Of a stretch of DNA of 59,002 bases, positions 1-59,002 are shown in pieces. The DNA is from Sideroxydans lithotrophicus (GTDB taxonomy: Bacteria > Pseudomonadota > Gammaproteobacteria > Burkholderiales > Gallionellaceae). Position 1 is the first letter of the stretch; each line of letters opens with the position of its first letter. The stretch spans positions 1 to 59,002 of the forward strand of contig DYJI01000007.1 in the NCBI GenBank assembly GCA_020723185.1, read 5' to 3'. The notes under the pieces are model-generated. The model had not been told where the DNA came from. It saw only the letters and a list, made by a program, of their open reading frames with translations, and made no database searches. The position numbers and the translations under genes are program-made.

Positions 1-112
1 CCTTTCGCTTTCGCTAAGTTTAGTGTGTTGCGTCGACGGATTGAATCCGCACCGAGAAACAGCCATTGCTGATTTCGAAACAAGGCTTTTCTAATGCGCG
101 ACGGGGTCTTTT

Positions 113-985
113 TCAGCTGAGCGCAATGCGGTCGAGGTAACGCGCGCGGTACAGCAGCCGGGGCTGCTGCGGATCGTCGGTGAAGGCGCTGCGGTCATGC
201 AGCACGTTGTTGCAGAGCAGGCCCATGCCGGGTTGCAGCGTGCCGTGGAAGACCAGCGGCAGATCGGCGGCGAGCAGGGCTTCCAGTGCGGCGACGGCAG
301 CCTGGGTGGCCTCATCTTTCTTCCATTCGATGCTGCGTGTGCGGGCGGTGTAGCGCATGTGCAGCTTGCCTTCGGCATCCACTGAAAATACGGGGCCACC
401 CTGTGCAGGACGCACGCCGTCGTTCTCATCGACACGTTCGGGGATGGTCATGGCGTCGGGCTGCATCAGCGCGGTGATGTGCGCGGGATCCTGCTCACGT
501 AGCATGAGGTAGGCCAGTTCATGGTCCATCAGGCGGTTGTGGCCGCCGCTGGCGGCGGCGCGCACGCAGTGCAGCACCATGGCGCGTATCTGCCGTTCCG
601 GCGGGTTGTAGTAGCCGTCGGTATGCCACTTGATGGGCTTGTCGGTGTAGGGGATGTAGTGCTGGCGGGTGCCGCCGTCGAACACGCGGATGGATGACAC
701 GCCGTCTTCTCCGGCCAGCCAGTTGGCATCCAGATGGTTCAGGCCGAACTGCTCGCCGAGTTTGCGCAGGATGTTGCTGTCTTCTTCCAGCATGGGGCTG
801 GCGTAGATGGCCATGTTGCAACGGCGGATGCGGTCGGCCAGTGCGCCATGCTCGGCGGGAGTGAGGGCGCGGGGGTCGCGCACCTCGACGATGAGGTCTT
901 CCATCGTGCGCGGGGCGCTCGCGAGTTTGGCATCGCGCCAGCGCTGCCAGGCAGCATCGTCATCAAGGTCGAACGGGTTGTTCAT
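113..985 (-). CDS. TauD/TfdA-family Fe(II)/2-oxoglutarate dioxygenase
   Basis: Predicted non-haem iron dioxygenase of 290 residues, cytoplasmic (no signal peptide). The facial triad is visible: H121-T-D123 within KWHTDGYY and the distal H263 in NNVLHDRSAF, followed by arginines (R276, R280) suited to binding 2-oxoglutarate. This is the usual TauD/TfdA layout and a normal length. The substrate cannot be read from sequence; taurine or another organosulfur compound is only a guess from the family. I start it at 985, where its ATG overlaps the upstream gene's stop (TGATG); an open frame continues to 1114 but runs inside that gene. It is the last gene of a six-gene operon divergent from dsr, so its substrate may be linked to sulfur metabolism. 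Confidence 0.85.
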   Translation of the reverse strand: MNNPFDLDDDAAWQRWRDAKLASAPRTMEDLIVEVRDPRALTPAEHGALADRIRRCNMAIYASPMLEEDSNILRKLGEQFGLNHLDANWLAGEDGVSSIRVFDGGTRQHYIPYTDKPIKWHTDGYYNPPERQIRAMVLHCVRAAASGGHNRLMDHELAYLMLREQDPAHITALMQPDAMTIPERVDENDGVRPAQGGPVFSVDAEGKLHMRYTARTRSIEWKKDEATQAAVAALEALLAADLPLVFHGTLQPGMGLLCNNVLHDRSAFTDDPQQPRLLYRARYLDRIALS

Positions 986-1620
986 CAGTCTCCGCTCGTG
1001 CTCTTGCGGGTGCGGGTCGGGCGCGGTTCCTGTTCCCACAGGCCGCGCAGCGTCTTTTCCAGTTGCTCGATGGAATAGGGTGCCTCGAAGCTGATCATCG
1101 GGTCGATGATCCACTTCGCATCTTCTTCGTTCAGCACCTGGCCGATGTTGTAGGCAAGCAAGCGGTAGAAGCCGTAGTCCGGCCCCTGTTCGGTGTAGTC
1201 GTAGTCGGCATATTCACCGGCACGCCGGTTCACCAGATCGATGAAGTCCTGTTTGCAGGTCGCAAGGTCGCTCTCCAGCAGTCGGCTGCGGTTCTCGGCA
1301 TAGGTCTCGCCGCTGCGGTTGGCCAGGTTGCCGGTGAAGATCGCGCGATCCTCGGCCGACAGTTGGCGGTAGGCGATGCGGTCCGCCGCGAGGATGAGGA
1401 ACACCAGATACTCGGCGAGGAAATCCAGATACTGCGGACCGACGGCGATCTCGAAGTCGTACTTGCGCGTGTTGCGCAGTGCACCATCGGCGATGCGCCA
1501 CAGGGAAAAGGCGAGCGCGTCCGATATCTCCTGCGGCGTGCGTTCGCGACCTTCCTTGAACCAGCGGCTCTTGATGCGGATCGCGACGTGCGCCTTATCC
1601 CTTGCGGATGTAGAACTCAT
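985..1620 (-). CDS. Hypothetical protein of the dsr-divergent operon
   Basis: Unrecognised 211-residue soluble protein, rich in charged and helix-forming residues, with no signal peptide or membrane segment. It has one cysteine (in LATCKQDF) and a tyrosine/aspartate-rich stretch around EYADYDYTEQGPDYGFY. It overlaps the 3' end of the TusA-tandem gene by 26 bases and its stop overlaps the dioxygenase start, so the three are almost certainly co-translated. The overlap is the main reason to believe the gene is real. I cannot assign a function; a structural or adaptor role for the operon is possible. Confidence 0.75.
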   Translation of the reverse strand: MSSTSARDKAHVAIRIKSRWFKEGRERTPQEISDALAFSLWRIADGALRNTRKYDFEIAVGPQYLDFLAEYLVFLILAADRIAYRQLSAEDRAIFTGNLANRSGETYAENRSRLLESDLATCKQDFIDLVNRRAGEYADYDYTEQGPDYGFYRLLAYNIGQVLNEEDAKWIIDPMISFEAPYSIEQLEKTLRGLWEQEPRPTRTRKSTSGD

Positions 1621-2077
1621 GCACGCCTGCCGAGGTTTCGACGGTCTCCAGCACGGTCATGCCGGTGCTTGCGGCCCAGCCTTCGATGTCCGAAGCTACG
1701 CCCGGGCAATCGCTTACCAGTTTGAGCACTTCCTTGGCCTGCATGCCGTTCAGCAGTTTCTTCGCTTCGACGATGGGGCCGGGGCAGACCGCGCCGCGGA
1801 TATCCAGCGAGACGTGGGCGTGCGGATGCTTGGCGCTCTTGCCGCCTTTCTGGATGTGGTAGCCGGTGCTGCCCCCTTCCATCTTCTCGGTCTTGATGAT
1901 CGAATTGCCGGTCAGCTCCGCCCAGGAGAACAGGTCGTCCGGGGTGCCGGGACAGTTGGAGATCAGCAACAGCACCTGACCAGGGTTCAATTCGTCCACC
2001 ATGCGCTTTGCGCCGATCAGCGGCTTGGGGCAGGACAAGCCCTTCATGTCCAGTACTACATGCACGTTATCCATCAT
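1595..2077 (-). CDS. Tandem TusA-domain sulfur carrier protein
   Basis: 160-residue protein made of two TusA/SirA-like domains. TusA proteins carry a persulfide on the cysteine of a CPxP motif and hand sulfur to DsrE or TusD-type partners. Domain 1 (about residues 5-77) has C16 in CPKP; domain 2 (about 86-160) has C98 in CPGP, so both carrier cysteines are present. Each domain also repeats a later NCPG/DCPG cysteine (C42, C124). Single-domain TusA is about 80 residues, so this is a clear fusion or internal duplication. The start at 2077 (MMD) has an AGGAG six bases upstream. It lies between a DsrC-like gene and an unknown gene in the operon divergent from dsrA. No single-domain tusA is seen in this window. 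Confidence 0.9.
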   Translation of the reverse strand: MMDNVHVVLDMKGLSCPKPLIGAKRMVDELNPGQVLLLISNCPGTPDDLFSWAELTGNSIIKTEKMEGGSTGYHIQKGGKSAKHPHAHVSLDIRGAVCPGPIVEAKKLLNGMQAKEVLKLVSDCPGVASDIEGWAASTGMTVLETVETSAGVHEFYIRKG

Positions 2078-2087
2078 CTCGTTCTCC

Positions 2088-2417
2088 TTAGTAGCCGCCC
2101 TTGCCGTAGGGCTGGGGCAGGCCCGCGACCTTGGCAGCCTGTTTGGCCGGGCCGGTTGGGAACAGATCATACAGCGCCTTGCTGTCGGCCTCGGGCCAGA
2201 ATTCGTTCACGCCCTTGAGCATGTTGCGGAAGTTCGGGGTGTGGCCTTCTTCGCGATATTGCTCGCGCATGTAGTTGATGATCTCCCAGTGTTTCGGGGT
2301 CAGCTCGATGCCTTCGGCAGCGGCGATCACGCCCACCACTTCCTCGCTGTAATCCGGCTCCAGCAGGTAGCCGTCGTCATCGGTTGCAAGTTCGTTACCA
2401 GCTACTACGTATCCCAT
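2088..2417 (-). CDS. DsrC/TusE-family protein lacking both redox cysteines (RspA-like)
   Basis: 109-residue member of the DsrC/TusE family, recognisable by the EGIELTPKHWEIINYMREQY core, the DLFPTGPAKQA segment and the GLPQP C-terminal arm. In true DsrC two C-terminal-arm cysteines carry the sulfur; here the first is alanine (KQAAKVAG) and the penultimate position is glycine (ends GKGGY), and no cysteine remains in the protein. It therefore cannot act as a persulfide or trisulfide carrier. Such members have been grouped as RspA, proposed regulatory sulfur-related proteins. A DNA-binding or decoy role toward DsrAB/DsrK is an inference. Start at 2417 has an AGGAGG upstream. The canonical dsrC lies at 7100. 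Confidence 0.9.
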   Translation of the reverse strand: MGYVVAGNELATDDDGYLLEPDYSEEVVGVIAAAEGIELTPKHWEIINYMREQYREEGHTPNFRNMLKGVNEFWPEADSKALYDLFPTGPAKQAAKVAGLPQPYGKGGY

Positions 2418-2456
2418 CGTTGCCTCCTTCGTTTGTTGAGTCAAAGTTTTCGAATG

Positions 2457-3044
2457 TCACTCCAGGCCGGAGATGACCTTGTACGGCACAAAGATGCCGC
2501 AACCCAGATTGCGCCCGCTACCCATACCGGCGTATTGGACACGCAAGGAATCCTCGTCTTTCAGGTCGTGCATCACCAGGCTGAAGCCGCTGATGTCCTG
2601 ACCATCCGTATTCAGCCGGTGATGCCGTCCGCAGATCAGTTTGCTCTGCACTTCGAGTGCATCCAGCGCGGTCTGCACCATCTGCATGAATTCGATCTCG
2701 TCGGCAGGCCCCACCACCAGATGCGCGGCCAGGGTGGGGTAGGGCTGGATCTCGCGTGTCTTGCCTTGCCCCAGACGTACTTCGCTGTCGCCGATCTGCA
2801 AGGCTTGTTCGGAGAGCGCAAGCACGGCATCCAGCATGTCCAGCGGTGTGCGCACCAGTAGCTTGCTGCGCTTGGGGAGCAGCAGTTCGCCATTGTTGGT
2901 GGGGCCGCGCAGGGGGATCACGCCCACATCCTCGCTGTCGGCCAAGGTCGGCGCGATACGCAGCAGCGCCGCCCACAACTTGCGGGGATAGTCGGCGGGG
3001 ATGCTTTCGCCGTGCAGATCGAAGCTGATCTCGATCGCGCTCAT
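2457..3044 (-). CDS. Cas6-like RAMP protein (Cas6/Cmx6-type) outside a CRISPR locus
   Basis: 195-residue protein resembling the Cas6/Cmx6 (MYXAN-type) endoribonuclease family. I see an N-terminal strand pattern with HGESIPADYPRKLWAALLRI, a middle RSKLLVRTP segment, and near the C terminus (173-183) the RAMP glycine-rich loop GMGSGRNLGCG, which fits G-h-G-x5-G-h-G and is followed by IFVP. Cas6 proteins bind and cut CRISPR-repeat hairpins; histidines H141 and H142 could be catalytic, but I cannot prove this. No repeats, cas1/cas2 or effector genes are near. Its ATG overlaps the upstream gene's stop (ATGA), and it sits between a tiny protein and a DsrC-like gene, so its RNA target, if any, is probably not a crRNA precursor. 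Confidence 0.75.
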   Translation of the reverse strand: MSAIEISFDLHGESIPADYPRKLWAALLRIAPTLADSEDVGVIPLRGPTNNGELLLPKRSKLLVRTPLDMLDAVLALSEQALQIGDSEVRLGQGKTREIQPYPTLAAHLVVGPADEIEFMQMVQTALDALEVQSKLICGRHHRLNTDGQDISGFSLVMHDLKDEDSLRVQYAGMGSGRNLGCGIFVPYKVISGLE

Positions 3045-3256
3045 GCCTGCTGCTGGGCCTCTGCCCATTTCTGCATGACGGCGGCCCAGTGTTTGGCCGT
3101 CTCGGGGTCGATGTCGAAGATGGTGAAGCGCTTGCCTTCACGGATGCGGACGCGCAGCATGTTCAAGCCGCCTTCTTCATGGTCGACATGCTGCAGATCG
3201 ATCTGCTGCTTTCCGATCGGTGCGGTGAACTGGTCGATAGTGCTGATATGTGCCAT
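3041..3256 (-). CDS. Small conserved-looking protein, first gene of the dsr-divergent operon
   Basis: 71-residue soluble protein without cysteines. It has a predicted beta-rich first half (GKQQIDLQHVDHEEGGLNML, then RVRIREGKRFTIFDID) and a short C-terminal helix ending in an acidic/glutamine tail. I do not recognise it with confidence. It is the first gene of the minus-strand operon and its stop overlaps the start of the Cas6-like gene by four bases, which argues for translational coupling and possibly a functional partnership. Its promoter must lie in the region shared with dsrA. Confidence 0.7.
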   Translation of the reverse strand: MAHISTIDQFTAPIGKQQIDLQHVDHEEGGLNMLRVRIREGKRFTIFDIDPETAKHWAAVMQKWAEAQQQA

Positions 3257-3535
3257 GGTTGTCCTGTGCGGGTTTCCCCGGTTGCCTTAGTCAATGGGTC
3301 GGGTAATAGGGCGAGTCTAGCCGTAATGCCCCCTGCATTGGAATACTACCGGGGAAGGTAAAAGCACCCCCCATTAGAGTTACCTAACATACCCGCTCAG
3401 GGTGATGGTTTGCCGGGGGTCACCCTCGTAATATGCTCAACCATTAGAAACCGGGACGAAGAGCCCGGACAAGATCAACCAACCCTGCCGAGCACTGCAC
3501 TAGCCAGAGGCAAGCAAATCGAAAGGAAAGACATT
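3257..3535. promoter_or_regulatory. Divergent promoter region between the Cas6-like operon and dsrA
   Basis: 279-base intergenic stretch, lower in GC than its flanks and full of C-runs and G-runs. A TAATAT at 3429-3434 could be a -10 box for dsrA but has no convincing -35, which suits an activator-dependent promoter. A purine-rich GAAAGGAAAG precedes the dsrA ATG at 3536. No gene is seen here. Confidence 0.6.
3367..3387. promoter_or_regulatory. Candidate regulator-binding element upstream of dsrA
   Basis: CCCCCCATTAGAGTTA followed by a TACCTAA heptamer. The same C6-CAT...GTTA arrangement occurs at 57412-57429 between sat and soeA, and a related element lies at 26923-26960 upstream of sqr. 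TACCTAA matches six of seven positions of the NarL heptamer TACYYMT. Binding by the NarL-type regulator at 26969-27631 is an inference. Confidence 0.4.
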
Positions 3536-4831
3536 ATGGCCAAGAAGCTGCATGACACCCCTAATCTGGATCAACTGGAGTCCGGCCCATGGCCTAGCTT
3601 CGTCACCGGCCTGAAGCATCTGGCCAAGGACAAGGACTATGTGGTCGACCTGCTGGGTCAACTGGAAGAGTCCTACAAGACCAAGAAGGGTTACTGGAAG
3701 GGCGGTACGGTCGGCGTGTTCGGCTACGGTGGCGGTGTGATCCCGCGTTTCACCGAGCTGAAGAACGAAGACGGTTCTCCCAAGTTCCCTGATGCTGCCG
3801 AATTCCATACGCTGCGTGTGATGCCGCCTCCCGGCATGCACTACGATACCAACACCCTGCGCAAGTTCTGCGACATCTGGGAAGAGCATGGTTCCGGCCT
3901 GATCGCCTTCCACGGCCAGTCCGGCGACATCATGTTCCAGGGCGCGACCACCGAGAACGTTCAAAAAGCCTTCGACGAGTTCAATGAGATGGGCTTCGAC
4001 CTCGGCGGTGCAGGCCCGGCCGTGCGTACTTCCATGTCCTGCGTGGGTGCCGCGCGCTGCGAGCAGTCCTGCTATAACGAGGCACAGGCGCACCGTGCCG
4101 TGCTGAACACCTTCCTCGATGACATCCATCGTCCTTCGCTGCCGTACAAGTTCAAGTTCAAGTTCTCGGGCTGCCCGAACGACTGCATGAACTCGGTGCA
4201 GCGCGCCGACATGGCTGTCATCGGCACATGGCGCGACAATATCCGTACCGATGAAGCGCTGGCCAAGAAGTGGTTCGCCAAGCACGGCATGGATGAGCTG
4301 GTGAACGATGTGGTCGCCCGTTGCCCGACCAAGGCCTTCCAGGTCAAGGAGATCTCCAAGATCAAGTCCGGCGAGCATATCTCCAGCGTCAAGGTGAGCG
4401 ATACCCATGCTGTCGAGATCGACAACCAGGATTGCGTGCGCTGCATGCACTGCATCAACGTCATGACCGGCGCACTGGCTCCGGGCAAGGACAAGGGTGC
4501 GACCGTGCTGGTCGGCGGCAAGAGCCACCTGAAGATCGGCGGCCTGATGGGTACCGTGGTGCTGCCGTTCATCAAGCTGGATACCGAAGAAGAGGTCGAG
4601 AAGCTGGTCGATTTCGCCCAGCGTACCATCGACTTCTTTGCCGAGAACGCGCTGGAGCACGAGCGTACCGGCGAGATGATCGAGCGTATCGGTCTGGCCA
4701 ACTTCCTGGATGCGATGGAAGTCGAGGTCGATCCCGCCATGGTCAATTCACCGCGCATGAACCCCTACGTCCGTACCGACGGTTGGGACGAAGAAGTCGC
4801 CAAGATCAACGCCAAGAAGCAAGCAGCCTGA
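3536..4831 (+). CDS. dsrA: Reverse-type dissimilatory sulfite reductase alpha subunit
   Basis: DsrA, 431 residues, the usual length. With DsrB it forms the cytoplasmic siroheme enzyme that, in sulfur oxidisers, releases sulfite from DsrC-bound sulfur. Cluster ligands are visible: C169 and C175 (SCVGAARCEQSC) and C213/C217 (SGCPNDC) for the siroheme-coupled [4Fe-4S], and C263 with C300-x2-C303-x2-C306 for the inserted ferredoxin domain. The start is the ATG at 3536 (MAKKLHD) after a GAAAGGAAAG site; upstream in-frame codons lie in the promoter region. First gene of the dsr operon, 11 bases before dsrB. Dense CG-rich codon use matches its neighbours. Confidence 0.97.
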   Translation: MAKKLHDTPNLDQLESGPWPSFVTGLKHLAKDKDYVVDLLGQLEESYKTKKGYWKGGTVGVFGYGGGVIPRFTELKNEDGSPKFPDAAEFHTLRVMPPPGMHYDTNTLRKFCDIWEEHGSGLIAFHGQSGDIMFQGATTENVQKAFDEFNEMGFDLGGAGPAVRTSMSCVGAARCEQSCYNEAQAHRAVLNTFLDDIHRPSLPYKFKFKFSGCPNDCMNSVQRADMAVIGTWRDNIRTDEALAKKWFAKHGMDELVNDVVARCPTKAFQVKEISKIKSGEHISSVKVSDTHAVEIDNQDCVRCMHCINVMTGALAPGKDKGATVLVGGKSHLKIGGLMGTVVLPFIKLDTEEEVEKLVDFAQRTIDFFAENALEHERTGEMIERIGLANFLDAMEVEVDPAMVNSPRMNPYVRTDGWDEEVAKINAKKQAA

Positions 4832-4842
4832 GGAGATAGAAG

Positions 4843-5937
4843 ATGAATCAAGCCGTCCAAGCCGCACCCGCAGCAAAGCGCAAGCCGAAGGAGACCGGCG
4901 TACCGGAGAATACCCAGTACCTGCACCCGACGCTGGCGAAGAACTATGGCAACTGGAAGTATCACGACCGTCCGCGTCCGGGCGTGCTGCATCACGTGGC
5001 ACACAGCGGCGACGAGGTATGGTCCGTGCGTGCCGGTACCCAGCGCCAGATGGATGTCTACACCATCCGCAAGCTGTGCGACATCGCCGACAAGTTCGCA
5101 GAAGGCCGTGTGCGCTTCACCATCCGTTCCAACATCGAATTCATCGTGTCTGACGAGAAGAAGGTGGCACCGCTGATCGCCGAGCTAGAAAAGAGCGGCT
5201 TCCCGGTCGGTGGTACCGGCAACTCGGTGACCATGATCGCCCACACCCAGGGCTGGCTGCACTGCGACATCCCCGGCACTGACGCTTCCGGCGTGGTGAA
5301 GGCGCTGATGGATGAACTGTATGAAGAGTTCCGCCGCGAAGAGATGCCGAACCGTGTGCACCTGTCCACCTCCTGCTGCGAGATCAACTGCGGCGGTCAG
5401 GCTGACTTGGCCATCATCGTGCAGCACACCAAGCCGCCCGTGATCAATCACGATCTGGTCGCCAACGTCTGCGAACGTCCGACCGTGGTGGCGCGTTGCC
5501 CGGTTGCGGCGATCCGCCCGGCTATGGTCAACGGCAAGCCTTCGCTGGAGATCGACGAGTCCAAGTGTATGTGCTGCGGTGCTTGCTACCCTCCATGCCC
5601 GCCGATGCAGATCAACGATCCGGAATTCTCCAAGCTGGCGATCTGGGTCGGTGGCAAGAACTCCAACGCGCGCGGCAAGCCGACCTTCATGAAGATGGTT
5701 GCCGCCGGTCTGCCCAACAATCCGCCGCGCTGGCCGGAAGTGAGTGCCGTCGTGAAGCGCATCCTCACCGTCTACAAGGAAGATGCACGTGGCTGGGAGC
5801 GTCTGGCTGACTGGATCGATCGTATCGGCTGGCCGCGCTTCTTCGAGAAGACCGGTCTGCCGTTCACCAAGTACCTGATCGACGACTGGCGCGGTTCGCG
5901 TTACAACCTGAACGCTTCGGCACATATCCGTTTCTGA
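4843..5937 (+). CDS. dsrB: Reverse-type dissimilatory sulfite reductase beta subunit
   Basis: DsrB, 364 residues, partner of DsrA in the alpha2beta2 sulfite reductase. The siroheme/[4Fe-4S] segment STSCCEINCGGQ and the ferredoxin-domain motif CMCCGACYPPCPP are intact. A good Shine-Dalgarno (GAGGAG) precedes the ATG. The oxidative (reverse) direction is inferred from the accompanying dsrEFH, dsrL and sqr genes, which sulfate reducers usually lack. Confidence 0.97.
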   Translation: MNQAVQAAPAAKRKPKETGVPENTQYLHPTLAKNYGNWKYHDRPRPGVLHHVAHSGDEVWSVRAGTQRQMDVYTIRKLCDIADKFAEGRVRFTIRSNIEFIVSDEKKVAPLIAELEKSGFPVGGTGNSVTMIAHTQGWLHCDIPGTDASGVVKALMDELYEEFRREEMPNRVHLSTSCCEINCGGQADLAIIVQHTKPPVINHDLVANVCERPTVVARCPVAAIRPAMVNGKPSLEIDESKCMCCGACYPPCPPMQINDPEFSKLAIWVGGKNSNARGKPTFMKMVAAGLPNNPPRWPEVSAVVKRILTVYKEDARGWERLADWIDRIGWPRFFEKTGLPFTKYLIDDWRGSRYNLNASAHIRF

Positions 5938-5950
5938 GCGAGGTGACTGA

Positions 5951-6310
5951 ATGAAGTTCGGGATCGTAGTCAACGAGGGGCCGTATCAGCATCAGGCGAG
6001 CGATTCCGCTTACCTGTTCGCCAAGGCGGCCATCGAGGCGGGACATGAAGTGTGGCGTGTGTTCTTCTATCACGACGGCGTGAACAACGCCTCGCGCCTG
6101 ACCGAGCCGCCGCAGGACGACCGCAACATCGTCAACCGCTGGACCAAACTGGCGGAAGAGCACAAGGTCGACCTGGTGGTGTGCGTGGCGGCTGCATTGC
6201 GTCGCGGCATCAAGGAAGAGAACCTGGCGACGGGATTCCGCATCTCGGGTCTGGGGCAACTGGTCGAGTCCGGCATCAAGTGCGACCGTCTGGTCACCTT
6301 CGGCGATTGA
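5951..6310 (+). CDS. dsrE: Sulfur relay protein DsrE (TusD-like)
   Basis: DsrE, 119 residues, sulfur-carrying subunit of the alpha2beta2gamma2 DsrEFH complex, which takes sulfane sulfur from TusA/rhodanese and passes it to DsrC. The active cysteine is C78 in LVVCVAAALRRG, the position known from Allochromatium. It is 13 bases after dsrB and 10 before dsrF, so part of the same transcript. DsrEFH is a marker of sulfur oxidisers. Confidence 0.96.
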   Translation: MKFGIVVNEGPYQHQASDSAYLFAKAAIEAGHEVWRVFFYHDGVNNASRLTEPPQDDRNIVNRWTKLAEEHKVDLVVCVAAALRRGIKEENLATGFRISGLGQLVESGIKCDRLVTFGD

Positions 6311-6320
6311 GGAGAACGGA

Positions 6321-6686
6321 ATGAGCGATCAAAAGAAATTCATGTTCGTGAACCGCAAGGCGCCTTACGGCACGATCTACGCGCTGGAATCGCTGGAAGT
6401 GGTGTTGATCACCGCGGCTTTCGACCAGGATGTCTCGCTGGCTTTCCTCGACGACGGTGTCTACCAGCTGAAGAAGGGCATGCAGACCAAGGGCATCGAG
6501 ACCAAGAACTTCTCGCCCACCTACCGTGCGCTGGAAGACTACGACGTCGAGAAGCTGTACGTCGAAAAGGAAGCGATGGAAGCACGCGGTCTGAACGAGG
6601 ACGACTTCATCGTCGGCGTCACCGTGCTGAGCCGTGCCGAGATGGGCAAACTGATGGACGAGCAAGACGTCGTCCTGAGTTTCTAA
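6321..6686 (+). CDS. dsrF: Sulfur relay protein DsrF (TusC-like)
   Basis: DsrF, 121 residues, structural subunit of DsrEFH. It has the DsrE-fold pattern (FMFVNRKAPYGTIYALESLEV at the start, and a FLDDGVYQLKKG loop) and contains no cysteine, which fits its non-catalytic role in the complex. Preceded by GAGGAG and placed between dsrE and dsrH. Confidence 0.95.
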   Translation: MSDQKKFMFVNRKAPYGTIYALESLEVVLITAAFDQDVSLAFLDDGVYQLKKGMQTKGIETKNFSPTYRALEDYDVEKLYVEKEAMEARGLNEDDFIVGVTVLSRAEMGKLMDEQDVVLSF

Positions 6687-6696
6687 GGGGAAGAAC

Positions 6697-6996
6697 ATGC
6701 TACATATCGTGAACAAATCCCCGTTGACCAGCGGCACGCTGGAAAGCTGCCTGAACACCATGGTCGACGGCGGCGATGTCCTGCTGATCGAAGACGCGGT
6801 GTATGCCGCGACTGCCGGCAACGCCTTCGAATCCAAGCTGACCGCAGCCATGGGCCGTTGCAAGGTGCATGTGCTGATGCCGGACCTGGAAGCGCGCGGT
6901 CTGGGCGACCGCCTCATCGCAGGCGTGGCATCGGTGGACTATGCGGGATTCGTCGGACTGACGGTCAGCAACAAGAATTGCCAATCCTGGCTGTAA
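6697..6996 (+). CDS. dsrH: Sulfur relay protein DsrH (TusB-like)
   Basis: DsrH, 99 residues, smallest subunit of DsrEFH. The family start MLHIVNKSP and the LLIEDAVYA segment are visible. C18 lies near the position of the conserved DsrH cysteine, and further cysteines occur at C55 and near the C terminus (NCQSWL). Followed by about 100 bases before dsrC, the largest gap in the early dsr operon. Confidence 0.94.
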   Translation: MLHIVNKSPLTSGTLESCLNTMVDGGDVLLIEDAVYAATAGNAFESKLTAAMGRCKVHVLMPDLEARGLGDRLIAGVASVDYAGFVGLTVSNKNCQSWL

Positions 6997-7021
6997 CAAG
7001 AATCGCGTTGCGATAACGGTT

Positions 7022-7047
7022 CGCCCCACGGCGGGACATGCGGGGCG
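7022..7047 (+). other. Hairpin between dsrH and dsrC
   Basis: Inverted repeat CGCCCC (7022-7027) and GGGGCG (7042-7047) with a 14-base loop and no U-run after it. It sits in the dsrH-dsrC gap and could be an RNA-processing or 5'-stabilising stem that lets dsrC be expressed at a higher level than its neighbours; this is inference. Confidence 0.4.
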
Positions 7048-7099
7048 GAATGAGGGAAGAGTAGTAGTAGCAACCATTATTTTTTGAAGGAGATACAAC

Positions 7100-7435
7100 A
7101 TGGCTAGCATCGAAGTCGGCGGCAAGAGCTACGAAACAGACGAGGAAGGTTATCTGGTCAACCTGGCAGACTGGAACGCGGAAGTCGCGGACTACATCGC
7201 CAAGACAGAGAACATCGATATGACCGAGCAGCACTGGGAAGTGATCAACTTCCTGCGCGAGTACTTCGACGAGTACCAGATCGCACCGGCAGTGCGCGTG
7301 CTGACCAAGGCCATCGGCAAGAAGCTGGGTGCCGAGAAGGGCAACAGCGAGTACCTGTACGGCCTGTTCCCGTACGGTCCCGGCAAGCAGGCGTGCAAGA
7401 TCGCCGGTCTGCCGAAGCCGACCGGTTGCGTTTGA
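7100..7435 (+). CDS. dsrC: DsrC sulfur carrier with both arm cysteines
   Basis: Canonical DsrC, 111 residues. The C-terminal arm carries both conserved cysteines, C99 (KQACKIAG) and penultimate C110 (PTGCV), which form the trisulfide that DsrAB oxidises. This is the functional carrier among three DsrC-family proteins in the window; those at 2088 and 45663 lack these residues. A strong GAAGGAGAT ribosome site precedes the ATG, which fits a highly expressed protein. Next comes dsrM after 27 bases. Confidence 0.97.
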   Translation: MASIEVGGKSYETDEEGYLVNLADWNAEVADYIAKTENIDMTEQHWEVINFLREYFDEYQIAPAVRVLTKAIGKKLGAEKGNSEYLYGLFPYGPGKQACKIAGLPKPTGCV

Positions 7436-7462
7436 TCTGACGCAGGGAAGGGTGACCACACG

Positions 7463-8188
7463 ATGAGCATGATCTTCGCAATCCTGTTCTATCTCGCGAC
7501 GTTGTTGTTCGTCGTGGGGTTGCTCTCCCGTATCAAACTCTATGCGCAGACACCTGCGCCGCTGAAGATCCCGACCACGCCCGCGCCCACCACGAAGACC
7601 GGTGTGGCTTTCCGCCTGACGCGCGAAGTGGTGTTCTTCGAAAGTCTGTTCAAAGCCAATCTGTGGACGTGGGCCGCCGGCTGGTTGTTCCACACCAGCC
7701 TGTTGCTGGTCACCCTGCGCCATCTGCGCTATTTCACCGATCCCGTGTGGGGTTGGGTCGCATTCATCCAGCCGTTCGGCATCTACGCGGGCATCACCAT
7801 GCTGCTGGGGCTGTGCGGGCTGTGGGCGCGCCGCCTGTTCGTCGAGCGCATCCGTTACATCTCCACCCCGTCCGACCATCTGTGGCTGGTCCTGCTCATC
7901 GTCATCGCGGTCACCGGCCTGCTGATGCAATTCGTCGCGCATACCGATGTGGTCGCCGTGAAGACCTACTTCCTCGGCCTGCTGCATCTCGACATCGGCT
8001 CGCTGCCGTCTGATGCGCTGCTGTTGCTGCACCTGTTCCTCGTTTTCGCACTCCTGGCGCTCTTCCCTCTAAGCAAGCTGTTACATGCACCAGGAGTCTT
8101 TTTTTCGCCCACCCGCAACCAGACCGACGATTGTCGCGAGCATCGCCACCTGAGTGCCTGGGCCGGCAAGTTGGAATCGGAGAAATAA
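7463..8188 (+). CDS. dsrM: DsrM membrane cytochrome b subunit
   Basis: DsrM, 241 residues, haem b membrane subunit of DsrMKJOP, related to NarI. About five hydrophobic helices are seen, beginning with IFAILFYLATLLFVVGLL; membrane histidines such as H71 (LFHTSL) and those in FVAHTD and LLLHLF are candidate haem ligands. It would exchange electrons between the quinone pool and DsrK, which is oxidised or reduced with DsrC. It ends one base before dsrK. Related to Isp1 at 38394. Confidence 0.93.
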   Translation: MSMIFAILFYLATLLFVVGLLSRIKLYAQTPAPLKIPTTPAPTTKTGVAFRLTREVVFFESLFKANLWTWAAGWLFHTSLLLVTLRHLRYFTDPVWGWVAFIQPFGIYAGITMLLGLCGLWARRLFVERIRYISTPSDHLWLVLLIVIAVTGLLMQFVAHTDVVAVKTYFLGLLHLDIGSLPSDALLLLHLFLVFALLALFPLSKLLHAPGVFFSPTRNQTDDCREHRHLSAWAGKLESEK

Positions 8189-8189
8189 G

Positions 8190-9719
8190 ATGGCTGACTA
8201 CACCGCACCAGCCTATCGCACCATCCCCATCGTCCCCGCGCTGAAGCCGGGCGCGATGGAAGGCAAGGGCCCCTTCATCGCCAACGACAAACACCAGGAA
8301 GCGCTGGGCTTCCCCGGCCAGCTGGTGGAAGACTGGCACGACAAGGCCATCGCCAAGATGGGCGATCTGCTGGGCAAGTTCCGCTCGCTGCGGGTCTACA
8401 TGGACGCCTGCGTGCATTGCGGTGCCTGTTCCGACAAGTGCCACTACTTCATCGGCACGCAGGATCCGAAGAACATGCCGGTGGCGCGTCAGGATCTGAT
8501 GCGCAGCATCTACCGCCGTTACTTCACCTTCGCCGGAAAATATTTCCCGAAACTGGTCGGCGCACGCGACCTGACTCGCGAGGTGCTGGACGAGTGGTAC
8601 AACTACTACCACCAGTGTTCCGAATGTCGCCGTTGCTCGGTGTTCTGCCCGTACGGCATCGACACCGCCGAAGTGACCATGGCTGCGCGTGAGATCCTTG
8701 CCTCGGTCGGCATGGGCCAGAAGTATTCCAACGAGATCATCGGCAAGGTGCACAAGATCGGCAACAACCTCGGCCTGCCCGAGCCGGCCCTGCGCGACAC
8801 GCTGGAAGGTCTGGAAGAGGACGTCAAGGAAGACACCGGTCTGGACATCAAATTCCCGCTGGATGTGAAGGGCGCAGAAGTGCTGCTGATCACACCGTCC
8901 GCCGATTTCTTCGCCGAACCGCACATCGACGGCCTGATCGGCTATGCGAAGGTGTTCCACGCCACCGGCACCAGCTGGACGCTGTCCTCGATGGCTTCCG
9001 AGGGCGCGAACTTCGGCATGTTCATCGGCAGCTATGAACAACTGCGCAAGATCGCGCTGCGCATCCGCGAGGCCGCGCTGGAACTGGGCGTGAAGCGCAT
9101 CGTGGTGGGCGAGTGCGGCCATGCCTGGCGCGTGGCGTACAGTTTCTGGAACACGCTGAGCGGCGTGGGCGACGGTGCGGACGAGACCGACCGCTTCGCA
9201 CAGATGCTGCAGAAGCAGCTCGATCACCGCTACAAGCAACCGACGCATATCTGCGAGTTCACCTGGGATCTGATCCAGCGCGACGCGCTGAAGTTCGACA
9301 AGTCCAAGAACGACAGATTCGTCATCACCATGCACGACTCGTGCAACGTGGCGCGCGGTTCGCGCATGGGCGACCTGCCGGGCGGACAGTTCGAGATCCC
9401 GCGCAACATCATCAAGGCGGTGGCCAACAACTTCGTCGAGATGGACGCGAACACCACGCGAGAGCGCACGTTCTGCTGCGGCGGCGGTGGCGGTTTGCTG
9501 ACCGACGACCTGATGGACTTGCGTGTGAAGGGGGCCCTGCCACGCATGGAGGTGTTGAATCAGGCCGTGCAGGAACATGGTGTGAACTACATGGCAGCCA
9601 TCTGCGCCATCTGCAAGACACAGTTTTCAAAGATCATGCCCGTCTACGGTTTCGACCGCAGGATGGTGGGCGGTGTACACCAGTTGGTCAGTAACGCGAT
9701 CATCTTGGGCGATAAGTAA
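8190..9719 (+). CDS. dsrK: DsrK HdrD-like iron-sulfur protein
   Basis: DsrK, 509 residues, cytoplasmic catalytic subunit of DsrMKJOP and proposed site of DsrC disulfide/trisulfide chemistry. Two [4Fe-4S] motifs (CVHCGACSDKC and CSECRRCSVFCPYG) are followed by the CCG-type noncubane cluster ligands: GECGHAW, DSCNVARG, CCGGGGG and CAIC. The start is the ATG at 8190 (MADYTAP), just after the dsrM stop. The hydrogenase protein at 36996 has the same architecture. Confidence 0.95.
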   Translation: MADYTAPAYRTIPIVPALKPGAMEGKGPFIANDKHQEALGFPGQLVEDWHDKAIAKMGDLLGKFRSLRVYMDACVHCGACSDKCHYFIGTQDPKNMPVARQDLMRSIYRRYFTFAGKYFPKLVGARDLTREVLDEWYNYYHQCSECRRCSVFCPYGIDTAEVTMAAREILASVGMGQKYSNEIIGKVHKIGNNLGLPEPALRDTLEGLEEDVKEDTGLDIKFPLDVKGAEVLLITPSADFFAEPHIDGLIGYAKVFHATGTSWTLSSMASEGANFGMFIGSYEQLRKIALRIREAALELGVKRIVVGECGHAWRVAYSFWNTLSGVGDGADETDRFAQMLQKQLDHRYKQPTHICEFTWDLIQRDALKFDKSKNDRFVITMHDSCNVARGSRMGDLPGGQFEIPRNIIKAVANNFVEMDANTTRERTFCCGGGGGLLTDDLMDLRVKGALPRMEVLNQAVQEHGVNYMAAICAICKTQFSKIMPVYGFDRRMVGGVHQLVSNAIILGDK

Positions 9720-9740
9720 CTTCAATCTGGAGGCATAGCG

Positions 9741-11714
9741 ATGTCGGCAACAATCGAAACCCCAAAAAATCTGACCTTCCGTCGTTACAAGGACGGCGAT
9801 AACAAGGTGAAGCGCTGGAACGAGAAGATCTTCCAGTCCAGCTATTCCTACAAGTGCCCGACCTATATCCAGTCCACACCGCCGTGCCAGGGCAGCTGCC
9901 CGGCCGGTGAGGACATCCGTGGTTATCTGGCCATCGTGCGCGGTACCGAGAAGGTGCCGATGGGCGCAGACGGCAAGACGCCCGTCATGCCATGGCAGGA
10001 ATATGCCTGGCGTCGCCTGACCGAAGCCAACCCGTTCCCGGCCGTCATGGGACGCGTCTGCCCGGCACCGTGCGAATCGGGCTGTAACCGCAACGAAGTG
10101 GAAGACCACGTCGGCATCAACTCCGTCGAGCACTTCCTCGGTGAATACGCGATCGCCAACAAGCTGAAGTTCAACAAGCCCAACGTCGCGCCGACCGGGA
10201 AGAAGATCGCCGTACTGGGCGGCGGCCCTGCAGGTCTGTCAGTGGCCTACCAGCTCACGCTGAAGGGCCATGAAGTCACCATCTTCGACGATCATGAGTT
10301 CCTCGGCGGCATGATGCGTTACGGCATCCCCGGTTTCCGTACCCCGCGCGACGTGCTGGACGCAGAGATCCAGCGCATCCTCGACCTGGGCGTGAAGACC
10401 CGCATGAAGTGCCACGTCGGCAAGGACATCACACTGGAACAGATCCGCAAGGAATTCGATGCGGTGTTCCTCGGCATGGGCGCACAGGCCGGCCGCGCCC
10501 TGCCGATCGCCGATTCCGATGCACCGAACGTGGTGACCGCGACCGCCTTCCTGAAGGCCTTCAACGACGGTCGTCTGCAGCATGTCGGCAAGCGCGTGGT
10601 GGTGGTCGGCGGTGGCGATACCTCCATCGACGTGGCGACCGTCGCCCGTCGTCTGGGCCATATCAGCCATGCCAACCCGACCGATACGGAGCTGGCGATC
10701 ACCGGCCAACTGGCACACGACGTGGCAGAGATATCCGCCAAGGAAGGTGCGGACGTCACGCTGACCTCCGTGTTCCCCATCGACAAGATGCAGGCCAACA
10801 AGCACGAGATCGAGCAGGCGCTGGCGGAAGGCATCGCCATCAAGGGCGGTCTGGTGCCGATCGGTATCAAGCGTGATGCTAACGGCCGTGCCACGGCGCT
10901 GCGCGTGATGCAGTGCGAGGCCAAGTTCGTCGGCAGCAAGCTGGAGATCAAGAACGTCGAAGGCAGCGAACAGGACATCGAAGCCGACCTGATCGTGTCC
11001 GCGATCGGACAGGCGGTCGATTTCACCGGTCTGGAAGAGTTCAACAACGGCAAGGGTGCAGTGTCCACCGACCGCAACTATGTGGTGAACGGACAGAAGG
11101 GCGTGTTCGCCGGCGGCGACGTGATCCGTCCGCACCTGCTGACCACCGCCATCGGCCACGGCTCCATCGCCGCTGACGGCATCCACAACTTCCTGCTGGG
11201 TATCGACCTGGAGAAGCGTCCCAAGATCGACGCGCACCAGTTCGACCTGATGCGCAAGCTGGCGGAGAAGGGTATCGAGATCAAGGAGAACCACGAACCG
11301 CTGCGCGGCACTTGCAACACCAATATCGCCGTGCACAACTTCGACAACCGTTCGGACCGCTACATCATCCCGCACGACAAGCTGTTCCTGGGCCACTTCG
11401 GTTTCACACCGCGCAACGTCCGCAACGTCATCACGCTGGACAAGGAGAGCGCGCTGGGCAACTTCCAGGATCGTCTGGGTGTGCTGGGCGAGAAGGAGGC
11501 CGTCTCGGAGGCCAAGCGTTGCATGAGTTGCGGCATGTGCTTCGAATGTGACAACTGCGTGGTTTACTGCCCGCAGACCGCCGTGTCGCGCGTCAAGAAG
11601 TCCGAAGCGACACTCGGCCGCTATGTCACGACCGACTACGACAAGTGCATCGGCTGCCACATCTGTGCCGATGTTTGCCCGACGGGTTATATCCAGATGG
11701 GTCTGGGTGAGTAA
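9741..11714 (+). CDS. dsrL: DsrL NAD(P)H:acceptor oxidoreductase
   Basis: DsrL, 657 residues, GltD-like flavoprotein that links DsrAB to the NAD(P) pool. Order: N-terminal iron-sulfur segment (CPTYIQSTPPCQGSC), FAD site GGGPAGLSVAYQL near residue 158, NAD(P) site VVVGGGDTSID, and a C-terminal 2[4Fe-4S] ferredoxin domain (CMSCGMCFECDNCVVYC and CIGCHICADVC). Presence of dsrL between dsrK and dsrJ is typical of sulfur oxidisers. The stop is six bases before the dsrJ ATG. Confidence 0.95.
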   Translation: MSATIETPKNLTFRRYKDGDNKVKRWNEKIFQSSYSYKCPTYIQSTPPCQGSCPAGEDIRGYLAIVRGTEKVPMGADGKTPVMPWQEYAWRRLTEANPFPAVMGRVCPAPCESGCNRNEVEDHVGINSVEHFLGEYAIANKLKFNKPNVAPTGKKIAVLGGGPAGLSVAYQLTLKGHEVTIFDDHEFLGGMMRYGIPGFRTPRDVLDAEIQRILDLGVKTRMKCHVGKDITLEQIRKEFDAVFLGMGAQAGRALPIADSDAPNVVTATAFLKAFNDGRLQHVGKRVVVVGGGDTSIDVATVARRLGHISHANPTDTELAITGQLAHDVAEISAKEGADVTLTSVFPIDKMQANKHEIEQALAEGIAIKGGLVPIGIKRDANGRATALRVMQCEAKFVGSKLEIKNVEGSEQDIEADLIVSAIGQAVDFTGLEEFNNGKGAVSTDRNYVVNGQKGVFAGGDVIRPHLLTTAIGHGSIAADGIHNFLLGIDLEKRPKIDAHQFDLMRKLAEKGIEIKENHEPLRGTCNTNIAVHNFDNRSDRYIIPHDKLFLGHFGFTPRNVRNVITLDKESALGNFQDRLGVLGEKEAVSEAKRCMSCGMCFECDNCVVYCPQTAVSRVKKSEATLGRYVTTDYDKCIGCHICADVCPTGYIQMGLGE

Positions 11715-11720
11715 CGCGAC

Positions 11721-12218
11721 ATGAACCTACTGCGCGATCAATCTGCTGCGTTGCGTACTCGCTCGCCACTCGCCTACCTGCAAGGTATGTCTCGCGGCTC
11801 GCTCCGTCGCGCCTTGCATATTGATCTGCTCGCGACGGTTCCTGCTCGCGTTACCAGCGCCTTGTTGTTAGTGCTGGTGTGTGTCGCACAGCCGTCCTAT
11901 GCAGTAGAGGCGCAGCCCAAGCTGGACATCGGCAAGGGCGGACAGTGCGTGGAAGATACGCAGTGGATGCGCAAGAACCACATGCACCTGCTCAAGCACG
12001 GGCGCGATGATGCGTTGCGTCTGGGCATCCGTGACGAGAAGCACAGTCTGAAGACCTGCATCGAGTGTCATGCCAGCACCAAGGATGACAGTGTGACCGC
12101 GCGTGCGGACAGCTTCTGCGTCGGTTGTCACAAGTACGAAGCAGTGAAGCTTGATTGCTTCGAGTGCCATTCCGGCACGCGCAAGAGTGCGTGGCTGCAA
12201 CAGAGGAACGCGAAATGA
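11721..12218 (+). CDS. dsrJ: DsrJ periplasmic triheme cytochrome c
   Basis: DsrJ, 165 residues as read from 11721, electron-transfer subunit of DsrMKJOP facing the periplasm. Three haem c sites are visible: CIECH, CVGCH and CFECH. A signal segment (about residues 42-61, SALLLVLVCVAQPSYA) precedes them and may act as anchor. The N terminus is odd: about 40 residues before the hydrophobic core are encoded by a palindromic repeat (11736-11826), so this end is longer and more arginine-rich than usual. The alternative start M23 at 11787 also lies inside the repeat. Its stop overlaps the dsrO ATG. Confidence 0.9.
   Translation: MNLLRDQSAALRTRSPLAYLQGMSRGSLRRALHIDLLATVPARVTSALLLVLVCVAQPSYAVEAQPKLDIGKGGQCVEDTQWMRKNHMHLLKHGRDDALRLGIRDEKHSLKTCIECHASTKDDSVTARADSFCVGCHKYEAVKLDCFECHSGTRKSAWLQQRNAK
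11736..11826. repeat. Imperfect palindromic repeat element within the dsrJ 5' end
   Basis: About 91 bases flanked by inverted ends GATCAATCTGC (11736-11746) and GCATATTGATC (11816-11826; 10 of 11 match as inverted copies). In the centre TACCTGCAAGGTA (11775-11787) forms a five-base stem with a three-base loop. The arms between are CG-rich and partly complementary. The layout is that of short intergenic palindromic repeats common in betaproteobacteria; family assignment was not tested. Confidence 0.6.
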
Positions 12219-12931
12219 GCGACATGGACATGGATCGTCGTAACTTCCTCAAGACCTCGGTCGGCGCGGCGGCGGTCGCGATCGCGCCGGGCATGATGTT
12301 GTATTCGGTCGCGCAGGCCAAGGGCGAAGGCGCATCGAGCAAGGTGCGCTGGGGGATGCTGATCGACACCAACCAGTGCAAGCCCGGCTGCAACGATTGT
12401 GTCACTGCCTGTAACAACGAGAACGGATTGTCCGGAGAGACCAAGGCCACCGACTCTCAATGGATACGCAAGATCGACATCAAGGACATCAGCACCGGCC
12501 GCGAGATCTCGCTGCCGATGATGTGCCAGCACTGCGAGCATCCGCCCTGTGTGGACGTGTGCCCGACCAATGCTTCCATGAAACGTGCGGACGGCATCGT
12601 GCTGGTCGACAAACACCGCTGCATCGGCTGCCGTTACTGCATGATGGCCTGCCCGTACAAGGCGCGTTCCTTCGTGCACGAACCGCTGACCGGCCAGAAC
12701 CCGGACGTGCCGCGCGGCAAAGGTACGGTCGAGAGTTGCACGCTGTGCGTGCATCGTATCGACGTGGGCGGCAAGCCGGCCTGTTCCGAAGCCTGCCCGA
12801 ACCAGGCGATAGTGTTCGGCGATCTGAACGATGAGAACAGCGAGATCGCCCAAAAGGTGCGCAGCGTAGCATCGGTGCAGGTGCGTGCCGATCTGCGTCT
12901 GAACCCCGGCGTCCGTTACCAGGGAATTTGA
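12215..12931 (+). CDS. dsrO: DsrO periplasmic iron-sulfur protein
   Basis: DsrO, 238 residues, ferredoxin-like subunit of DsrMKJOP exported by the Tat system (DRRNFLKTS at residues 7-15). Four [4Fe-4S] ligand groups are seen: CKPGCNDCVTAC, CQHCEHPPCVDVC, CIGCRYCMMAC and CTLCVHRI...CSEAC. It passes electrons between DsrJ and the quinone-reactive DsrP. The ATG at 12215 overlaps the dsrJ stop (ATGA), which fixes the start. Confidence 0.95.
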   Translation: MSDMDMDRRNFLKTSVGAAAVAIAPGMMLYSVAQAKGEGASSKVRWGMLIDTNQCKPGCNDCVTACNNENGLSGETKATDSQWIRKIDIKDISTGREISLPMMCQHCEHPPCVDVCPTNASMKRADGIVLVDKHRCIGCRYCMMACPYKARSFVHEPLTGQNPDVPRGKGTVESCTLCVHRIDVGGKPACSEACPNQAIVFGDLNDENSEIAQKVRSVASVQVRADLRLNPGVRYQGI

Positions 12932-12933
12932 CC

Positions 12934-14124
12934 ATGTCTTCCACACCCACACTAGAATCCCTGCAATTCAAGAACCGTCTGTACTGGCTGTTGCTCGCCA
13001 TCGGCGGACTGGTCGCTGCCGCCGGCATGTATGCCGTGCACCTGATGGAGCATCACGGCCACATCATCACCGGCATGAACAACCAGATCGTGTGGGGCAT
13101 GCCGCATGTGTTCGCCATCTTCCTGATCGTGGCTGCTTCCGGTGTGCTCAACGTCGCCTCCATAGGCTCGGTGTTCGGCAAGGCCATCTACAAGGCGCGC
13201 GCCCCGCTGGCCAGCCTGCTTTCCATCGCAATGCTGGCGGGCGGTCTGACCGTTCTGATGCTGGACCTCGGCCGTCCCGACCGCATCATCGTCGCCGCCA
13301 CCAACTACAACCTGACCTCGGTGTTCGCCTGGAACGTGCTGCTGTATTCCGGCATGGTCGGTCTGGTCGTGGTCTACCTGTGGACCATGATGGAGCGCCG
13401 CATGAACCCGTACAACAAGGCCGCCGGTATCGGCGTGTTCGTGTGGCGCTTCGTGCTGACCACCGGTACCGGCCTGATCTTCGCCTTCCTCACCGCACGC
13501 CAGGCCTACGGCTCCGCGTTGCTGCCGCCGATGTTCATCGTGCTGTCCTTCGCATGGGGCATGGCGGTGTTCCATCTGGTGCAGACCAGCATCTACATGT
13601 GGAACGAGAAGGTCATCGATCCAGCCATCCTGCAGCGCAAGAAACACCTGCTCGGCGTGTTCGTGCTCGGCTCGCTGTACATGGTCGCCACCTACCATCT
13701 GACCAACGCCTATTTCTCGCAGCAGCAGGGATTCGAACGCTTCATCCTGCTGGATGGCGGCATCTACCCGTCGCTGTTCTGGTGGGGCTACGTGCTGCTG
13801 GGGAACGTGCTGCCGCTGGTCCTGTTGTACGCACCGGGCATCCAGCGCGACCGCTGGGCGGCGCTGGCTGCCTTGCTCATCATCCTCGGCGGGTTCGCAC
13901 TGCTGTATGTGTTCATCATCGGTGGGCAGGCCTGGCCGCTCAACCTGTTCCCCGGTTATGAAGTGAGCAGTACTTTCGCGGATGGTCAGATCAGCGCCTA
14001 TAGCCCCTCGATCTACGAGTTCCTGCTGGGCCTGGGTGGATTGTCCATCGCCTTCCTCATCACCACCGTCAGCGTACGTGTGCTGAACTTCATGCCGCAG
14101 GACAAGCCGTATATCGCGGACTGA
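12934..14124 (+). CDS. dsrP: DsrP NrfD-type membrane quinone subunit
   Basis: DsrP, 396 residues, NrfD/PsrC-family integral membrane protein with about ten hydrophobic helices. It exchanges electrons with quinones in DsrMKJOP. I choose the ATG at 12934 (MSSTPTLESLQF); an in-frame TTG at 12928 would overlap dsrO. No cofactor motifs, as usual for the family. Confidence 0.94.
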   Translation: MSSTPTLESLQFKNRLYWLLLAIGGLVAAAGMYAVHLMEHHGHIITGMNNQIVWGMPHVFAIFLIVAASGVLNVASIGSVFGKAIYKARAPLASLLSIAMLAGGLTVLMLDLGRPDRIIVAATNYNLTSVFAWNVLLYSGMVGLVVVYLWTMMERRMNPYNKAAGIGVFVWRFVLTTGTGLIFAFLTARQAYGSALLPPMFIVLSFAWGMAVFHLVQTSIYMWNEKVIDPAILQRKKHLLGVFVLGSLYMVATYHLTNAYFSQQQGFERFILLDGGIYPSLFWWGYVLLGNVLPLVLLYAPGIQRDRWAALAALLIILGGFALLYVFIIGGQAWPLNLFPGYEVSSTFADGQISAYSPSIYEFLLGLGGLSIAFLITTVSVRVLNFMPQDKPYIAD

Positions 14125-14143
14125 TCCTGCAGGAAAGGCTGCC

Positions 14144-15550
14144 ATGAACCGCATGCTGATCTCGGCAGCACACAAATCCTCCGGCAAGACCATGGTCAGC
14201 ATCGGCCTGTGCGCGGCGCTCGCCGCGCGCGGCCATGCCGTGCAGCCGTTCAAGAAGGGCCCGGACTACATCGACCCGATGTGGCTGGGTCAGGCCGCAG
14301 GGCATCCCTGCCGTAACCTCGACCTGTACCTGATGGAGAACGACGATGTCGTGGCCACCTTCGCACGTCATGCCTCCGAGGTGAATCTGGTCGAGGGCAA
14401 CAAGGGTCTGTTTGACGGTCTCGCGCTGGACGGCAGCAACAGCAACGCCGCGCTGGCCAAGCTGCTCGACCTGCCGGTGATCCTGGTCATCGACGCGCGC
14501 GGCATGACGCGCGGCATCGCACCGCTGATCCTTGGTTACCAAGCCTTCGACAAGGACATCGATATCGCGGGCGTCATCCTCAACAATCTGGGCGGCAAAC
14601 GTCACGAATCCAAGCTGCGCGAAGTCATCGAGCATTACACCGATGTGCCGGTGATCGGTGCCATCCAGCATGACGAACGCCTGTCCATCGTCGAGCGTCA
14701 TCTGGGCCTGATGCCCAGCAACGAATCGCATGTGGCCAATGCCAAGATCAAACAGATCGGCGAGGCCATCGCCGAACAGGTCGATCTGGACAAGCTGCTG
14801 GCGTTGACCAACAAAGAACCGTTACCCGTTCCGCACAAGGCGACGGTGAGTGCCTTGCCGTGCGGAGACAAGGTGCGCATCGCCATCGCGCGCGACCGTG
14901 CCTTCGGTTTCTACTATGCGGACGACCTCGACGCGCTGGAAGCAGCGGGGGCCGAACTGGTGCCGTTCGATGCCTTGCGCGATGCGCATCTGCCCGAGGT
15001 GGATGGGCTCTATATCGGCGGCGGATTCCCCGAGACCTGCGCTGCCGAACTGGAAGCGAACACGGCCCTGCGCGGCGAGATCAGGCAGGCCATCGCCAAC
15101 GGCATGCCGGCCTATGCCGAGTGCGGCGGGCTGATGTATCTGTCGCGCAGCATCGCCTACGAGGGTCGCACCTTCGACATGGTCGGCGCCATCCCCGGTG
15201 ACGTGAAGATGCATGCCAAGCCTGTCGGCCGCGGTTATGTGCACCTCAAGGAGGATGCGGAACATCCCTGGCCACGCCCCGATGCACCGGCCAAACAGAT
15301 CAAGGCACACGAGTTCCACTATTCGAGTCTGGAGAACCTACCAAAGGACAGTCGCTTCGCTTACCATGTGGCGCGCGGTTACGGCATCGACGGGGAGCGC
15401 GACGGTATCATCGTCAACAACCTGTTGGCCTCCTACACGCATCTGCGCACTATCGGTAGCTGCTACTGGGCGACCCGCTTCGTCGGATTCATCCGCCGTT
15501 GCAAGGGGGATGCCCTGAACTCAATCTCCATTAAAGAGAAGAAAAAATGA
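14144..15550 (+). CDS. dsrN: DsrN siroheme amidase (CbiA/CobB-like)
   Basis: DsrN, 468 residues, glutamine-dependent amidotransferase resembling cobyrinic acid a,c-diamide synthase, believed to convert siroheme to the amidated form used by DsrAB. The N-terminal ATPase part has HKSSGKT (P-loop-like) and GPDYIDPMW; the C-terminal glutaminase part has the AECGGLMYL nucleophile motif. A short lysine-rich tail (SIKEKKK) follows. Its last codons overlap the next gene (ATGA). Confidence 0.94.
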   Translation: MNRMLISAAHKSSGKTMVSIGLCAALAARGHAVQPFKKGPDYIDPMWLGQAAGHPCRNLDLYLMENDDVVATFARHASEVNLVEGNKGLFDGLALDGSNSNAALAKLLDLPVILVIDARGMTRGIAPLILGYQAFDKDIDIAGVILNNLGGKRHESKLREVIEHYTDVPVIGAIQHDERLSIVERHLGLMPSNESHVANAKIKQIGEAIAEQVDLDKLLALTNKEPLPVPHKATVSALPCGDKVRIAIARDRAFGFYYADDLDALEAAGAELVPFDALRDAHLPEVDGLYIGGGFPETCAAELEANTALRGEIRQAIANGMPAYAECGGLMYLSRSIAYEGRTFDMVGAIPGDVKMHAKPVGRGYVHLKEDAEHPWPRPDAPAKQIKAHEFHYSSLENLPKDSRFAYHVARGYGIDGERDGIIVNNLLASYTHLRTIGSCYWATRFVGFIRRCKGDALNSISIKEKKK

Positions 15551-16146
15551 ACTCAAGCCTGTATCAGGCCGCAATCGCGGCATTCGACAAAGCTAATTCC
15601 GAAGACCCCAACCTGGAAGTGTTCGAGGGCAAGACTTGGCCGAAGGAACTGCTGTACGCACAGCGCATGACCGATATGCAGGAGCGTTTCGCGCCCGATG
15701 CATCGGAAGCCGTGAAGCTGGCCTGCCGCGCACAGCACATCCAGCGCTGGAAGAGTCCGCGCAGCGACTACCCGATGGACAAGAAGGGTTACATGCTGTG
15801 GCGCACCAACCTGTACAAGTTCCACGCCGAGACGGCAGGTAGCCTGATGAAGGAAGTGGGCTACGACGACGAGATGATCGCACGCGTGAAGACCATCGTC
15901 GGCAAGAAGGACCTGAAGACAAATCCCGAGACGCAGTTGATGGAAGACGTGGTCGACCTGTGCTTCATCGAACACTACATGCTGCACTTCGCCGAACAGA
16001 AGCCGGACTACGACGAAGCCAAGTGGATCCTCATCATCAAGAAGACCTGGGACAAGATGTCCGACAGCGCCCACCAATTCGCACTGGCTGGCAAGATCAA
16101 GCTGCCGGAGCCGCTGGTGCCGCTGATCCTGAAGGCGATCCAGTAA
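15547..16146 (+). CDS. DUF4202 family protein
   Basis: 199-residue soluble protein of the DUF4202 type, with conserved histidine and acidic patches (RAQHIQRWKSPRSDYP, YKFHAETAG, CFIEHYMLHF) that look like a helical metal-binding, HD-like fold. Function unknown. It overlaps dsrN by four bases and its stop is directly followed by the cysG ATG, so it is translated between the two siroheme-handling proteins; a part in siroheme handling or DsrAB assembly is a guess from context. Confidence 0.85.
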   Translation: MNSSLYQAAIAAFDKANSEDPNLEVFEGKTWPKELLYAQRMTDMQERFAPDASEAVKLACRAQHIQRWKSPRSDYPMDKKGYMLWRTNLYKFHAETAGSLMKEVGYDDEMIARVKTIVGKKDLKTNPETQLMEDVVDLCFIEHYMLHFAEQKPDYDEAKWILIIKKTWDKMSDSAHQFALAGKIKLPEPLVPLILKAIQ

Positions 16147-17526
16147 ATGGATTACCTGCCTGTATTCCAGAAGATCGATGGCCGCCTGTGTCTGGTGGTG
16201 GGTGGTGGCGTGGTCGGCGCGCGCAAGGCCGGCGTGTTGCTCGAAGCCGGTGCCCGTGTGCGCGTGGTCGCGCCCGAGATCGACGATGAATTGAAGGCGC
16301 AAGCCAACGTCGAGGCCGTACTCGCGCGTTTCGAGCCGCAACATCTGGAAGGCGTCGCGCTGGTCATCGCTGCCACCAACGACCGTGCAGTGAACAAGCA
16401 GGTGTCCGAACTGGCGCAGGCGCGCAACATCCCGGTCAACGTGGTGGACGATCCCGAGCTGTGCAGCTTCATCATGCCGGCCATCATGGACCGTTCGCCG
16501 CTGATGGTGGCCTTCTCCAGCGGCGGTGCTTCGCCGGTGCTGACACGCATGATGCGCGGCAAGCTGGAGACCGTCATCCCGCAGAACTACAGCAAGCTCG
16601 CCGGTTTCGCCGAGCGCTTCCGCGAAGAGGTGAAGCAGCGCGTGACCAACCCGGCCAAGCGCCGCATCTTCTGGGAGAACGTTTTCGACGGCGTGGTGGC
16701 GGAGATGGTGTTGACCGGCGACGAGGCAGCGGCAGAAGCCATGCTGCAGCAGATGCTGGCCGACGAGGACAACATCGTGCGCGGCGAGGTGTATCTGGTC
16801 GGTGCCGGTCCCGGCGATCCAGACCTGCTGACCTTCCGTGCGCTGCGCCTGATGCAGAAGGCCGACGTGGTGGTGTACGACGCGCTGGTGTCCAAGCCCA
16901 TCGTCGATATGACGCGTCGCGATGCGGATCGCATCTATGTCGGCAAGCGCCGTGCCGACCATGCCTTGCCGCAGGAAGAGATCAACCTGCTGCTGGTGCG
17001 TCTGGCCAAGGAAGGCAAGCGCGTGTTGCGCCTCAAGGGCGGCGACCCGTTCATATTCGGACGCGGCGGCGAGGAGATCGAAGAGCTGGCTGAACACGGC
17101 ATCCCGTTCCAGGTGGTGCCCGGCATCACGGCTGCGGCGGGCGTCGCATCCTATGCGGGCATCCCGCTGACCCACAGGGACCATGCGCAATCCTGCCTGT
17201 TCGTCACCGGCCATCTGAAGGACGGTTCGATGAATCTGGACTGGGAGCAGCTGGCCCGTCCGCGCCAGACGGTGGTGGTGTACATGGGTTTGCATGGCCT
17301 GGCCGAGCTATGCGGCAAGCTGATCGAACACGGCATGCCGGATACGACGCCCATCGCCATCGTGCAGCACGGCACGCAGCCCACGCAGCGTGTGTTCACC
17401 GGCACGCTGGCGACGCTGCCGGCCATCGCCGAGCGCGAGCAGCCGGTCGCCCCCACACTCATCATCGTCGGCGGGGTGGTCACCCTGCGCGAGAAACTGG
17501 CCTGGTTCCATCCGCAACAAGTTTGA
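16147..17526 (+). CDS. cysG: Siroheme synthase CysG
   Basis: Trifunctional CysG, 459 residues, makes siroheme from uroporphyrinogen III. The N-terminal dehydrogenase/ferrochelatase half has the NAD motif [12 protein letters not shown] (about residues 18-29); the C-terminal methyltransferase half has [11 protein letters not shown] near 219 and [13 protein letters not shown]. Complete length. Placed at the end of the dsr operon, it supplies the prosthetic group of DsrAB that DsrN then amidates. Confidence 0.97.
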
Positions 17527-17569
17527 TCAGCTTCACTTCGCAGTCCAACTAAAAACAGGGAGAGACAAG

Positions 17570-18463
17570 ATGGTGCAAGTCATGAAGAAGATGTTGCTGT
17601 CCGCGATGTTGCTGGTCGCCGCCACGGGGGTACAGGCGGCCGATGCGATACTCAAGCCGTTCGTGCTGGCATCCACCAGCGCAGGGACCGTCGCCGAAAA
17701 GTCCGCACAGGTGAAGAACGCGCTGACCGCCGCCGGGTTCACCGTGGTCGGTGAATATGCACCGTTCCCGACTGCCAACATCATCATCATCACCAATGAC
17801 GCGCTGAAACAGAACGCCGCCGCTTCCGAGCACGGCGGCTACGGCGCGGTGCAGCGCGTGTCAGTCACTGCGGCCGGCAAGGATGTGCAGGTCAGCTATA
17901 CCAATCCGGTGTACATGTCGCATGTGTATCGCATGAAGGGCGATCTGGCCGATGTGTCGGCCGCACTTGAAAAAGCGCTGGGACGCGTCGAGGAGTTCGG
18001 TGCCAAGGGCCTGACCGCGAAACAGGCGCGCAAATACCACTATATGTTCGGCATGGAATATTTCGACGAGCCGAGCCGACTGGAGACCTACGGCAGCTAC
18101 GAGGAGGCCGTGCAGGCGGTGGATGCCAAGCTGTCAGCCAACAAGAACGGCGTGAGCAAGGTGTACCGCGTGGACGTACCTGGCAAGCAGGAGAGCGTGT
18201 TCGGTGTGGCGCTGAAGAGCGATGACAAGTACAAGGACGACACTTTCATCATGTCCGAGATCGATTTCCGCGATGTGAAGTCCACCGCGCACCTGCCGTA
18301 TGAGGTGCTGGTGTCCGGCAAGAACGTCTATGCGCTGTATGCACGTTTCCGCATCGCCATCAATTTCCCCGACTTGTCCATGATGGGCAAGAACAGCTTC
18401 ATGAACATCATGCAATCGCCGGAAGCGATCCGTGGTGCGCTGGAAGGGGCAGTGAAGAAGTAA
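17570..18463 (+). CDS. Exported protein of unknown function
   Basis: 297-residue protein with a clear signal peptide (MKKMLLSAMLLVAATGVQA, cut near AA-DA), so periplasmic. It has no cysteines or haem motifs in the mature part. Two similar-sized halves may exist: an alpha/beta part with VAEKSAQVKNALTAAGF and a later part with ALYARFRIAINFPDLSMM. There is a faint likeness to DUF302-type domains that I would not rely on. The ATG at 17570 follows a GGGAGAGA site. It starts a group of four unknown genes between cysG and moaA. Confidence 0.75.
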   Translation: MVQVMKKMLLSAMLLVAATGVQAADAILKPFVLASTSAGTVAEKSAQVKNALTAAGFTVVGEYAPFPTANIIIITNDALKQNAAASEHGGYGAVQRVSVTAAGKDVQVSYTNPVYMSHVYRMKGDLADVSAALEKALGRVEEFGAKGLTAKQARKYHYMFGMEYFDEPSRLETYGSYEEAVQAVDAKLSANKNGVSKVYRVDVPGKQESVFGVALKSDDKYKDDTFIMSEIDFRDVKSTAHLPYEVLVSGKNVYALYARFRIAINFPDLSMMGKNSFMNIMQSPEAIRGALEGAVKK

Positions 18464-18476
18464 GCAGGAGGCAACG

Positions 18477-18944
18477 ATGACCGAACTGATGAGCGCCGCC
18501 TACGCGGGCGATCTGGAGAAAGTGAAGCAACTGCTGGCGGCTGGGGCGGATGTGAACGCGACCGACGAAGCCGGCTGGACCGCGCTGATGAAGGCCTGCT
18601 ACAACGCCGAGCAGAAGCGCGGTTTCGCCGACGTGGTGCAGACGCTGATCGATGCCGGGGCGAACATCGAGGCGCCCATCGGTTACGGTGTGCGGCCGCT
18701 GATGCTGGCGGCCGGTTATGGCGAGACCGCAGTCGTTGACGCCTTGCTCAAGGCCGGTGCCGACGTGCTGGCCAAGAACGAGGGCGGTTTCACCGCGCTG
18801 ATGATGGTGAAACAGAAGTTCTACGTGGATGTCATCAACCTGCTGCACGAGGCCGAGCAGCTGGCCGGCGTGGGCGAGAACAGTTGTGCCAGCAAGAACG
18901 CGCCCGGCAGCAATGTCGTCACCTTCATGAAGAAACCGGAGTAA
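18477..18944 (+). CDS. Ankyrin repeat protein
   Basis: 155-residue soluble protein with about four ankyrin repeats: LMSAAYAGDLEKVKQLLAAG, DVNATDEAGWTALMKACYN, then NIEAPIGYGVRPLMLAAGYG and DVLAKNEGGFTALM. It is a protein-binding scaffold; the partner is unknown. A good GGAGG site precedes the ATG, 13 bases after the exported-protein gene. The last 25 residues (with one cysteine) fall outside the repeats. Confidence 0.88.
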   Translation: MTELMSAAYAGDLEKVKQLLAAGADVNATDEAGWTALMKACYNAEQKRGFADVVQTLIDAGANIEAPIGYGVRPLMLAAGYGETAVVDALLKAGADVLAKNEGGFTALMMVKQKFYVDVINLLHEAEQLAGVGENSCASKNAPGSNVVTFMKKPE

Positions 18945-18955
18945 GCGAGGACGCC

Positions 18956-19183
18956 ATGCCCTATTACATCTACCGCATCACCGAGCGCCCGATCCGCATG
19001 CTGGAGAAGCTCGAGCAGCACGAGGTCTACAAGGAAGCTTCCGCGCGTGCCAAGGAACTGCGCAAGCAAGAGGTGTGGGGCGAGAACGGCCAGATCAAGA
19101 TGATCCACGCCGAGAACGAACTGCAGGCCGAAGATCTGCTGAACGAGGTGCGCGAACCGGCACCGCAACTGGGCGACGACTGA
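18956..19183 (+). CDS. Small hypothetical protein
   Basis: 75-residue charged protein starting MPYYIYRITERPIRMLEKLE, with a short strand followed by a long helix rich in lysine and glutamate and an acidic tail. The pattern (YRI, then a residue-by-residue charged helix) suggests a small adaptor. No function known. Close spacing to the ankyrin gene and to the next gene (4 bases) supports one operon. Confidence 0.7.
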   Translation: MPYYIYRITERPIRMLEKLEQHEVYKEASARAKELRKQEVWGENGQIKMIHAENELQAEDLLNEVREPAPQLGDD

Positions 19184-19187
19184 CGCA

Positions 19188-19625
19188 ATGGACGAGGCGG
19201 CCTTCCGGCAGACACTGGAAGCGACGCATCCCTTGCTGTGTCCATTCGGCAAGGCATTGTTCTCCGGTTGTGTCGCCTGCTCGCAGGCCGGCCGTATGAA
19301 TCTGGCGGAACGAGAATTGATCGTTTGCCGTGTAGCCGGCCTGCAGCAGCGCTGTGTGCGCATGCACGACGCTTTGCGTCACAACTTCGGTTTCGCCATC
19401 CACACCCTGCACGACGACGCCCCCATCCCGCACGGTCAGGAGATGCGCATCCAGTGCGGCGGATTGCGTGGGCTGCAGGACGTGTTGCGCGGCGATGCCG
19501 AGGTGACGGATGTGGACGAACTGATGCGGGCAGCATTGCAGCGCTGGCCGGAGGAAGGGGATATCCCGTACTCGGAAGTGGTGCACGCAGCGCGCCTGCA
19601 TTACCAGGGAAGACACAGCCGATGA
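19188..19625 (+). CDS. Cysteine-rich hypothetical protein
   Basis: 145-residue soluble protein. Cysteines cluster at C18, C28, C31, C47 and C56 (LLCPFGKALFSGCVAC, then VCRVAGLQQRC), with another near residue 88 (QCGG). This spacing could hold an iron-sulfur cluster or zinc. No known family recognised. It ends 66 bases before moaA. Placement between the dsr and molybdenum cofactor clusters suggests a redox or assembly role, but that is inference. Confidence 0.7.
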   Translation: MDEAAFRQTLEATHPLLCPFGKALFSGCVACSQAGRMNLAERELIVCRVAGLQQRCVRMHDALRHNFGFAIHTLHDDAPIPHGQEMRIQCGGLRGLQDVLRGDAEVTDVDELMRAALQRWPEEGDIPYSEVVHAARLHYQGRHSR

Positions 19626-19691
19626 AAGCGGCTGCTACCGCTACAATGCAACACTGGGAAAGAAGCATCAATTACAGGTAACGAACCAGGA

Positions 19692-20678
19692 ATGACTAGC
19701 ACCGCCACATTGCAAGACCGCTTCAGCCGCCGCATCGACTATCTCCGATTGTCGGTGACGGACCGGTGCGACCTGCGCTGCAGCTACTGCATGCCGCAGG
19801 GCTTCAGCGATTACGAGCAACCGGCGGACTGGCTGAGCTTCGATGAGATCGAACGTGTGGTGGCCGCTTTCGCGCGCATGGGCACCTCGCGTTTCCGTAT
19901 CACCGGCGGCGAGCCCTTGTTGCGACGCGACCTGAGCGGTTTGGCTGCGCGCCTGTCGGTGTTGCCGGGCGTGGCTGACCTGTCACTCAGCACCAACGCC
20001 ACCCATCTGGCGCAGCATGCCGCCGCCCTCAAGGCGGCAGGCGTCACCCGCCTCAACATCAGCCTCGATTCCCTGTGTGCGGAACGTCTGCAACAGATCA
20101 CGCGCCGCGATGCGCTGGACGATATCCTTGAAGGGTTGCTGCTCGCCAAGGCCAGCGGTTTCGCGCCGATCAAGATCAACATGGTGGTGATGGCCGGTGT
20201 GAACGAGGACGAGGTCGAGGACATGGCCGCGTTCTGCTTCCGCCACCGTTTCGTGCTGCGACTGATCGAGACCATGCCCATGGGCGAGACCGGCCGCAAC
20301 GCGGCTTATGTCGATCTGCAGCCGATCCGCCAGCGCCTGCAAGAACGCTTCGGCCTGGTGGACGGCATCATCGGCGGCGGCGGCCCGGCGCGTTATCTGG
20401 TCACGCCGGACGGCAATTCCAGCATCGGCTTCATCACCCCCATGTCGCAACACTTCTGCGAGACCTGCAACCGCGTACGCCTGTCGGTGGACGGCACGCT
20501 CTACCTGTGCCTGGGACAGGAGCACAGCATGCCGCTGCGACCCTTGCTGCGTGCTGGGTGCAGCGACGAGGAGCTGGAGGCGGCGATCCGCAACGCCATC
20601 GAACTCAAACCCGAGCGTCACGAATTCAACGAACAACCCGGCAAGATCATACGCATCATGTCCATGACTGGAGGATGA
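19692..20678 (+). CDS. moaA: GTP 3',8-cyclase MoaA
   Basis: MoaA, 328 residues, radical SAM enzyme for the first step of molybdenum cofactor synthesis. The SAM-cluster motif [12 protein letters not shown], the [10 protein letters not shown] segment, and the C-terminal second cluster ligands ([13 protein letters not shown]...CLG) are present; it ends in the usual GG tail (MTGG). First of the Moco operon, followed one base later by moaC. Confidence 0.97.
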
Positions 20679-20679
20679 G

Positions 20680-21177
20680 GTGAGCCTGACCCATTTCAGC
20701 GAATCCGGGCGTGCGCGCATGGTGGATGTGTCCGGCAAGGAAGCCACCATCCGCGTCGCCATCGCCAGCGGCACCATCCGCATGCACCCGCAGACCCTGC
20801 AACGCATCCGTGACGGCAAGATCGGAAAAGGCAACGTGCTGGCCGTGGCCGACGTCGGTGCGGTGATGGCCGCCAAGCGCACGCCGGACATCATCCCCAT
20901 GTGCCACGCCATCGCGCTTTCCGGCGTGCAGGTGGAATTCAGCGAAGTGCTTGAGACGGACGCGCAGGGTTGCGTCGGCCTGCGTGCCGAAGTCACTGCA
21001 AGCTGCGTCGGCCAGACCGGCGTCGAGATGGAAGCACTGACCGCCGTCAACGTCGCGCTGCTCACCATCTACGACATGTGCAAAGCCATCGACCGCGGCA
21101 TGCGTATCGAGAACGTGCAGCTGGACGAGAAGCGTGGTGGCAAGAGCGGCGTATGGAAACGCGGAGAGGATAAATGA
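20680..21177 (+). CDS. moaC: Cyclic pyranopterin monophosphate synthase MoaC
   Basis: MoaC, 165 residues, completes precursor Z synthesis with MoaA. Family motifs [16 protein letters not shown] and the [20 protein letters not shown] helix region are seen. GTG start at 20680, one base after the moaA stop, preceded by GGAGGATGA. Overlaps moaD by four bases. Confidence 0.96.
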
Positions 21178-21413
21178 TCAAAGTGTTGTTCTTCGGCCCC
21201 GTTGCCGACCGCGTGGAGACACGCGAGATGGATATCGAATATGCGGACGGCATGACCCTGCACGACATCACGCACAAAGTCGGCATGCAATATCCAGGCG
21301 CACTCAGCATCGTCAGCTTCATCGCCGTCAATCAGACCCAGGTGCATGACAAGCAGACTCCACTCCGTGATGGTGACGAGATCGCTTTCATGGCGAAGTT
21401 CTCTGGAGGTTGA
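21174..21413 (+). CDS. moaD: Molybdopterin synthase small subunit MoaD
   Basis: MoaD, 79 residues, ubiquitin-like sulfur carrier of molybdopterin synthase; ends in the required diglycine (FSGG), which is thiocarboxylated and gives sulfur to precursor Z. Overlaps moaC; moaE begins one base after it. Confidence 0.96.
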
Positions 21414-21414
21414 G

Positions 21415-21840
21415 ATGAGCGAACCGGTACGTATCCAGGAAGCTGACTTCTCGCAAGACGCCGAGATCGCCGCCCTCAAGGCATCCTCCAGACGCATGGG
21501 CGGCATCGCCACCTTCCTCGGCTGTGCGCGCGACTTCTCAGAAGGCCGCGACGTCAGCGAGATCAGCTTCGAAGCCTACGGCAGCATGGCGCTGGCCGAG
21601 ATGCGCAAACTGCGCGAAGAAGCCATCAGCAAGTTCGACCTGCTCGATGCCCGCATCGTGCACCGCGTCACCACCGTGCAAGCCGGTGACAATATCGTCT
21701 TCATTGCCGCCGGTGCCGCCCACCGCGCCGCAGCCTTCGACGCCTGCCGCTGGATGATCGACGAACTCAAACAGCGCGTGCCGATCTGGAAGAAAGAGGT
21801 CACGCCGGAGGGGGAGTCTTGGGTGACGCAGCATCCTTGA
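21415..21840 (+). CDS. moaE: Molybdopterin synthase large subunit MoaE
   Basis: MoaE, 141 residues, catalytic subunit of molybdopterin synthase. Motifs: GGIATFLGCARD, ISFEAYGSMA, HRVTTVQAGDNIVFI, AHRAAAFDACRWMIDELK and the WKKE active-site lysines. ATG at 21415 after GGAGG. After it the composition drops sharply in GC in the next gene. Confidence 0.96.
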   Translation: MSEPVRIQEADFSQDAEIAALKASSRRMGGIATFLGCARDFSEGRDVSEISFEAYGSMALAEMRKLREEAISKFDLLDARIVHRVTTVQAGDNIVFIAAGAAHRAAAFDACRWMIDELKQRVPIWKKEVTPEGESWVTQHP

Positions 21841-21851
21841 AAGGCGCAAAT

Positions 21852-22577
21852 ATGAGAGGGGATACTGAAGTATTGTTGATGATATGTTTTTTCTTTGCGG
21901 GTGCCTTATTGATGGCATATGCAGAAGATCTGTCACTAATTCCATATGCAAACACTGTGCTAGGAGCCGCAGCAACCCTAGTTGCCGCATTTGTTGGTGC
22001 CCGCTATGCATTCAAACTGCAGTTGGCAAATCTCGAGAACAGGGCAACGAAAGATAAAGTGGAATCGGGGAATAGGGCGATCTTTGAGTTGATAAGAACC
22101 TATAACCAATTTCTCGCAATTCGTAATCAATTTATTGACGAGCATAGAGAGAATCAGGCTCGCCATTTATTGATTCTTCCTATGGCAGGTAATATCCATG
22201 TCCTACAACTTAATTTCGATGAGTTGGCATTTTTATTTGATTCTGAGAGTCCTGATCTTCTAGGAAAGCTCGCAATGCTTCAGCAAAGAGTAGCCTCAAC
22301 TATTGATGTGATTGCCCAACGTTCACGATTGCATATTGAAGTATTTCAGCCTGCTGTTGAGAGGCTTGAAAGCCGAGATGGCAGAACAGTTACGTTTGGC
22401 GCAATGGAGCAGGAATTGGGGCCAAGAAACACAAAAGTACTAAAAATGCTGACTGACTATATGGTTAGTGGTGTTGATGAGGTACTAACGGACGTCGAAA
22501 ATCATATCTCTGAAACACATGCAATTCTCAAGAATATATTTAGTGAGCATAGAGTCATTAAAATGCTTAAGCCGTAA
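21852..22577 (+). CDS. AT-rich membrane-anchored hypothetical protein
   Basis: 241-residue protein with two N-terminal hydrophobic segments (EVLLMICFFFAGALLMAYA and a segment TVLGAAATLVAAFVGARYAF) followed by a cytoplasmic helical, coiled-coil-like domain that contains no cysteines. Its base composition is about 40% GC by eye, far below the roughly 60% of its neighbours, and its codon use is different, which suggests recent acquisition. It splits the moaE-mobB junction of the cofactor operon. No function known; the layout (membrane anchor plus helical domain) recalls small phage-defence proteins but I have no motif for that. Confidence 0.75.
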   Translation: MRGDTEVLLMICFFFAGALLMAYAEDLSLIPYANTVLGAAATLVAAFVGARYAFKLQLANLENRATKDKVESGNRAIFELIRTYNQFLAIRNQFIDEHRENQARHLLILPMAGNIHVLQLNFDELAFLFDSESPDLLGKLAMLQQRVASTIDVIAQRSRLHIEVFQPAVERLESRDGRTVTFGAMEQELGPRNTKVLKMLTDYMVSGVDEVLTDVENHISETHAILKNIFSEHRVIKMLKP

Positions 22578-22635
22578 AGTCGCACGATTACGCCTATATT
22601 TTGAGAAGTTTTCGCCAGTTGATTTTAAATAATCC

Positions 22636-23127
22636 ATGAACATCGTTTCCATCGTCGGCCACTCCGGTTCCGGCAAAACCACCCTGATCGAAAAGCTGGT
22701 GCGCGAACTGACGCAGCGCGGTTTGCGCGTTGCGACCATCAAGCATGCGCATCACAAGGTGGGACTGGATACGCCGGGCAAGGATAGCTGGCGCTATACG
22801 CAGGCGGGGGCGGCGATGAGCCTGCTGGTGACGCAGGGCGGCGTGCAGTTGGTCGATACGCAGGTCGAGCAACGCGAGCCGCAGCAACTGGCCGAACGTT
22901 TCCTGGGTGACGTCGATCTGGTGCTGGCGGAAGGGTTCTCGCATGCGCCGGGGGCGAAGATCGAAGTGTTGCGTCGTGCGTGTTCTTCGCAGCCGCGCTG
23001 CGCGCCGGAAGAGGGTGTGGTCGCACTGGTGACCGATGTGGACGAAGCACATGCGCAGTTGCCGCATTTCGCACTGGACGATGTGGACGGCATCATCGAA
23101 TTCATCCTGCAACAGGCGGGGAAATGA
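22636..23127 (+). CDS. mobB: Molybdopterin-guanine dinucleotide adapter MobB
   Basis: MobB, 163 residues, GTP-binding helper of MobA with Walker A GHSGSGKTT at residues 8-16, KHAHHKV and AEGFSHA motifs. Starts after the foreign-looking gene and overlaps mobA by four bases. MGD is the cofactor form needed by DMSO-reductase-family enzymes such as SoeA at 57580. Confidence 0.94.
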   Translation: MNIVSIVGHSGSGKTTLIEKLVRELTQRGLRVATIKHAHHKVGLDTPGKDSWRYTQAGAAMSLLVTQGGVQLVDTQVEQREPQQLAERFLGDVDLVLAEGFSHAPGAKIEVLRRACSSQPRCAPEEGVVALVTDVDEAHAQLPHFALDDVDGIIEFILQQAGK

Positions 23128-23702
23128 TCGAAGACTGCACCGCGCTGATCCTCGCCGGCGGCGATTCCAGCCGCATGGGGCAGGACAAGGCAGGGCTGGT
23201 GCTGGAGGGGGCGACCCTGTTGCAACGTGCTACGACGCGCATGCAGCAACTGTTCCAGCAGGTCATCGTCAGCGTGCGTAAGGAACGCGGGGACGTGACG
23301 CTGCCGCAGGTGTGCGATGTGGAGACCGACGGCGGGCCGCTGGCGGGACTGGCGGCCGGCTTGGCGTCAGTGGAGACGCCGTGGTTGTTCGCACTGGCCT
23401 GCGACATGCCGTTCGCCGAGGCTCGGATCATTACGCATATGGCGACTTTGCGCGGTACCCACGATGCGGTGGTGCCGCAGGTGGATGGACATCCGCAGCC
23501 GCTGTTCGCTTTCTATGCGAAGTGGGCTCTTCCGGTCATGCTCGTGGCGCAGGAAGCGGGCGAGAAGCGTGTGCGTGCGGTGCTGCAACGGCTGAATGTG
23601 CGTTATGTGAATGAGGTGGAGCTGCGCGAATTCGATCCACAGTTCCGCAGTTTCTTCGATCTGGATACGCCGCAGGATTATCGTGCGGCAATGGAGAGAT
23701 GA
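23124..23702 (+). CDS. mobA: Molybdenum cofactor guanylyltransferase MobA
   Basis: MobA, 192 residues, attaches GMP to molybdopterin. Nucleotide-binding motif LILAGGDSSRMGQDKA at the start, DGGPLAGLAAGL, and ACDMPF. The ATG at 23124 overlaps mobB; its stop overlaps moeA by four bases. Confidence 0.95.
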   Translation: MIEDCTALILAGGDSSRMGQDKAGLVLEGATLLQRATTRMQQLFQQVIVSVRKERGDVTLPQVCDVETDGGPLAGLAAGLASVETPWLFALACDMPFAEARIITHMATLRGTHDAVVPQVDGHPQPLFAFYAKWALPVMLVAQEAGEKRVRAVLQRLNVRYVNEVELREFDPQFRSFFDLDTPQDYRAAMER

Positions 23703-24934
23703 TGGATGGCTTGACAGTGGCAGCGGCGCAACGATGCGTCATCGAAGCGATGAAGAGACTGGGCACGGAATCCGTGCCTTTGCAGCAGGCGCTGGGGCGT
23801 GTGCTGGCGTCCGACATCAAGGCCAACCGTGACCAGCCGCCGTATGACGTGTCGGCGATGGACGGTTTCGCTATCCGTAGCGCGGATGTGGCGAACGCGC
23901 CGGTCGTGCTGGAGGTCATCGAGGACATCAAGGCTGGCGACATGCCGGGCAAGACCGTGCAGGCCGGGCAGTGCGCGCGCATCATGACCGGTGCGCCAGT
24001 GCCGCAAGGAGCAGATGCGGTGATCCGGGTTGAGGACACCGAAGCGGTATCGGATACGCAGGTGCGCATCAATGTGTCCGTGAAAGCGCGCAACGACATC
24101 CGCGACCGTGGCGAGAGCATGCGCGACGGCGAGGTGGTGCTGACGGCAGGCACGACGATCACGCCGGGCGTGGTGGGCATGCTGGCGATGGTGAAGGCGG
24201 CGAGTGTCGAAGTGTGGCGTCTGCCGCGCGTGGCTATCCTGTCCACCGGCGACGAACTGGAAGGACTGGATGAACCGATCGATGCGAACAAGATCCCCGA
24301 TGCGAACAGTTATGCGCTGATGGCGCAGGTGCAGGCGCTGGGCATACAGCCCGTGCTGCTCGGCATCGCGCGCGATGAACCTGAACATCTGAAGGAGATG
24401 TTGCTACGCGGCTTGCAGTTCGATGTGCTGCTGGTCTCCGGCGGCACATCGGTCGGCGTGCACGACTATGTGCGGCCCACGCTGGAGGCGCTTGGGGTGC
24501 AGATGAAGTTCTGGCGCGTACAGATGAAGCCGGGTCACCCGATGGCGTTCGGTGTGGCACCGCTGACCTGGGTGTTCGGCCTGCCGGGCAATCCGGTGTC
24601 GAGCATGGTGTGCTTCGAGCAGTTCGTCGGCCCCGCGCTGCGCTACTGCATGGGGCATGCGAAAGTGTTCCGCCGTACCGTGACGGCAAAGCTGACGCGC
24701 GATGTGAGACACAAGCACAGCCGCACCGAGTTCGTGCGCGTGATGCTGGGCAGGGAAAGCGGCGGGTTCACGGCCACGCCGACTGGTGATCAGGGCAGCG
24801 GCATCCTGCGCTCGATGGCGATGGCAGAGGGGCTGATGATCGTTCCAGCCGAGAGCAAGGGTGTTGGTGCGGGCGAGCAGGTGACGGTGCAGTTGCTGGA
24901 CGGCACGGCCTGGCAGGATGAAGCAGGGGAGTGA
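23699..24934 (+). CDS. moeA: Molybdopterin molybdenumtransferase MoeA
   Basis: MoeA, 411 residues, inserts molybdate into adenylated molybdopterin. Motifs DQPPYDVSAMDGFAIRS, PDANSYAL, LLVSGGTSVGVHDY and KPGHPMAFG...LPGNPVSS are present. Overlaps mobA and ends one base before mogA. Confidence 0.96.
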   Translation: MMDGLTVAAAQRCVIEAMKRLGTESVPLQQALGRVLASDIKANRDQPPYDVSAMDGFAIRSADVANAPVVLEVIEDIKAGDMPGKTVQAGQCARIMTGAPVPQGADAVIRVEDTEAVSDTQVRINVSVKARNDIRDRGESMRDGEVVLTAGTTITPGVVGMLAMVKAASVEVWRLPRVAILSTGDELEGLDEPIDANKIPDANSYALMAQVQALGIQPVLLGIARDEPEHLKEMLLRGLQFDVLLVSGGTSVGVHDYVRPTLEALGVQMKFWRVQMKPGHPMAFGVAPLTWVFGLPGNPVSSMVCFEQFVGPALRYCMGHAKVFRRTVTAKLTRDVRHKHSRTEFVRVMLGRESGGFTATPTGDQGSGILRSMAMAEGLMIVPAESKGVGAGEQVTVQLLDGTAWQDEAGE

Positions 24935-24935
24935 G

Positions 24936-25481
24936 ATGAAAGCACGTATCGGTTTCGTGACGGTATCGGACCGCGCCAGTCGCGGCGAATATGAGGACAA
25001 GGGTGGTCCGGCCATGCAGGCGTGGTTCGCGCGTGTGCTGACGAGCGAATGGGAAGCGGTGGCGCGTGTCATCGCCGATGAGCAGCCGTTGATCGAGCAG
25101 ACACTGGTCGAGCTGGCGGACAGGGAAGGCTGCAGCCTCATCGTCACTACCGGCGGCACCGGCCCCGCGCTGCGCGATGTCACGCCGGAAGCTACCGAAG
25201 CGGTATGCGAGAAGATGATGCCAGGCTTCGGAGAGCTGATGCGTGCCGAGTCGCTCAAGGTGGTACCCACCGCGATCCTGTCGCGCCAGACCGCCGGCAT
25301 TCGCGGGTGCAGCCTGATCGTGAACCTGCCGGGCAAGCCTTCAGCAATTGATGATTGCCTGAACGCGGTGTTCCCCGCCGTGCCTTACTGCATAGACCTC
25401 ATCGGAGGCGCATGGCTGGAAGCCGATCCGGCACAGTGCAAGGTGTTCCGCCCGGCGCACGCCAAGAAGCAAAGCGCCTGA
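24936..25481 (+). CDS. mogA: Molybdopterin adenylyltransferase MogA
   Basis: MogA, 181 residues, adenylates molybdopterin before metal insertion. Motifs TVSDRASRGEYEDKGG, TTGGTGPALRDVTPEAT and NLPGKPSA. Last gene of the cofactor operon, followed after 14 bases by a strong terminator. Confidence 0.95.
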   Translation: MKARIGFVTVSDRASRGEYEDKGGPAMQAWFARVLTSEWEAVARVIADEQPLIEQTLVELADREGCSLIVTTGGTGPALRDVTPEATEAVCEKMMPGFGELMRAESLKVVPTAILSRQTAGIRGCSLIVNLPGKPSAIDDCLNAVFPAVPYCIDLIGGAWLEADPAQCKVFRPAHAKKQSA

Positions 25482-25495
25482 CCTTCCAAAGATAA

Positions 25496-25527
25496 AAAGG
25501 CCGCCGACTTTGCAGTCGGCGGCCTTT
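25496..25527. terminator. Bidirectional rho-independent terminator
   Basis: Perfect 13-base stem AAAGGCCGCCGAC / GTCGGCGGCCTTT with a six-base loop (TTTGCA) and A/T flanks on both sides. It ends the plus-strand dsr/cofactor region and the minus-strand sqr transcript, whose genes converge here. Confidence 0.92.
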
Positions 25528-25544
25528 CTGTTTGTGCAGCAGGA

Positions 25545-26816
25545 TTACTTCAGCTTCTCGATGCCCAGCATCTTCATGATGCTGCCTTCATAGAACGGCT
25601 CGGATGTGCCTTTCTTCATCTTGCGGATGAAGTATTTCTCGAACGCGACCTTGGCCAGGTGCACCCACTTGCCTTCGGAGAACCAGTTCACGTTGCGCGG
25701 CGGGATCTGCGGGATGGCGACGAATGCGACGCCGCTCTCGCCGAAGTCGGCCAGGCACACGGCGTTCCAGGTGGCTTCCTGGTCTGCGGGCTGGCCGGTC
25801 AGGTCCGCCTTGATGTTGTGCACGGTGGCGGTGACCATGGATTCGATCATGTAGCCGGTCTTGGGGGTGCCGACCGGGATGGGCGTCGGCTCGACCGGCG
25901 GGATGGCGACGCAGACGCCGACGGCGAAGATGTTCTTGTACTTCGCGTTGCGCTGGTGTTTGTCCACGGTGATGAAGCCGCGCGGGTTGGTCAGGCCTTC
26001 GATACCGAACACGGCGTCGATGCCCTTGAAGGCGGGCAGCATCATGCTGTACTTGAAGGGCAGTTCGTGTTTCTTCTTCTCCTGCCCCATGTCATCGTGC
26101 TCGGTGACGTACATCTTGCCGTCTTCGACCTTGGTGACCTTGGCATTGCAGATCCATTTGATGTGCTTGTCGCGCATGCCGGATTCGAGGATGCCCTTGG
26201 AGTCACCCACGCCGCCCAGACCGAGGTGGCCGATGTAGGGCTCGGAGGTGACGAAGGTCATCGGCACCTTGTTGCGGATCTTGCGTTTGCGCAGGTCCGT
26301 TTCCATGATGAAGGCGTATTCGTAGGCCGGGCCGAAGCAGGAGGCGCCTTGCACCGCGCCGACCACGATGGGGCCGGGGTCCTTGCAGAAGTCGTCCCAG
26401 ATGTCATGCGACTTCATCGCATGGTCGACGTGGCAGACGGAATGGGTATGGCCACCGTGCGGACCCAGGCCTTCGACTTCATCGAACGCCAGCTTGGGGC
26501 CGGTGGCGATGACCAGATAGTCATACGACATCATGCTGCCGTCGTTCAGTTCCAGCTGGTTCTGGTCGGGGTGCACACGTTTGACGCCGGTGGGATTGAA
26601 CTCGATGCCCTTGCGCTGCAGGTAGGTGCGCACCGGGAATTCGATGTGTTTGCGGTCACGCCATTTGACACCGACCCATGGGTTGGAGGGCGTGAAGTGG
26701 AAGTTCTCTCCGTTGTTGACAACGGTGATCTTGTGCTTGCTGTCCAGTTCTGCGCGCATTTCGTATGCCGCCGGCATGCCGCCGACGCCTGCACCCATGA
26801 TGACTACATGTGCCAT
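25545..26816 (-). CDS. sqr: Sulfide:quinone oxidoreductase, type I
   Basis: SQR, 423 residues, peripheral membrane flavoprotein that oxidises sulfide and reduces quinone, giving polysulfide/sulfane sulfur. FAD site GAGVGGMPAAYEM at the start; the three catalytic cysteines are present: C128 (HSVCHVDH), C160 (GASCFGPAYEY) and one in TWNAVCLADFG. The sequence follows the Acidithiobacillus ferrooxidans enzyme closely, including the C-terminal KYFIRKMKKG amphipathic region. Start at 26816 (MAHVVIMG). It lies downstream of the two-component genes, separated by a 152-base region with a possible operator. Confidence 0.95.
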   Translation of the reverse strand: MAHVVIMGAGVGGMPAAYEMRAELDSKHKITVVNNGENFHFTPSNPWVGVKWRDRKHIEFPVRTYLQRKGIEFNPTGVKRVHPDQNQLELNDGSMMSYDYLVIATGPKLAFDEVEGLGPHGGHTHSVCHVDHAMKSHDIWDDFCKDPGPIVVGAVQGASCFGPAYEYAFIMETDLRKRKIRNKVPMTFVTSEPYIGHLGLGGVGDSKGILESGMRDKHIKWICNAKVTKVEDGKMYVTEHDDMGQEKKKHELPFKYSMMLPAFKGIDAVFGIEGLTNPRGFITVDKHQRNAKYKNIFAVGVCVAIPPVEPTPIPVGTPKTGYMIESMVTATVHNIKADLTGQPADQEATWNAVCLADFGESGVAFVAIPQIPPRNVNWFSEGKWVHLAKVAFEKYFIRKMKKGTSEPFYEGSIMKMLGIEKLK

Positions 26817-26922
26817 GTGTGTTCCCCTGTAAGTTGTTGTTGATGGAATTGCTCCGGCTGTTCACCGGATACGCCCCTCACTCCCGGACCCGAATTAGGC
26901 GCAATACAGCGGGGCAGTGTCT

Positions 26923-26960
26923 ATAACCCCATTGGGTAGTGTGGGTAACCCGTATGGGGC
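26923..26960. promoter_or_regulatory. Inverted C/G-rich element upstream of sqr
   Basis: ATAACCCCATTGGGTA (26923-26938) faces GGGTAACCCGTATGGGGC (26943-26960), an imperfect inverted repeat. On the minus strand it reads TACCCAA and TACCCAC, each one mismatch from the NarL heptamer TACYYMT. It could be an operator for sqr or a hairpin after the response-regulator gene; no U-run follows, so I favour the operator. Confidence 0.4.
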
Positions 26961-26968
26961 GTGAGGCT

Positions 26969-27631
26969 TTACTCGTCGCTGTCCGACTTGTTCTGCTCTT
27001 TGGCGAACAGGACAGCAGCCTTGACGCGGGATGACAGATTGAGTTTGTTGAGGATGTGGCGCACGTGCTGTTTGACGGTGTCGTAACTGATGGAGAGTGT
27101 CTGTGCGATGGCCTTGTTGCTCTCGCCGCGCGACAGCAGTTGCAGGATCTCTTTCTCGCGCTCGGTGAGCAGATTGAGGGATTGTCGCGGTTCGTTGCCG
27201 GGCTGTTTGCCTTTGAGCATGTCGATCATCTTCACCGTCATCGACGGGGCGACCACCATCTCGCCGGCGGCGACGCGGCGGATGGCATCCACCACATCTT
27301 CCGGGGCCATGTCCTTCAGCAGGAAACCGCGCGCACCGGCCTTGATCGCATTGGAGAGGTCGGTCTCGGAATCGCTCATGGTGAGGATCACAGTGGGGAT
27401 GGTGCAGCCGTCGTCGCGGATCTGTTGCAGCATGGCGATGCCGTCCATCGGCTTCATGCGCAGGTCCATCACGATGACATCCGGGCCGAGTTCGATCAGT
27501 TTCTGCAGCGCTTCCAGACTGCCGACTGCGCCGAGCACATTGAAGCCGTAGCCGTTGCTCAACAGTTCGCACAGACCCATGCGACACAGGTTCTGGTCGT
27601 CCACCAGGGCTATCTTCAACATCTCACTCAT
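26969..27631 (-). CDS. NarL/FixJ-family response regulator
   Basis: 220-residue regulator. Receiver domain (1-125) with acidic pair D11-D12, phosphoacceptor D56 (VMDLRMKPMDG), T84 region and the K in LLKDM; LuxR-type helix-turn-helix (about 155-212) with LTEREKEILQLLSRGESNKAIA. It partners the overlapping sensor kinase (8-base overlap). Its position upstream of sqr suggests it controls sulfide or sulfur oxidation genes; related DNA elements lie before dsrA and sat/soeA. Confidence 0.93.
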   Translation of the reverse strand: MSEMLKIALVDDQNLCRMGLCELLSNGYGFNVLGAVGSLEALQKLIELGPDVIVMDLRMKPMDGIAMLQQIRDDGCTIPTVILTMSDSETDLSNAIKAGARGFLLKDMAPEDVVDAIRRVAAGEMVVAPSMTVKMIDMLKGKQPGNEPRQSLNLLTEREKEILQLLSRGESNKAIAQTLSISYDTVKQHVRHILNKLNLSSRVKAAVLFAKEQNKSDSDE

Positions 27632-28844
27632 TCAGCGTTCTCCAGTTGGCTTCCGGCTCGGGGAAGTAAAATTGTACGCAGGTTCCCAGACCTTTGGTGC
27701 TCTCGACGCGTATCTCGCCGCCCACCCGTTGCGCACGCTCGCGCATGATGACCAGACCATAATGGCCTTCTGCGGGGGTGAAGGTTCCGACCCCATTGTC
27801 TTCTACCATGAATACATAATAACCGCAGACATAATCGACGATCACTCTGGCATGCGATGCGTTGGAATGCTTCTCGATATTGGAGAGCGCCTCTCGCACG
27901 ATGTTATAGGTCTGGATCTCGTGTTCCAGCGGCAGGTCGAGGTCGGCGATGCGCACCTTGCTGTCGAGCACGATATGGTTACGCCGGTTGAACTCGCCGC
28001 AGAGGTCCTGCAGGGCATACAGCAGACCCGCCGGATTCATCTCGCTGCGGAAGTCGGTGATCAGCGCGCGTACCGCCTTTTGGCCGATCTCCAGTGCATC
28101 CTCGATATCGCCCACGTATTTCGCGACCGTGTTCTTGTTGTTGCGCACCGCATCGCGCAGCAGGGTGGTGTTCATGCGCGCGTAGTTCAGGGTCTGCGCC
28201 AGCGAGTCGTGTATCTCGTTGGCGATGGACTGGCGCTCCATCAACAGTTCGGCGCGGCGCGCCTCGCGCCCCGCCTGCGTGTGTTCGATCAGCGCGGCCA
28301 GCATGTCGGCAAAATTCACCGCCATCTGCGCGGACGGGCTGGAAGCGGTCTGCGTGGTATCGAAGAACAGTGTGAACACGCCCAACAAGGTGTCGGCGGC
28401 GGCACGGCCCTCCAGCGGGATGGAGATCACCGATTGCATGCGCTGGCCGGTGGAGCCGCACTGCCGGGTCTCGCAGTTCTCGATGGCGGTGGCGCACAGG
28501 CCGTGGCGGAAGGCGTCACGATTGCAATCCTCGCAGGCCAGCTCGCTCACGCGCTCGGCATCCAGTTCTTCGTTCGACAGGCCGACGGTGCTGATGATAG
28601 GCAGCGTCTGCTCGTCCGGAAGCAGGATACGGATCACCCCGGCGCGGGCATGCAACATGCTCAGCGCCGATTCCAGGCAATGGTTGAGTAGCGTCTCCAG
28701 ATCGCTGGGGCGCTGGGAGAGGAAGCTCTGTTCGACGCACGCGTCCACACCGCCGTCCAGGTCGGGCGGAATGAACTCAGGCTCGCTGGTCCAGTAGAAT
28801 TCGGTCTCGTCCGAAAGCTCGGCGGGGATGGATAATCGGTTCAT
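27624..28844 (-). CDS. NarX-type sensor histidine kinase with cysteine-rich GAF-like domain
   Basis: 406-residue soluble kinase without membrane helices. A GAF-like sensor region (about 45-190) carries a cysteine cluster C104-x2-C107...C117...C124-x4-C129 that could hold an iron-sulfur cluster or act as thiol switch. A HisKA_3 domain follows (H212 in IANEIHDSLAQTLN) and a HATPase (EALSNIEKHSNA, VEDNGVG). A cytoplasmic redox or sulfane-sulfur sensor is the likely role, inferred from the cysteines and from sqr next door. Overlaps the regulator gene. Confidence 0.92.
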   Translation of the reverse strand: MNRLSIPAELSDETEFYWTSEPEFIPPDLDGGVDACVEQSFLSQRPSDLETLLNHCLESALSMLHARAGVIRILLPDEQTLPIISTVGLSNEELDAERVSELACEDCNRDAFRHGLCATAIENCETRQCGSTGQRMQSVISIPLEGRAAADTLLGVFTLFFDTTQTASSPSAQMAVNFADMLAALIEHTQAGREARRAELLMERQSIANEIHDSLAQTLNYARMNTTLLRDAVRNNKNTVAKYVGDIEDALEIGQKAVRALITDFRSEMNPAGLLYALQDLCGEFNRRNHIVLDSKVRIADLDLPLEHEIQTYNIVREALSNIEKHSNASHARVIVDYVCGYYVFMVEDNGVGTFTPAEGHYGLVIMRERAQRVGGEIRVESTKGLGTCVQFYFPEPEANWRTLNE

Positions 28845-29166
28845 GAGACTCTGCTTGAATGGTTCGCTAGGTCCGGCTATGAAGACATTTGGGTACTGGC
28901 GAGTACTCTTATTGTTTTAAGGTTATGTCGCTTTGCGATAAATATCAACCGTTTGAAAATTGTGCCCGCACCCGTCGGGCCCACCGGGGCGGTGACGGCC
29001 TTGCCTGATAGGGCTGCCGCCCCGGGGCAGGCCGCTCCGTATCGATCCGCGAGCCCGTGCCGGGCAGCCTCCCGGCGATGTGCGCCGGTCGGGTAAATTG
29101 CCGGATATCCCCGGCAAGTGATGGGGCTATAATCCGCCCATCCCGTACAGTTCAGGAGCGACGATC
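28845..29166. other. Intergenic region with several inverted repeats
   Basis: 322 bases between the divergent kinase and rhodanese genes; no convincing gene. It holds a GGGGCGG (28986-28992) / CCGCCCC (29017-29023) inverted repeat, other CG-rich hairpins, and a probable rhodanese promoter at its right end. The left part next to the kinase is AT-rich, as expected for its own promoter. Confidence 0.7.
29098..29133 (+). promoter_or_regulatory. Candidate operator and -10 box for the rhodanese gene
   Basis: Perfect inverted repeat TTGCCGG (29098-29104) and CCGGCAA (29111-29117) with six-base loop, followed by a consensus TATAAT at 29128-29133, about 34 bases before the ATG. No good -35 at the proper distance; the repeat lies where an activator or repressor would sit. 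Confidence 0.45.
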
Positions 29167-29553
29167 ATGCAACACCTCACCCCCAAGGAAGCATACGAAT
29201 TCCTGCAAGCCAATCCCGAAGCCGTCTTCATCGATGTACGCAGCGAGATGGAATACATGTTCGTCGGCCATCCGCGCGGTTCCATCCATATCCCCTGGGT
29301 GGATGGCCCGGACTGGGAGATCGACCCGATGTTCGTCGCGCATGTGCGCAAGGCCGCCAGTGTGAACCGCCCGGTGGTGTTGATCTGCCGTTCCGGCCGC
29401 CGTTCCGCCGATGCCGGGCTGGCATTGGAGAACGCGGGCATGAAGGATATCTACAACGTCACGCACGGTTTCGAAGGCGATCTGGACGACAACCATCATC
29501 GCAACTCGCACAACGGCTGGCGTTTCGAAGGCTTGCCTTGGGCGCAGACCTGA
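29167..29553 (+). CDS. Single-domain rhodanese
   Basis: 128-residue rhodanese (thiosulfate/sulfane sulfurtransferase) with the active loop CRSGRRS and the DVRSEMEY start of the fold. No signal peptide, so cytoplasmic. In sulfur oxidisers such proteins feed sulfane sulfur to TusA/DsrE, which fits the dsr context. Start at 29167 after CAGGAGCG. The last 25 residues (HHRNSHNGWRFEGLPW) match the tail of periplasmic/cytoplasmic single-domain rhodaneses. Confidence 0.92.
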   Translation: MQHLTPKEAYEFLQANPEAVFIDVRSEMEYMFVGHPRGSIHIPWVDGPDWEIDPMFVAHVRKAASVNRPVVLICRSGRRSADAGLALENAGMKDIYNVTHGFEGDLDDNHHRNSHNGWRFEGLPWAQT

Positions 29554-29594
29554 TGCACGTTGCCGATCTCGCCGATGCCGGACAGGACTGAGTC

Positions 29595-30760
29595 ATGCGA
29601 CCCGGCCCGCGCGAGATCGTCACACCGTTCCGCCCCATCCCGCTCGATGTTCCCGAGGGCCTGAAACACAACGAGTTCTTCAACAGCACGGAGAACCTCA
29701 ACGACCTGGCGAACAACAACGGCCTGCTGATCAACCTGGAGAACCTGCTGTTGTATCGCAAGGCATTGGGGCACAGCACCGAGTTCGATTGTTCCATCAT
29801 CTACAACACATCCAAGACCATCCTCAACCCGTTGGGTCGCCCGGTGCGGCGCACGCAGGTGGCGGAGAACGTGAAGCAGGTGTGGAACCGCATGAACCAG
29901 ATCGTCATCGACTACATGCTGGAACAATATCCCGACCCGGACGAGGCGCTGATCCTGGCGGGCGAAGCGAGTCTGGATGCGACCTGGCCGCTGACCTCGC
30001 CCGGTGTGCCCAGCATCCGCATGCTGCATAACCACTTCGTGGTCTTCCCCAAGCAGACCTTGCGCGATGCGAAGTTGGCCGACCCGAACGATCCCAACCT
30101 CACCGACGGCGGCCAGCACAGCCTGTTCCAGGCCTATATGCGCGACGTCTACGCGACTTCTTCGACCAGGCCTTGCACCTGCGGATACTCAAACCCGCCA
30201 GCGAGGCCGACGCGCGCATCGCCTTGACCGGCTATCCGCAGGGCTTGCCGAGTTGGGAAGTGCAGGGCGGTGCGGCGGCGCTCAAGGATGTGCATTTCTG
30301 GAGAGAGTACGACGAGGTGCTGAAAGGCTTCATCGATTTCTACCGCACCTTCTTCTCTCAGGTCTCCACGCACAACGCCCCCATGCTGCCGGACGTGTAT
30401 TTCCCCGAGCAGGTGGAGAGCGTGCTGCTGTTCAACAACGACTTCATGAAGACGGCCAAGAAAGTGCGCGACCACTGCATCGTCGACGCGAAATATGCCA
30501 ATGCCATCCGCTGGCAGCCTGCCTTCAAACAACTCATCTACCGCAACGACGCAGGCAAACTGATCGTCACCATCAGCCAGAACTCCATCGGCAATGCCAT
30601 CACCGAATTGCTCGGTGTGGTGGTGAAGCGCATCCCGGATGCCGAGGCCTACGCAGTGCACGAACCCGCGCTCATCGCGCGCCTGCTGGAAGTGCGCCGC
30701 CGCCTGATCGAGGCGGATCTGGGCGAGGGCGTGGCGACGGCCCATTGGCCGGCCGTGTGA
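29595..30760 (+). pseudogene. Conserved-looking hypothetical gene broken by a one-base frameshift
   Basis: Two frames together encode a protein of about 388 residues. The first part runs from 29595 in frame to the end of MRDVY (30152), then goes out of frame and stops at 30227. The second part continues in another frame as RDFFDQALHLRILKP to 30760. Restoring one missing base around 30150-30154 (TAC-CGC read as TACGC) joins them perfectly. It is either a real inactivating deletion or a sequencing error. The product has no cysteine cluster or membrane segment; segments such as ALILAGEASLDATWPLTSPG and RMLHNHFVVFPKQ are striking, but I do not recognise the family. It follows the rhodanese gene by 41 bases. 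Confidence 0.8.
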
Positions 30761-30796
30761 CCATCTGCGGCCACGCTTTTCGGCTATATTGCGGCC

Positions 30797-31960
30797 ATGG
30801 ACCCACGCTTTGATTCCGCCCCGGATAGACAACACACTGCCAGCCTGAAATACGATGCAAGGCAGGCCGTGTTCGGCCGCGACGATGTCATCCCGCTATG
30901 GGTGGCCGACATGGATTTCGCCGTGCCCGATGCGGTGCAGCGCGCGCTGACCCAGCGTGCCGCGCATCCGGTGTTCGGTTACACCGTCTTCCCCGCGTCG
31001 CTGAACGACGCGCTGATGCACTGGCTGGCCACGCGCCACCATTGGCACATCGCCGGCGGATCCATCCTGTTCTGTCCCGGTGTGGTGCCTTCGCTGCACG
31101 CCTGCATCATGGGGCTGACGCAGCCCGGCGAAGGTGTGATCGTACAGCCGCCGGTGTATGCGCCGTTCCTGACTGCGGCAGAGATATGCAGACGCAAGCC
31201 GCTGCTCAATCCGCTCAAGCTGGAAGCGGGTCGATACACTTTCGATCTGGAAGACCTCGAACGCTGTGCGCATGACGGCGGACGCATGCTGATCCTGTGC
31301 TCGCCGCACAACCCGGTCGGGCGGGTGTGGCAGCGCGAAGAGTTGCAGGGGCTGCTCGCGGTGTGCGAACAGCACGACATCACCGTGGTGTCGGACGAGA
31401 TACACGCCGACCTGATCTATCCCGGTTACCGGCATGTGCCGCTCGCCACTATGAACGACAAGGTGAAGATCGTCACCGCCGTCGCACCCAGCAAGACCTT
31501 CAACATCCCCGGCCTCGGCCTGTCCGCGCTCGTCGTGCACGAGGCGGCGGATCGCAAAGCCATCACGCAGGCCTTCGACACGCTGCACGTCAGCGCCAGC
31601 AACCCGTTCAGCATCGCCGCATTCGAAGCCGCGTATCGCGAGGGCGCACCCTGGCTGGATGATCTGATGGAGTATCTGTCAGGCACGCGCGACATGGTGC
31701 GCGACTACCTGCACCAGCGACTGCGGCAGATCAGGATGATCGAGCCGGAAGGGACATACCTGTTGTGGCTGGATTGTCGCGCAATGGGCCTGAGTGACAA
31801 GCAATTGAAAGATTTCTTCGTGCAGAAGGCAGGTGTCGGTTTGAGTCCGGGTGCGATGTTCGGCATCGAGGGCAGTGGATACATGCGCATGAACATCGGC
31901 GCCCCGCGCAGTGTCATCTTGCAAGCATTGCAGAATATCTCAGCCGCGTTGCGCGTTTGA
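30797..31960 (+). CDS. PatB/MalY-family C-S lyase (aminotransferase fold)
   Basis: 387-residue PLP enzyme of the cystathionine beta-lyase PatB/MalY type. The start IPLWVADMDFAVPDAV is typical; PLP-binding features SPHNPVGRVW, SDEIHADLIYPG and the lysine in APSKTFNIPGL are present. It cleaves cystathionine or cysteine S-conjugates to release thiols. It sits after the frameshifted gene and ends one base before the convergent EamA gene. Confidence 0.9.
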   Translation: MDPRFDSAPDRQHTASLKYDARQAVFGRDDVIPLWVADMDFAVPDAVQRALTQRAAHPVFGYTVFPASLNDALMHWLATRHHWHIAGGSILFCPGVVPSLHACIMGLTQPGEGVIVQPPVYAPFLTAAEICRRKPLLNPLKLEAGRYTFDLEDLERCAHDGGRMLILCSPHNPVGRVWQREELQGLLAVCEQHDITVVSDEIHADLIYPGYRHVPLATMNDKVKIVTAVAPSKTFNIPGLGLSALVVHEAADRKAITQAFDTLHVSASNPFSIAAFEAAYREGAPWLDDLMEYLSGTRDMVRDYLHQRLRQIRMIEPEGTYLLWLDCRAMGLSDKQLKDFFVQKAGVGLSPGAMFGIEGSGYMRMNIGAPRSVILQALQNISAALRV

Positions 31961-31961
31961 G

Positions 31962-32801
31962 TCAGCGCTTGCCGTAACGCAGCACCAGCAAGATACCACC
32001 CAGTATCAACACCGAAGCGACCAACAGATCGTGTGTGACCGTTTCGCCCAGTAGCAATATTCCAGCGACCGCAGCCAGCACCGGCGCGGAGAGTTGCACC
32101 GTCGAAGCCGTCATCGCACGCATGTGTTGCAGCACGCGATACCACAGCACATAACCCAAGGCCGACGTCACCGCGCCGGACAGCACGGCATACAGCACGC
32201 CTTGCGCATCCAGTTGCAGCCAGGGCAGGGTGAGCAGCGAGAGTGCGATGGTCAGCGGCGCGGCGCGCAGGAAGTTACCCGCAGTGGCCGCAGCCGGATT
32301 AGTCTGCCCTCTGCCCAGCATCGAATACACACCCCAGGCGACGCCGCTCACCAGCATCAATATCGAATCGAGCACCGACGGCGCTTCCACGCCGGGCGAC
32401 ACCAATATCACCAGGCCGACCATCGCCGCCACGAAGCCCGCACTCTGCATGGCCGTCATGCGTTCACCCGCGAGGAATCCGGCGATGAGCATGGTCGCCT
32501 GCACCGCACCGAACAGCATCAACGCACCCGCGCCTGTGTCTATGCTGCGGTAGGCGTAGGAGAGTGCGATGGCATAGATGAACAAAGCCGTCGCGCTGCG
32601 CCAGTTGCCGTGTACGAGCGGTGCCTGTCTTTGCAAACTCATCAACAGCCACAACATCGCAGCACCGGACAACAAACGAACGCTGGTGAAGGTGGCCGCG
32701 TCGATGCCGGTCTCCTTCAGTGCCATGCGGCACAACAATGAATTGCCGGCGAAGGCGATCATGGTCAGCGTGGTGAGGAGGGTGAGGCGGAGTTTGTCCA
32801 T
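31962..32801 (-). CDS. EamA/DMT-family transporter
   Basis: 279-residue membrane protein with about ten hydrophobic helices in two EamA repeats (the second begins near SILMLVSGVAWGVYSMLGRG). Exporter of the drug/metabolite superfamily; substrate unknown, amino acids or their derivatives are common. A neighbouring C-S lyase makes cysteine-type substrates conceivable, no more. Confidence 0.88.
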   Translation of the reverse strand: MDKLRLTLLTTLTMIAFAGNSLLCRMALKETGIDAATFTSVRLLSGAAMLWLLMSLQRQAPLVHGNWRSATALFIYAIALSYAYRSIDTGAGALMLFGAVQATMLIAGFLAGERMTAMQSAGFVAAMVGLVILVSPGVEAPSVLDSILMLVSGVAWGVYSMLGRGQTNPAAATAGNFLRAAPLTIALSLLTLPWLQLDAQGVLYAVLSGAVTSALGYVLWYRVLQHMRAMTASTVQLSAPVLAAVAGILLLGETVTHDLLVASVLILGGILLVLRYGKR

Positions 32802-32925
32802 GCCGATAGGTCGGGGAAATACGGTGGCAAGATGCTAACTGAAAATGGTGAGGATTTAATCTGGATCACCGCTGCGATCCCATGCTCACTGGCCGGCTGT
32901 CCAGATCGGCATTGACTGGGCGCGC

Positions 32926-33777
32926 ATGGGCAAGGATACTTCGTGCCGTGCGCGGGATGTTCCCGCCGTTATTCATCGACACTATTCGTATCCTGTGGCT
33001 TCTGCGACCGACTCTTCCGTGATCAGACTGGGCGACCTGCGCTTGGACGACGCGCGTGCCTTGCTTGAGCACGATCCGTCCAGCGTGCTGCCCGCGCCGG
33101 AAGCCTCTCCCGTCGAGTACATGCAGACCATCCTGGACGGTTTGTGCGAACTGTCCCTGCGCGATCCGCTCACCGGACTGTCCAACCGGCGGCATTTCAA
33201 CCATCTGCTCAACCGAGAGATCGAAGCGGTCGCGCGTTCGGGCGAGTCGGTCCTGCTGCTGATCATGGACATCGACCACTTCAAGAAGGTCAACGATACC
33301 TACGGTCACCATGCGGGTGATCTGGTGCTGCAGGCGGTCTCCAAATGTCTGGAAGCCTGTGTGCGCCCGATGGATACCGTGTCGCGTTTCGGCGGCGAGG
33401 AGTTCGCCGCCATCCTGCCGAACTGCCCGGCCACCTTCGGACCGGTGGTCGCGGAGCGCATCCGCGAGGCGGTATCCGAACTCAGCATCGTCGTGTCCCC
33501 CACGGAAACCATCCACGTCACCATCAGCATCGGCGGTGCCTTTGCGCCGGAGTGGGTGCGTTCCACCATCGAGCTGTGGACCGAGCGCGCGGACGAACAG
33601 CTCTATCGCGCCAAGTCGGCGGGACGGAATCGCGTTTTCATTGAAGAACAGCACGGCGTTGCCGTTAGTGCAGATGAGAAAGGCATGTTGTTCGGGCATC
33701 TCCTGTTCGGGGATCCCGCGTCCGGCGATGCAGCAGGCAGTGCAGTGACAGACAGTGAAATGAACAGGGCGTATTGA
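32926..33777 (+). CDS. GGDEF diguanylate cyclase
   Basis: 283-residue soluble protein with a GGDEF domain (about 90-250) making cyclic di-GMP. The active motif is GGEEF in SRFGGEEFAA, with DPLTGLSNRRHF and MDIDHFKKVNDTYGH upstream, and an intact inhibitory RxxD site (RPMD) five residues before GGEEF. The first 80 residues form an unknown N-terminal part. The start at 32926 is the longest option; a later start (around 33001) cannot be excluded. It is immediately followed by a MinD-like gene. Confidence 0.88.
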   Translation: MGKDTSCRARDVPAVIHRHYSYPVASATDSSVIRLGDLRLDDARALLEHDPSSVLPAPEASPVEYMQTILDGLCELSLRDPLTGLSNRRHFNHLLNREIEAVARSGESVLLLIMDIDHFKKVNDTYGHHAGDLVLQAVSKCLEACVRPMDTVSRFGGEEFAAILPNCPATFGPVVAERIREAVSELSIVVSPTETIHVTISIGGAFAPEWVRSTIELWTERADEQLYRAKSAGRNRVFIEEQHGVAVSADEKGMLFGHLLFGDPASGDAAGSAVTDSEMNRAY

Positions 33778-33779
33778 AG

Positions 33780-34616
33780 ATGAGCGAAGTATCGAATCCA
33801 CCACAAGACGACACAGCAGACCCCGTGCTGGCGCTCAAGTCGCGCAGCAAGGTGATCGCCGTCACCAGCGGCAAGGGCGGCGTCGGCAAGACCTTCGTCT
33901 CGGCCAACCTCGCCTCCGCGCTGGCCAAGCGCGGATTGCGTGTGCTGGTGCTGGATGCCGACCTTGGTCTGGCCAATCTGGATGTGGTGCTCAATCTCTA
34001 TCCCAAGATCACCTTGCACGATGTCTTCACCGGCAAATCCAAACTGGAAGACGCGATCTACAAGGCACCGGGCGGTTTCTCGGTGCTGCTGGCCGGTTCC
34101 GGTATGGTGGAATATTCGCGTCTGGCCCCCGAAGTTCGCGACGATTTCCTGCGCATCATGGAAAGTCTGGTGCCGAACTACGACATCGTGCTGCTGGACA
34201 CCGGCGCGGGTATCTCCGACGTGGTGTTGTTCGCGGTGTCCATGGCTTCCGAAGTGCTGCTGGTCGCCACACCCGAGCCGACCGCGCTGACCGATGCCTA
34301 CGCCACTATCAAGGTGCTGGGCGCGCAACAGAAACGGCAAAGCATCCGCGTCGTCATCAATCAGGTGTCACGCACCGGCGACGGCACCGCCATCACCACC
34401 CAGTTGCAGCAAGTGCTGGACCGCTTCGTGAACAAGGATTCCGAGCACCCGCTGAAACTGATCCACATGGGCGACATCCCCGCCGATACCGCCGTGCGTC
34501 AAGCCATCATGAAACGCCAATTGCTGGCACAAGCCGATCCGGGTTGTCCCGCCGCACTCTCCATCACGCAACTGGCCAGCAAAGTGGAAAGCGCCGTCAT
34601 CAAGCACGGCGCGTAA
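33780..34616 (+). CDS. MinD/FlhG-like P-loop ATPase
   Basis: 278-residue deviant Walker ATPase: TSGKGGVGKTFVSANLA (Walker A), DADLGLANLDVVL, LLDTGAGIS and the NQVSRTGDG region. The FlhG/FleN subgroup is likely. No flagellar or septum genes are near, so the target is unknown; cell-pole placement of a structure is the usual role. I choose the ATG at 33780 (MSEVSNP); an in-frame TTG at 33774 would overlap the GGDEF gene. Confidence 0.87.
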   Translation: MSEVSNPPQDDTADPVLALKSRSKVIAVTSGKGGVGKTFVSANLASALAKRGLRVLVLDADLGLANLDVVLNLYPKITLHDVFTGKSKLEDAIYKAPGGFSVLLAGSGMVEYSRLAPEVRDDFLRIMESLVPNYDIVLLDTGAGISDVVLFAVSMASEVLLVATPEPTALTDAYATIKVLGAQQKRQSIRVVINQVSRTGDGTAITTQLQQVLDRFVNKDSEHPLKLIHMGDIPADTAVRQAIMKRQLLAQADPGCPAALSITQLASKVESAVIKHGA

Positions 34617-34643
34617 AGATCTTTTTCTTTGTTGAAAACAACA

Positions 34644-34663
34644 CCCCATGCAGACGCATGGGG
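34644..34663. terminator. Hairpin between convergent MinD-like and hupE genes
   Basis: Perfect eight-base stem CCCCATGC / GCATGGGG with AGAC loop. On the minus strand it is followed by a T-rich run (TGTTGTTTTC), so it may end the hydrogenase transcript; on the plus strand there is no U-run. Confidence 0.5.
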
Positions 34664-34678
34664 TCAGGTCACTCCTGA

Positions 34679-35248
34679 TCAAACCGTCACCAGCATCCAC
34701 GCCCCCATTGCCGCGATGCCCATCCCAACCACCTGAACCCAACGCACGAAACGTTCACGCAACGCATTGCCCATGAAGATGCCGCTCACATGCAGAGAGG
34801 CGGTGGCAAGCAGGAAGCCTGCGGCATAGACGAGCGGGGCGGCGGCGCTGGGCATTTCGGTGCCGTGCGCGTAGCCGTGGAAGATGCCGAAGGCTGCGGT
34901 GAGTGCGAAGCTGAGCGGCAATGCCAGTTTAGTGGGGCTGGCGATGAGCAGGCCGAGTATCAGCACCGAAGCGGCGATGCCGGGTTCGATCAGTGTCAGC
35001 GAGGGAACCATCATGCCGATGAATGCACCGCCAGCCAGCATCAGCATGAAGGTGGCTGGCAATTGCCAGATGCGTTGTCCGCCCAATTGTCCGGCCCACA
35101 GGCCGACAGCCAGCATGGCGAGCAGGTGATCCATGCCGCTGAACGGGTGGGCGAAGCCGCTGGCGAAACCGGAGACATCGTGGCTGGTGTGTGCGCTGGC
35201 GGCAGTGCTGATGAAGAGCAGGGTGAGGGTGATGTAGTTGCGTTTCAT
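34679..35248 (-). CDS. hupE: HupE/UreJ-family nickel transporter
   Basis: 189-residue membrane protein with a signal peptide (ending ASAHTSH) and about six helices. The family motif HPFSGMDHLLAMLAVG is present with histidines for metal binding, plus FGIFHGYAHGTE. HupE imports nickel for NiFe hydrogenase. It follows hynL by 14 bases in the same operon, so it is the nickel supply for this enzyme. Confidence 0.93.
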   Translation of the reverse strand: MKRNYITLTLLFISTAASAHTSHDVSGFASGFAHPFSGMDHLLAMLAVGLWAGQLGGQRIWQLPATFMLMLAGGAFIGMMVPSLTLIEPGIAASVLILGLLIASPTKLALPLSFALTAAFGIFHGYAHGTEMPSAAAPLVYAAGFLLATASLHVSGIFMGNALRERFVRWVQVVGMGIAAMGAWMLVTV

Positions 35249-35262
35249 GTGCGGTATTCCTT

Positions 35263-36999
35263 TTATTTGATCTTCACTTTAACAAGTTCTTCGCCATCCG
35301 GATCGGTCACGTGCACCGCGCAGGCGATGCAGGGATCGAAGCTGTGGATGGTGCGCAGGATCTCGATGGGTTGCTTGGGGTCGTGCAATTTGTGGCCTCT
35401 GAGCGCGGCTTCGTACGGGCCTTCCTGTCCGTTCGCATCGCGCGGGCCGGCGTTCCAGGTGCTGGGTACCACGGCCTGGTAGTTGTCGATCTTGCCGTCC
35501 TTGATCACGATCCAGTGTGCCAACGCACCGCGCGGGGCTTCCATGAAACCGGCGCCTTTGGCCAGTGACGGCCAGCTGGACGGGTCCCATTTCGTCTCGT
35601 TGAAGGTGCGCACATCGCCCGCCTTGATGTTGGCGATGAGTTGGTCGTACCAGCCTTGCATCGCGTCGGCGAGGATCTTGGTCTCCAGCGTGCGTGCGGC
35701 GGTGCGGCCCAGCGTGGAGTAGAGCGCCTGCACCGGCACGTCCAGTTTCTTCAATGTCATGCCGACCAGTTCGCGGGTCTGCTCGTGGCCGCTGGCATAC
35801 AGCATCAGCACGCGCGCCAGCGGGCCGACTTCCATCGCCTTGCCTTTCCAGCGCGGCGACTTGAGCCATGAATATTCTTTCTCGGTTTCGAGATTCTCGT
35901 AGGGCGGTTTCGGGCCGGTGTAGTGCAAGGCGGTCTCGCCCTTGTACGGATGCAGACCTTTTTCCTTGCCCACGCTGTAGTCGTACCAGGAATGCGCGAC
36001 GTATTCCTCGATCTCGTTCTCGGCATGCAGGTCTACCGGATGGATGGTGGACAGGTCGCGGTTGAGGATGACACCGGCGGGGATGAGGTTGCTGGCCGGG
36101 TCGTTGATGCCTTTGGCGGGGAAGTCGCCATAGGTGAGGAAGTTGCCCACGCCTTCGCCCTGTTGCGCCCAGTCCTTGTAGAACCCGGCGATGGCCAGCG
36201 TGTCCGGCACATACACCTGATCCACGAATTCGCGCATCTGGTTGATGATGTTCTGCACCTTGGACAGGCCCACCATGTTGAGCGATGTCGCGCCTTCGTG
36301 TTCCGAATTGACGCTGATGGCGCAGGGCACGCCGCCGACCACGAAGTTGGGGTGCGGGTTCTTGCCACCGAAGATGGTGTGCAGCTTGGCCACGTCGCGC
36401 TGCCAGGCGAGCGCGTCGAGGTAATGCGCGACCGCCATCAGGTTGGCTTCCGGCGGCAGCTTGTAGGCGGGATGGCCCCAGTAGCCGTTAGCGAAGATGC
36501 CGAGCTGGCCGCCTTCGACGAACTGCTGCACCTTCTTTTGCACGTCGGCGAAATAGCCGGGTGAGGAACGCGGATAGGACGGGCTGACCGTCTGCGCCAG
36601 TTGCGACGTGGCTTTCGGGTCGGCTTTCAGTGCGGACACCACGTCCACCCAATCCAGCGCGTGCAGATGATAAAAGTGCATCACATGGTCGTGGATGTAT
36701 TGCGCGCCTATCATCAGGTTGCGGATCAGTTGCGCGTTGGCGGGGATCTCGTATTTGAGTGCGTCCTCCACCGCGCGCACCGAGGCGATGCCGTGCACCA
36801 GCGTGCACACGCCGCAGATGCGTTGCGCGAAAGCCCAGGCGTCGCGCGGGTCGCGGCCACGCAGGATGATCTCGATACCGCGCACCATGGTGCCCGCGCT
36901 GGATGCCTGCGTGATGCGTCCCTCGGCATCGGTCTCGGCCTCGATGCGCAGGTGGCCCTCGATGCGGGTGATGGGATCGACGACGACTCTTCTGCTCAT
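35263..36999 (-). CDS. hynL: NiFe hydrogenase large subunit (group 1e type)
   Basis: Large subunit, 578 residues, holding the NiFe active site. Nickel ligands: C62 and C65 (RICGVCTLVHG) and the C-terminal pair in DPCIACAVH. A 15-residue tail after that His (VTDPDGEELVKVKIK) is the peptide removed by the maturation protease. R-I-E-G-H-L-R-I-E start motif present. The operon order hynS-isp1-isp2-hynL is that of the Hyn-Isp enzymes of Thiocapsa and Allochromatium. Overlaps isp2 by four bases. Confidence 0.95.
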   Translation of the reverse strand: MSRRVVVDPITRIEGHLRIEAETDAEGRITQASSAGTMVRGIEIILRGRDPRDAWAFAQRICGVCTLVHGIASVRAVEDALKYEIPANAQLIRNLMIGAQYIHDHVMHFYHLHALDWVDVVSALKADPKATSQLAQTVSPSYPRSSPGYFADVQKKVQQFVEGGQLGIFANGYWGHPAYKLPPEANLMAVAHYLDALAWQRDVAKLHTIFGGKNPHPNFVVGGVPCAISVNSEHEGATSLNMVGLSKVQNIINQMREFVDQVYVPDTLAIAGFYKDWAQQGEGVGNFLTYGDFPAKGINDPASNLIPAGVILNRDLSTIHPVDLHAENEIEEYVAHSWYDYSVGKEKGLHPYKGETALHYTGPKPPYENLETEKEYSWLKSPRWKGKAMEVGPLARVLMLYASGHEQTRELVGMTLKKLDVPVQALYSTLGRTAARTLETKILADAMQGWYDQLIANIKAGDVRTFNETKWDPSSWPSLAKGAGFMEAPRGALAHWIVIKDGKIDNYQAVVPSTWNAGPRDANGQEGPYEAALRGHKLHDPKQPIEILRTIHSFDPCIACAVHVTDPDGEELVKVKIK

Positions 37000-38273
37000 G
37001 CTGCGCTCCCTTTCTTGTCCTCAGCCAGATGTTCGGCCATCAGTTCGGTCAGGCCGATCACTTCGATGTCCATGTGATGGTTCTCCAGTCCGTCCAGCAA
37101 CATGCTGCGGCAGTTGGAGCAGGAGGTGACGATGGTCTTCACGTTGACCGCGTCGAGCTGTGCTTTCTTGCGGCTGAATACCTGATTGCGCAGCGGCTCG
37201 GCGCGGTGGTTGGCGCTGACGCCGCCGCCCCCGCCGCAGCACCAGTTCTGCACGCCGGGCTCGGGCATCTCGACGAAGTTGGGCGCGACCATGTTCATCA
37301 GTTTGCGCGGCTGTTCGATCACACCGCCGCGCCGCACCATCTGGCACGGGTCGTGGAAGGTCATGCGCGTGTCGTCCTTGCTGTCGGTCTTCAAGCGGCC
37401 CTCGCTGCGCAACTGGTCCAGCAGTTCGATGATGTGGATCACCTTGAACGGGAAGGGGCGGCCGATCAGGTTGGGGCCTTCCCAGCGCAGAGCGGTGAAG
37501 GCGTGGCCGCACTCCGGGCTGATGACGTATTTCACCTTGAGGCGTTTGGCGGCGCGCACGATGCGTCCGACCAGTTCCGCCGCCAGATCGGATGAACCGA
37601 TCTGGATGCCGCTGTTGGTGCCTTCGAAACCGTCCGAGGCCAGCGTCCATGACACGTTCGCCTGTTTGAAGATGCGTGTCACCGCGCCGATGATCTCCGG
37701 GTAGTCAGCGACTTCGGCAGACGACAACACCATCATGTAATCCGCACCTTCCACATCCAGCGGCACGGTGAGGCCGGTCTCCTTCTCGGCATGCTTGATC
37801 TGCGCCTTCAGTGTGTTCAGGTTCACACCCATCGGGCTGCCCAGTTCGATGGCGCGTTGCGTCGCGCCTTTCAAACCTTCCGGCGCATGACCCGAAGCGA
37901 CCATGCCTTCGCGCATCTTGCGCACCATGTACACGATGTCGTTGCCGACAGGGCACACCAGCGAACAGCGGCCGCACAAGGTGCAACTGTCGTACACCAG
38001 CGGTTCCCACTCGGCCAGTTCCTCGTCGGTGACGGGTTTACTCAGGCCGATGCCCTTCATCAGCTTGCCCCAGAAGGTATATTCCTGCTGCCACAGGCGG
38101 CGCATCGGCTCCAGCTTGTGGATGGGCGTGTATTTCGGGTCGCCGGTCTCGGTGTAGAACAAGCAGGCATCGGCACACAATCCGCAATGCACGCAGGAGG
38201 AGAAGAAGCTGGCTGTCGGCGCGTCGATCTGAGCAAGCAGGGTGTTGATGCCGTTCTGGAGTGATGTGGTCAT
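36996..38273 (-). CDS. isp2: Isp2 HdrD/DsrK-like iron-sulfur subunit of hydrogenase
   Basis: 425-residue cytoplasmic iron-sulfur protein. Two [4Fe-4S] motifs (CVHCGLCADAC and CTLCGRCSLVC) are followed by CCG-type ligands: PECGHAF, DPCQMVRRG, WCCGGGGG and SCSNC. This is the same arrangement as DsrK at 8190. Located between isp1 and hynL, it is the Isp2 electron-transfer subunit of group 1e hydrogenases. A CCG site implies thiol/disulfide chemistry, so a DsrC-type protein may be its partner, which is an inference. Confidence 0.93.
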   Translation of the reverse strand: MTTSLQNGINTLLAQIDAPTASFFSSCVHCGLCADACLFYTETGDPKYTPIHKLEPMRRLWQQEYTFWGKLMKGIGLSKPVTDEELAEWEPLVYDSCTLCGRCSLVCPVGNDIVYMVRKMREGMVASGHAPEGLKGATQRAIELGSPMGVNLNTLKAQIKHAEKETGLTVPLDVEGADYMMVLSSAEVADYPEIIGAVTRIFKQANVSWTLASDGFEGTNSGIQIGSSDLAAELVGRIVRAAKRLKVKYVISPECGHAFTALRWEGPNLIGRPFPFKVIHIIELLDQLRSEGRLKTDSKDDTRMTFHDPCQMVRRGGVIEQPRKLMNMVAPNFVEMPEPGVQNWCCGGGGGVSANHRAEPLRNQVFSRKKAQLDAVNVKTIVTSCSNCRSMLLDGLENHHMDIEVIGLTELMAEHLAEDKKGSAA

Positions 38274-38393
38274 ATGGTCGCCTCATTAAAGATTCGAGTA
38301 TCGCAACGTTGTGTTTGTCGGCGACCGGAAGCATTCGCGGACGGTCGCATCCCCGCTGCGCGGGGCCCCTGCTTCCTGCTCATACTTTCCTCC

Positions 38394-39053
38394 TCATATG
38401 TTGATGCCTTTGAACCCGTTCACCGCGCCGTTGTACCAGCGCGCCATGAAGGTGGTGAACATGTGCGCCAGCTTGGTGAACGGCGCGACGATGAGCAGCA
38501 GTTCCACGCTGGCGATGTGCAGCGTCAGCAGTGTGATGTATTCGAAACCGATCTCGCGCAGCAGCATGAAGCCGCTCAGCAGCGGCAGGAAAGAGAGTAG
38601 CCAGGTGAGGTAATCCTGGAAATCGGACAACAGCCGTTTCACCGGATCGACGAAGCGATGCACCAGCAGCGCGACCATGGCGGCGATGGAAAGCACGGCG
38701 GCCATGTCGATCACGCCGCGCGGCATGGCCGGCCAGTGCAGGCCCAGCACGGCGCGGATCAGGTCGATGTGCTGGCTGAGGAAGAGGAGGGTGACGAAGA
38801 AACCGATGTGAAAGATGAAACCGGCGATGACCGTGAAATAGCCGCGTGCGCTCAGTCTGGTCGAAACGAGACTGCGTTTCCATATGGTACGCAAGCCGCC
38901 CGACCATTCCGAGCCGCGTGCCTGTGCCAGCGATTTTTTGCGGCCCAGCATCCGGATATGCAGCATGCGGAAGACCATACCGATCACGAATACCGCCACG
39001 GCGATCTGCAAGCCGGTACCGCGCACCCAGAGCAATATTTCCTGTGTGACCAT
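38394..39053 (-). CDS. isp1: Isp1 membrane cytochrome b subunit of hydrogenase
   Basis: 219-residue membrane protein with about five helices, related to DsrM and NarI. Candidate haem-ligating histidines lie in FIFHIGFF, LLVHRFVD and LLTLHIAS. It links the hydrogenase to the quinone pool. It ends 120 bases before isp2 and begins one base from the hynS stop. Confidence 0.9.
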   Translation of the reverse strand: MVTQEILLWVRGTGLQIAVAVFVIGMVFRMLHIRMLGRKKSLAQARGSEWSGGLRTIWKRSLVSTRLSARGYFTVIAGFIFHIGFFVTLLFLSQHIDLIRAVLGLHWPAMPRGVIDMAAVLSIAAMVALLVHRFVDPVKRLLSDFQDYLTWLLSFLPLLSGFMLLREIGFEYITLLTLHIASVELLLIVAPFTKLAHMFTTFMARWYNGAVNGFKGINI

Positions 39054-39054
39054 C

Positions 39055-40143
39055 TCAGTCTCCCTTCAGATCTTCGACCGTCAGCTTCACGAGTGACTGT
39101 TGCAATTGTGTCTTCTTGCCGCGATCCACTGCCCCGGCGATGACCGCCGCCGCTGCGCCCACGACCGCTGCCGTTTTCGCCACGCTGGCGATGTCGGCGG
39201 TGGGGGCGGGCAGCGGTGCATAGAAACTGCCTGCGTCCCAGAACTTCGGTTCCGAGCAGCCGATGCAGCCGTGTCCAGACTCGATGGGGAAGCTGGTGCC
39301 ACCGTTCCACTTGGTGGTCGCGCAGGCGTTGTGCGTGGTCGGCCCCTTGCAGCCGAGCTCGTACAGACACCAGCCGTTGCGCGCGCCCTCGTCGTCGAAG
39401 GTTCGGGCGAACTTGCCCTGTTCGTACATCGGGCGGCGGTAGCAGCGGTCGTGGATGGTCTCGCCGTAGAACGCTTTGGGACGGCCCAGCGCGTCGAGCG
39501 CGGGCAGTGCGCCGAAGGTCAGGTAATGCGCCAGCACGCCGGTGATGACGGCGGGAATGGGCGGGCAGCCGGAGATGTTGATGATGGGTTTGTCTTTGAT
39601 GAGGTCGGACACCGCCACTGCGCCGGTGGGATTGGGCTGCGCGTTGGGCAGGCCGCCGAACGCGGCACAACTGCCGACCGCGACGATGGCCGCCGCGCCC
39701 TCGGCGGCCTCCAGCAGCATGTCGAGATTGGTACGGCCCGCGATGGTGGAATACACGCCGCCGTCCTTGATCGGGATGGAGCCATCCACCAGCAACAGAT
39801 ATTTGCCGTGGAATTCCTTCATCGCGTCGTCGCGTGCCTGCTCAGCGGCGTGGCCGGAAGCGGCCTGCAGCGTGTGGTGGTAGTCGAGCGACACCATGTC
39901 GAAGATCATGCTCTCCAGCGTTGGCGAATGAGAGCGCGTCAGCGATTCGGTGCAGCCGGTGCATTCCTGGAACGACAGCCAGATCACCGAAGGACGTTTC
40001 ACTTTTGCCAGTGTGGCGGCGATGGCACTGGCACTGCCGGGTGGCAGTGCCATCATGGTCGCCATCGCGGCACAGAATTTGAGGAAACTGCGGCGGCTGA
40101 TGCCTTGTTCGTGCAGCCGCTGTTCCAGTGTTTCGTGTTCCAT
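39055..40143 (-). CDS. hynS: NiFe hydrogenase small subunit
   Basis: Small subunit, 362 residues, carrying three iron-sulfur clusters. Tat signal RRSFLKF at residues 17-23, so the enzyme faces the periplasm. Cluster ligands: FQECTGCTES, VGSCAAFGG, GCPPIPAV, the H-x2-C / C group in HDRCYRR and LGCKGP, and GCIGCSEPKFWD. A C-terminal hydrophobic helix (VAKTAAVVGAAAAVIAGAV) anchors it. Start at 40143 (MEHETLEQ). First structural gene of the hyn operon, followed by isp1. Confidence 0.95.
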   Translation of the reverse strand: MEHETLEQRLHEQGISRRSFLKFCAAMATMMALPPGSASAIAATLAKVKRPSVIWLSFQECTGCTESLTRSHSPTLESMIFDMVSLDYHHTLQAASGHAAEQARDDAMKEFHGKYLLLVDGSIPIKDGGVYSTIAGRTNLDMLLEAAEGAAAIVAVGSCAAFGGLPNAQPNPTGAVAVSDLIKDKPIINISGCPPIPAVITGVLAHYLTFGALPALDALGRPKAFYGETIHDRCYRRPMYEQGKFARTFDDEGARNGWCLYELGCKGPTTHNACATTKWNGGTSFPIESGHGCIGCSEPKFWDAGSFYAPLPAPTADIASVAKTAAVVGAAAAVIAGAVDRGKKTQLQQSLVKLTVEDLKGD

Positions 40144-40152
40144 CGTGTCACC

Positions 40153-40560
40153 TCACTTTTCTTGCGACAGGGTGCGTTGCAATCTTTCCAGACCATCCTG
40201 CACATCCTCCGGCTGACTGTGCAGAATGGCGGGTACTGCGGCGATCTCGATCAGGTCGGCGATCACATCACCTTCCACGTTGTAATGGGTCACCCACCAC
40301 ACGCCCGCGTAATGCGTCTCGTAGAGTTCTGAATCGCCGATGGTCTCCAGCCGTGCCGAGACTTCCCCGCGCCCCAGCGCGGTACGCAATGCTTCATATT
40401 CCGAGGGGGAGAAAGGCAGACTCTTCAGGTCGATCATTGCCGTCTCGCCGCTGGCGATGAAACGCTCCAGACGGGTGGCGATCTCGTTGAGCAGTGCATC
40501 GACACTGCCTATCGAATTCAGGTCGGCGGCCACTTTGATGGAAATGTCGTCCAGACTCAT
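40153..40560 (-). CDS. HyaF/HupH-type hydrogenase assembly protein
   Basis: 135-residue protein that matches the C-terminal region of the HupH/HyaF maturation family: ARLETIGDSELYETHYAGVW followed by WVTHYNVEGDVIADLIEI. Such proteins help mature the small subunit or iron-sulfur clusters. It is shorter than full HupH (about 280 residues), so it is a single-domain form. Start at 40560 overlaps the protease gene's stop (ATGA). Ends 9 bases before hynS. Confidence 0.82.
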   Translation of the reverse strand: MSLDDISIKVAADLNSIGSVDALLNEIATRLERFIASGETAMIDLKSLPFSPSEYEALRTALGRGEVSARLETIGDSELYETHYAGVWWVTHYNVEGDVIADLIEIAAVPAILHSQPEDVQDGLERLQRTLSQEK

Positions 40561-41033
40561 CGCCACCCCTCCAGTATCTTCATCGCTTGGGAGCAGACCT
40601 GTGGCAGGGCGGCGGCAACAGCAGGTGAGGGATGTTCGCCCCAGTCTATCCTGTCGGGCTGGATGCCGATCAAGGCGCGGCGTGGCGGCAGGTGGTCGGC
40701 CAGATGGGCGATGGCCATCAGGTCTAGCAGGCTGACCTCGTGCACGCTGCGTTTGCGGTTGCTGCCCAGGAATTCATCCATCGCCTCGCCTTCGAATACC
40801 TGCGAATGACCGGGGGCAGCATTGAGGTTTGCTGCGTCGATGACGATCAGGCGGGAAGTATCCTCGATGGCAGAGGCCAGGCTGAAACTGAGGGTGCCGC
40901 CGTCGAGGAAGGTGATGTCGTCGCGATCTGCCAGTGCCTCGCGCAGGAAATTCATCGCATGGATACCCGCGCCTTCGTCCTGCAAAAGGCTGTTGCCGAT
41001 ACCGAGGATCAGGGTGCTGCCGGGTCTGCTCAT
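40557..41033 (-). CDS. hupD: Hydrogenase maturation endopeptidase (HyaD/HupD type)
   Basis: 158-residue M52 protease that removes the C-terminal tail of HynL after nickel insertion. Motifs ILGIGNSLLQDEGAGIHA, VIDAANLNAAPG and HEVSLLDLMAIAHL carry the acidic and histidine residues that sense nickel. Start is the ATG at 41033 (MSRPGST). First gene of the minus-strand hyn operon; divergent from hypC with an 84-base promoter gap. Confidence 0.92.
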   Translation of the reverse strand: MSRPGSTLILGIGNSLLQDEGAGIHAMNFLREALADRDDITFLDGGTLSFSLASAIEDTSRLIVIDAANLNAAPGHSQVFEGEAMDEFLGSNRKRSVHEVSLLDLMAIAHLADHLPPRRALIGIQPDRIDWGEHPSPAVAAALPQVCSQAMKILEGWR

Positions 41034-41117
41034 GACATCTGGAGGACGGTGAGTCAGCGACGCCTGCAATCTAGCATTAGAATGTGACGACTTCAATCAA
41101 CCCTTTGGTGTTATCCC

Positions 41118-41354
41118 ATGTGTCTCGGCATCCCCATGCAGGTCGTGAGCATCGATGGCTACAACGCGCGCTGCGAGGCACGCGGTGTGTCGCGCGAGGT
41201 GAGCCTGTTCCTGCTGCAGGGCGAGGAGATCAAGGTCGGCGGCCATGTGATGGTGCATGTCGGCTATGCCTTGCAGGTGATGACCGAGCAGGAAGCGCGC
41301 TCCACCTGGGAACTGCTGGACGAGGTGCTGGCGGCAGAGGGAAACGATGCTTGA
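41118..41354 (+). CDS. hypC: Hydrogenase maturation chaperone HypC
   Basis: HypC, 78 residues, carries the Fe(CN)2CO moiety with HypD. N-terminal essential cysteine in MCLGIPMQV and the GGHVMVHVGYALQVM motif. Overlaps hypD by eight bases. Start of a hypCDFE operon; hypA and hypB are not in this window. Confidence 0.95.
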   Translation: MCLGIPMQVVSIDGYNARCEARGVSREVSLFLLQGEEIKVGGHVMVHVGYALQVMTEQEARSTWELLDEVLAAEGNDA

Positions 41355-42444
41355 TGCCCAAGCCTGGCTGACCCGCATCCATGCGCTGAAACTGGATCGC
41401 CCCGTGCGTATCATGAACGTGTGCGGCGGGCACGAGCGTTCCATCTCCATGGCCGGTCTGCGCACGGCCTTACCCGAACAAGTCCAATTGATTGCAGGCC
41501 CGGGTTGCCCGGTGTGCGTGTGTCCGGAAGAGGATGTGTATCAGGCGATCCAGCTTGCCGTGCATGCGAACGTGATCCTGGTCGCGTTCGGCGACATGCT
41601 GCGGGTGCCGGTGAACGTCCCCAAGGGTGAACTGCGCTCGCTGGAGCAGGCCAAGGCGGCGGGCGCGGATGTGCGGCCCATCGCCAGTCCGCGCGAGGCG
41701 GTGCAGATCGCACAGCAGCATCCTGACCGGCAGGTGGTGTTCTTCGCCGCCGGTTTCGAGACCACCATGGCGCCGGTGGCGGCGATGTTGCTGGAAGGCG
41801 TGCCTGACAATCTCTCGCTGTTGCTGTCGGGTCGTCTCACCTGGCCGGCGGTCGCGATGCTGCTGGATTCCGGTGCACCGGGCTTCGATGCGCTGATCGC
41901 GCCCGGCCATGTCTCCACCGTGATGGGGCCGGAAGAGTGGCAGTTCATCGTGGACAAACATCACATCCCCGCTGCCGTGGCCGGCTTCACGCCGGTGTCG
42001 CTGCTGGCGGCGATGTATTCGGTGCTGCGCCAGCTGGTGGAGGGGAAGCGTTTCCTCGACAACTGTTATCCCGAGCTGGTGCGCGCCGGCGGCAATCCGG
42101 CGGCGCAGCGGCAACTGGCGCAGGCATTCGAGGTGAGCGATGCCAACTGGCGCGGCATCGGCATCATCCCGGCTTCCGGCTATGTGCTGGCGCCGCGCTT
42201 CGCGGCACAGGATGCGCGCACGCGTTTCCCCGATTTCAACGATGCCGCACGCAAGCGCGCCGGGCAGATGCCGCCGGGCTGCGATTGCGCGCAGGTGGTG
42301 CTGGGCCGCATCGCACCCGATGCCTGCAAACTGTATGGCACGGCCTGCACCCCCAAACAGCCGGTCGGGCCGTGCATGGTGTCCGACGAAGGCGCGTGCC
42401 GCATCTGGTGGAGCAGCGGCGTGAGGGCGCGGGAGCATGCCTGA
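41347..42444 (+). CDS. hypD: Hydrogenase maturation protein HypD
   Basis: HypD, 365 residues, iron-sulfur scaffold for the Fe(CN)2CO group. Motifs MNVCGGHER, GPGCPVCVCP, FFAAGFETTMAP and the cysteine set GCDCAQVVLG, CKLYGTACTP, GPCMVSDEGACRIWW. Overlaps hypC and hypF by eight bases each (ATGNNTGA form). Confidence 0.95.
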   Translation: MLDAQAWLTRIHALKLDRPVRIMNVCGGHERSISMAGLRTALPEQVQLIAGPGCPVCVCPEEDVYQAIQLAVHANVILVAFGDMLRVPVNVPKGELRSLEQAKAAGADVRPIASPREAVQIAQQHPDRQVVFFAAGFETTMAPVAAMLLEGVPDNLSLLLSGRLTWPAVAMLLDSGAPGFDALIAPGHVSTVMGPEEWQFIVDKHHIPAAVAGFTPVSLLAAMYSVLRQLVEGKRFLDNCYPELVRAGGNPAAQRQLAQAFEVSDANWRGIGIIPASGYVLAPRFAAQDARTRFPDFNDAARKRAGQMPPGCDCAQVVLGRIAPDACKLYGTACTPKQPVGPCMVSDEGACRIWWSSGVRAREHA

Positions 42445-44665
42445 AGCGCGGCGCTGGCTGCTCACCGGCCGCGTACAGGGCGTCGGCTTCCGTCCTTTCG
42501 TATTCCTGTTGGCGCAACGTCATCGCCTGCGCGGATTCGTGCAGAACCGTGCCGGGCAAGTGCTGATCGAGGCGGCAGGCGATGCGCAGGCACTGCACGA
42601 TTTTGCGCAAGCCTTACTCGCCGAAGCGCCGCCGCTGTCCCGGCCGCAGATCGCCGGGACGCAAGACATCGCCGTCGGTGAATGGACGCCCTTCGAGATT
42701 CGCGACAGCGCGGCAGAGGATACGGCGGACATCCACCTGCCGCCCGATCTCTACTTGTGTCCGGACTGCCAGCGCGAGATGCTGGACCCGCAGGACCGGC
42801 GCTATCGTTATCCCTTCATCAACTGCACGCAATGCGGGCCGCGCTACACGCTGATCGAACGCATGCCGTATGACCGCGCCAATACCACGATGGCGCACTT
42901 CGTGCTGTGCGATGCCTGCCGTGTCGAATACGAAGACACGACCGACCGACGCTTCCACGCCGAGCCCATTGCTTGTCCACAGTGCGGGCCGCAGCTGCGC
43001 TTCGTTGCGGGCGGTGAGAGGTTGCAGCGCGAATCCGCACTGCAAGCGTGCATCGCAGCGCTACGTAGTGGCGATATCGTCGCGGTGAAAGGCATCGGCG
43101 GCTATCACCTGATGTGCGACGCGACGAACGCGGCGGCCATCGAAAGATTGCGCGAACGAAAACAGCGGCCGCACAAGGCACTGGCAGTGATGTTCCGTGA
43201 CATGGCGGCGGTGCGTGCGGCACTGCAAGCCGATGCGCAGGCGGAAGCCGCGCTGTGCGATGCCGCGCGTCCCATCGTATTGTTGCGTCGTCGGGCGGAT
43301 GCAACATTGCCCGACGCCATCGCCCCCGGCCTGCACGAGGTCGGTGCGATGCTGCCCTACAGTCCTTTGCATCATCTGTTGCTGGAGGCGCTGGGCGTTC
43401 CGCTGGTGGCGACCTCGGCCAACCTCAGCGGCGAACCGGTGCTGACCGATGGTGAAGAAGTGGAAGCGCGATTGGGCAAGGTGGCGGATGCCTTCCTGCA
43501 CCACGACCGCGCCATCGCGCGACCGGCGGACGACGCGGTGCTGCGCCTCATCGCCGGCCAGCCGCGCCTGATCCGCGCCGGGCGCGGCATCGCACCCATC
43601 GAGCTTGAACTGCCGTTCGAGCTGTCGCAGCCGACGCTGGCCGTGGGCGGACACATGAAGAACACCATTGCCCTCGGCTGGGGAAGTCGCGCGGTATTGT
43701 CGCCGCACATCGGCGACCTCGATGCGCCGCGCAGTTTGCACGTGTTCGAGCAGGTCGTCGCCGACCTGCAGCGCTTGTATGGCGTGACGGCAACGCGCCT
43801 GGTGTGCGACGCGCATCCCCATTACGCCAGCCGCCGTTGGGCGCAGCAGCAGGGACTGCCGGTGCAAACGGTCTGGCATCATCACGCCCATGCCGCCGCG
43901 CTGGCACTGGAGCATGGCGCAGACAACACCTGGCTGACCTTCACCTGGGATGGTGTGGGACTGGGCGAGGATGGCACGCTGTGGGGCGGCGAGACGCTGC
44001 ATGGTCGCATCGGCGACTGGCAGCGCGTCGCCAGCCTGCGTCCGTTCCGCTTGCCCGGCGGCGAACGCGCAGCGCGCGAACCCTGGCGTGCCGCAGCCGG
44101 GCTGTGCTGGGAGGCGGGCGTGGCACGCGACTTCCCGGTGGCGGATGCGGCGCTGTTGCACACGGCCTGGCAGCGCGGCCTCAACGCGCCGCTCACCAGC
44201 GCAGCGGGAAGATTGTTCGACGGCATCGCGCATCTGCTCGGCCTGCTCGATGCAGCGAGCTACGAAGGGCAGGGCGGCATGCTGCTGGAGCACGCCGCCG
44301 CAGGCGATGCCGAGGCGATCGCGCTGCCCTTGCAGGCGGATGCGCAGGGCGTGTGGTGCATCGACTGGCAACCCTTGCTCGCCGCCATGCTGCGCGACGA
44401 TGTGCCAATGGCGACGCGCGCGATGCAATGCCATCTGAGTCTGGCGCAGGGCATCGTGGCGCTGGCGCAGCGCTTGCACGCGCAGCGGCCGTTCGATGCA
44501 GTGGGAATGAGCGGCGGCGTGTTCCAGAACAAGTTACTGGCGGAACTGGCGTTGCAGGGCTTGCATGAGGCAGGGTTCGCGGCGTTCCTGCCGCAACGTT
44601 TTCCGTGCAACGATGGCGGCATCGCTTTGGGGCAATTGATGGAAGCAGGATTCGAACATGGATGA
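42437..44665 (+). CDS. hypF: Carbamoyltransferase HypF
   Basis: HypF, 742 residues, makes the cyanide ligands from carbamoyl phosphate with HypE. N-terminal acylphosphatase domain (VQGVGFRPFV), two zinc-finger pairs (CPDCQREM, CTQCGPRYT, CDACRVEY, CPQCGPQ), a YrdC-like domain (KGIGGYHLMCDATN) and a Kae1-like domain (VWHHHAHAAALALE, MSGGVFQN). Full length. Confidence 0.95.
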   Translation: MPEARRWLLTGRVQGVGFRPFVFLLAQRHRLRGFVQNRAGQVLIEAAGDAQALHDFAQALLAEAPPLSRPQIAGTQDIAVGEWTPFEIRDSAAEDTADIHLPPDLYLCPDCQREMLDPQDRRYRYPFINCTQCGPRYTLIERMPYDRANTTMAHFVLCDACRVEYEDTTDRRFHAEPIACPQCGPQLRFVAGGERLQRESALQACIAALRSGDIVAVKGIGGYHLMCDATNAAAIERLRERKQRPHKALAVMFRDMAAVRAALQADAQAEAALCDAARPIVLLRRRADATLPDAIAPGLHEVGAMLPYSPLHHLLLEALGVPLVATSANLSGEPVLTDGEEVEARLGKVADAFLHHDRAIARPADDAVLRLIAGQPRLIRAGRGIAPIELELPFELSQPTLAVGGHMKNTIALGWGSRAVLSPHIGDLDAPRSLHVFEQVVADLQRLYGVTATRLVCDAHPHYASRRWAQQQGLPVQTVWHHHAHAAALALEHGADNTWLTFTWDGVGLGEDGTLWGGETLHGRIGDWQRVASLRPFRLPGGERAAREPWRAAAGLCWEAGVARDFPVADAALLHTAWQRGLNAPLTSAAGRLFDGIAHLLGLLDAASYEGQGGMLLEHAAAGDAEAIALPLQADAQGVWCIDWQPLLAAMLRDDVPMATRAMQCHLSLAQGIVALAQRLHAQRPFDAVGMSGGVFQNKLLAELALQGLHEAGFAAFLPQRFPCNDGGIALGQLMEAGFEHG

Positions 44666-45662
44666 AACACATATCAGCCTGGCGCACGGCAACGGCGGGC
44701 GCTACATGCGCGAACTCATCGTCGCCGTGTTCGCGCGCCATCTATCCAATCCGCTGCTCGACGTGCAGGTGGATGCCGCCTCGCTGCCGCAGATGGACGG
44801 TGTGGTGATGGTGACCACCGACGGCTTCACCGTGCAGCCGCTGGAATTTCCCGGCGGCAGCATCGGTTCGCTGGCGGTGCACGGCACAGTGAACGACCTC
44901 GCGGTGTCGGGCGCGACGCCGCGCTATCTCACGCTGAACGCCTTCATCGAAGAGGGTTTCGAACTCGCGCAACTGGAACGCATCATCGCCGACCTGGCGC
45001 GCGCTGCGCGCGAGGCCAATGTGGCGGTAGTGGCGGGCGACACCAAGGTGTTGCGGCGCGGCGAAGGCGGCGGGCTGTACCTCGCCACCACCGGCGTCGG
45101 CGTGCGGCCGCCGCAGCTGCAACTGGGCATGGAACATATCCGAGACGGCGATGCCATCCTCGTCAGCGGGCCGGTGGGCGACCACGGCATCGCCGTGCTG
45201 CTGGCACGCGAACAGTTCGGCCTGAGTGGCGACCTCTGTTCCGATGCTGCCAGCGTGTTCCCGCTGGCGCAGGCGCTGCTGCCGCTGGACGGACTGCGCT
45301 TCATGCGCGACCCGACGCGCGGCGGGCTGGCGACGGTGATGCACGAGATCGCGCGCGCCACCGGCTTGCAGGTGAACCTGCAGCAGGAAAGCATCCCGGT
45401 GCGCGAGCCGGTGACGGCGGTGTGCGAGATGCTGGGTTACGACCCGATGTATCTCGCCTGCGAAGGGCGGCTGGTCGCGGTGGTATCGGCGGGGCAGGCC
45501 GATGCGGCGCTGGCGCGGCTGCGCGCATTGCCACAAGGCGAGGGCGCGGACATCATCGGGCACATGCAGGGCGGGCGTGCACAAGTGGTGCTGCACACCG
45601 GTTTCGGCGGTCAGCGCATCCTCGAAGAACTCGAAGACGATCCGCTGCCGCGCATCTGCTGA
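44658..45662 (+). CDS. hypE: Carbamoyl dehydratase HypE
   Basis: HypE, 334 residues, PurM-like ATP enzyme that dehydrates the thiocarboxamide on its own C-terminal cysteine; the chain ends in the required PRIC. Motifs VMVTTDGFTVQPLEFPGG, VVAGDTKVLRRGEGGG, DPTRGGLATVMHE. Its stop is directly adjacent to the stop of the convergent DsrC-like gene (no gap). Confidence 0.95.
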   Translation: MDETHISLAHGNGGRYMRELIVAVFARHLSNPLLDVQVDAASLPQMDGVVMVTTDGFTVQPLEFPGGSIGSLAVHGTVNDLAVSGATPRYLTLNAFIEEGFELAQLERIIADLARAAREANVAVVAGDTKVLRRGEGGGLYLATTGVGVRPPQLQLGMEHIRDGDAILVSGPVGDHGIAVLLAREQFGLSGDLCSDAASVFPLAQALLPLDGLRFMRDPTRGGLATVMHEIARATGLQVNLQQESIPVREPVTAVCEMLGYDPMYLACEGRLVAVVSAGQADAALARLRALPQGEGADIIGHMQGGRAQVVLHTGFGGQRILEELEDDPLPRIC

Positions 45663-46028
45663 TCACATCACGCTGCCGAACGACAGGTCCTGCGCATGCG
45701 GCGGCACGGGCAGGCCGGCGATGCGGCTGGCCTGACTCACCGGGCCGCGCGGGAACAACTGGAACAGGAAGCTGCGGCCGTGCTCCTCGCAAAACCGTTC
45801 TTCCAGGTCGCGCAGCACCTCGCGCGCACTGTCCTCGTTGCCGCGCTCCCGATAGCGTTCGCGCAGGAAGAAGATGACTTCCCAGTGTTCTTCGTTCAGC
45901 TCCAACCCTTCGAGCTCCGCCGCTCGGCTGGCATGTTGCGGCGACCACTGCGCAAGCTCGGCCATGTGGCCTTCGGGATCGTGTTCGTAACGTTGCGGAT
46001 TGCTGATGATCTTGTTGATGTCGAGCAT
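45663..46028 (-). CDS. DsrC/TusE-family protein without arm cysteines, beside hyp genes
   Basis: 121-residue DsrC-family paralogue: LELNEEHWEVIFFLRERYRE, FLFQLFPRGPVSQASRIAGLP. The arm cysteines are replaced (QASRIAG; the end is DLSFGSVM), so it cannot be a sulfur carrier. A single cysteine (RFCEEHG) lies in the middle helix. Second RspA-like protein of the window. Beside a hydrogenase whose Isp1/Isp2 subunits resemble DsrM/DsrK, it may be a regulator or a docking partner; unproven. Start at 46028 has a GGAGGG upstream. Confidence 0.9.
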   Translation of the reverse strand: MLDINKIISNPQRYEHDPEGHMAELAQWSPQHASRAAELEGLELNEEHWEVIFFLRERYRERGNEDSAREVLRDLEERFCEEHGRSFLFQLFPRGPVSQASRIAGLPVPPHAQDLSFGSVM

Positions 46029-46256
46029 GATGGAACCCTCCTGCTGACGTGGGCGGGCAGGACGCCCGCCGCAAGGCCATCTTCAAACTCTTGAGTGTTA
46101 TTGTCAACAATGGGCGGGGCAGGGGTATTGGGGGAAGTGCTGCTGGGAGTGGTGGGCAGGTGTTCGGCCATAGCGGCCAATTGATTGAGAGACAGATTGA
46201 GTCTGCTTTCGGCTTGCTAGATGTCATTGCAGAAAGTATTGCGAAGCTGACCCCAT

Positions 46257-46557
46257 TGACCCTACCCAACGTCAGCGGCAGGTTGCCGAACAGCCAGTCG
46301 CTCGCAGTGGACCAAACCCGATCCCACATCACATCGCCGTTGGCATCGCTGTAGCTGGAATAGGCGTTCGTGCCTTCGTAGGCGATGACGATTTCGGTGC
46401 CTTTTTGATACGCCTGCGCCCCGAAGCCGTTGACGGGGTTGGTGGATTGGTCGATTTGGGACCAGCCGGTGGGCGTGATCGCTAGCTTGTTATTCGGGTT
46501 CCGCTCTGCGTTGTACGCGGCAGCAGAAAGCATTGCGTATTCTTCTTGGGTACCCAT
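46257..46557 (-). pseudogene. Truncated lipase N-terminal fragment (copy 2)
   Basis: Remnant of an RTX-lipase-type gene. From ATG 46557 it encodes EEYAMLSAAAYN...PTGWSQIDQSTNPVNGFG and follows the copy at 47128-47712 for about 100 residues up to LPLTLG, then homology ends near 46257. The frame stays open into the DsrC-like gene but the later codons are meaningless. No GHSLGG nucleophile motif remains, so it cannot be active. It has a good AGGGAGA site, a sign that it was the start of a real gene. Confidence 0.75.
46263..46470. repeat. Direct repeat copy A (lipase N-terminal part)
   Basis: 208-base segment matching 47415-47622 with about 11 mismatches by eye and no gaps. It is the DNA trace of the duplication that formed the lipase/lipoprotein array. 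Confidence 0.85.
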
Positions 46558-46570
46558 GGCTATTCTCCCT

Positions 46571-47131
46571 TTATTCAATAATTAAGTATTTAGGATCTAT
46601 ACGTTTGTTATGTGGCATATAGGTTTCGTCTCTCAACATGTCCGCTTTGTGCTCCAACGAAACATGCTTCAGGCGATACAACGCCATATTGTCGAAATAC
46701 ATATTGGTGTCGTATATAGCTTCAGGAAGCTCGTTGAACGAAATACGTATCCATTGCCCGTTGTCGTAGCGAAAAGCAACATATGAAGGGTTGGGATTGC
46801 CATACTGGCGAAACTCCAAGATCGACGGGAAGTCTGAAATCACATATAGCTTGCCCTGATAAACATTCAGCACTTGAGTTCCCAAATTCTCATGCCAAAC
46901 AATCTCCTTGTCCCCGAACTCCGGCAACTTGAACGTCAGCCACGCCTCGCGCGGCATCCGCTTCATGTCGATGCGCCGTTTCTGCGTCACCGTAATCACC
47001 CGCCCGTCCAGCAGCTTCACATCCTCCGTCCAGGTAATGATGTTGTTGTCGCTGCAACCGCCAACGAGCGGCACAGCCGCCAGCATCAAGCCCAATGTCA
47101 TACGTCTGAATAGTCGTGTGAAGTTTTTCAT
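46571..47131 (-). CDS. Lipoprotein, immunity-like (copy 2)
   Basis: 186-residue lipoprotein: signal helix MTLGLMLAAVPLVGG with lipobox cysteine C26, then a soluble domain with VKLLDGRVITVTQKRRIDM and YDTNMYFDNMALYRLKHV. Its first 77 residues are almost identical to the copy at 47745, but the rest differs in many places, as in polymorphic immunity proteins. Its ATG overlaps the stop of the lipase fragment upstream (ATGA). Role as immunity or chaperone for the secreted lipase is inferred from position. Function otherwise unknown. Confidence 0.8.
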   Translation of the reverse strand: MKNFTRLFRRMTLGLMLAAVPLVGGCSDNNIITWTEDVKLLDGRVITVTQKRRIDMKRMPREAWLTFKLPEFGDKEIVWHENLGTQVLNVYQGKLYVISDFPSILEFRQYGNPNPSYVAFRYDNGQWIRISFNELPEAIYDTNMYFDNMALYRLKHVSLEHKADMLRDETYMPHNKRIDPKYLIIE

Positions 47132-47712
47132 GCTGCACTCCTTGCAGGACAGGAGTAATAGTGGCTGTCGTTTGCCGCTATCGCACTGGTTGAATTGGCC
47201 GTGTTGGCAAGCGGCATCTCGGCAAAAGTAGTGGCAGACTGGTCAAACCACACCGACATCACAGAAGCCAGACCGCCGCCCAGCGAATGTCCCGTGAAGG
47301 TGATCGTTGTGCCCTCTGGCGCATTGGCCTTGACCTGCGCATAAAACAGCGTCGCCTGAAAAATCTGCTGCCCGAACAAGGTAGACAACACTTCTACTCG
47401 ATTACCCAGCGCATTACCCAACGTCAGCGGCAGGTTGCCAAACAGCCAGTCGCTCGCAGTGGTCCAAACCCGATCCCACATCACATCGCCGTTGGCATCG
47501 CTGTAGCTGGAATAGGCATTCGTGCCTTCGTAGGCGATGACGATTTCGGTGCCGTTCGTATAGGCCTGCGCGCCGAAGCCATTGACGGGGTTGGTGGATT
47601 GATCGATTTGGGACCAGCCGGTAGGAAAGGTTGTGAGAATATTGTCGCCTTTTCTTGCTTCGTTGTATGCGAAAGTGGATAAAGCTGCGTAATCTTCAAC
47701 TGAGATTGTCAT
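47128..47712 (-). CDS. Lipase class 3-like protein, truncated (copy 1)
   Basis: 194 residues. It keeps the alpha/beta hydrolase core with the nucleophile motif GHSLGG (S143), preceded by VIAYEGTNAYSS, but the later catalytic Asp/His region and RTX repeats are missing. After residue 175 it jumps to a short tail (AANDSHYYS...) that resembles the end of the RTX fragment at 48308, consistent with an internal deletion fusing N terminus to C-terminal tail. Probably inactive or a toxin remnant. Start at 47712 with GGGGAGA upstream; overlaps the lipoprotein gene. Confidence 0.75.
   Translation of the reverse strand: MTISVEDYAALSTFAYNEARKGDNILTTFPTGWSQIDQSTNPVNGFGAQAYTNGTEIVIAYEGTNAYSSYSDANGDVMWDRVWTTASDWLFGNLPLTLGNALGNRVEVLSTLFGQQIFQATLFYAQVKANAPEGTTITFTGHSLGGGLASVMSVWFDQSATTFAEMPLANTANSTSAIAANDSHYYSCPARSAA
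47415..47622. repeat. Direct repeat copy B (lipase N-terminal part)
   Basis: Partner of the 208-base repeat at 46263-46470, same strand and phase. Confidence 0.85.
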
Positions 47713-47744
47713 TTGTTTCTCCCCGGTTTCAATTGAGCAATTTG

Positions 47745-48311
47745 TTAGTTAGGAATACGCAAAGTCCAGCTTGGATCAATGCGTTTGTAATGTGGCATGT
47801 ACGTATCCTCTTTAAGCATTCCTTCTTTGTGTTCCACAGAAACGTGCCTAAGTCCATACAGCGCCATATTTTCGAAATACATGTTGGTGTCGTATATCTC
47901 TTCAGGAATTTCGCTAAATGGGATGCGCACCCATTGGCCGTTGTCGTAGCGAAAACCTACATAAGATGGGCTTGGTCGCCCATATTGTTTAAACGCACTC
48001 ACAGTATCTGCATCCCCAACCACATAAAGCTTCCCCTGATAGATATTCAGCACTTGAGTTTCCAAACCTTCATGCCAAACAAGCTCCTTATCCCCAAACT
48101 CGGGGAGCTTGAACGTCAGCCACGCCTCGCGCGGCATCCGCTTCATGTCAATGCGCCGCTTCTGCGTCACCGTAATCACCCGCCCGTCCAGCAGCTTCAC
48201 ATCCTCCGTCCAGGTAATGATGTTGTTGTCGCTGCATCCACCAACGAGCGGCACAGCCGCCAGCATCAAGCCGAAGGTCACGCGTCTGAATAATGTCGTG
48301 AGGTTCATCAT
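47745..48311 (-). CDS. Lipoprotein, immunity-like (copy 1)
   Basis: 188-residue paralogue of the lipoprotein at 46571. Lipobox LVGGC, near-identical first 77 residues, then diverged. Its ATG at 48311 (or the next at 48308) overlaps the stop of the RTX fragment in the same way as its sister overlaps the lipase fragment. The pair therefore records duplication of a toxin-end plus lipoprotein unit. Confidence 0.8.
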   Translation of the reverse strand: MMNLTTLFRRVTFGLMLAAVPLVGGCSDNNIITWTEDVKLLDGRVITVTQKRRIDMKRMPREAWLTFKLPEFGDKELVWHEGLETQVLNIYQGKLYVVGDADTVSAFKQYGRPSPSYVGFRYDNGQWVRIPFSEIPEEIYDTNMYFENMALYGLRHVSVEHKEGMLKEDTYMPHYKRIDPSWTLRIPN

Positions 48312-48985
48312 GCGGCCCTCCGTAAAGGTTGAATTGCATATTCGCCGTCGTTCGCCGCCTTTCGCCATCGCATTCGGTTGTTGCCCGTCCCCGCAAACAG
48401 TCCGTTGCCGTTACCGGTGGCCTGCAGGATGTTGGCCTCCTCTTCGCCGTCCAGATAATTACCGCCTCCTCCTGCGGAAAGCGTGTCATTTCCCGAGCTA
48501 GAAAAGAGCGTATTAGCGCCTCCATCTGCGGCTAATGTGTTGGAGCCATCACCACCATCCAGATAGTTATTCCCGCCACTTGCCTGAAGACTGTCATTCC
48601 CTTCTCCGGAATAGACCAGATTCTTACTGGCCCCGCCTTCAATGAGGTCGTTCCCCAAACCGTCCAGCAAGACGTCGTTGCCATTGCCGCCTTCGATCCA
48701 GTCGTCGCCCGTCCAGGCCATGACCAGATCGGTCAGTTCGTCCGACTGGATGTGGTCATTGCCGCTGCTGTCCCACAGGATGTCTTCATAGGGCATGCCC
48801 ATCCCGAGCGGGTTGCCGTTGCTGTCACTGCCAGCCTGGATGCCGGCTTTGCTTGGGTCGGTATCTACCGGGGAGACGTCGCCGGTGATGGGGGTGTATT
48901 GAGTTTCAGGCGGTATGTTGAAGGTGACGTTGAAGACTCGATCGATTAAAGGGGGAAGCATCGAATTGATCTTGAAAGGTCTCAT
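48308..48985 (-). CDS. RTX calcium-binding repeat fragment
   Basis: 225 residues with hemolysin-type glycine/aspartate repeats (GGNGNDVLLDGLGNDLIEGG, GGDGSNTL, SSGNDTLSAGGGGNYLDG), the C-terminal module of type I-secreted enzymes. It starts with MRPFKINSMLPPLIDRVFN and ends in AANDGEYAIQPLRRAA, without a catalytic domain. Probably the C-terminal half of a lipase gene whose N-terminal part is lost here and survives in the fragments at 47128 and 46257. Confidence 0.78.
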   Translation of the reverse strand: MRPFKINSMLPPLIDRVFNVTFNIPPETQYTPITGDVSPVDTDPSKAGIQAGSDSNGNPLGMGMPYEDILWDSSGNDHIQSDELTDLVMAWTGDDWIEGGNGNDVLLDGLGNDLIEGGASKNLVYSGEGNDSLQASGGNNYLDGGDGSNTLAADGGANTLFSSSGNDTLSAGGGGNYLDGEEEANILQATGNGNGLFAGTGNNRMRWRKAANDGEYAIQPLRRAA

Positions 48986-49128
48986 GCTCGCAAGCTATCC
49001 CGCCATTGCAGCGAGGTCAATATGCCAAAGTATCTATGGCTGGCCTATATATCCAAGCGATCGCTTCTGGCCGGTAGCGGACAGTTCTTATTGCTCGGCT
49101 GACGGCTGCTTCGGCCGAACACCCGCCC

Positions 49129-49512
49129 TCAAGAATCTTCTTCGCGCAGCACCGAGCGCGTGATGCGCTCGAAGCCGATGGTGGAGAACTTGTCGATGTT
49201 GAGGTACTGGTCGGTGACGTCGGCATGGGAGGCGATGCCGTTGCTGCTGCACCAGTTGTCCCAGGCGGTCTGACCGACGCGCGAGTTGCCGGGCATGCCG
49301 ACCAGCCGGTAGATGCGGCCGCTGCGGGTGGTGACGGTCATGCTGTCGAGGCAGAATTCCTGGATCGCGCTGGAGGTGCGGCCGAAGTTGTAGGTGACGT
49401 CGTGCCCGCATACGTGGCGGCTGCGCGTGCCCTGTTTGGTGACGACTTCCATCACGCACCATCTGCGTAGCGTGACTTCGCGGGATTCGTCGGGGAGCTT
49501 GCGGGATGACAT
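49129..49512 (-). CDS. Hypothetical cysteine-containing protein
   Basis: 127-residue soluble protein with four cysteines (RWCVME, RHVCGHDV, EFCLDSM, DNWCSSNG) and beta-rich pattern. No family recognised. It is a single gene on the minus strand between the RTX fragment and a tiny gene. Confidence 0.65.
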   Translation of the reverse strand: MSSRKLPDESREVTLRRWCVMEVVTKQGTRSRHVCGHDVTYNFGRTSSAIQEFCLDSMTVTTRSGRIYRLVGMPGNSRVGQTAWDNWCSSNGIASHADVTDQYLNIDKFSTIGFERITRSVLREEDS

Positions 49513-49606
49513 CGTTGCCGTGGCCGTGGGTTGACTGGCGGCTATGATAGCGGAATGCCGCGCGGCTGTTCGGGCTCGCGCGGCGATCCGTTGCCTGAAG
49601 CGTGCT

Positions 49607-49777
49607 TCAGGGCTTTTTGGGCGTGGAGTAGGGCACTTCTTTCTGGATCGGTTCCCAGGTGGTCTCGTAGCCGACGAAGAACTGTCCCGGCACGATCTCT
49701 TTCTGGCGGGTGGTCACGCGGAATGTGCGGCCTTCCGGAACCTTGGGGCGGCAAAACGGTTTCTTTTCTTCACTCAT
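49607..49777 (-). CDS. 56-residue small protein
   Basis: Short reading frame starting MSEEKKPFCRPKVPEGRTFR and ending YSTPKKP, preceded by an AAGGAGA site with good spacing. Basic and proline-rich with one cysteine; beta-strand pattern FRVTTRQKEIVPGQFFVGYE. Its good ribosome site and sensible sequence support it over an overlapping 70-codon frame. Function unknown. Confidence 0.65.
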   Translation of the reverse strand: MSEEKKPFCRPKVPEGRTFRVTTRQKEIVPGQFFVGYETTWEPIQKEVPYSTPKKP

Positions 49778-49877
49778 GATGCTGTCTCCTTGGGTTTAAT
49801 AAACTGTTGCTTGCAAACGGGAGGCCTGTCCATCAGGCTTGCCGGGTCCTCCCTGTTACCCGGCAGGATTCCATTCT

Positions 49878-50288
49878 TTAACGCTTGTAGTGTGCCTTGT
49901 GCGGGATCACATGCCGCACGCCGCCCTGCGGATTCTCCACGTCCCCTTTGTAGCGGGGGATGAGGTGGATATGCACATGGAAGATGCTCTGTCCGGCGGC
50001 CGGGCCGACATTGACGCCGACGTTGTAGCCGTCCGGTTTGAACTCGGCGTCGAGGAGTTTCTTTTCCTCCTTGATGAGGTCCATACAGGTGGCGACTTCT
50101 TCCGCTGTCAGCTCGAAGAAACTGGCGACATGGCGGCGCGGGATGATCAGGGTGTGTCCCGGGCTGGTGGGGTAGGTGTCACGGGCGCTGAAGGCGAGAT
50201 CGCGCAGGATCGACACGCCGCGCGGGTCCTTGCAGAACAGGCAGGGATCGTTGGGGTCGCGTTTCTTTTCTTGCGTTGCTTCAGACAT
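49878..50288 (-). CDS. HIT-family nucleotide hydrolase
   Basis: 136-residue histidine-triad protein with active motif HVHIHLIPRY (His-x-His-x-His) and TSPGHTLIIPRRHV. An N-terminal CLFC pair may bind zinc. It hydrolyses dinucleoside or AMP-linked substrates. HIT proteins occur near sulfur genes where APS/AMP is handled; specific substrate unknown. Confidence 0.92.
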   Translation of the reverse strand: MSEATQEKKRDPNDPCLFCKDPRGVSILRDLAFSARDTYPTSPGHTLIIPRRHVASFFELTAEEVATCMDLIKEEKKLLDAEFKPDGYNVGVNVGPAAGQSIFHVHIHLIPRYKGDVENPQGGVRHVIPHKAHYKR

Positions 50289-50352
50289 CGGCAGGACACC
50301 TCTTTCTGTACGTTATACTCGAACCGTCATTCCTGTTAACGGAGAAACCATC

Positions 50353-50763
50353 TTGGCTTCGAATAAGGCTCGCGTTTACTTTGCACTGCTCGGCTACCAC
50401 TTCAACCCGGACGACGTCACGCGCCTGCTCGGGGTGGAACCCACTTCCGTCAACGCCGCCGGCGCATACAGCACGCTGGACAAACCGGTCATCAGCTCGT
50501 GGGAGTTATCCACGGAGACCCATTCCGGCGAGGTCGACGTCTTTGCCCTGACCGATACGCTGGTCAAACAACTGGAGCCGCTCAAGGGCAAGATCGTCGA
50601 AGTCTGCAAAAGCCACAATCTGTCTCCCAGATTGGGCGTGGCGCTGACCTTGTCCGCCGATCAATCCGGTCCCGGCCCTGAGGCAGGCGTGGGTGTCAGG
50701 GCAGTGCGCTTCCTGGCGGACACCGGTTCTTTCCTCAACGTGGAAACCAAGGTTTCCCAGTAG
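50353..50763 (+). CDS. DUF4279 family protein
   Basis: 136-residue protein starting, in my view, at a TTG (50353) after GGAGAA; no ATG in frame nearby. It follows the DUF4279 pattern: YFALLGYHFNPDDVTRLLGV, SSWELSTETHSGEVD, then a conserved beta region. Function unknown. Its stop faces the convergent TPR gene 7 bases away. Confidence 0.78.
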   Translation: MASNKARVYFALLGYHFNPDDVTRLLGVEPTSVNAAGAYSTLDKPVISSWELSTETHSGEVDVFALTDTLVKQLEPLKGKIVEVCKSHNLSPRLGVALTLSADQSGPGPEAGVGVRAVRFLADTGSFLNVETKVSQ

Positions 50764-50770
50764 TTTCCCC

Positions 50771-51820
50771 TCAACCTACCGCGCTGCCCTGTGCTTCATG
50801 CCGGGCGCGCGCCATCTTCATTTGTTCCTCGCAATGCTTGCGGCACAGCGGTTGCAGCGCGTGCGGGAAGCATTCCATGATCACTTCGAATTCGTCGGCG
50901 ACCTCTTCGGCCAGCGCGGGATCGTTGGTCAACTGCGCCAGCGAGTTCTGTACCGTCGCCTTGTTCACGCGGCACAGCACGGCCACGTGGATCGGCAACT
51001 GCTGCTCCATGCTCACCGTCAATGCCAGCTCGTAGGAGTTGATCGCTTCTTTCAGTCGGGCGGCATTCCCTTCCGATTCGCCCAGATGGTGCAGGGTTAC
51101 GCCGCGGTTGTTGTGCGTGGCGGTCAGCTCCAGCGCGTAATCGTCGGCATTGAGCGCGGTCAGGGCGTTCTTCCAGGCGACCACCGACTTCTGAAACTGG
51201 CGGTTGCCTTTGAGTTGTCGGCCGAAGGTGTACAGGGTGGCACCCAGTTGGTGCATCGTGAGCATCCAGTCCTGCGGCGACTGTTCCTTGCTCCACACCT
51301 GCATGACCTCGGTGTAGGCATCCACCGCGACCTTCAGCGGTGCCGTGGTTTCACTCAGGCGACCCAGCGCCTGATTGGCCGTGGCCAGGTTGTATTGCGT
51401 GGCCGCCCATTGCTGCGGGGCGCTTTCCCGGGTGAATACTTCCAGCGCCTTGGCGAAACACTGCAGGGCGCGCTCCAGCGAGGCGGCATCGCGGCGCTGT
51501 TGGCCCAGTGCGGCCAGGATATTGCCGAGGTCGTTCTGCTTCGCGGCCCACACCAGCGGTTCGCACTCGCGGCTGATGGTCGCGGCATCGCCGTTCAGCG
51601 CCGCTTCCAGCACTTCGCGCAGGGGCTCGAATATTCGCGCGCTGTAACGGTGTTGCTCATAGTTGCCGCGCGTGAAGCGGAAGTTGTCTGCCATCGCCAC
51701 CTGTGTATCCGGCGCGGCGGTCGCGGCCAGTTCGGCGTTCAGCATGCCCAGCGAATCGGCGATGGAGCGTTCCAGCGCGCGGTTCGGCGGGTAGAGCAGG
51801 TAGGCGGTGGAGAAATTCAT
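50771..51820 (-). CDS. TPR repeat protein
   Basis: 349-residue soluble, all-helical protein with several TPR-like repeats (QNDLGNILAALGQQ, QYNLATANQALGRL, MHQLGATLYTFGRQ, HNNRGVTLHHLGES). Adaptor for protein assembly. The ATG at 51820 overlaps the stop of the SlyD-like gene (ATGA), so the two are co-translated; possibly a chaperone pair. Its partner is unknown. Confidence 0.85.
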   Translation of the reverse strand: MNFSTAYLLYPPNRALERSIADSLGMLNAELAATAAPDTQVAMADNFRFTRGNYEQHRYSARIFEPLREVLEAALNGDAATISRECEPLVWAAKQNDLGNILAALGQQRRDAASLERALQCFAKALEVFTRESAPQQWAATQYNLATANQALGRLSETTAPLKVAVDAYTEVMQVWSKEQSPQDWMLTMHQLGATLYTFGRQLKGNRQFQKSVVAWKNALTALNADDYALELTATHNNRGVTLHHLGESEGNAARLKEAINSYELALTVSMEQQLPIHVAVLCRVNKATVQNSLAQLTNDPALAEEVADEFEVIMECFPHALQPLCRKHCEEQMKMARARHEAQGSAVG

Positions 51821-52326
51821 TGGGCCCGTTCGAGGATGTCGTTCAGGTCGGGATCGGCACCGACCGGGCCGCCCAGTTCGATCTCTTCTTCGGTCGCATC
51901 GCGGATGGTCAGCACTTCCAGCACGAAGGTGACCTCGCGGCCGCACAGCGGGTTGTTGCCGTCGATGGTCAGCGTCTGGTCGTCGAGGCGGGTGACGATG
52001 AAGTTGCGCGGCTCGCCCTTCTCGTTCTCCATGGTGATGGTCATGCCGATTTCGCGGTATTCCTCGGGGACGTTCTCGATGCGGTCGGTGAACACCAGCG
52101 ACTCGTCGCGTTCGCCGTACAGCTTGGTGGTGTCGACCGGCACCTCGATGGTGTCGCCGACCTTCTTGCCGTACAGCTCGCGGGTCACGTCTTCCGACAT
52201 CACGTCGTTCACGCCGTGCACATAGCCGATCGGGTATTCCACGGTGACCAGCACTTCACCGCTCTTGTTGTCGATGACCCGGTAATTCAGTTCGACGAAT
52301 TTCTCGTCTGCGATGGTATCTGACAT
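51817..52326 (-). CDS. SlyD-like FKBP peptidyl-prolyl isomerase
   Basis: 169-residue FKBP domain with the SlyD-type inserted flap (VEYPIGYVHGVNDVMSEDVT... LYGKKVGDTIEVPV). It lacks the histidine-rich metal-binding tail of enterobacterial SlyD. Folding helper; paired with the TPR protein. Confidence 0.87.
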   Translation of the reverse strand: MSDTIADEKFVELNYRVIDNKSGEVLVTVEYPIGYVHGVNDVMSEDVTRELYGKKVGDTIEVPVDTTKLYGERDESLVFTDRIENVPEEYREIGMTITMENEKGEPRNFIVTRLDDQTLTIDGNNPLCGREVTFVLEVLTIRDATEEEIELGGPVGADPDLNDILERAQ

Positions 52327-52344
52327 GTGGGTTCTGACCGTGTC

Positions 52345-52695
52345 TTAAAAGATGGTGGCGCCAAAGATCTTCACCTTGCCGTTCTCATAGCCCAGCACCA
52401 GCCGGCCCAGCCATTCGCCGGGTTTTGTGGTGCTGCGCTGTTTGTACAGCACGGTGACATGCTCGCCGCGGCGGATGATGCCCAAGTAGTCATAGTCCGG
52501 CGACAGGTTCTTGGCCAGCTCGCTGCGCGCGAACTGCTTTCCCATCTCGATCTCGTTGGCACCCATGATCAGGGTGCTCGAAAAATTGCGCGTGAAGGCA
52601 CCGTAGTTACCTTCGTTGGAGTACTTCACCAGATCCGCCCACATCGGATGGGCGATCTCCAGAATCTCTTCGTCCGTCTTCTCAATGATGTTCAT
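52345..52695 (-). CDS. Hypothetical protein
   Basis: 116-residue protein without cysteines. The sequence EEILEIAHPMWADLVKYSNEG followed by VTVLYKQRSTTKPGEW and LGRLVLGYENGKVKIFGA fits a small alpha+beta, NTF2-like fold, but this is only an impression. It follows the apr terminator on the minus strand and starts 18 bases ahead of the SlyD-like gene. Confidence 0.7.
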   Translation of the reverse strand: MNIIEKTDEEILEIAHPMWADLVKYSNEGNYGAFTRNFSSTLIMGANEIEMGKQFARSELAKNLSPDYDYLGIIRRGEHVTVLYKQRSTTKPGEWLGRLVLGYENGKVKIFGATIF

Positions 52696-52770
52696 CCACC
52701 CAACTCCGTATTGATTCAGCAGTTTCTATTTCTATCACGGAAATGGTCGTTCCATGCTCGCGGATCGGAT

Positions 52771-52807
52771 AAAAAGAGGACCAACATGAACGATGCCGGT
52801 CCTCTTT
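52771..52807 (-). terminator. Rho-independent terminator of the sat-apr operon
   Basis: Ten-base stem AAAGAGGACC (52773-52782) / GGTCCTCTTT (52798-52807) with 15-base loop; on the minus strand it is followed by a T-run. Lies 37 bases after the aprA stop. Confidence 0.85.
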
Positions 52808-52843
52808 CAAAGCACTTACCCGTTACTGCAAGCCAGCATTCGC

Positions 52844-54733
52844 CTAGTGCGCGTCAACCGGCTTCTTCTCGACATCGCCCACCAAGTGATAGAGCGGCGC
52901 CTTTTCCATGGTGTACTCGCCGGTCTTGGGATCGCGGCGGGAAACGGTCAGCACGTGCCAGTTCTGGTCGTCCAGCTTCATCACGTCGCCACGGTAGTAG
53001 TAACCGGGCCAGCGCGTTTCCTTGCGGAACAGGGTGTGATGGAACACGCTTTCCGAAGTCAGGAAGCGGTGTTTCAGTTCCCATGCGCGCAGCAGCTCGT
53101 GGATGTCGGAAGCGGCCACCTTCTCCAGGTCTTCACCCAGGATGGACATCTTCTTCAGGCCGATGTTGAGCAGCTTGTCGTTGGTCATGTAGTTGACGCC
53201 GAAGCCGGCGCAGTACTCGTCCATCAGCTTCTGCAGGCGGTCCAGCCCTTGACGCGGGTTGATGAAGTTGGGGTTGACGCTGCCGGCCACCACTTCATTG
53301 CTGTACACGCGGTAGGTCTCCAGCGGCTTGTACACCTGCTGGCGGCGACGCTCGATCTGCGCGTCGGAGACGCGGATGCCTTCGGCCTTGCCGTCGTCGA
53401 TGTACTTGCAGGCAGCCTTGGCCGCCAGACGGCCTTCGGTGAAGGAGCCGGACGAGAAGGCGTGCGGCGTACCGCCGACCGCGTCACCCGCGCCGAACAG
53501 ACCTTCGATGGTCGTCATGCGGTTGTAGCCCCAGAAGTATTCTTCCGGCGAGATGTCTTCCGGACCGGAACACCATGCGCCGCAACCGGTGGCGTGCGAA
53601 CCCATCACATACGGCTCGGAGGTGGTCAGCTCGGGGTTCTCGTACTTGGGATCCACGTCCGTGGCGGCCCACAGCACGGCCTGGCCGACGGTCATGCCGA
53701 GGAAGTTGTGCCAGCCGATCTCTTCGAGGTGCGGATCCTGGAACGCTTCCATGGTCACCATGTGGATCGGGCCGCGACCTGCGTTCACCTCGTTGATGAT
53801 CGCGTGGTTGCGCAGGCAGGTCGGGATCGGGCGGTGCGTGCGGTGTGACACTTCCGGGTCAAGGTATTCCTTGCCCACCATCTTCTGCAGGTCGGGGAAC
53901 CACTTGGATTCGTACTCTTCACCGTAGGCGTTCTGGGTGTAGGTCTTCAGGTGCAGGAAGTAGGCACCGACCGGGCCGTAGCCGTCCTTGAAGCGGGCCA
54001 GCACGATGCGGTTCTCCATCTGCGTCATCTTGGCGCCGGCCTCGATCATCAGACCGTAGGCGGAACCGGACGACCACGGTGCGTACCAGACGCGGCCCGC
54101 ACCTTCGCCGACGGAGCGCGGCTTGAAGATGTTGGATGCGCCGCCCGCGCCGCAGATCACGGTCTTGGACTTGAACACGTGGTAGTTGCCGGTGCGCACG
54201 TTGAAGCCCACGGCGCCCGCGACGCGGTTCTCCTTGGCTTCGTCCATCAGCAGGTGGGTCACGCAGATGCGGTTGTACACCTTGTCGGCCGACTTCTTGG
54301 CGGCTTCAGCCACGATGGGCTTGTAGGATTCGCCGTGGATCATGATCTGCCAGCGGCCTTCACGCAGGAACGAGCCTTTTTTCTCGTTGCGCATGATGGG
54401 CAGGCCCCATTCCTCGAAGTTGTGCACGGTGGAGTCGACGTGGCGAGCCATGTCGAACAGCAGGTCCTCGCGGACCATACCCATCAGGTCGATACGCGCA
54501 TAGCGCACATGATCCTCGGGGTTGTTCTCGCCGAAGCGGGTGCCCATGTAGCAGTTGATCGCGTACAGGCCCTGCGCCACCGCGCCGGAACGCATGATGT
54601 TCGCCTTCTCGGCGATGACGATCTTCTTGTTCTGCCCCCAGTATCTCGCCTCGAATGCCGCGCCCGTGCCGCCCAGGCCGGCGCCGACCACCAGGATGTC
54701 GATGTTGTCTTCGATGATAGTAGAGTAGCTCAT
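52844..54733 (-). CDS. aprA: Adenylylsulfate reductase alpha subunit
   Basis: AprA, 629 residues, FAD subunit of cytoplasmic APS reductase, here oxidising sulfite and AMP to APS. FAD motif VVGAGLGGTGAAFEA at the start, GGASNIFKPRS and the ATGCGAWCSGPEDI region are typical. Its ATG overlaps the aprB stop (TGATG). Confidence 0.97.
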   Translation of the reverse strand: MSYSTIIEDNIDILVVGAGLGGTGAAFEARYWGQNKKIVIAEKANIMRSGAVAQGLYAINCYMGTRFGENNPEDHVRYARIDLMGMVREDLLFDMARHVDSTVHNFEEWGLPIMRNEKKGSFLREGRWQIMIHGESYKPIVAEAAKKSADKVYNRICVTHLLMDEAKENRVAGAVGFNVRTGNYHVFKSKTVICGAGGASNIFKPRSVGEGAGRVWYAPWSSGSAYGLMIEAGAKMTQMENRIVLARFKDGYGPVGAYFLHLKTYTQNAYGEEYESKWFPDLQKMVGKEYLDPEVSHRTHRPIPTCLRNHAIINEVNAGRGPIHMVTMEAFQDPHLEEIGWHNFLGMTVGQAVLWAATDVDPKYENPELTTSEPYVMGSHATGCGAWCSGPEDISPEEYFWGYNRMTTIEGLFGAGDAVGGTPHAFSSGSFTEGRLAAKAACKYIDDGKAEGIRVSDAQIERRRQQVYKPLETYRVYSNEVVAGSVNPNFINPRQGLDRLQKLMDEYCAGFGVNYMTNDKLLNIGLKKMSILGEDLEKVAASDIHELLRAWELKHRFLTSESVFHHTLFRKETRWPGYYYRGDVMKLDDQNWHVLTVSRRDPKTGEYTMEKAPLYHLVGDVEKKPVDAH

Positions 54734-55215
54734 CAGTACTGCACTCCCTTCTTGATTTCCAAGCCATTGGATTGCAGGGTGTGCAATCCGCCGTCATCCA
54801 TGCGGATGTATTTCGGTTCGTTGAACAGCAGCTGGCTGTCGCGCATCTCCTTGCTGGGGGCGGGCACCTTGCCGAGGTCCGGTGTGGCCGAGCCCCAGGG
54901 CTTGGTGGTGATCGGGGCCAGCAGTTCCATGTCCTTCTTGCCGTTGCGGAACTTGATGCGCCAGGCGATGGTGCCTTTCTCTTCGTCGCGGATCACGCGC
55001 ACGCTGTGTCCCAGCGGCGCGAAATCAGCATAGCCGCGCACGTCGATCGCCTGGTGCGGGCAGGCCTTCACGCACGAGTAGCACTCCCAGCACATGTTGG
55101 GTTCGATGTTGTAGGCGCGGCGCAGCTTCTTGTCGATGTGCATGATGTCGGACGGGCAGATGTCCACGCATTCCCCACAGCCGTCGCAACGAGTCATATA
55201 TACAAAGGTTGGCAT
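54733..55215 (-). CDS. aprB: Adenylylsulfate reductase beta subunit
   Basis: AprB, 160 residues, ferredoxin-like electron subunit with CDGCGECVDICPSD and CWECYSCVKACPHQAIDVRG for two [4Fe-4S] clusters, and a C-terminal tail that wraps AprA. Placed between aprM and aprA. Confidence 0.97.
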   Translation of the reverse strand: MPTFVYMTRCDGCGECVDICPSDIMHIDKKLRRAYNIEPNMCWECYSCVKACPHQAIDVRGYADFAPLGHSVRVIRDEEKGTIAWRIKFRNGKKDMELLAPITTKPWGSATPDLGKVPAPSKEMRDSQLLFNEPKYIRMDDGGLHTLQSNGLEIKKGVQY

Positions 55216-55248
55216 GATCTATTCCTTATGGATGATGTCGGGTCGGTA

Positions 55249-56073
55249 TCAGTAGTGCTTGGCGCGTTCGGCCTTGATGCAGAGTCCCATGTTGGGCGGA
55301 TTCTTGCCCATGTACATCGGCACATCCGGGAACTTGGCATGCACTTCGGGGCTGCTCAGGTCGTAGTCGGGCGGCAGGTTCTCGCGTCCGCCGTCGGCCA
55401 TGATGACGCGCTTCTGGAAGGCCGCCGCCGGCTTGAAGAACATGTGTGCGAACTTGGACCAGTACACGCCGCCGAACAGCAGGGTGCTGGACAGGATGAA
55501 CAGGACGAACAGCAGGCTCAGGCCGCCGCCGCTGTAAGACCAGAGCAGGGCGAAGGTCGAGGTGGCCAGCAGCGAGACGATGAACAGGTCTGCGCGCTCG
55601 AAGCGGAACACCGGCAGGCCTTCGGCTGCCACGTCGACGCGGATCGCGAACCAGAACCAGTAACCGCCGACGGCCAGCATCAGCGCGCCGATGTGCCACA
55701 ACTGCGGCAGCAGGGTGGAAGTGGTGCCCGGCGAGAAGATCATGAGCGCGGTGCTCACCACGAACAACATGAAGCCGTACATCATCAGCAGGTGGGAGAT
55801 GCGGCGCTGCGGATTGCTGAATTCGCCGGCGGTCATCACTTCGTTGACCAGCACGGAAGCCGCAAGCACCGCTTTCTCGCCGCCGCTCACCGAGCGCTTC
55901 GCGCTCTTTTGCGCCTTCTTCGCGTTCTCGAAGAAGTACTTTGCGCTCTTCTTGTGGATCATGTCCAGGATCGTGCCGCCCATGACCAGCACGACCATGA
56001 GCACGATGTAGCCTTGCATCATGGCGGGGGTGATGAGGTCTGGCAGTGTGGCAAAGGGGTTGCTCGTGAACAT
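55249..56073 (-). CDS. aprM: AprM membrane anchor of APS reductase
   Basis: 274-residue membrane protein with about six helices and a soluble C-terminal part. It matches AprM, which connects AprBA to the quinone pool in sulfur oxidisers. Between sat and aprB in one operon. A lysine-rich loop (KKSAKYFFENAKKAQKSAKR) lies after the first helix. Confidence 0.88.
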   Translation of the reverse strand: MFTSNPFATLPDLITPAMMQGYIVLMVVLVMGGTILDMIHKKSAKYFFENAKKAQKSAKRSVSGGEKAVLAASVLVNEVMTAGEFSNPQRRISHLLMMYGFMLFVVSTALMIFSPGTTSTLLPQLWHIGALMLAVGGYWFWFAIRVDVAAEGLPVFRFERADLFIVSLLATSTFALLWSYSGGGLSLLFVLFILSSTLLFGGVYWSKFAHMFFKPAAAFQKRVIMADGGRENLPPDYDLSSPEVHAKFPDVPMYMGKNPPNMGLCIKAERAKHY

Positions 56074-56127
56074 CAGGTTCTCCTCATTGAAGTAATTGTC
56101 GCGGTAAGTCGGTCGATCAGTCGTTCA

Positions 56128-57300
56128 TCAGCTATTCAGTCCTGCATAGTATTTGCGCAATATCTCCAGCACTTCCGGGCGGCTGAACTCGGCGGGGACT
56201 TCTTCGCCCTCGGACAGCATCTTGCGCAACTGGGTGCCGGAGACTTGCAGGCGGTCGGCATCGGTGTGCGGGCAGGTGCGCGCCGAGGCCATGCCGCCGC
56301 ACTTGTAGCACCAGAAGGAGACGTCGATCTTCAGTGCCTGGGTCTCCAGCGCGTTCTTGGGGATCTTGTCGAAGATGTGGTGCGCATCGAACGGGCCGTA
56401 GTATTTGCCGACACCCGCGTGGTCGCGGCCGACGATCAGGTGCGAGCAACCGTAGTTCTGGCGGAACAGCGCATGCAGCAGCGCTTCGCGCGGACCGGCG
56501 TAGCGCATGTCCAGCGGGTAGCCCGATTGCACCACGGTCTTGCCGACGAAATAGTTCTTGGTCAGCGCGAGGATGGCGTGGGTGCGCACCTCGGCCGGGA
56601 TGTCGCCCGGCTTGAGGTTGCCGAGCAGGGAGTGGATCATCACGCCGTCGCACACTTCGATGGCGATCTTGGCCAGGTATTCGTGCGAGCGGTGCATGGG
56701 GTTGCGCGTCTGGAACGCGGCGACCTTGCTCCAGCCCATCTCGGTGAACAGTGCGCGCGTCTCTTTCGGTGTCATGTACATCGCGCCGTATTTCTGCGGG
56801 AAGCCGCCTTGCGACAGCACTTTCACCGGGCCGGCGAGGTTAACCTCGCCCTGTTCCATCACCATCTTCACGCCGGGGTGCTCGATATCGGTGGTGCCGA
56901 ACACGGTGGCGCATTCATGCGCCTTGTCGATGGAGTATTTCTCGGTCACCTGCATGGTGGCCAGGATGCTACCGTCGTCGGGGTCGACCAGCGCGATGTG
57001 GCTGCCGGTGGGGATGGCGTCCGCCGCGGACTTGCCGGTGGAAAGGGTGATGGGGATGGGCCAGAACAGGCCGTTGGTGAGCGTCATGCCGTCGCACACG
57101 CCCTGCCAGTCGGCGTGGGTCATGAAGCCCTCGAGCGGGGTGAAGCCGCCGATGCCGAGCATGATGAGGTCGCCTTTCTCGCGCGAACTCACCGTCACCT
57201 TTGGGTAACTGCGTGCCCGATTCAACTCTGCGATCAGATCCTCGCCTGCCAGCAGCAGCGGTTTCAGATCGCCCCCGCCATGCGGGTTTACCAATGCCAT
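56128..57300 (-). CDS. sat: ATP sulfurylase (Sat)
   Basis: Sat, 390 residues, makes ATP and sulfate from APS and pyrophosphate in the oxidative direction. Nucleotide motif [13 protein letters not shown] (HRSH) and [13 protein letters not shown] are intact; a CYKCGG...CPH zinc-like motif near the end is typical of dissimilatory Sat. Start is the ATG at 57300, after GGGAGG. First gene of sat-aprM-aprB-aprA. Confidence 0.96.
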
Positions 57301-57579
57301 AAAGCCTCCCTGTTGGGTACAGCTACGGATGGGACAACGTCGAAATTTCAGGTGCGCACAGTAGAGGAACATCACGGGTGAAGCGATACCCCTCATGGGT
57401 TGAGGGGCACACCCCCCATAGGGGTTATGTCATTCCCCCTCATCACGGCTATGGCAGCGATAGCGGGGGAAAAGCATACTGGCGACCCTGAAAGATTGAG
57501 TAATTTCGTAGGGCAGCAACACACGAAAAACAAAGTGTTGCGCCCCGATGCAACGATCAACCTACACAAGATTCTGCCC
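57301..57579. promoter_or_regulatory. Divergent promoter region between sat and soeA
   Basis: 279 bases without a gene, with C/G-run elements in its left half and an AT-richer right half. Promoters for both the sat-apr operon and the SoeA-like gene must lie here. Confidence 0.6.
57387..57429. promoter_or_regulatory. Candidate regulator-binding elements between sat and soeA
   Basis: A TACCCCT heptamer (57387-57393, perfect match to TACYYMT) starts the inverted repeat CCCCTCA (57389-57395) / TGAGGGG (57401-57407). Directly after it, CCCCCCATAGGGGTTATG (57412-57429) resembles the dsrA element at 3367-3382 and the sqr element at 26923-26938. Confidence 0.5.
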
Positions 57580-59002
57580 ATGTCATCGACACCATTGCAC
57601 GACCCCTTGGCGCCGCCGGTCGCTGGCGCCACCACCGAGATCAAGAAGACCACTTGTTATATGTGCGCATGCCGTTGCGGCATCCGCGTGCATCTGCGCA
57701 ACGGCGAAGTGCGCTACATCGACGGCAATCCCGACCATCCGCTGAACGGCGGTGTGATCTGCGCCAAGGGTTCCTCTGGCATCATGAAACAGTATTCGCC
57801 GGCACGCCTGACCAAGCCGCTGCGCCGCAAGCCGGGCACCGAGCGTGGGGCGGGCGAATACGAGGAGATCAGCTGGGAAGAGACGTTCACATTGCTCGCC
57901 GACCGGCTCGGTGAGCTGCGTGCCACCGACCCGAAGAAGTTCGCGCTGTTCACCGGACGCGACCAGATGCAGGCGCTGACCGGCATGTTCGCGCGCCAGT
58001 TCGGCACGCCCAACTATGCTGCGCACGGCGGCTTCTGCTCGGTCAACATGGCGGCCGGCATGATCTACACCATCGGCGGTTCGTTCTGGGAGTTCGGCGG
58101 CCCCGACCTGGAACGTTCCAAGCTGTTCATCATGATCGGCACAGCCGAGGACCATCACTCCAACCCGCTCAAGGTCGCGCTGTCCAAGTTCAAGCGCGAG
58201 GGCGGACGCTTCATCTCCATCAATCCGGTGCGTACCGGTTACTCGGCTATCGCCGACGAATGGGTGCCCATCCGTCCCGGTACCGACGGCGCGCTGTTCC
58301 TCGCCATCATCCGCGAGCTGATCGAACTGGGCCTGTACGACCGCGAGTTCCTGGTGCGCTATACCAACTCCGGACAACTGGTGAACCTCGATGCCGAACA
58401 CGACGAGTTCGGCATGTTCGTGCGCACCGAAGTGCCGGAAGAGGAAGGCTGCTACGACCCGCAGAACAAACTGTGGTGGGATCGCAATACCAACAAGCCG
58501 GTGGTGACGCATAGCGAGGGTGCCGATCCCTTCCTGCGCGGCGAGTTCAAGTTGAGCGACGGCACGCCGGTGAAGCCCGCGTTCCAGTTGCTGAAGGATC
58601 GCGTTGCGGAATACACGCCGGAATGGGCGGAAGGCGTGACCGGCATCCCGGCCGACACCATCCGTCGTCTGGCGCACGAGATGGGCATCACCGCGCGCGA
58701 CCAGAAGATCGAACTGCCGATCGCGTGGACGGATAGCTGGGGCAAGGAGCATCAGACGGTCACCGGAAATCCGGTGTCCTTCCACGCCATGCGCGGCCTG
58801 GCGGCGCACTCCAACGGTTTCCAGACCATCCGCGCGCTATCCATCCTGATGACGCTGCTGGGCACCATCGACCGGCCGGGGGGCTTCCGCCACAAGCCGC
58901 CGTTCCCGCGCCCGATCCCGCCGTGCGCGCGCACGCCGAACGATCCGCGTGCGGTGCAGCCGAACACACCGCTGGACGGCATGCCGCTGGGCTGGCCGGC
59001 CG
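57580..59002 (+). CDS. soeA: SoeA-like molybdopterin oxidoreductase, 3' end outside the window
   Basis: N-terminal 474 residues of a DMSO-reductase-family molybdoenzyme; the open frame runs off the window. No Tat or other signal, so cytoplasmic, as in SoeA, the sulfite:quinone oxidoreductase catalytic subunit. [4Fe-4S] ligands C26, C29, C33 and C61 (CYMCACRC ... VICAKG) and probable molybdenum-ligand C153 in HGGFCSVNM. Placed divergent from sat-apr, it fits a second, AMP-independent sulfite oxidation route. A polysulfide/thiosulfate reductase-type enzyme is the alternative. The ATG at 57580 lacks a strong ribosome site, so an upstream GTG or TTG start is possible. Confidence 0.85.
   Translation, partial: MSSTPLHDPLAPPVAGATTEIKKTTCYMCACRCGIRVHLRNGEVRYIDGNPDHPLNGGVICAKGSSGIMKQYSPARLTKPLRRKPGTERGAGEYEEISWEETFTLLADRLGELRATDPKKFALFTGRDQMQALTGMFARQFGTPNYAAHGGFCSVNMAAGMIYTIGGSFWEFGGPDLERSKLFIMIGTAEDHHSNPLKVALSKFKREGGRFISINPVRTGYSAIADEWVPIRPGTDGALFLAIIRELIELGLYDREFLVRYTNSGQLVNLDAEHDEFGMFVRTEVPEEEGCYDPQNKLWWDRNTNKPVVTHSEGADPFLRGEFKLSDGTPVKPAFQLLKDRVAEYTPEWAEGVTGIPADTIRRLAHEMGITARDQKIELPIAWTDSWGKEHQTVTGNPVSFHAMRGLAAHSNGFQTIRALSILMTLLGTIDRPGGFRHKPPFPRPIPPCARTPNDPRAVQPNTPLDGMPLGWPA

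What the first reader, a model, noticed from the sequence alone, without database searches (positions are those of the whole stretch)
113..3256. A six-gene operon divergent from dsr combining a Cas6-like RNA protein, a cysteine-less DsrC, a double TusA and a dioxygenase
Seen: six minus-strand genes with overlaps or very small gaps, sharing a promoter region with dsrA. Established: Cas6 proteins bind or cut RNA hairpins; TusA is a sulfur carrier for tRNA thiolation and for Dsr; cysteine-less DsrC relatives have been proposed as regulators. Inference: the operon could link sulfur flux to an RNA target, for example by cutting, binding or modifying dsr mRNA or a tRNA. I know of no described system with this mix.
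Basis: partly seen in the sequence, partly recalled or inferred. Interest (0 to 1): 0.85.

Follow-up and report, generated by a model that had tools for sequence, protein, structure and literature searches.

The report
CRISPR Cas6 relative in sulfur operon
Next to the genes that sulfur-oxidizing Gammaproteobacteria use to burn sulfur sits a conserved operon whose protein named 'Cas6' looks like a CRISPR RNA-cutting enzyme, yet it follows the sulfur genes rather than CRISPR, so an RNA-binding protein appears to have been recruited for sulfur metabolism.

Summary
The operon is real and conserved. The key result is wider: in 370 genomes of the class, Cas6 family PF09559 and dsrA occur together in 122, dsrA alone in 3, PF09559 alone in 6, neither in 239; 91 of 129 PF09559 places lie within 6 kb of dsrA, all divergent. 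CRISPR does not explain this: 63 of the 122 lack Cas1, and the only Cas1 locus of the window's genome is type II (Cas9), which needs no Cas6. The protein is predicted to fold as Cas6 (TM 0.89) and keeps the glycine-rich loop; its putative catalytic His is Tyr here and in 77 of 80 named relatives, but His in 79 of 80 class loci. Its usual partner is a DsrC paralogue lacking both active cysteines (62 of 80 class loci). DUF6967 and double TusA are lineage additions. No conserved RNA target was found. Best reading: a Cas6 domesticated for rDsr, binding (elsewhere perhaps cutting) an unknown RNA, linked to sulfur flux through the DsrC mimic. Association strong; RNA role inferred; target unknown.

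The parts
2457..3044 (-). Cas6/Cmx6-like protein, 195 aa, predicted two-RRM Cas6 fold with glycine-rich loop; Tyr19 where the six cyanobacterial relatives examined have His
2088..2417 (-). Cysteine-less DsrC paralogue (RspA-like; that name is recalled), ends KGGY where DsrC ends in CV
3041..3256 (-). DUF6967 (PF22295), first gene of the operon; order-level addition
1595..2077 (-). Double TusA, two CPxP motifs (CPKP, CPGP); lineage addition
985..1620 (-). Protein of unknown family, predicted mostly helical, no solved fold match
113..985 (-). TauD-like 2-oxoglutarate/Fe dioxygenase (KWHTDG and LHDRS kept); last gene here, upstream of the Cas6-like gene in 57 of 80 class loci
3257..3535 (.). Divergent intergenic region with conserved DNA blocks (about 3338-3409) and no conserved RNA fold
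3536..4831 (+). dsrA, divergent partner

Best explanation
The Cas6-like protein is a CRISPR-independent (domesticated) Cas6 that belongs to the Dsr sulfur-oxidation pathway of Gammaproteobacteria. SHOWN by computation: near-perfect co-occurrence with dsrA, divergent linkage, co-divergence with DsrA, no dependence on CRISPR, a predicted Cas6 fold with the RNA-binding loop kept, and the frequent company of a DsrC paralogue without active cysteines. INFERRED: it binds a hairpin-type RNA; where the His is kept (most of the class) it probably cuts it, while the window's copy (His to Tyr) is a binder or a slow cutter. SPECULATIVE: the RNA is dsr mRNA or an sRNA acting on it, and the Cys-less DsrC, which cannot carry sulfur, is an adaptor or sensor that mimics DsrC towards DsrAB, DsrEFH or TusA and so tunes the RNA step to sulfur flux.
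For: Co-occurrence 122/3/6/239 in 370 genomes, Fisher p 5e-86; 91 of 129 places within 6 kb of dsrA, all divergent. Co-divergence: correlation of Cas6-like and DsrA distances 0.81 over 75 loci, 0 of 999 permutations as high. CRISPR-independence: Cas1 absent from 63 of 122 such genomes; the own genome's only Cas1 match lies in a Cas9, type II Cas1, Cas2 and 28-repeat locus. Fold: pLDDT 93.8; Foldseek TM 0.89, 1.8 A to Cas6 of a type I-B CAST; profile E 3.2e-25. Glycine-rich loop: three Gly positions in 98 of 99 and the fourth in 99 of 99 proteins. dN/dS 0.16-0.20 in five comparisons. DsrC-like neighbour without Cys at either catalytic position in all 81 found, one row being a gap there. Two small genomes (1.16 and 1.54 Mb contigs) keep both genes, 6.6 and 8.1 kb apart, 256 and 517 kb from dsrA.
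Against: No conserved hairpin in the divergent intergenic region; no strong folding signal within 250 nt upstream of dsrA in 78 loci (mean z -0.78 to 0.27 by position; at most 21% of loci below -2, at the far end); none conserved upstream of dsrC. The window's copy lacks the putative catalytic His. NCBIfam and PADLOC file it as a CRISPR Cas6. Cas1 is slightly commoner in PF09559 genomes (61 of 128) than in others (89 of 242; odds ratio 1.57, p 0.046). 18 of 80 class loci had no DsrC-like gene within 2.5 kb. CRISPR loci without cas1 were not searched for in the own genome. No expression or binding data.
Confidence: 0.55

Rival explanations
1. The Cas6-like fold no longer handles RNA and serves as a protein scaffold, for example for DsrAB assembly or for holding the Cys-less DsrC on DsrAB.
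For: The protein varies more (mean pairwise identity 40%) than DsrA (71%) or the DsrC-like partner (55%); the putative catalytic His is gone in the window and 77 of 80 named relatives; no RNA target found.
Against: The glycine-rich loop is nearly invariant; Lys/Arg61 and Arg65 are shared with the CRISPR-linked proteins (by eye); His is kept in 79 of 80 class proteins, unexpected for a pure scaffold.
Confidence: 0.25
2. RNA sulfuration or tRNA role: with TusA and the TusE/DsrC-like protein the Cas6-like protein presents a tRNA for thiolation.
For: TusA and TusE act in tRNA 2-thiouridine synthesis (PMC3397948 passages); the window has a double TusA.
Against: The DsrC-like partner has no cysteine at the sulfur-carrying positions in the 81 found, so it cannot relay sulfur as TusE does; the TusA2 profile labelled no ORF in the 80 class loci.
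Confidence: 0.08
3. An ordinary Cas6 that serves CRISPR arrays elsewhere in the genome.
For: TIGR02807 and PADLOC Cas6 profiles match; five of six cyanobacterial plasmid relatives sit in I-MYXAN-type loci; G414 in the class has the gene beside a Cas3-sized ORF with Cas1 on the same contig; Cas1 slightly commoner in PF09559 genomes, p 0.046.
Against: Cas1 missing from 63 of 122 genomes; the own genome's Cas1 locus is type II; 59 of 80 fetched class loci carry dsrAB beside the gene; CRISPR-linked and dsr-linked copies fall on opposite sides of a branch (SH-aLRT 95.4).
Confidence: 0.04
4. Hitch-hiking: the operon stays beside dsr because the island is inherited as a block, with no shared function.
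For: Inheritance follows DsrA.
Against: The gene is kept though far from dsrA in 3 small genomes (a further 35 places are on other contigs, often from fragmented assemblies); dN/dS about 0.2 or below; only 3 of 125 dsrA genomes lack it.
Confidence: 0.05

Closest known systems
Cas6/Cmx6 of type I-MYXAN CRISPR systems (PF09559, TIGR02807)
   Same: Same family by profile, same glycine-rich loop
   Different: No cas3, cas8, cas7, cas5 or array beside it; follows dsrA; Tyr for His in the window; other side of the tree
Cas6 of the type I-B CAST transposon (PDB 8fcj, 8fcu)
   Same: Closest solved structure, TM 0.89; it too lacks His at this position (Asn in the profile alignment)
   Different: The CAST protein is part of a Cascade-DNA complex (entry titles)
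DsrC / TusE and Cys-less DsrC relatives (RspA, name recalled)
   Same: DsrC family by profile
   Different: Both C-terminal cysteines replaced, KGGY ending in the examples printed; beside the Cas6-like gene in 62 of 80 class loci
SsoCas6 (PMC3652601)
   Same: A Cas6 without the active-site His (passages)
   Different: It cleaves CRISPR RNA, using Lys and Arg residues

Membership tests
Cas6 protein family (PF09559 / TIGR02807) | Profile score above curated cut-off | tested here: met
   188 bits vs 26.7 and 155 bits vs 98.85
Cas6 protein family (PF09559 / TIGR02807) | Two RRM-like domains with glycine-rich loop before the last strand | tested here: met
   Predicted model pLDDT 93.8, TM 0.89 to a solved Cas6; GMGSGRNLGCG loop
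Cas6 protein family (PF09559 / TIGR02807) | Active-site His in or before helix 1 (not universal: PMC3652601, PMC3150331 passages) | tested here: not met
   Tyr19 at the start of the first long helix; Tyr in 77 of 80 named relatives; His in 79 of 80 class ORFs and 6 of 6 cyanobacterial ones. That this residue is the catalytic one is inferred from position.
CRISPR-Cas system type I-MYXAN | cas3, cas8, cas7, cas5 and a repeat array next to cas6 | tested here: not met
   Neighbours are dsr and operon genes; no direct-repeat array in the window
CRISPR-Cas system type I-MYXAN | crRNA processing activity | not testable with these tools
   needs biochemistry
DsrC / TusE sulfur carrier | Family profile | tested here: met
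   PF04358 115.5 bits vs 24.9, TIGR03342 97.3 bits vs 53.5
DsrC / TusE sulfur carrier | Sulfur-binding penultimate Cys (and the second Cys of DsrC) | tested here: not met
   No Cys in the window protein; 0 of 81 neighbours have either, one row being a gap; role of the Cys from PMC3397948 passages
TusA sulfur carrier | CPxP motif (recalled) | tested here: met
   CPKP and CPGP in the two domains
TauD/TfdA dioxygenase | HxD...H iron ligands (motif recalled) | tested here: met
   HTD and LHD present by eye in the sequence; PF02668 72.6 bits

The most novel reading that the evidence does not exclude
A Cas6 RNA endonuclease lineage was recruited once, early in gammaproteobacterial sulfur oxidizers, as a standing part of the rDsr pathway: paired with a cysteine-less DsrC that reads the state of the sulfur-carrier pool, it binds or cuts a dedicated RNA and sets dsr expression. 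This would be a Cas protein turned into a post-transcriptional regulator of energy metabolism, hidden because databases name it 'CRISPR-associated Cas6/Cmx6'.
Probability: 0.4. Interest if true: 0.92.

Novelty: new variant of a known kind. Interest (0 to 1): 0.8.

Why it matters
In the sampled Gammaproteobacteria most 'Cas6/Cmx6' family members sit in dsrA-bearing genomes (122 of 128) and look like dsr genes rather than CRISPR genes, so annotation of sulfur oxidizers is misleading. If the RNA role holds, it gives an RNA-level control point for dissimilatory sulfur oxidation and a rare case of a Cas RNA-processing protein recruited to core metabolism. It also gives the puzzling cysteine-less DsrC relatives a frequent partner that can be tested.

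Tried and rejected
RNA target search: consensus folding of 74 divergent intergenic regions (73 of the 77 extracted, 4 dropped by length, plus the window) gave at best -3.2 kcal/mol with one 3-bp stem; folding z-scores upstream of dsrA in 78 loci showed no strong peak; the dsrC leader folds in the window and its nearest relatives but gave no consensus stem worth the name across 68 aligned sequences; Rfam at E 0.1 over window 1-20000 gave one match far below its gathering score. ORF5's predicted fold matched no solved structure at E 0.001. No phage record matched the Cas6-like protein. PHROGs gave one match, for the DsrC-like protein, to a family of unknown function.

Literature: ten searches of the held library, several with only the top of the list shown. 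I saw the listings and, in eight papers, passages found by term (PMC10952691, PMC5944118, PMC3575380, PMC10989796, PMC3397948, PMC3652601, PMC3150331, PMC6452270); none was read whole. Nothing seen described a dsr-linked Cas6. The nearest is a figure legend in PMC10989796 that colours 'cas6' in a drawing of dissimilatory sulfur gene organisation in mangrove MAGs; no discussion of it was in the passages shown. Two searches with RspA and DsrC listed no paper holding both, so that name is recalled.

Errors on the way: one search aligned some loci on the wrong strand and was discarded. In one search the DUF6967 profile drifted onto the Cas6-like ORFs (its '99 of 99' is wrong; exposed, redone). L046 was lost from the profile-based set (99 of 100 loci), though tblastn finds its genes. 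One search stopped with an error after printing its table. In one search one truncated reference (L208) shows a gap where the full ORF has His, hence 78 of 80 there and 79 of 80; the 80 class loci include the CRISPR-like L214. In one search a second short fragment in G294 was not counted. In one search one Gallionellaceae row (L042) was put in the wrong label group, so that call's His/Tyr grouping is not used; L208 and L213 were dropped and the remaining rows halved before that tree, and some rows are unusual in letter make-up. In one search, 2 of the 72 TusA2 hits and 1 of the 82 DsrC-like hits are off-operon matches. Loci were fetched for 80 of the 128 PF09559 genomes; 48 were not. Of the 80, L180, L206, L208 and L236 showed none of the searched neighbours and were not typed further.
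Full report
WHAT IS THERE. The six minus-strand genes are present as described and match DUF6967, Cas6/Cmx6, DsrC, two TusA domains, no family, and TauD. The window is the first 59 kb of a 225,662-base contig, so the operon lies at a contig edge. Close relatives in the named genome collection are by title mostly Sideroxydans, Gallionella, Gallionellaceae and Nitrosomonadales bins (the best 80 of 421 were kept).

CONSERVATION NEARBY. PF09559 was found in 31 of 61 genomes (own included) of the relatives search. In 20 regions from 20 of these genomes, DUF6967, the Cas6-like gene, the DsrC-like gene and ORF5 lie divergent from dsrAB in 20 of 20, the TauD-like gene in 19 and the double TusA in 16. 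In the 80 named loci plus 2 order-level ones, DUF6967 was found in 80 of 82, ORF5 in 81, TauD-like in 77, dsrA in 79 (some contigs end early) and TusA2 in 72, of which 2 are off-operon.

CONSERVATION FAR AWAY. In 370 class genomes searched with a completeness floor of 90%, dsrA (TIGR02064) passed its cut-off in 123 and PF09559 in 128. Counting two genomes with partial dsrA, 122 have both, 3 dsrA only, 6 PF09559 only, 239 neither. A second search of the three dsrA-only genomes found nothing. Of the six PF09559-only genomes, G119, G140 and G170 carry the TauD-like gene beside it, G339 the DsrC-like gene and G323 the 64-aa protein, as if dsrA had been missed; G414 looks like CRISPR, with a Cas3-sized ORF and a WYL-like ORF beside the gene (by eye) and Cas1 on the same contig. 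Of 129 PF09559 places, 91 are within 6 kb of dsrA and all 91 divergent; 3 are on the same contig but far, 35 on another contig or without dsrA. None of 14 control genomes has PF09559. In a phylum-wide sample of 397, dsrA passed in 39: the 6 of the window's class all have PF09559, the 33 of other classes have none (oxidative and reductive dsrA were not told apart). The association, as sampled, belongs to the window's class, Gammaproteobacteria in the wide sense.

CLASS-WIDE CORE. I fetched loci of 80 of the 128 genomes. Of these 80, 65 have a 64-aa protein upstream of the Cas6-like gene (no Pfam match for the one scanned), 62 the DsrC-like gene, 59 dsrAB in the stretch and 57 the TauD-like gene. 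DUF6967 was found in 1 of 80. The TusA2 profile labelled no ORF in these 80 loci; it found 16 loci in all.

NOT CRISPR. Cas1 is in 61 of 128 PF09559 genomes and 89 of 242 others, a slight excess (p 0.046) that does not favour my reading; but 63 of the 122 dsrA+PF09559 genomes have none. The window's own genome has one Cas1 match; around it are Cas9 (652 bits), type II Cas1, Cas2 and 28 repeats. Type II processing uses an external RNase III instead of Cas6 (PMC6452270, passages). Loci without cas1 were not searched for. No direct-repeat array was found in the window. Two small genomes keep the gene far from dsrA: G411 (contig 1,160,782 bases, the size I recall for the clam symbiont Ca. Ruthia magnifica) and G344; in both it sits head to head with the RNase III gene, and a Cys-less KGGY DsrC-like gene is 6.6 and 8.1 kb away. 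G344 does have a Cas1 match; G411 is not in the Cas1 list.

WHAT THE PROTEIN LOOKS LIKE. AlphaFold2 on 55 sequences of the window and named loci gave pLDDT 93.8, pTM 0.88. Foldseek's best matches are Cas6 of the type I-B CAST (TM 0.89, 1.8 A, 29% identity), then other Cas6 proteins; a sequence profile agrees (E 3.2e-25). Of the four loop glycines, three are kept in 98 of 99 proteins and one in 99 of 99. At window residue 19, the first of the first long helix, the letter is His in 6 of 6 cyanobacterial plasmid Cas6/Cmx6 (five of six in loci with cas3, cas5 and other cas genes), His in 79 of 80 class ORFs (1 Asn; 78 of 80 with trimmed references), and Tyr in the window and 77 of 80 named relatives (2 His, 1 Asn). 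The solved CAST Cas6 has Asn there. In TtCas6e and PaCas6f the catalytic His is in helix 1, but SsoCas6 lacks one and still cuts (PMC3652601, passages). So I read Tyr as loss or strong reduction of cutting, with doubt. Purifying selection continues: dN/dS 0.16-0.20 against 0.03-0.06 for the DsrC-like gene, five comparisons each.

THE PARTNER. DsrC-family genes within 2.5 kb downstream on the same strand were found in 62 of 80 class loci and 19 of 19 order loci examined. None has a Cys at either DsrC catalytic position; the last position aligns to Gly in 80 of 81, the other row being a gap. 73 of the 81 have no Cys at all in the last 112 residues (54 of 62 class, 19 of 19 order). The examples printed end KGGY. 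The search was anchored on the Cas6-like gene, so it does not say how often such DsrC relatives occur elsewhere. DsrC binds sulfur at its penultimate Cys (PMC3397948, passages), and A. vinosum DsrC is said to bind DNA upstream of dsr (PMC5944118, passage). A Cys-less form could mimic DsrC without carrying sulfur; that is inference.

HISTORY. Cas6-like and DsrA distances correlate at r 0.81 over 75 loci (DsrA-DsrB 0.88; Cas6-like with DsrB 0.75; with the DsrC-like protein 0.74 over 71 loci), none of 999 permutations as high. In a quick tree of 56 rows, 7 rows (six cyanobacterial ones and L214 of G414) and the 49 others are two sides of one branch, SH-aLRT 95.4, which fits one recruitment and mostly vertical descent.

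WHAT WAS NOT FOUND. No conserved RNA element. The 77 divergent intergenic regions of the named and order-level loci share DNA blocks (TAGTATTNCAA in 37, ACCATCACCC in 26, CCCTAANGGG in 22 of 77; none in one mononucleotide-shuffled copy of each) but no fold. They look like promoter or operator DNA. In 59 class loci each motif occurs in at most one.

VERDICT. The association with rDsr and the independence from CRISPR are strong. The step to 'acts on RNA' rests on fold and residues; the step to 'regulates dsr by RNA' is a hypothesis. No description of a dsr-linked Cas6 was seen in the listings and passages of ten searches of an open-access library, which lacks most subscription journals; one figure legend colours cas6 in sulfur gene clusters (PMC10989796, passage).

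Noticed in passing
L254 (own genome C4:119000-137000), 5094-11357: Type II CRISPR-Cas9 locus: Cas9, type II Cas1, Cas2 and 28 repeats at about 66-base spacing.
   Followed up: partly
L255:8379-9783 and L256:9666-11044: In two small-genome sulfur oxidizers the Cas6-like gene lies head to head with the RNase III gene; it may be chance or hint at an RNA-processing context.
   Followed up: partly
window 3338-3409: Conserved DNA blocks (ACCATCACCC, ACYCTAANGGG, TAGTATTNCAA) in the divergent dsr promoter region of Gallionellaceae, each in at most one of 59 class loci.
   Followed up: partly
window 6997-7099: The dsrH-dsrC gap folds into a GC-rich hairpin in the window and nearest relatives, without a consensus across 68 aligned sequences.
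   Followed up: partly
L242:8974-9765: Gloeobacter morelensis plasmid Cas6/Cmx6 with no other cas gene annotated within about 9 kb, near phosphoadenosine phosphosulfate reductase family genes: perhaps another non-CRISPR use.
   Followed up: no
L162-L241, downstream of the Cas6-like gene: Class loci often carry further 2-oxoglutarate/Fe oxygenases near the operon (cluster 12 in 45 of 80 loci, one member PF13640; cluster 22 in 26 of 80, oxygenase-like by eye).
   Followed up: partly
L193, L186 and others (cluster 19): A protein of about 237 aa (no Pfam match for the one scanned) sits just upstream of the Cas6-like gene in 29 of 80 class loci.
   Followed up: no
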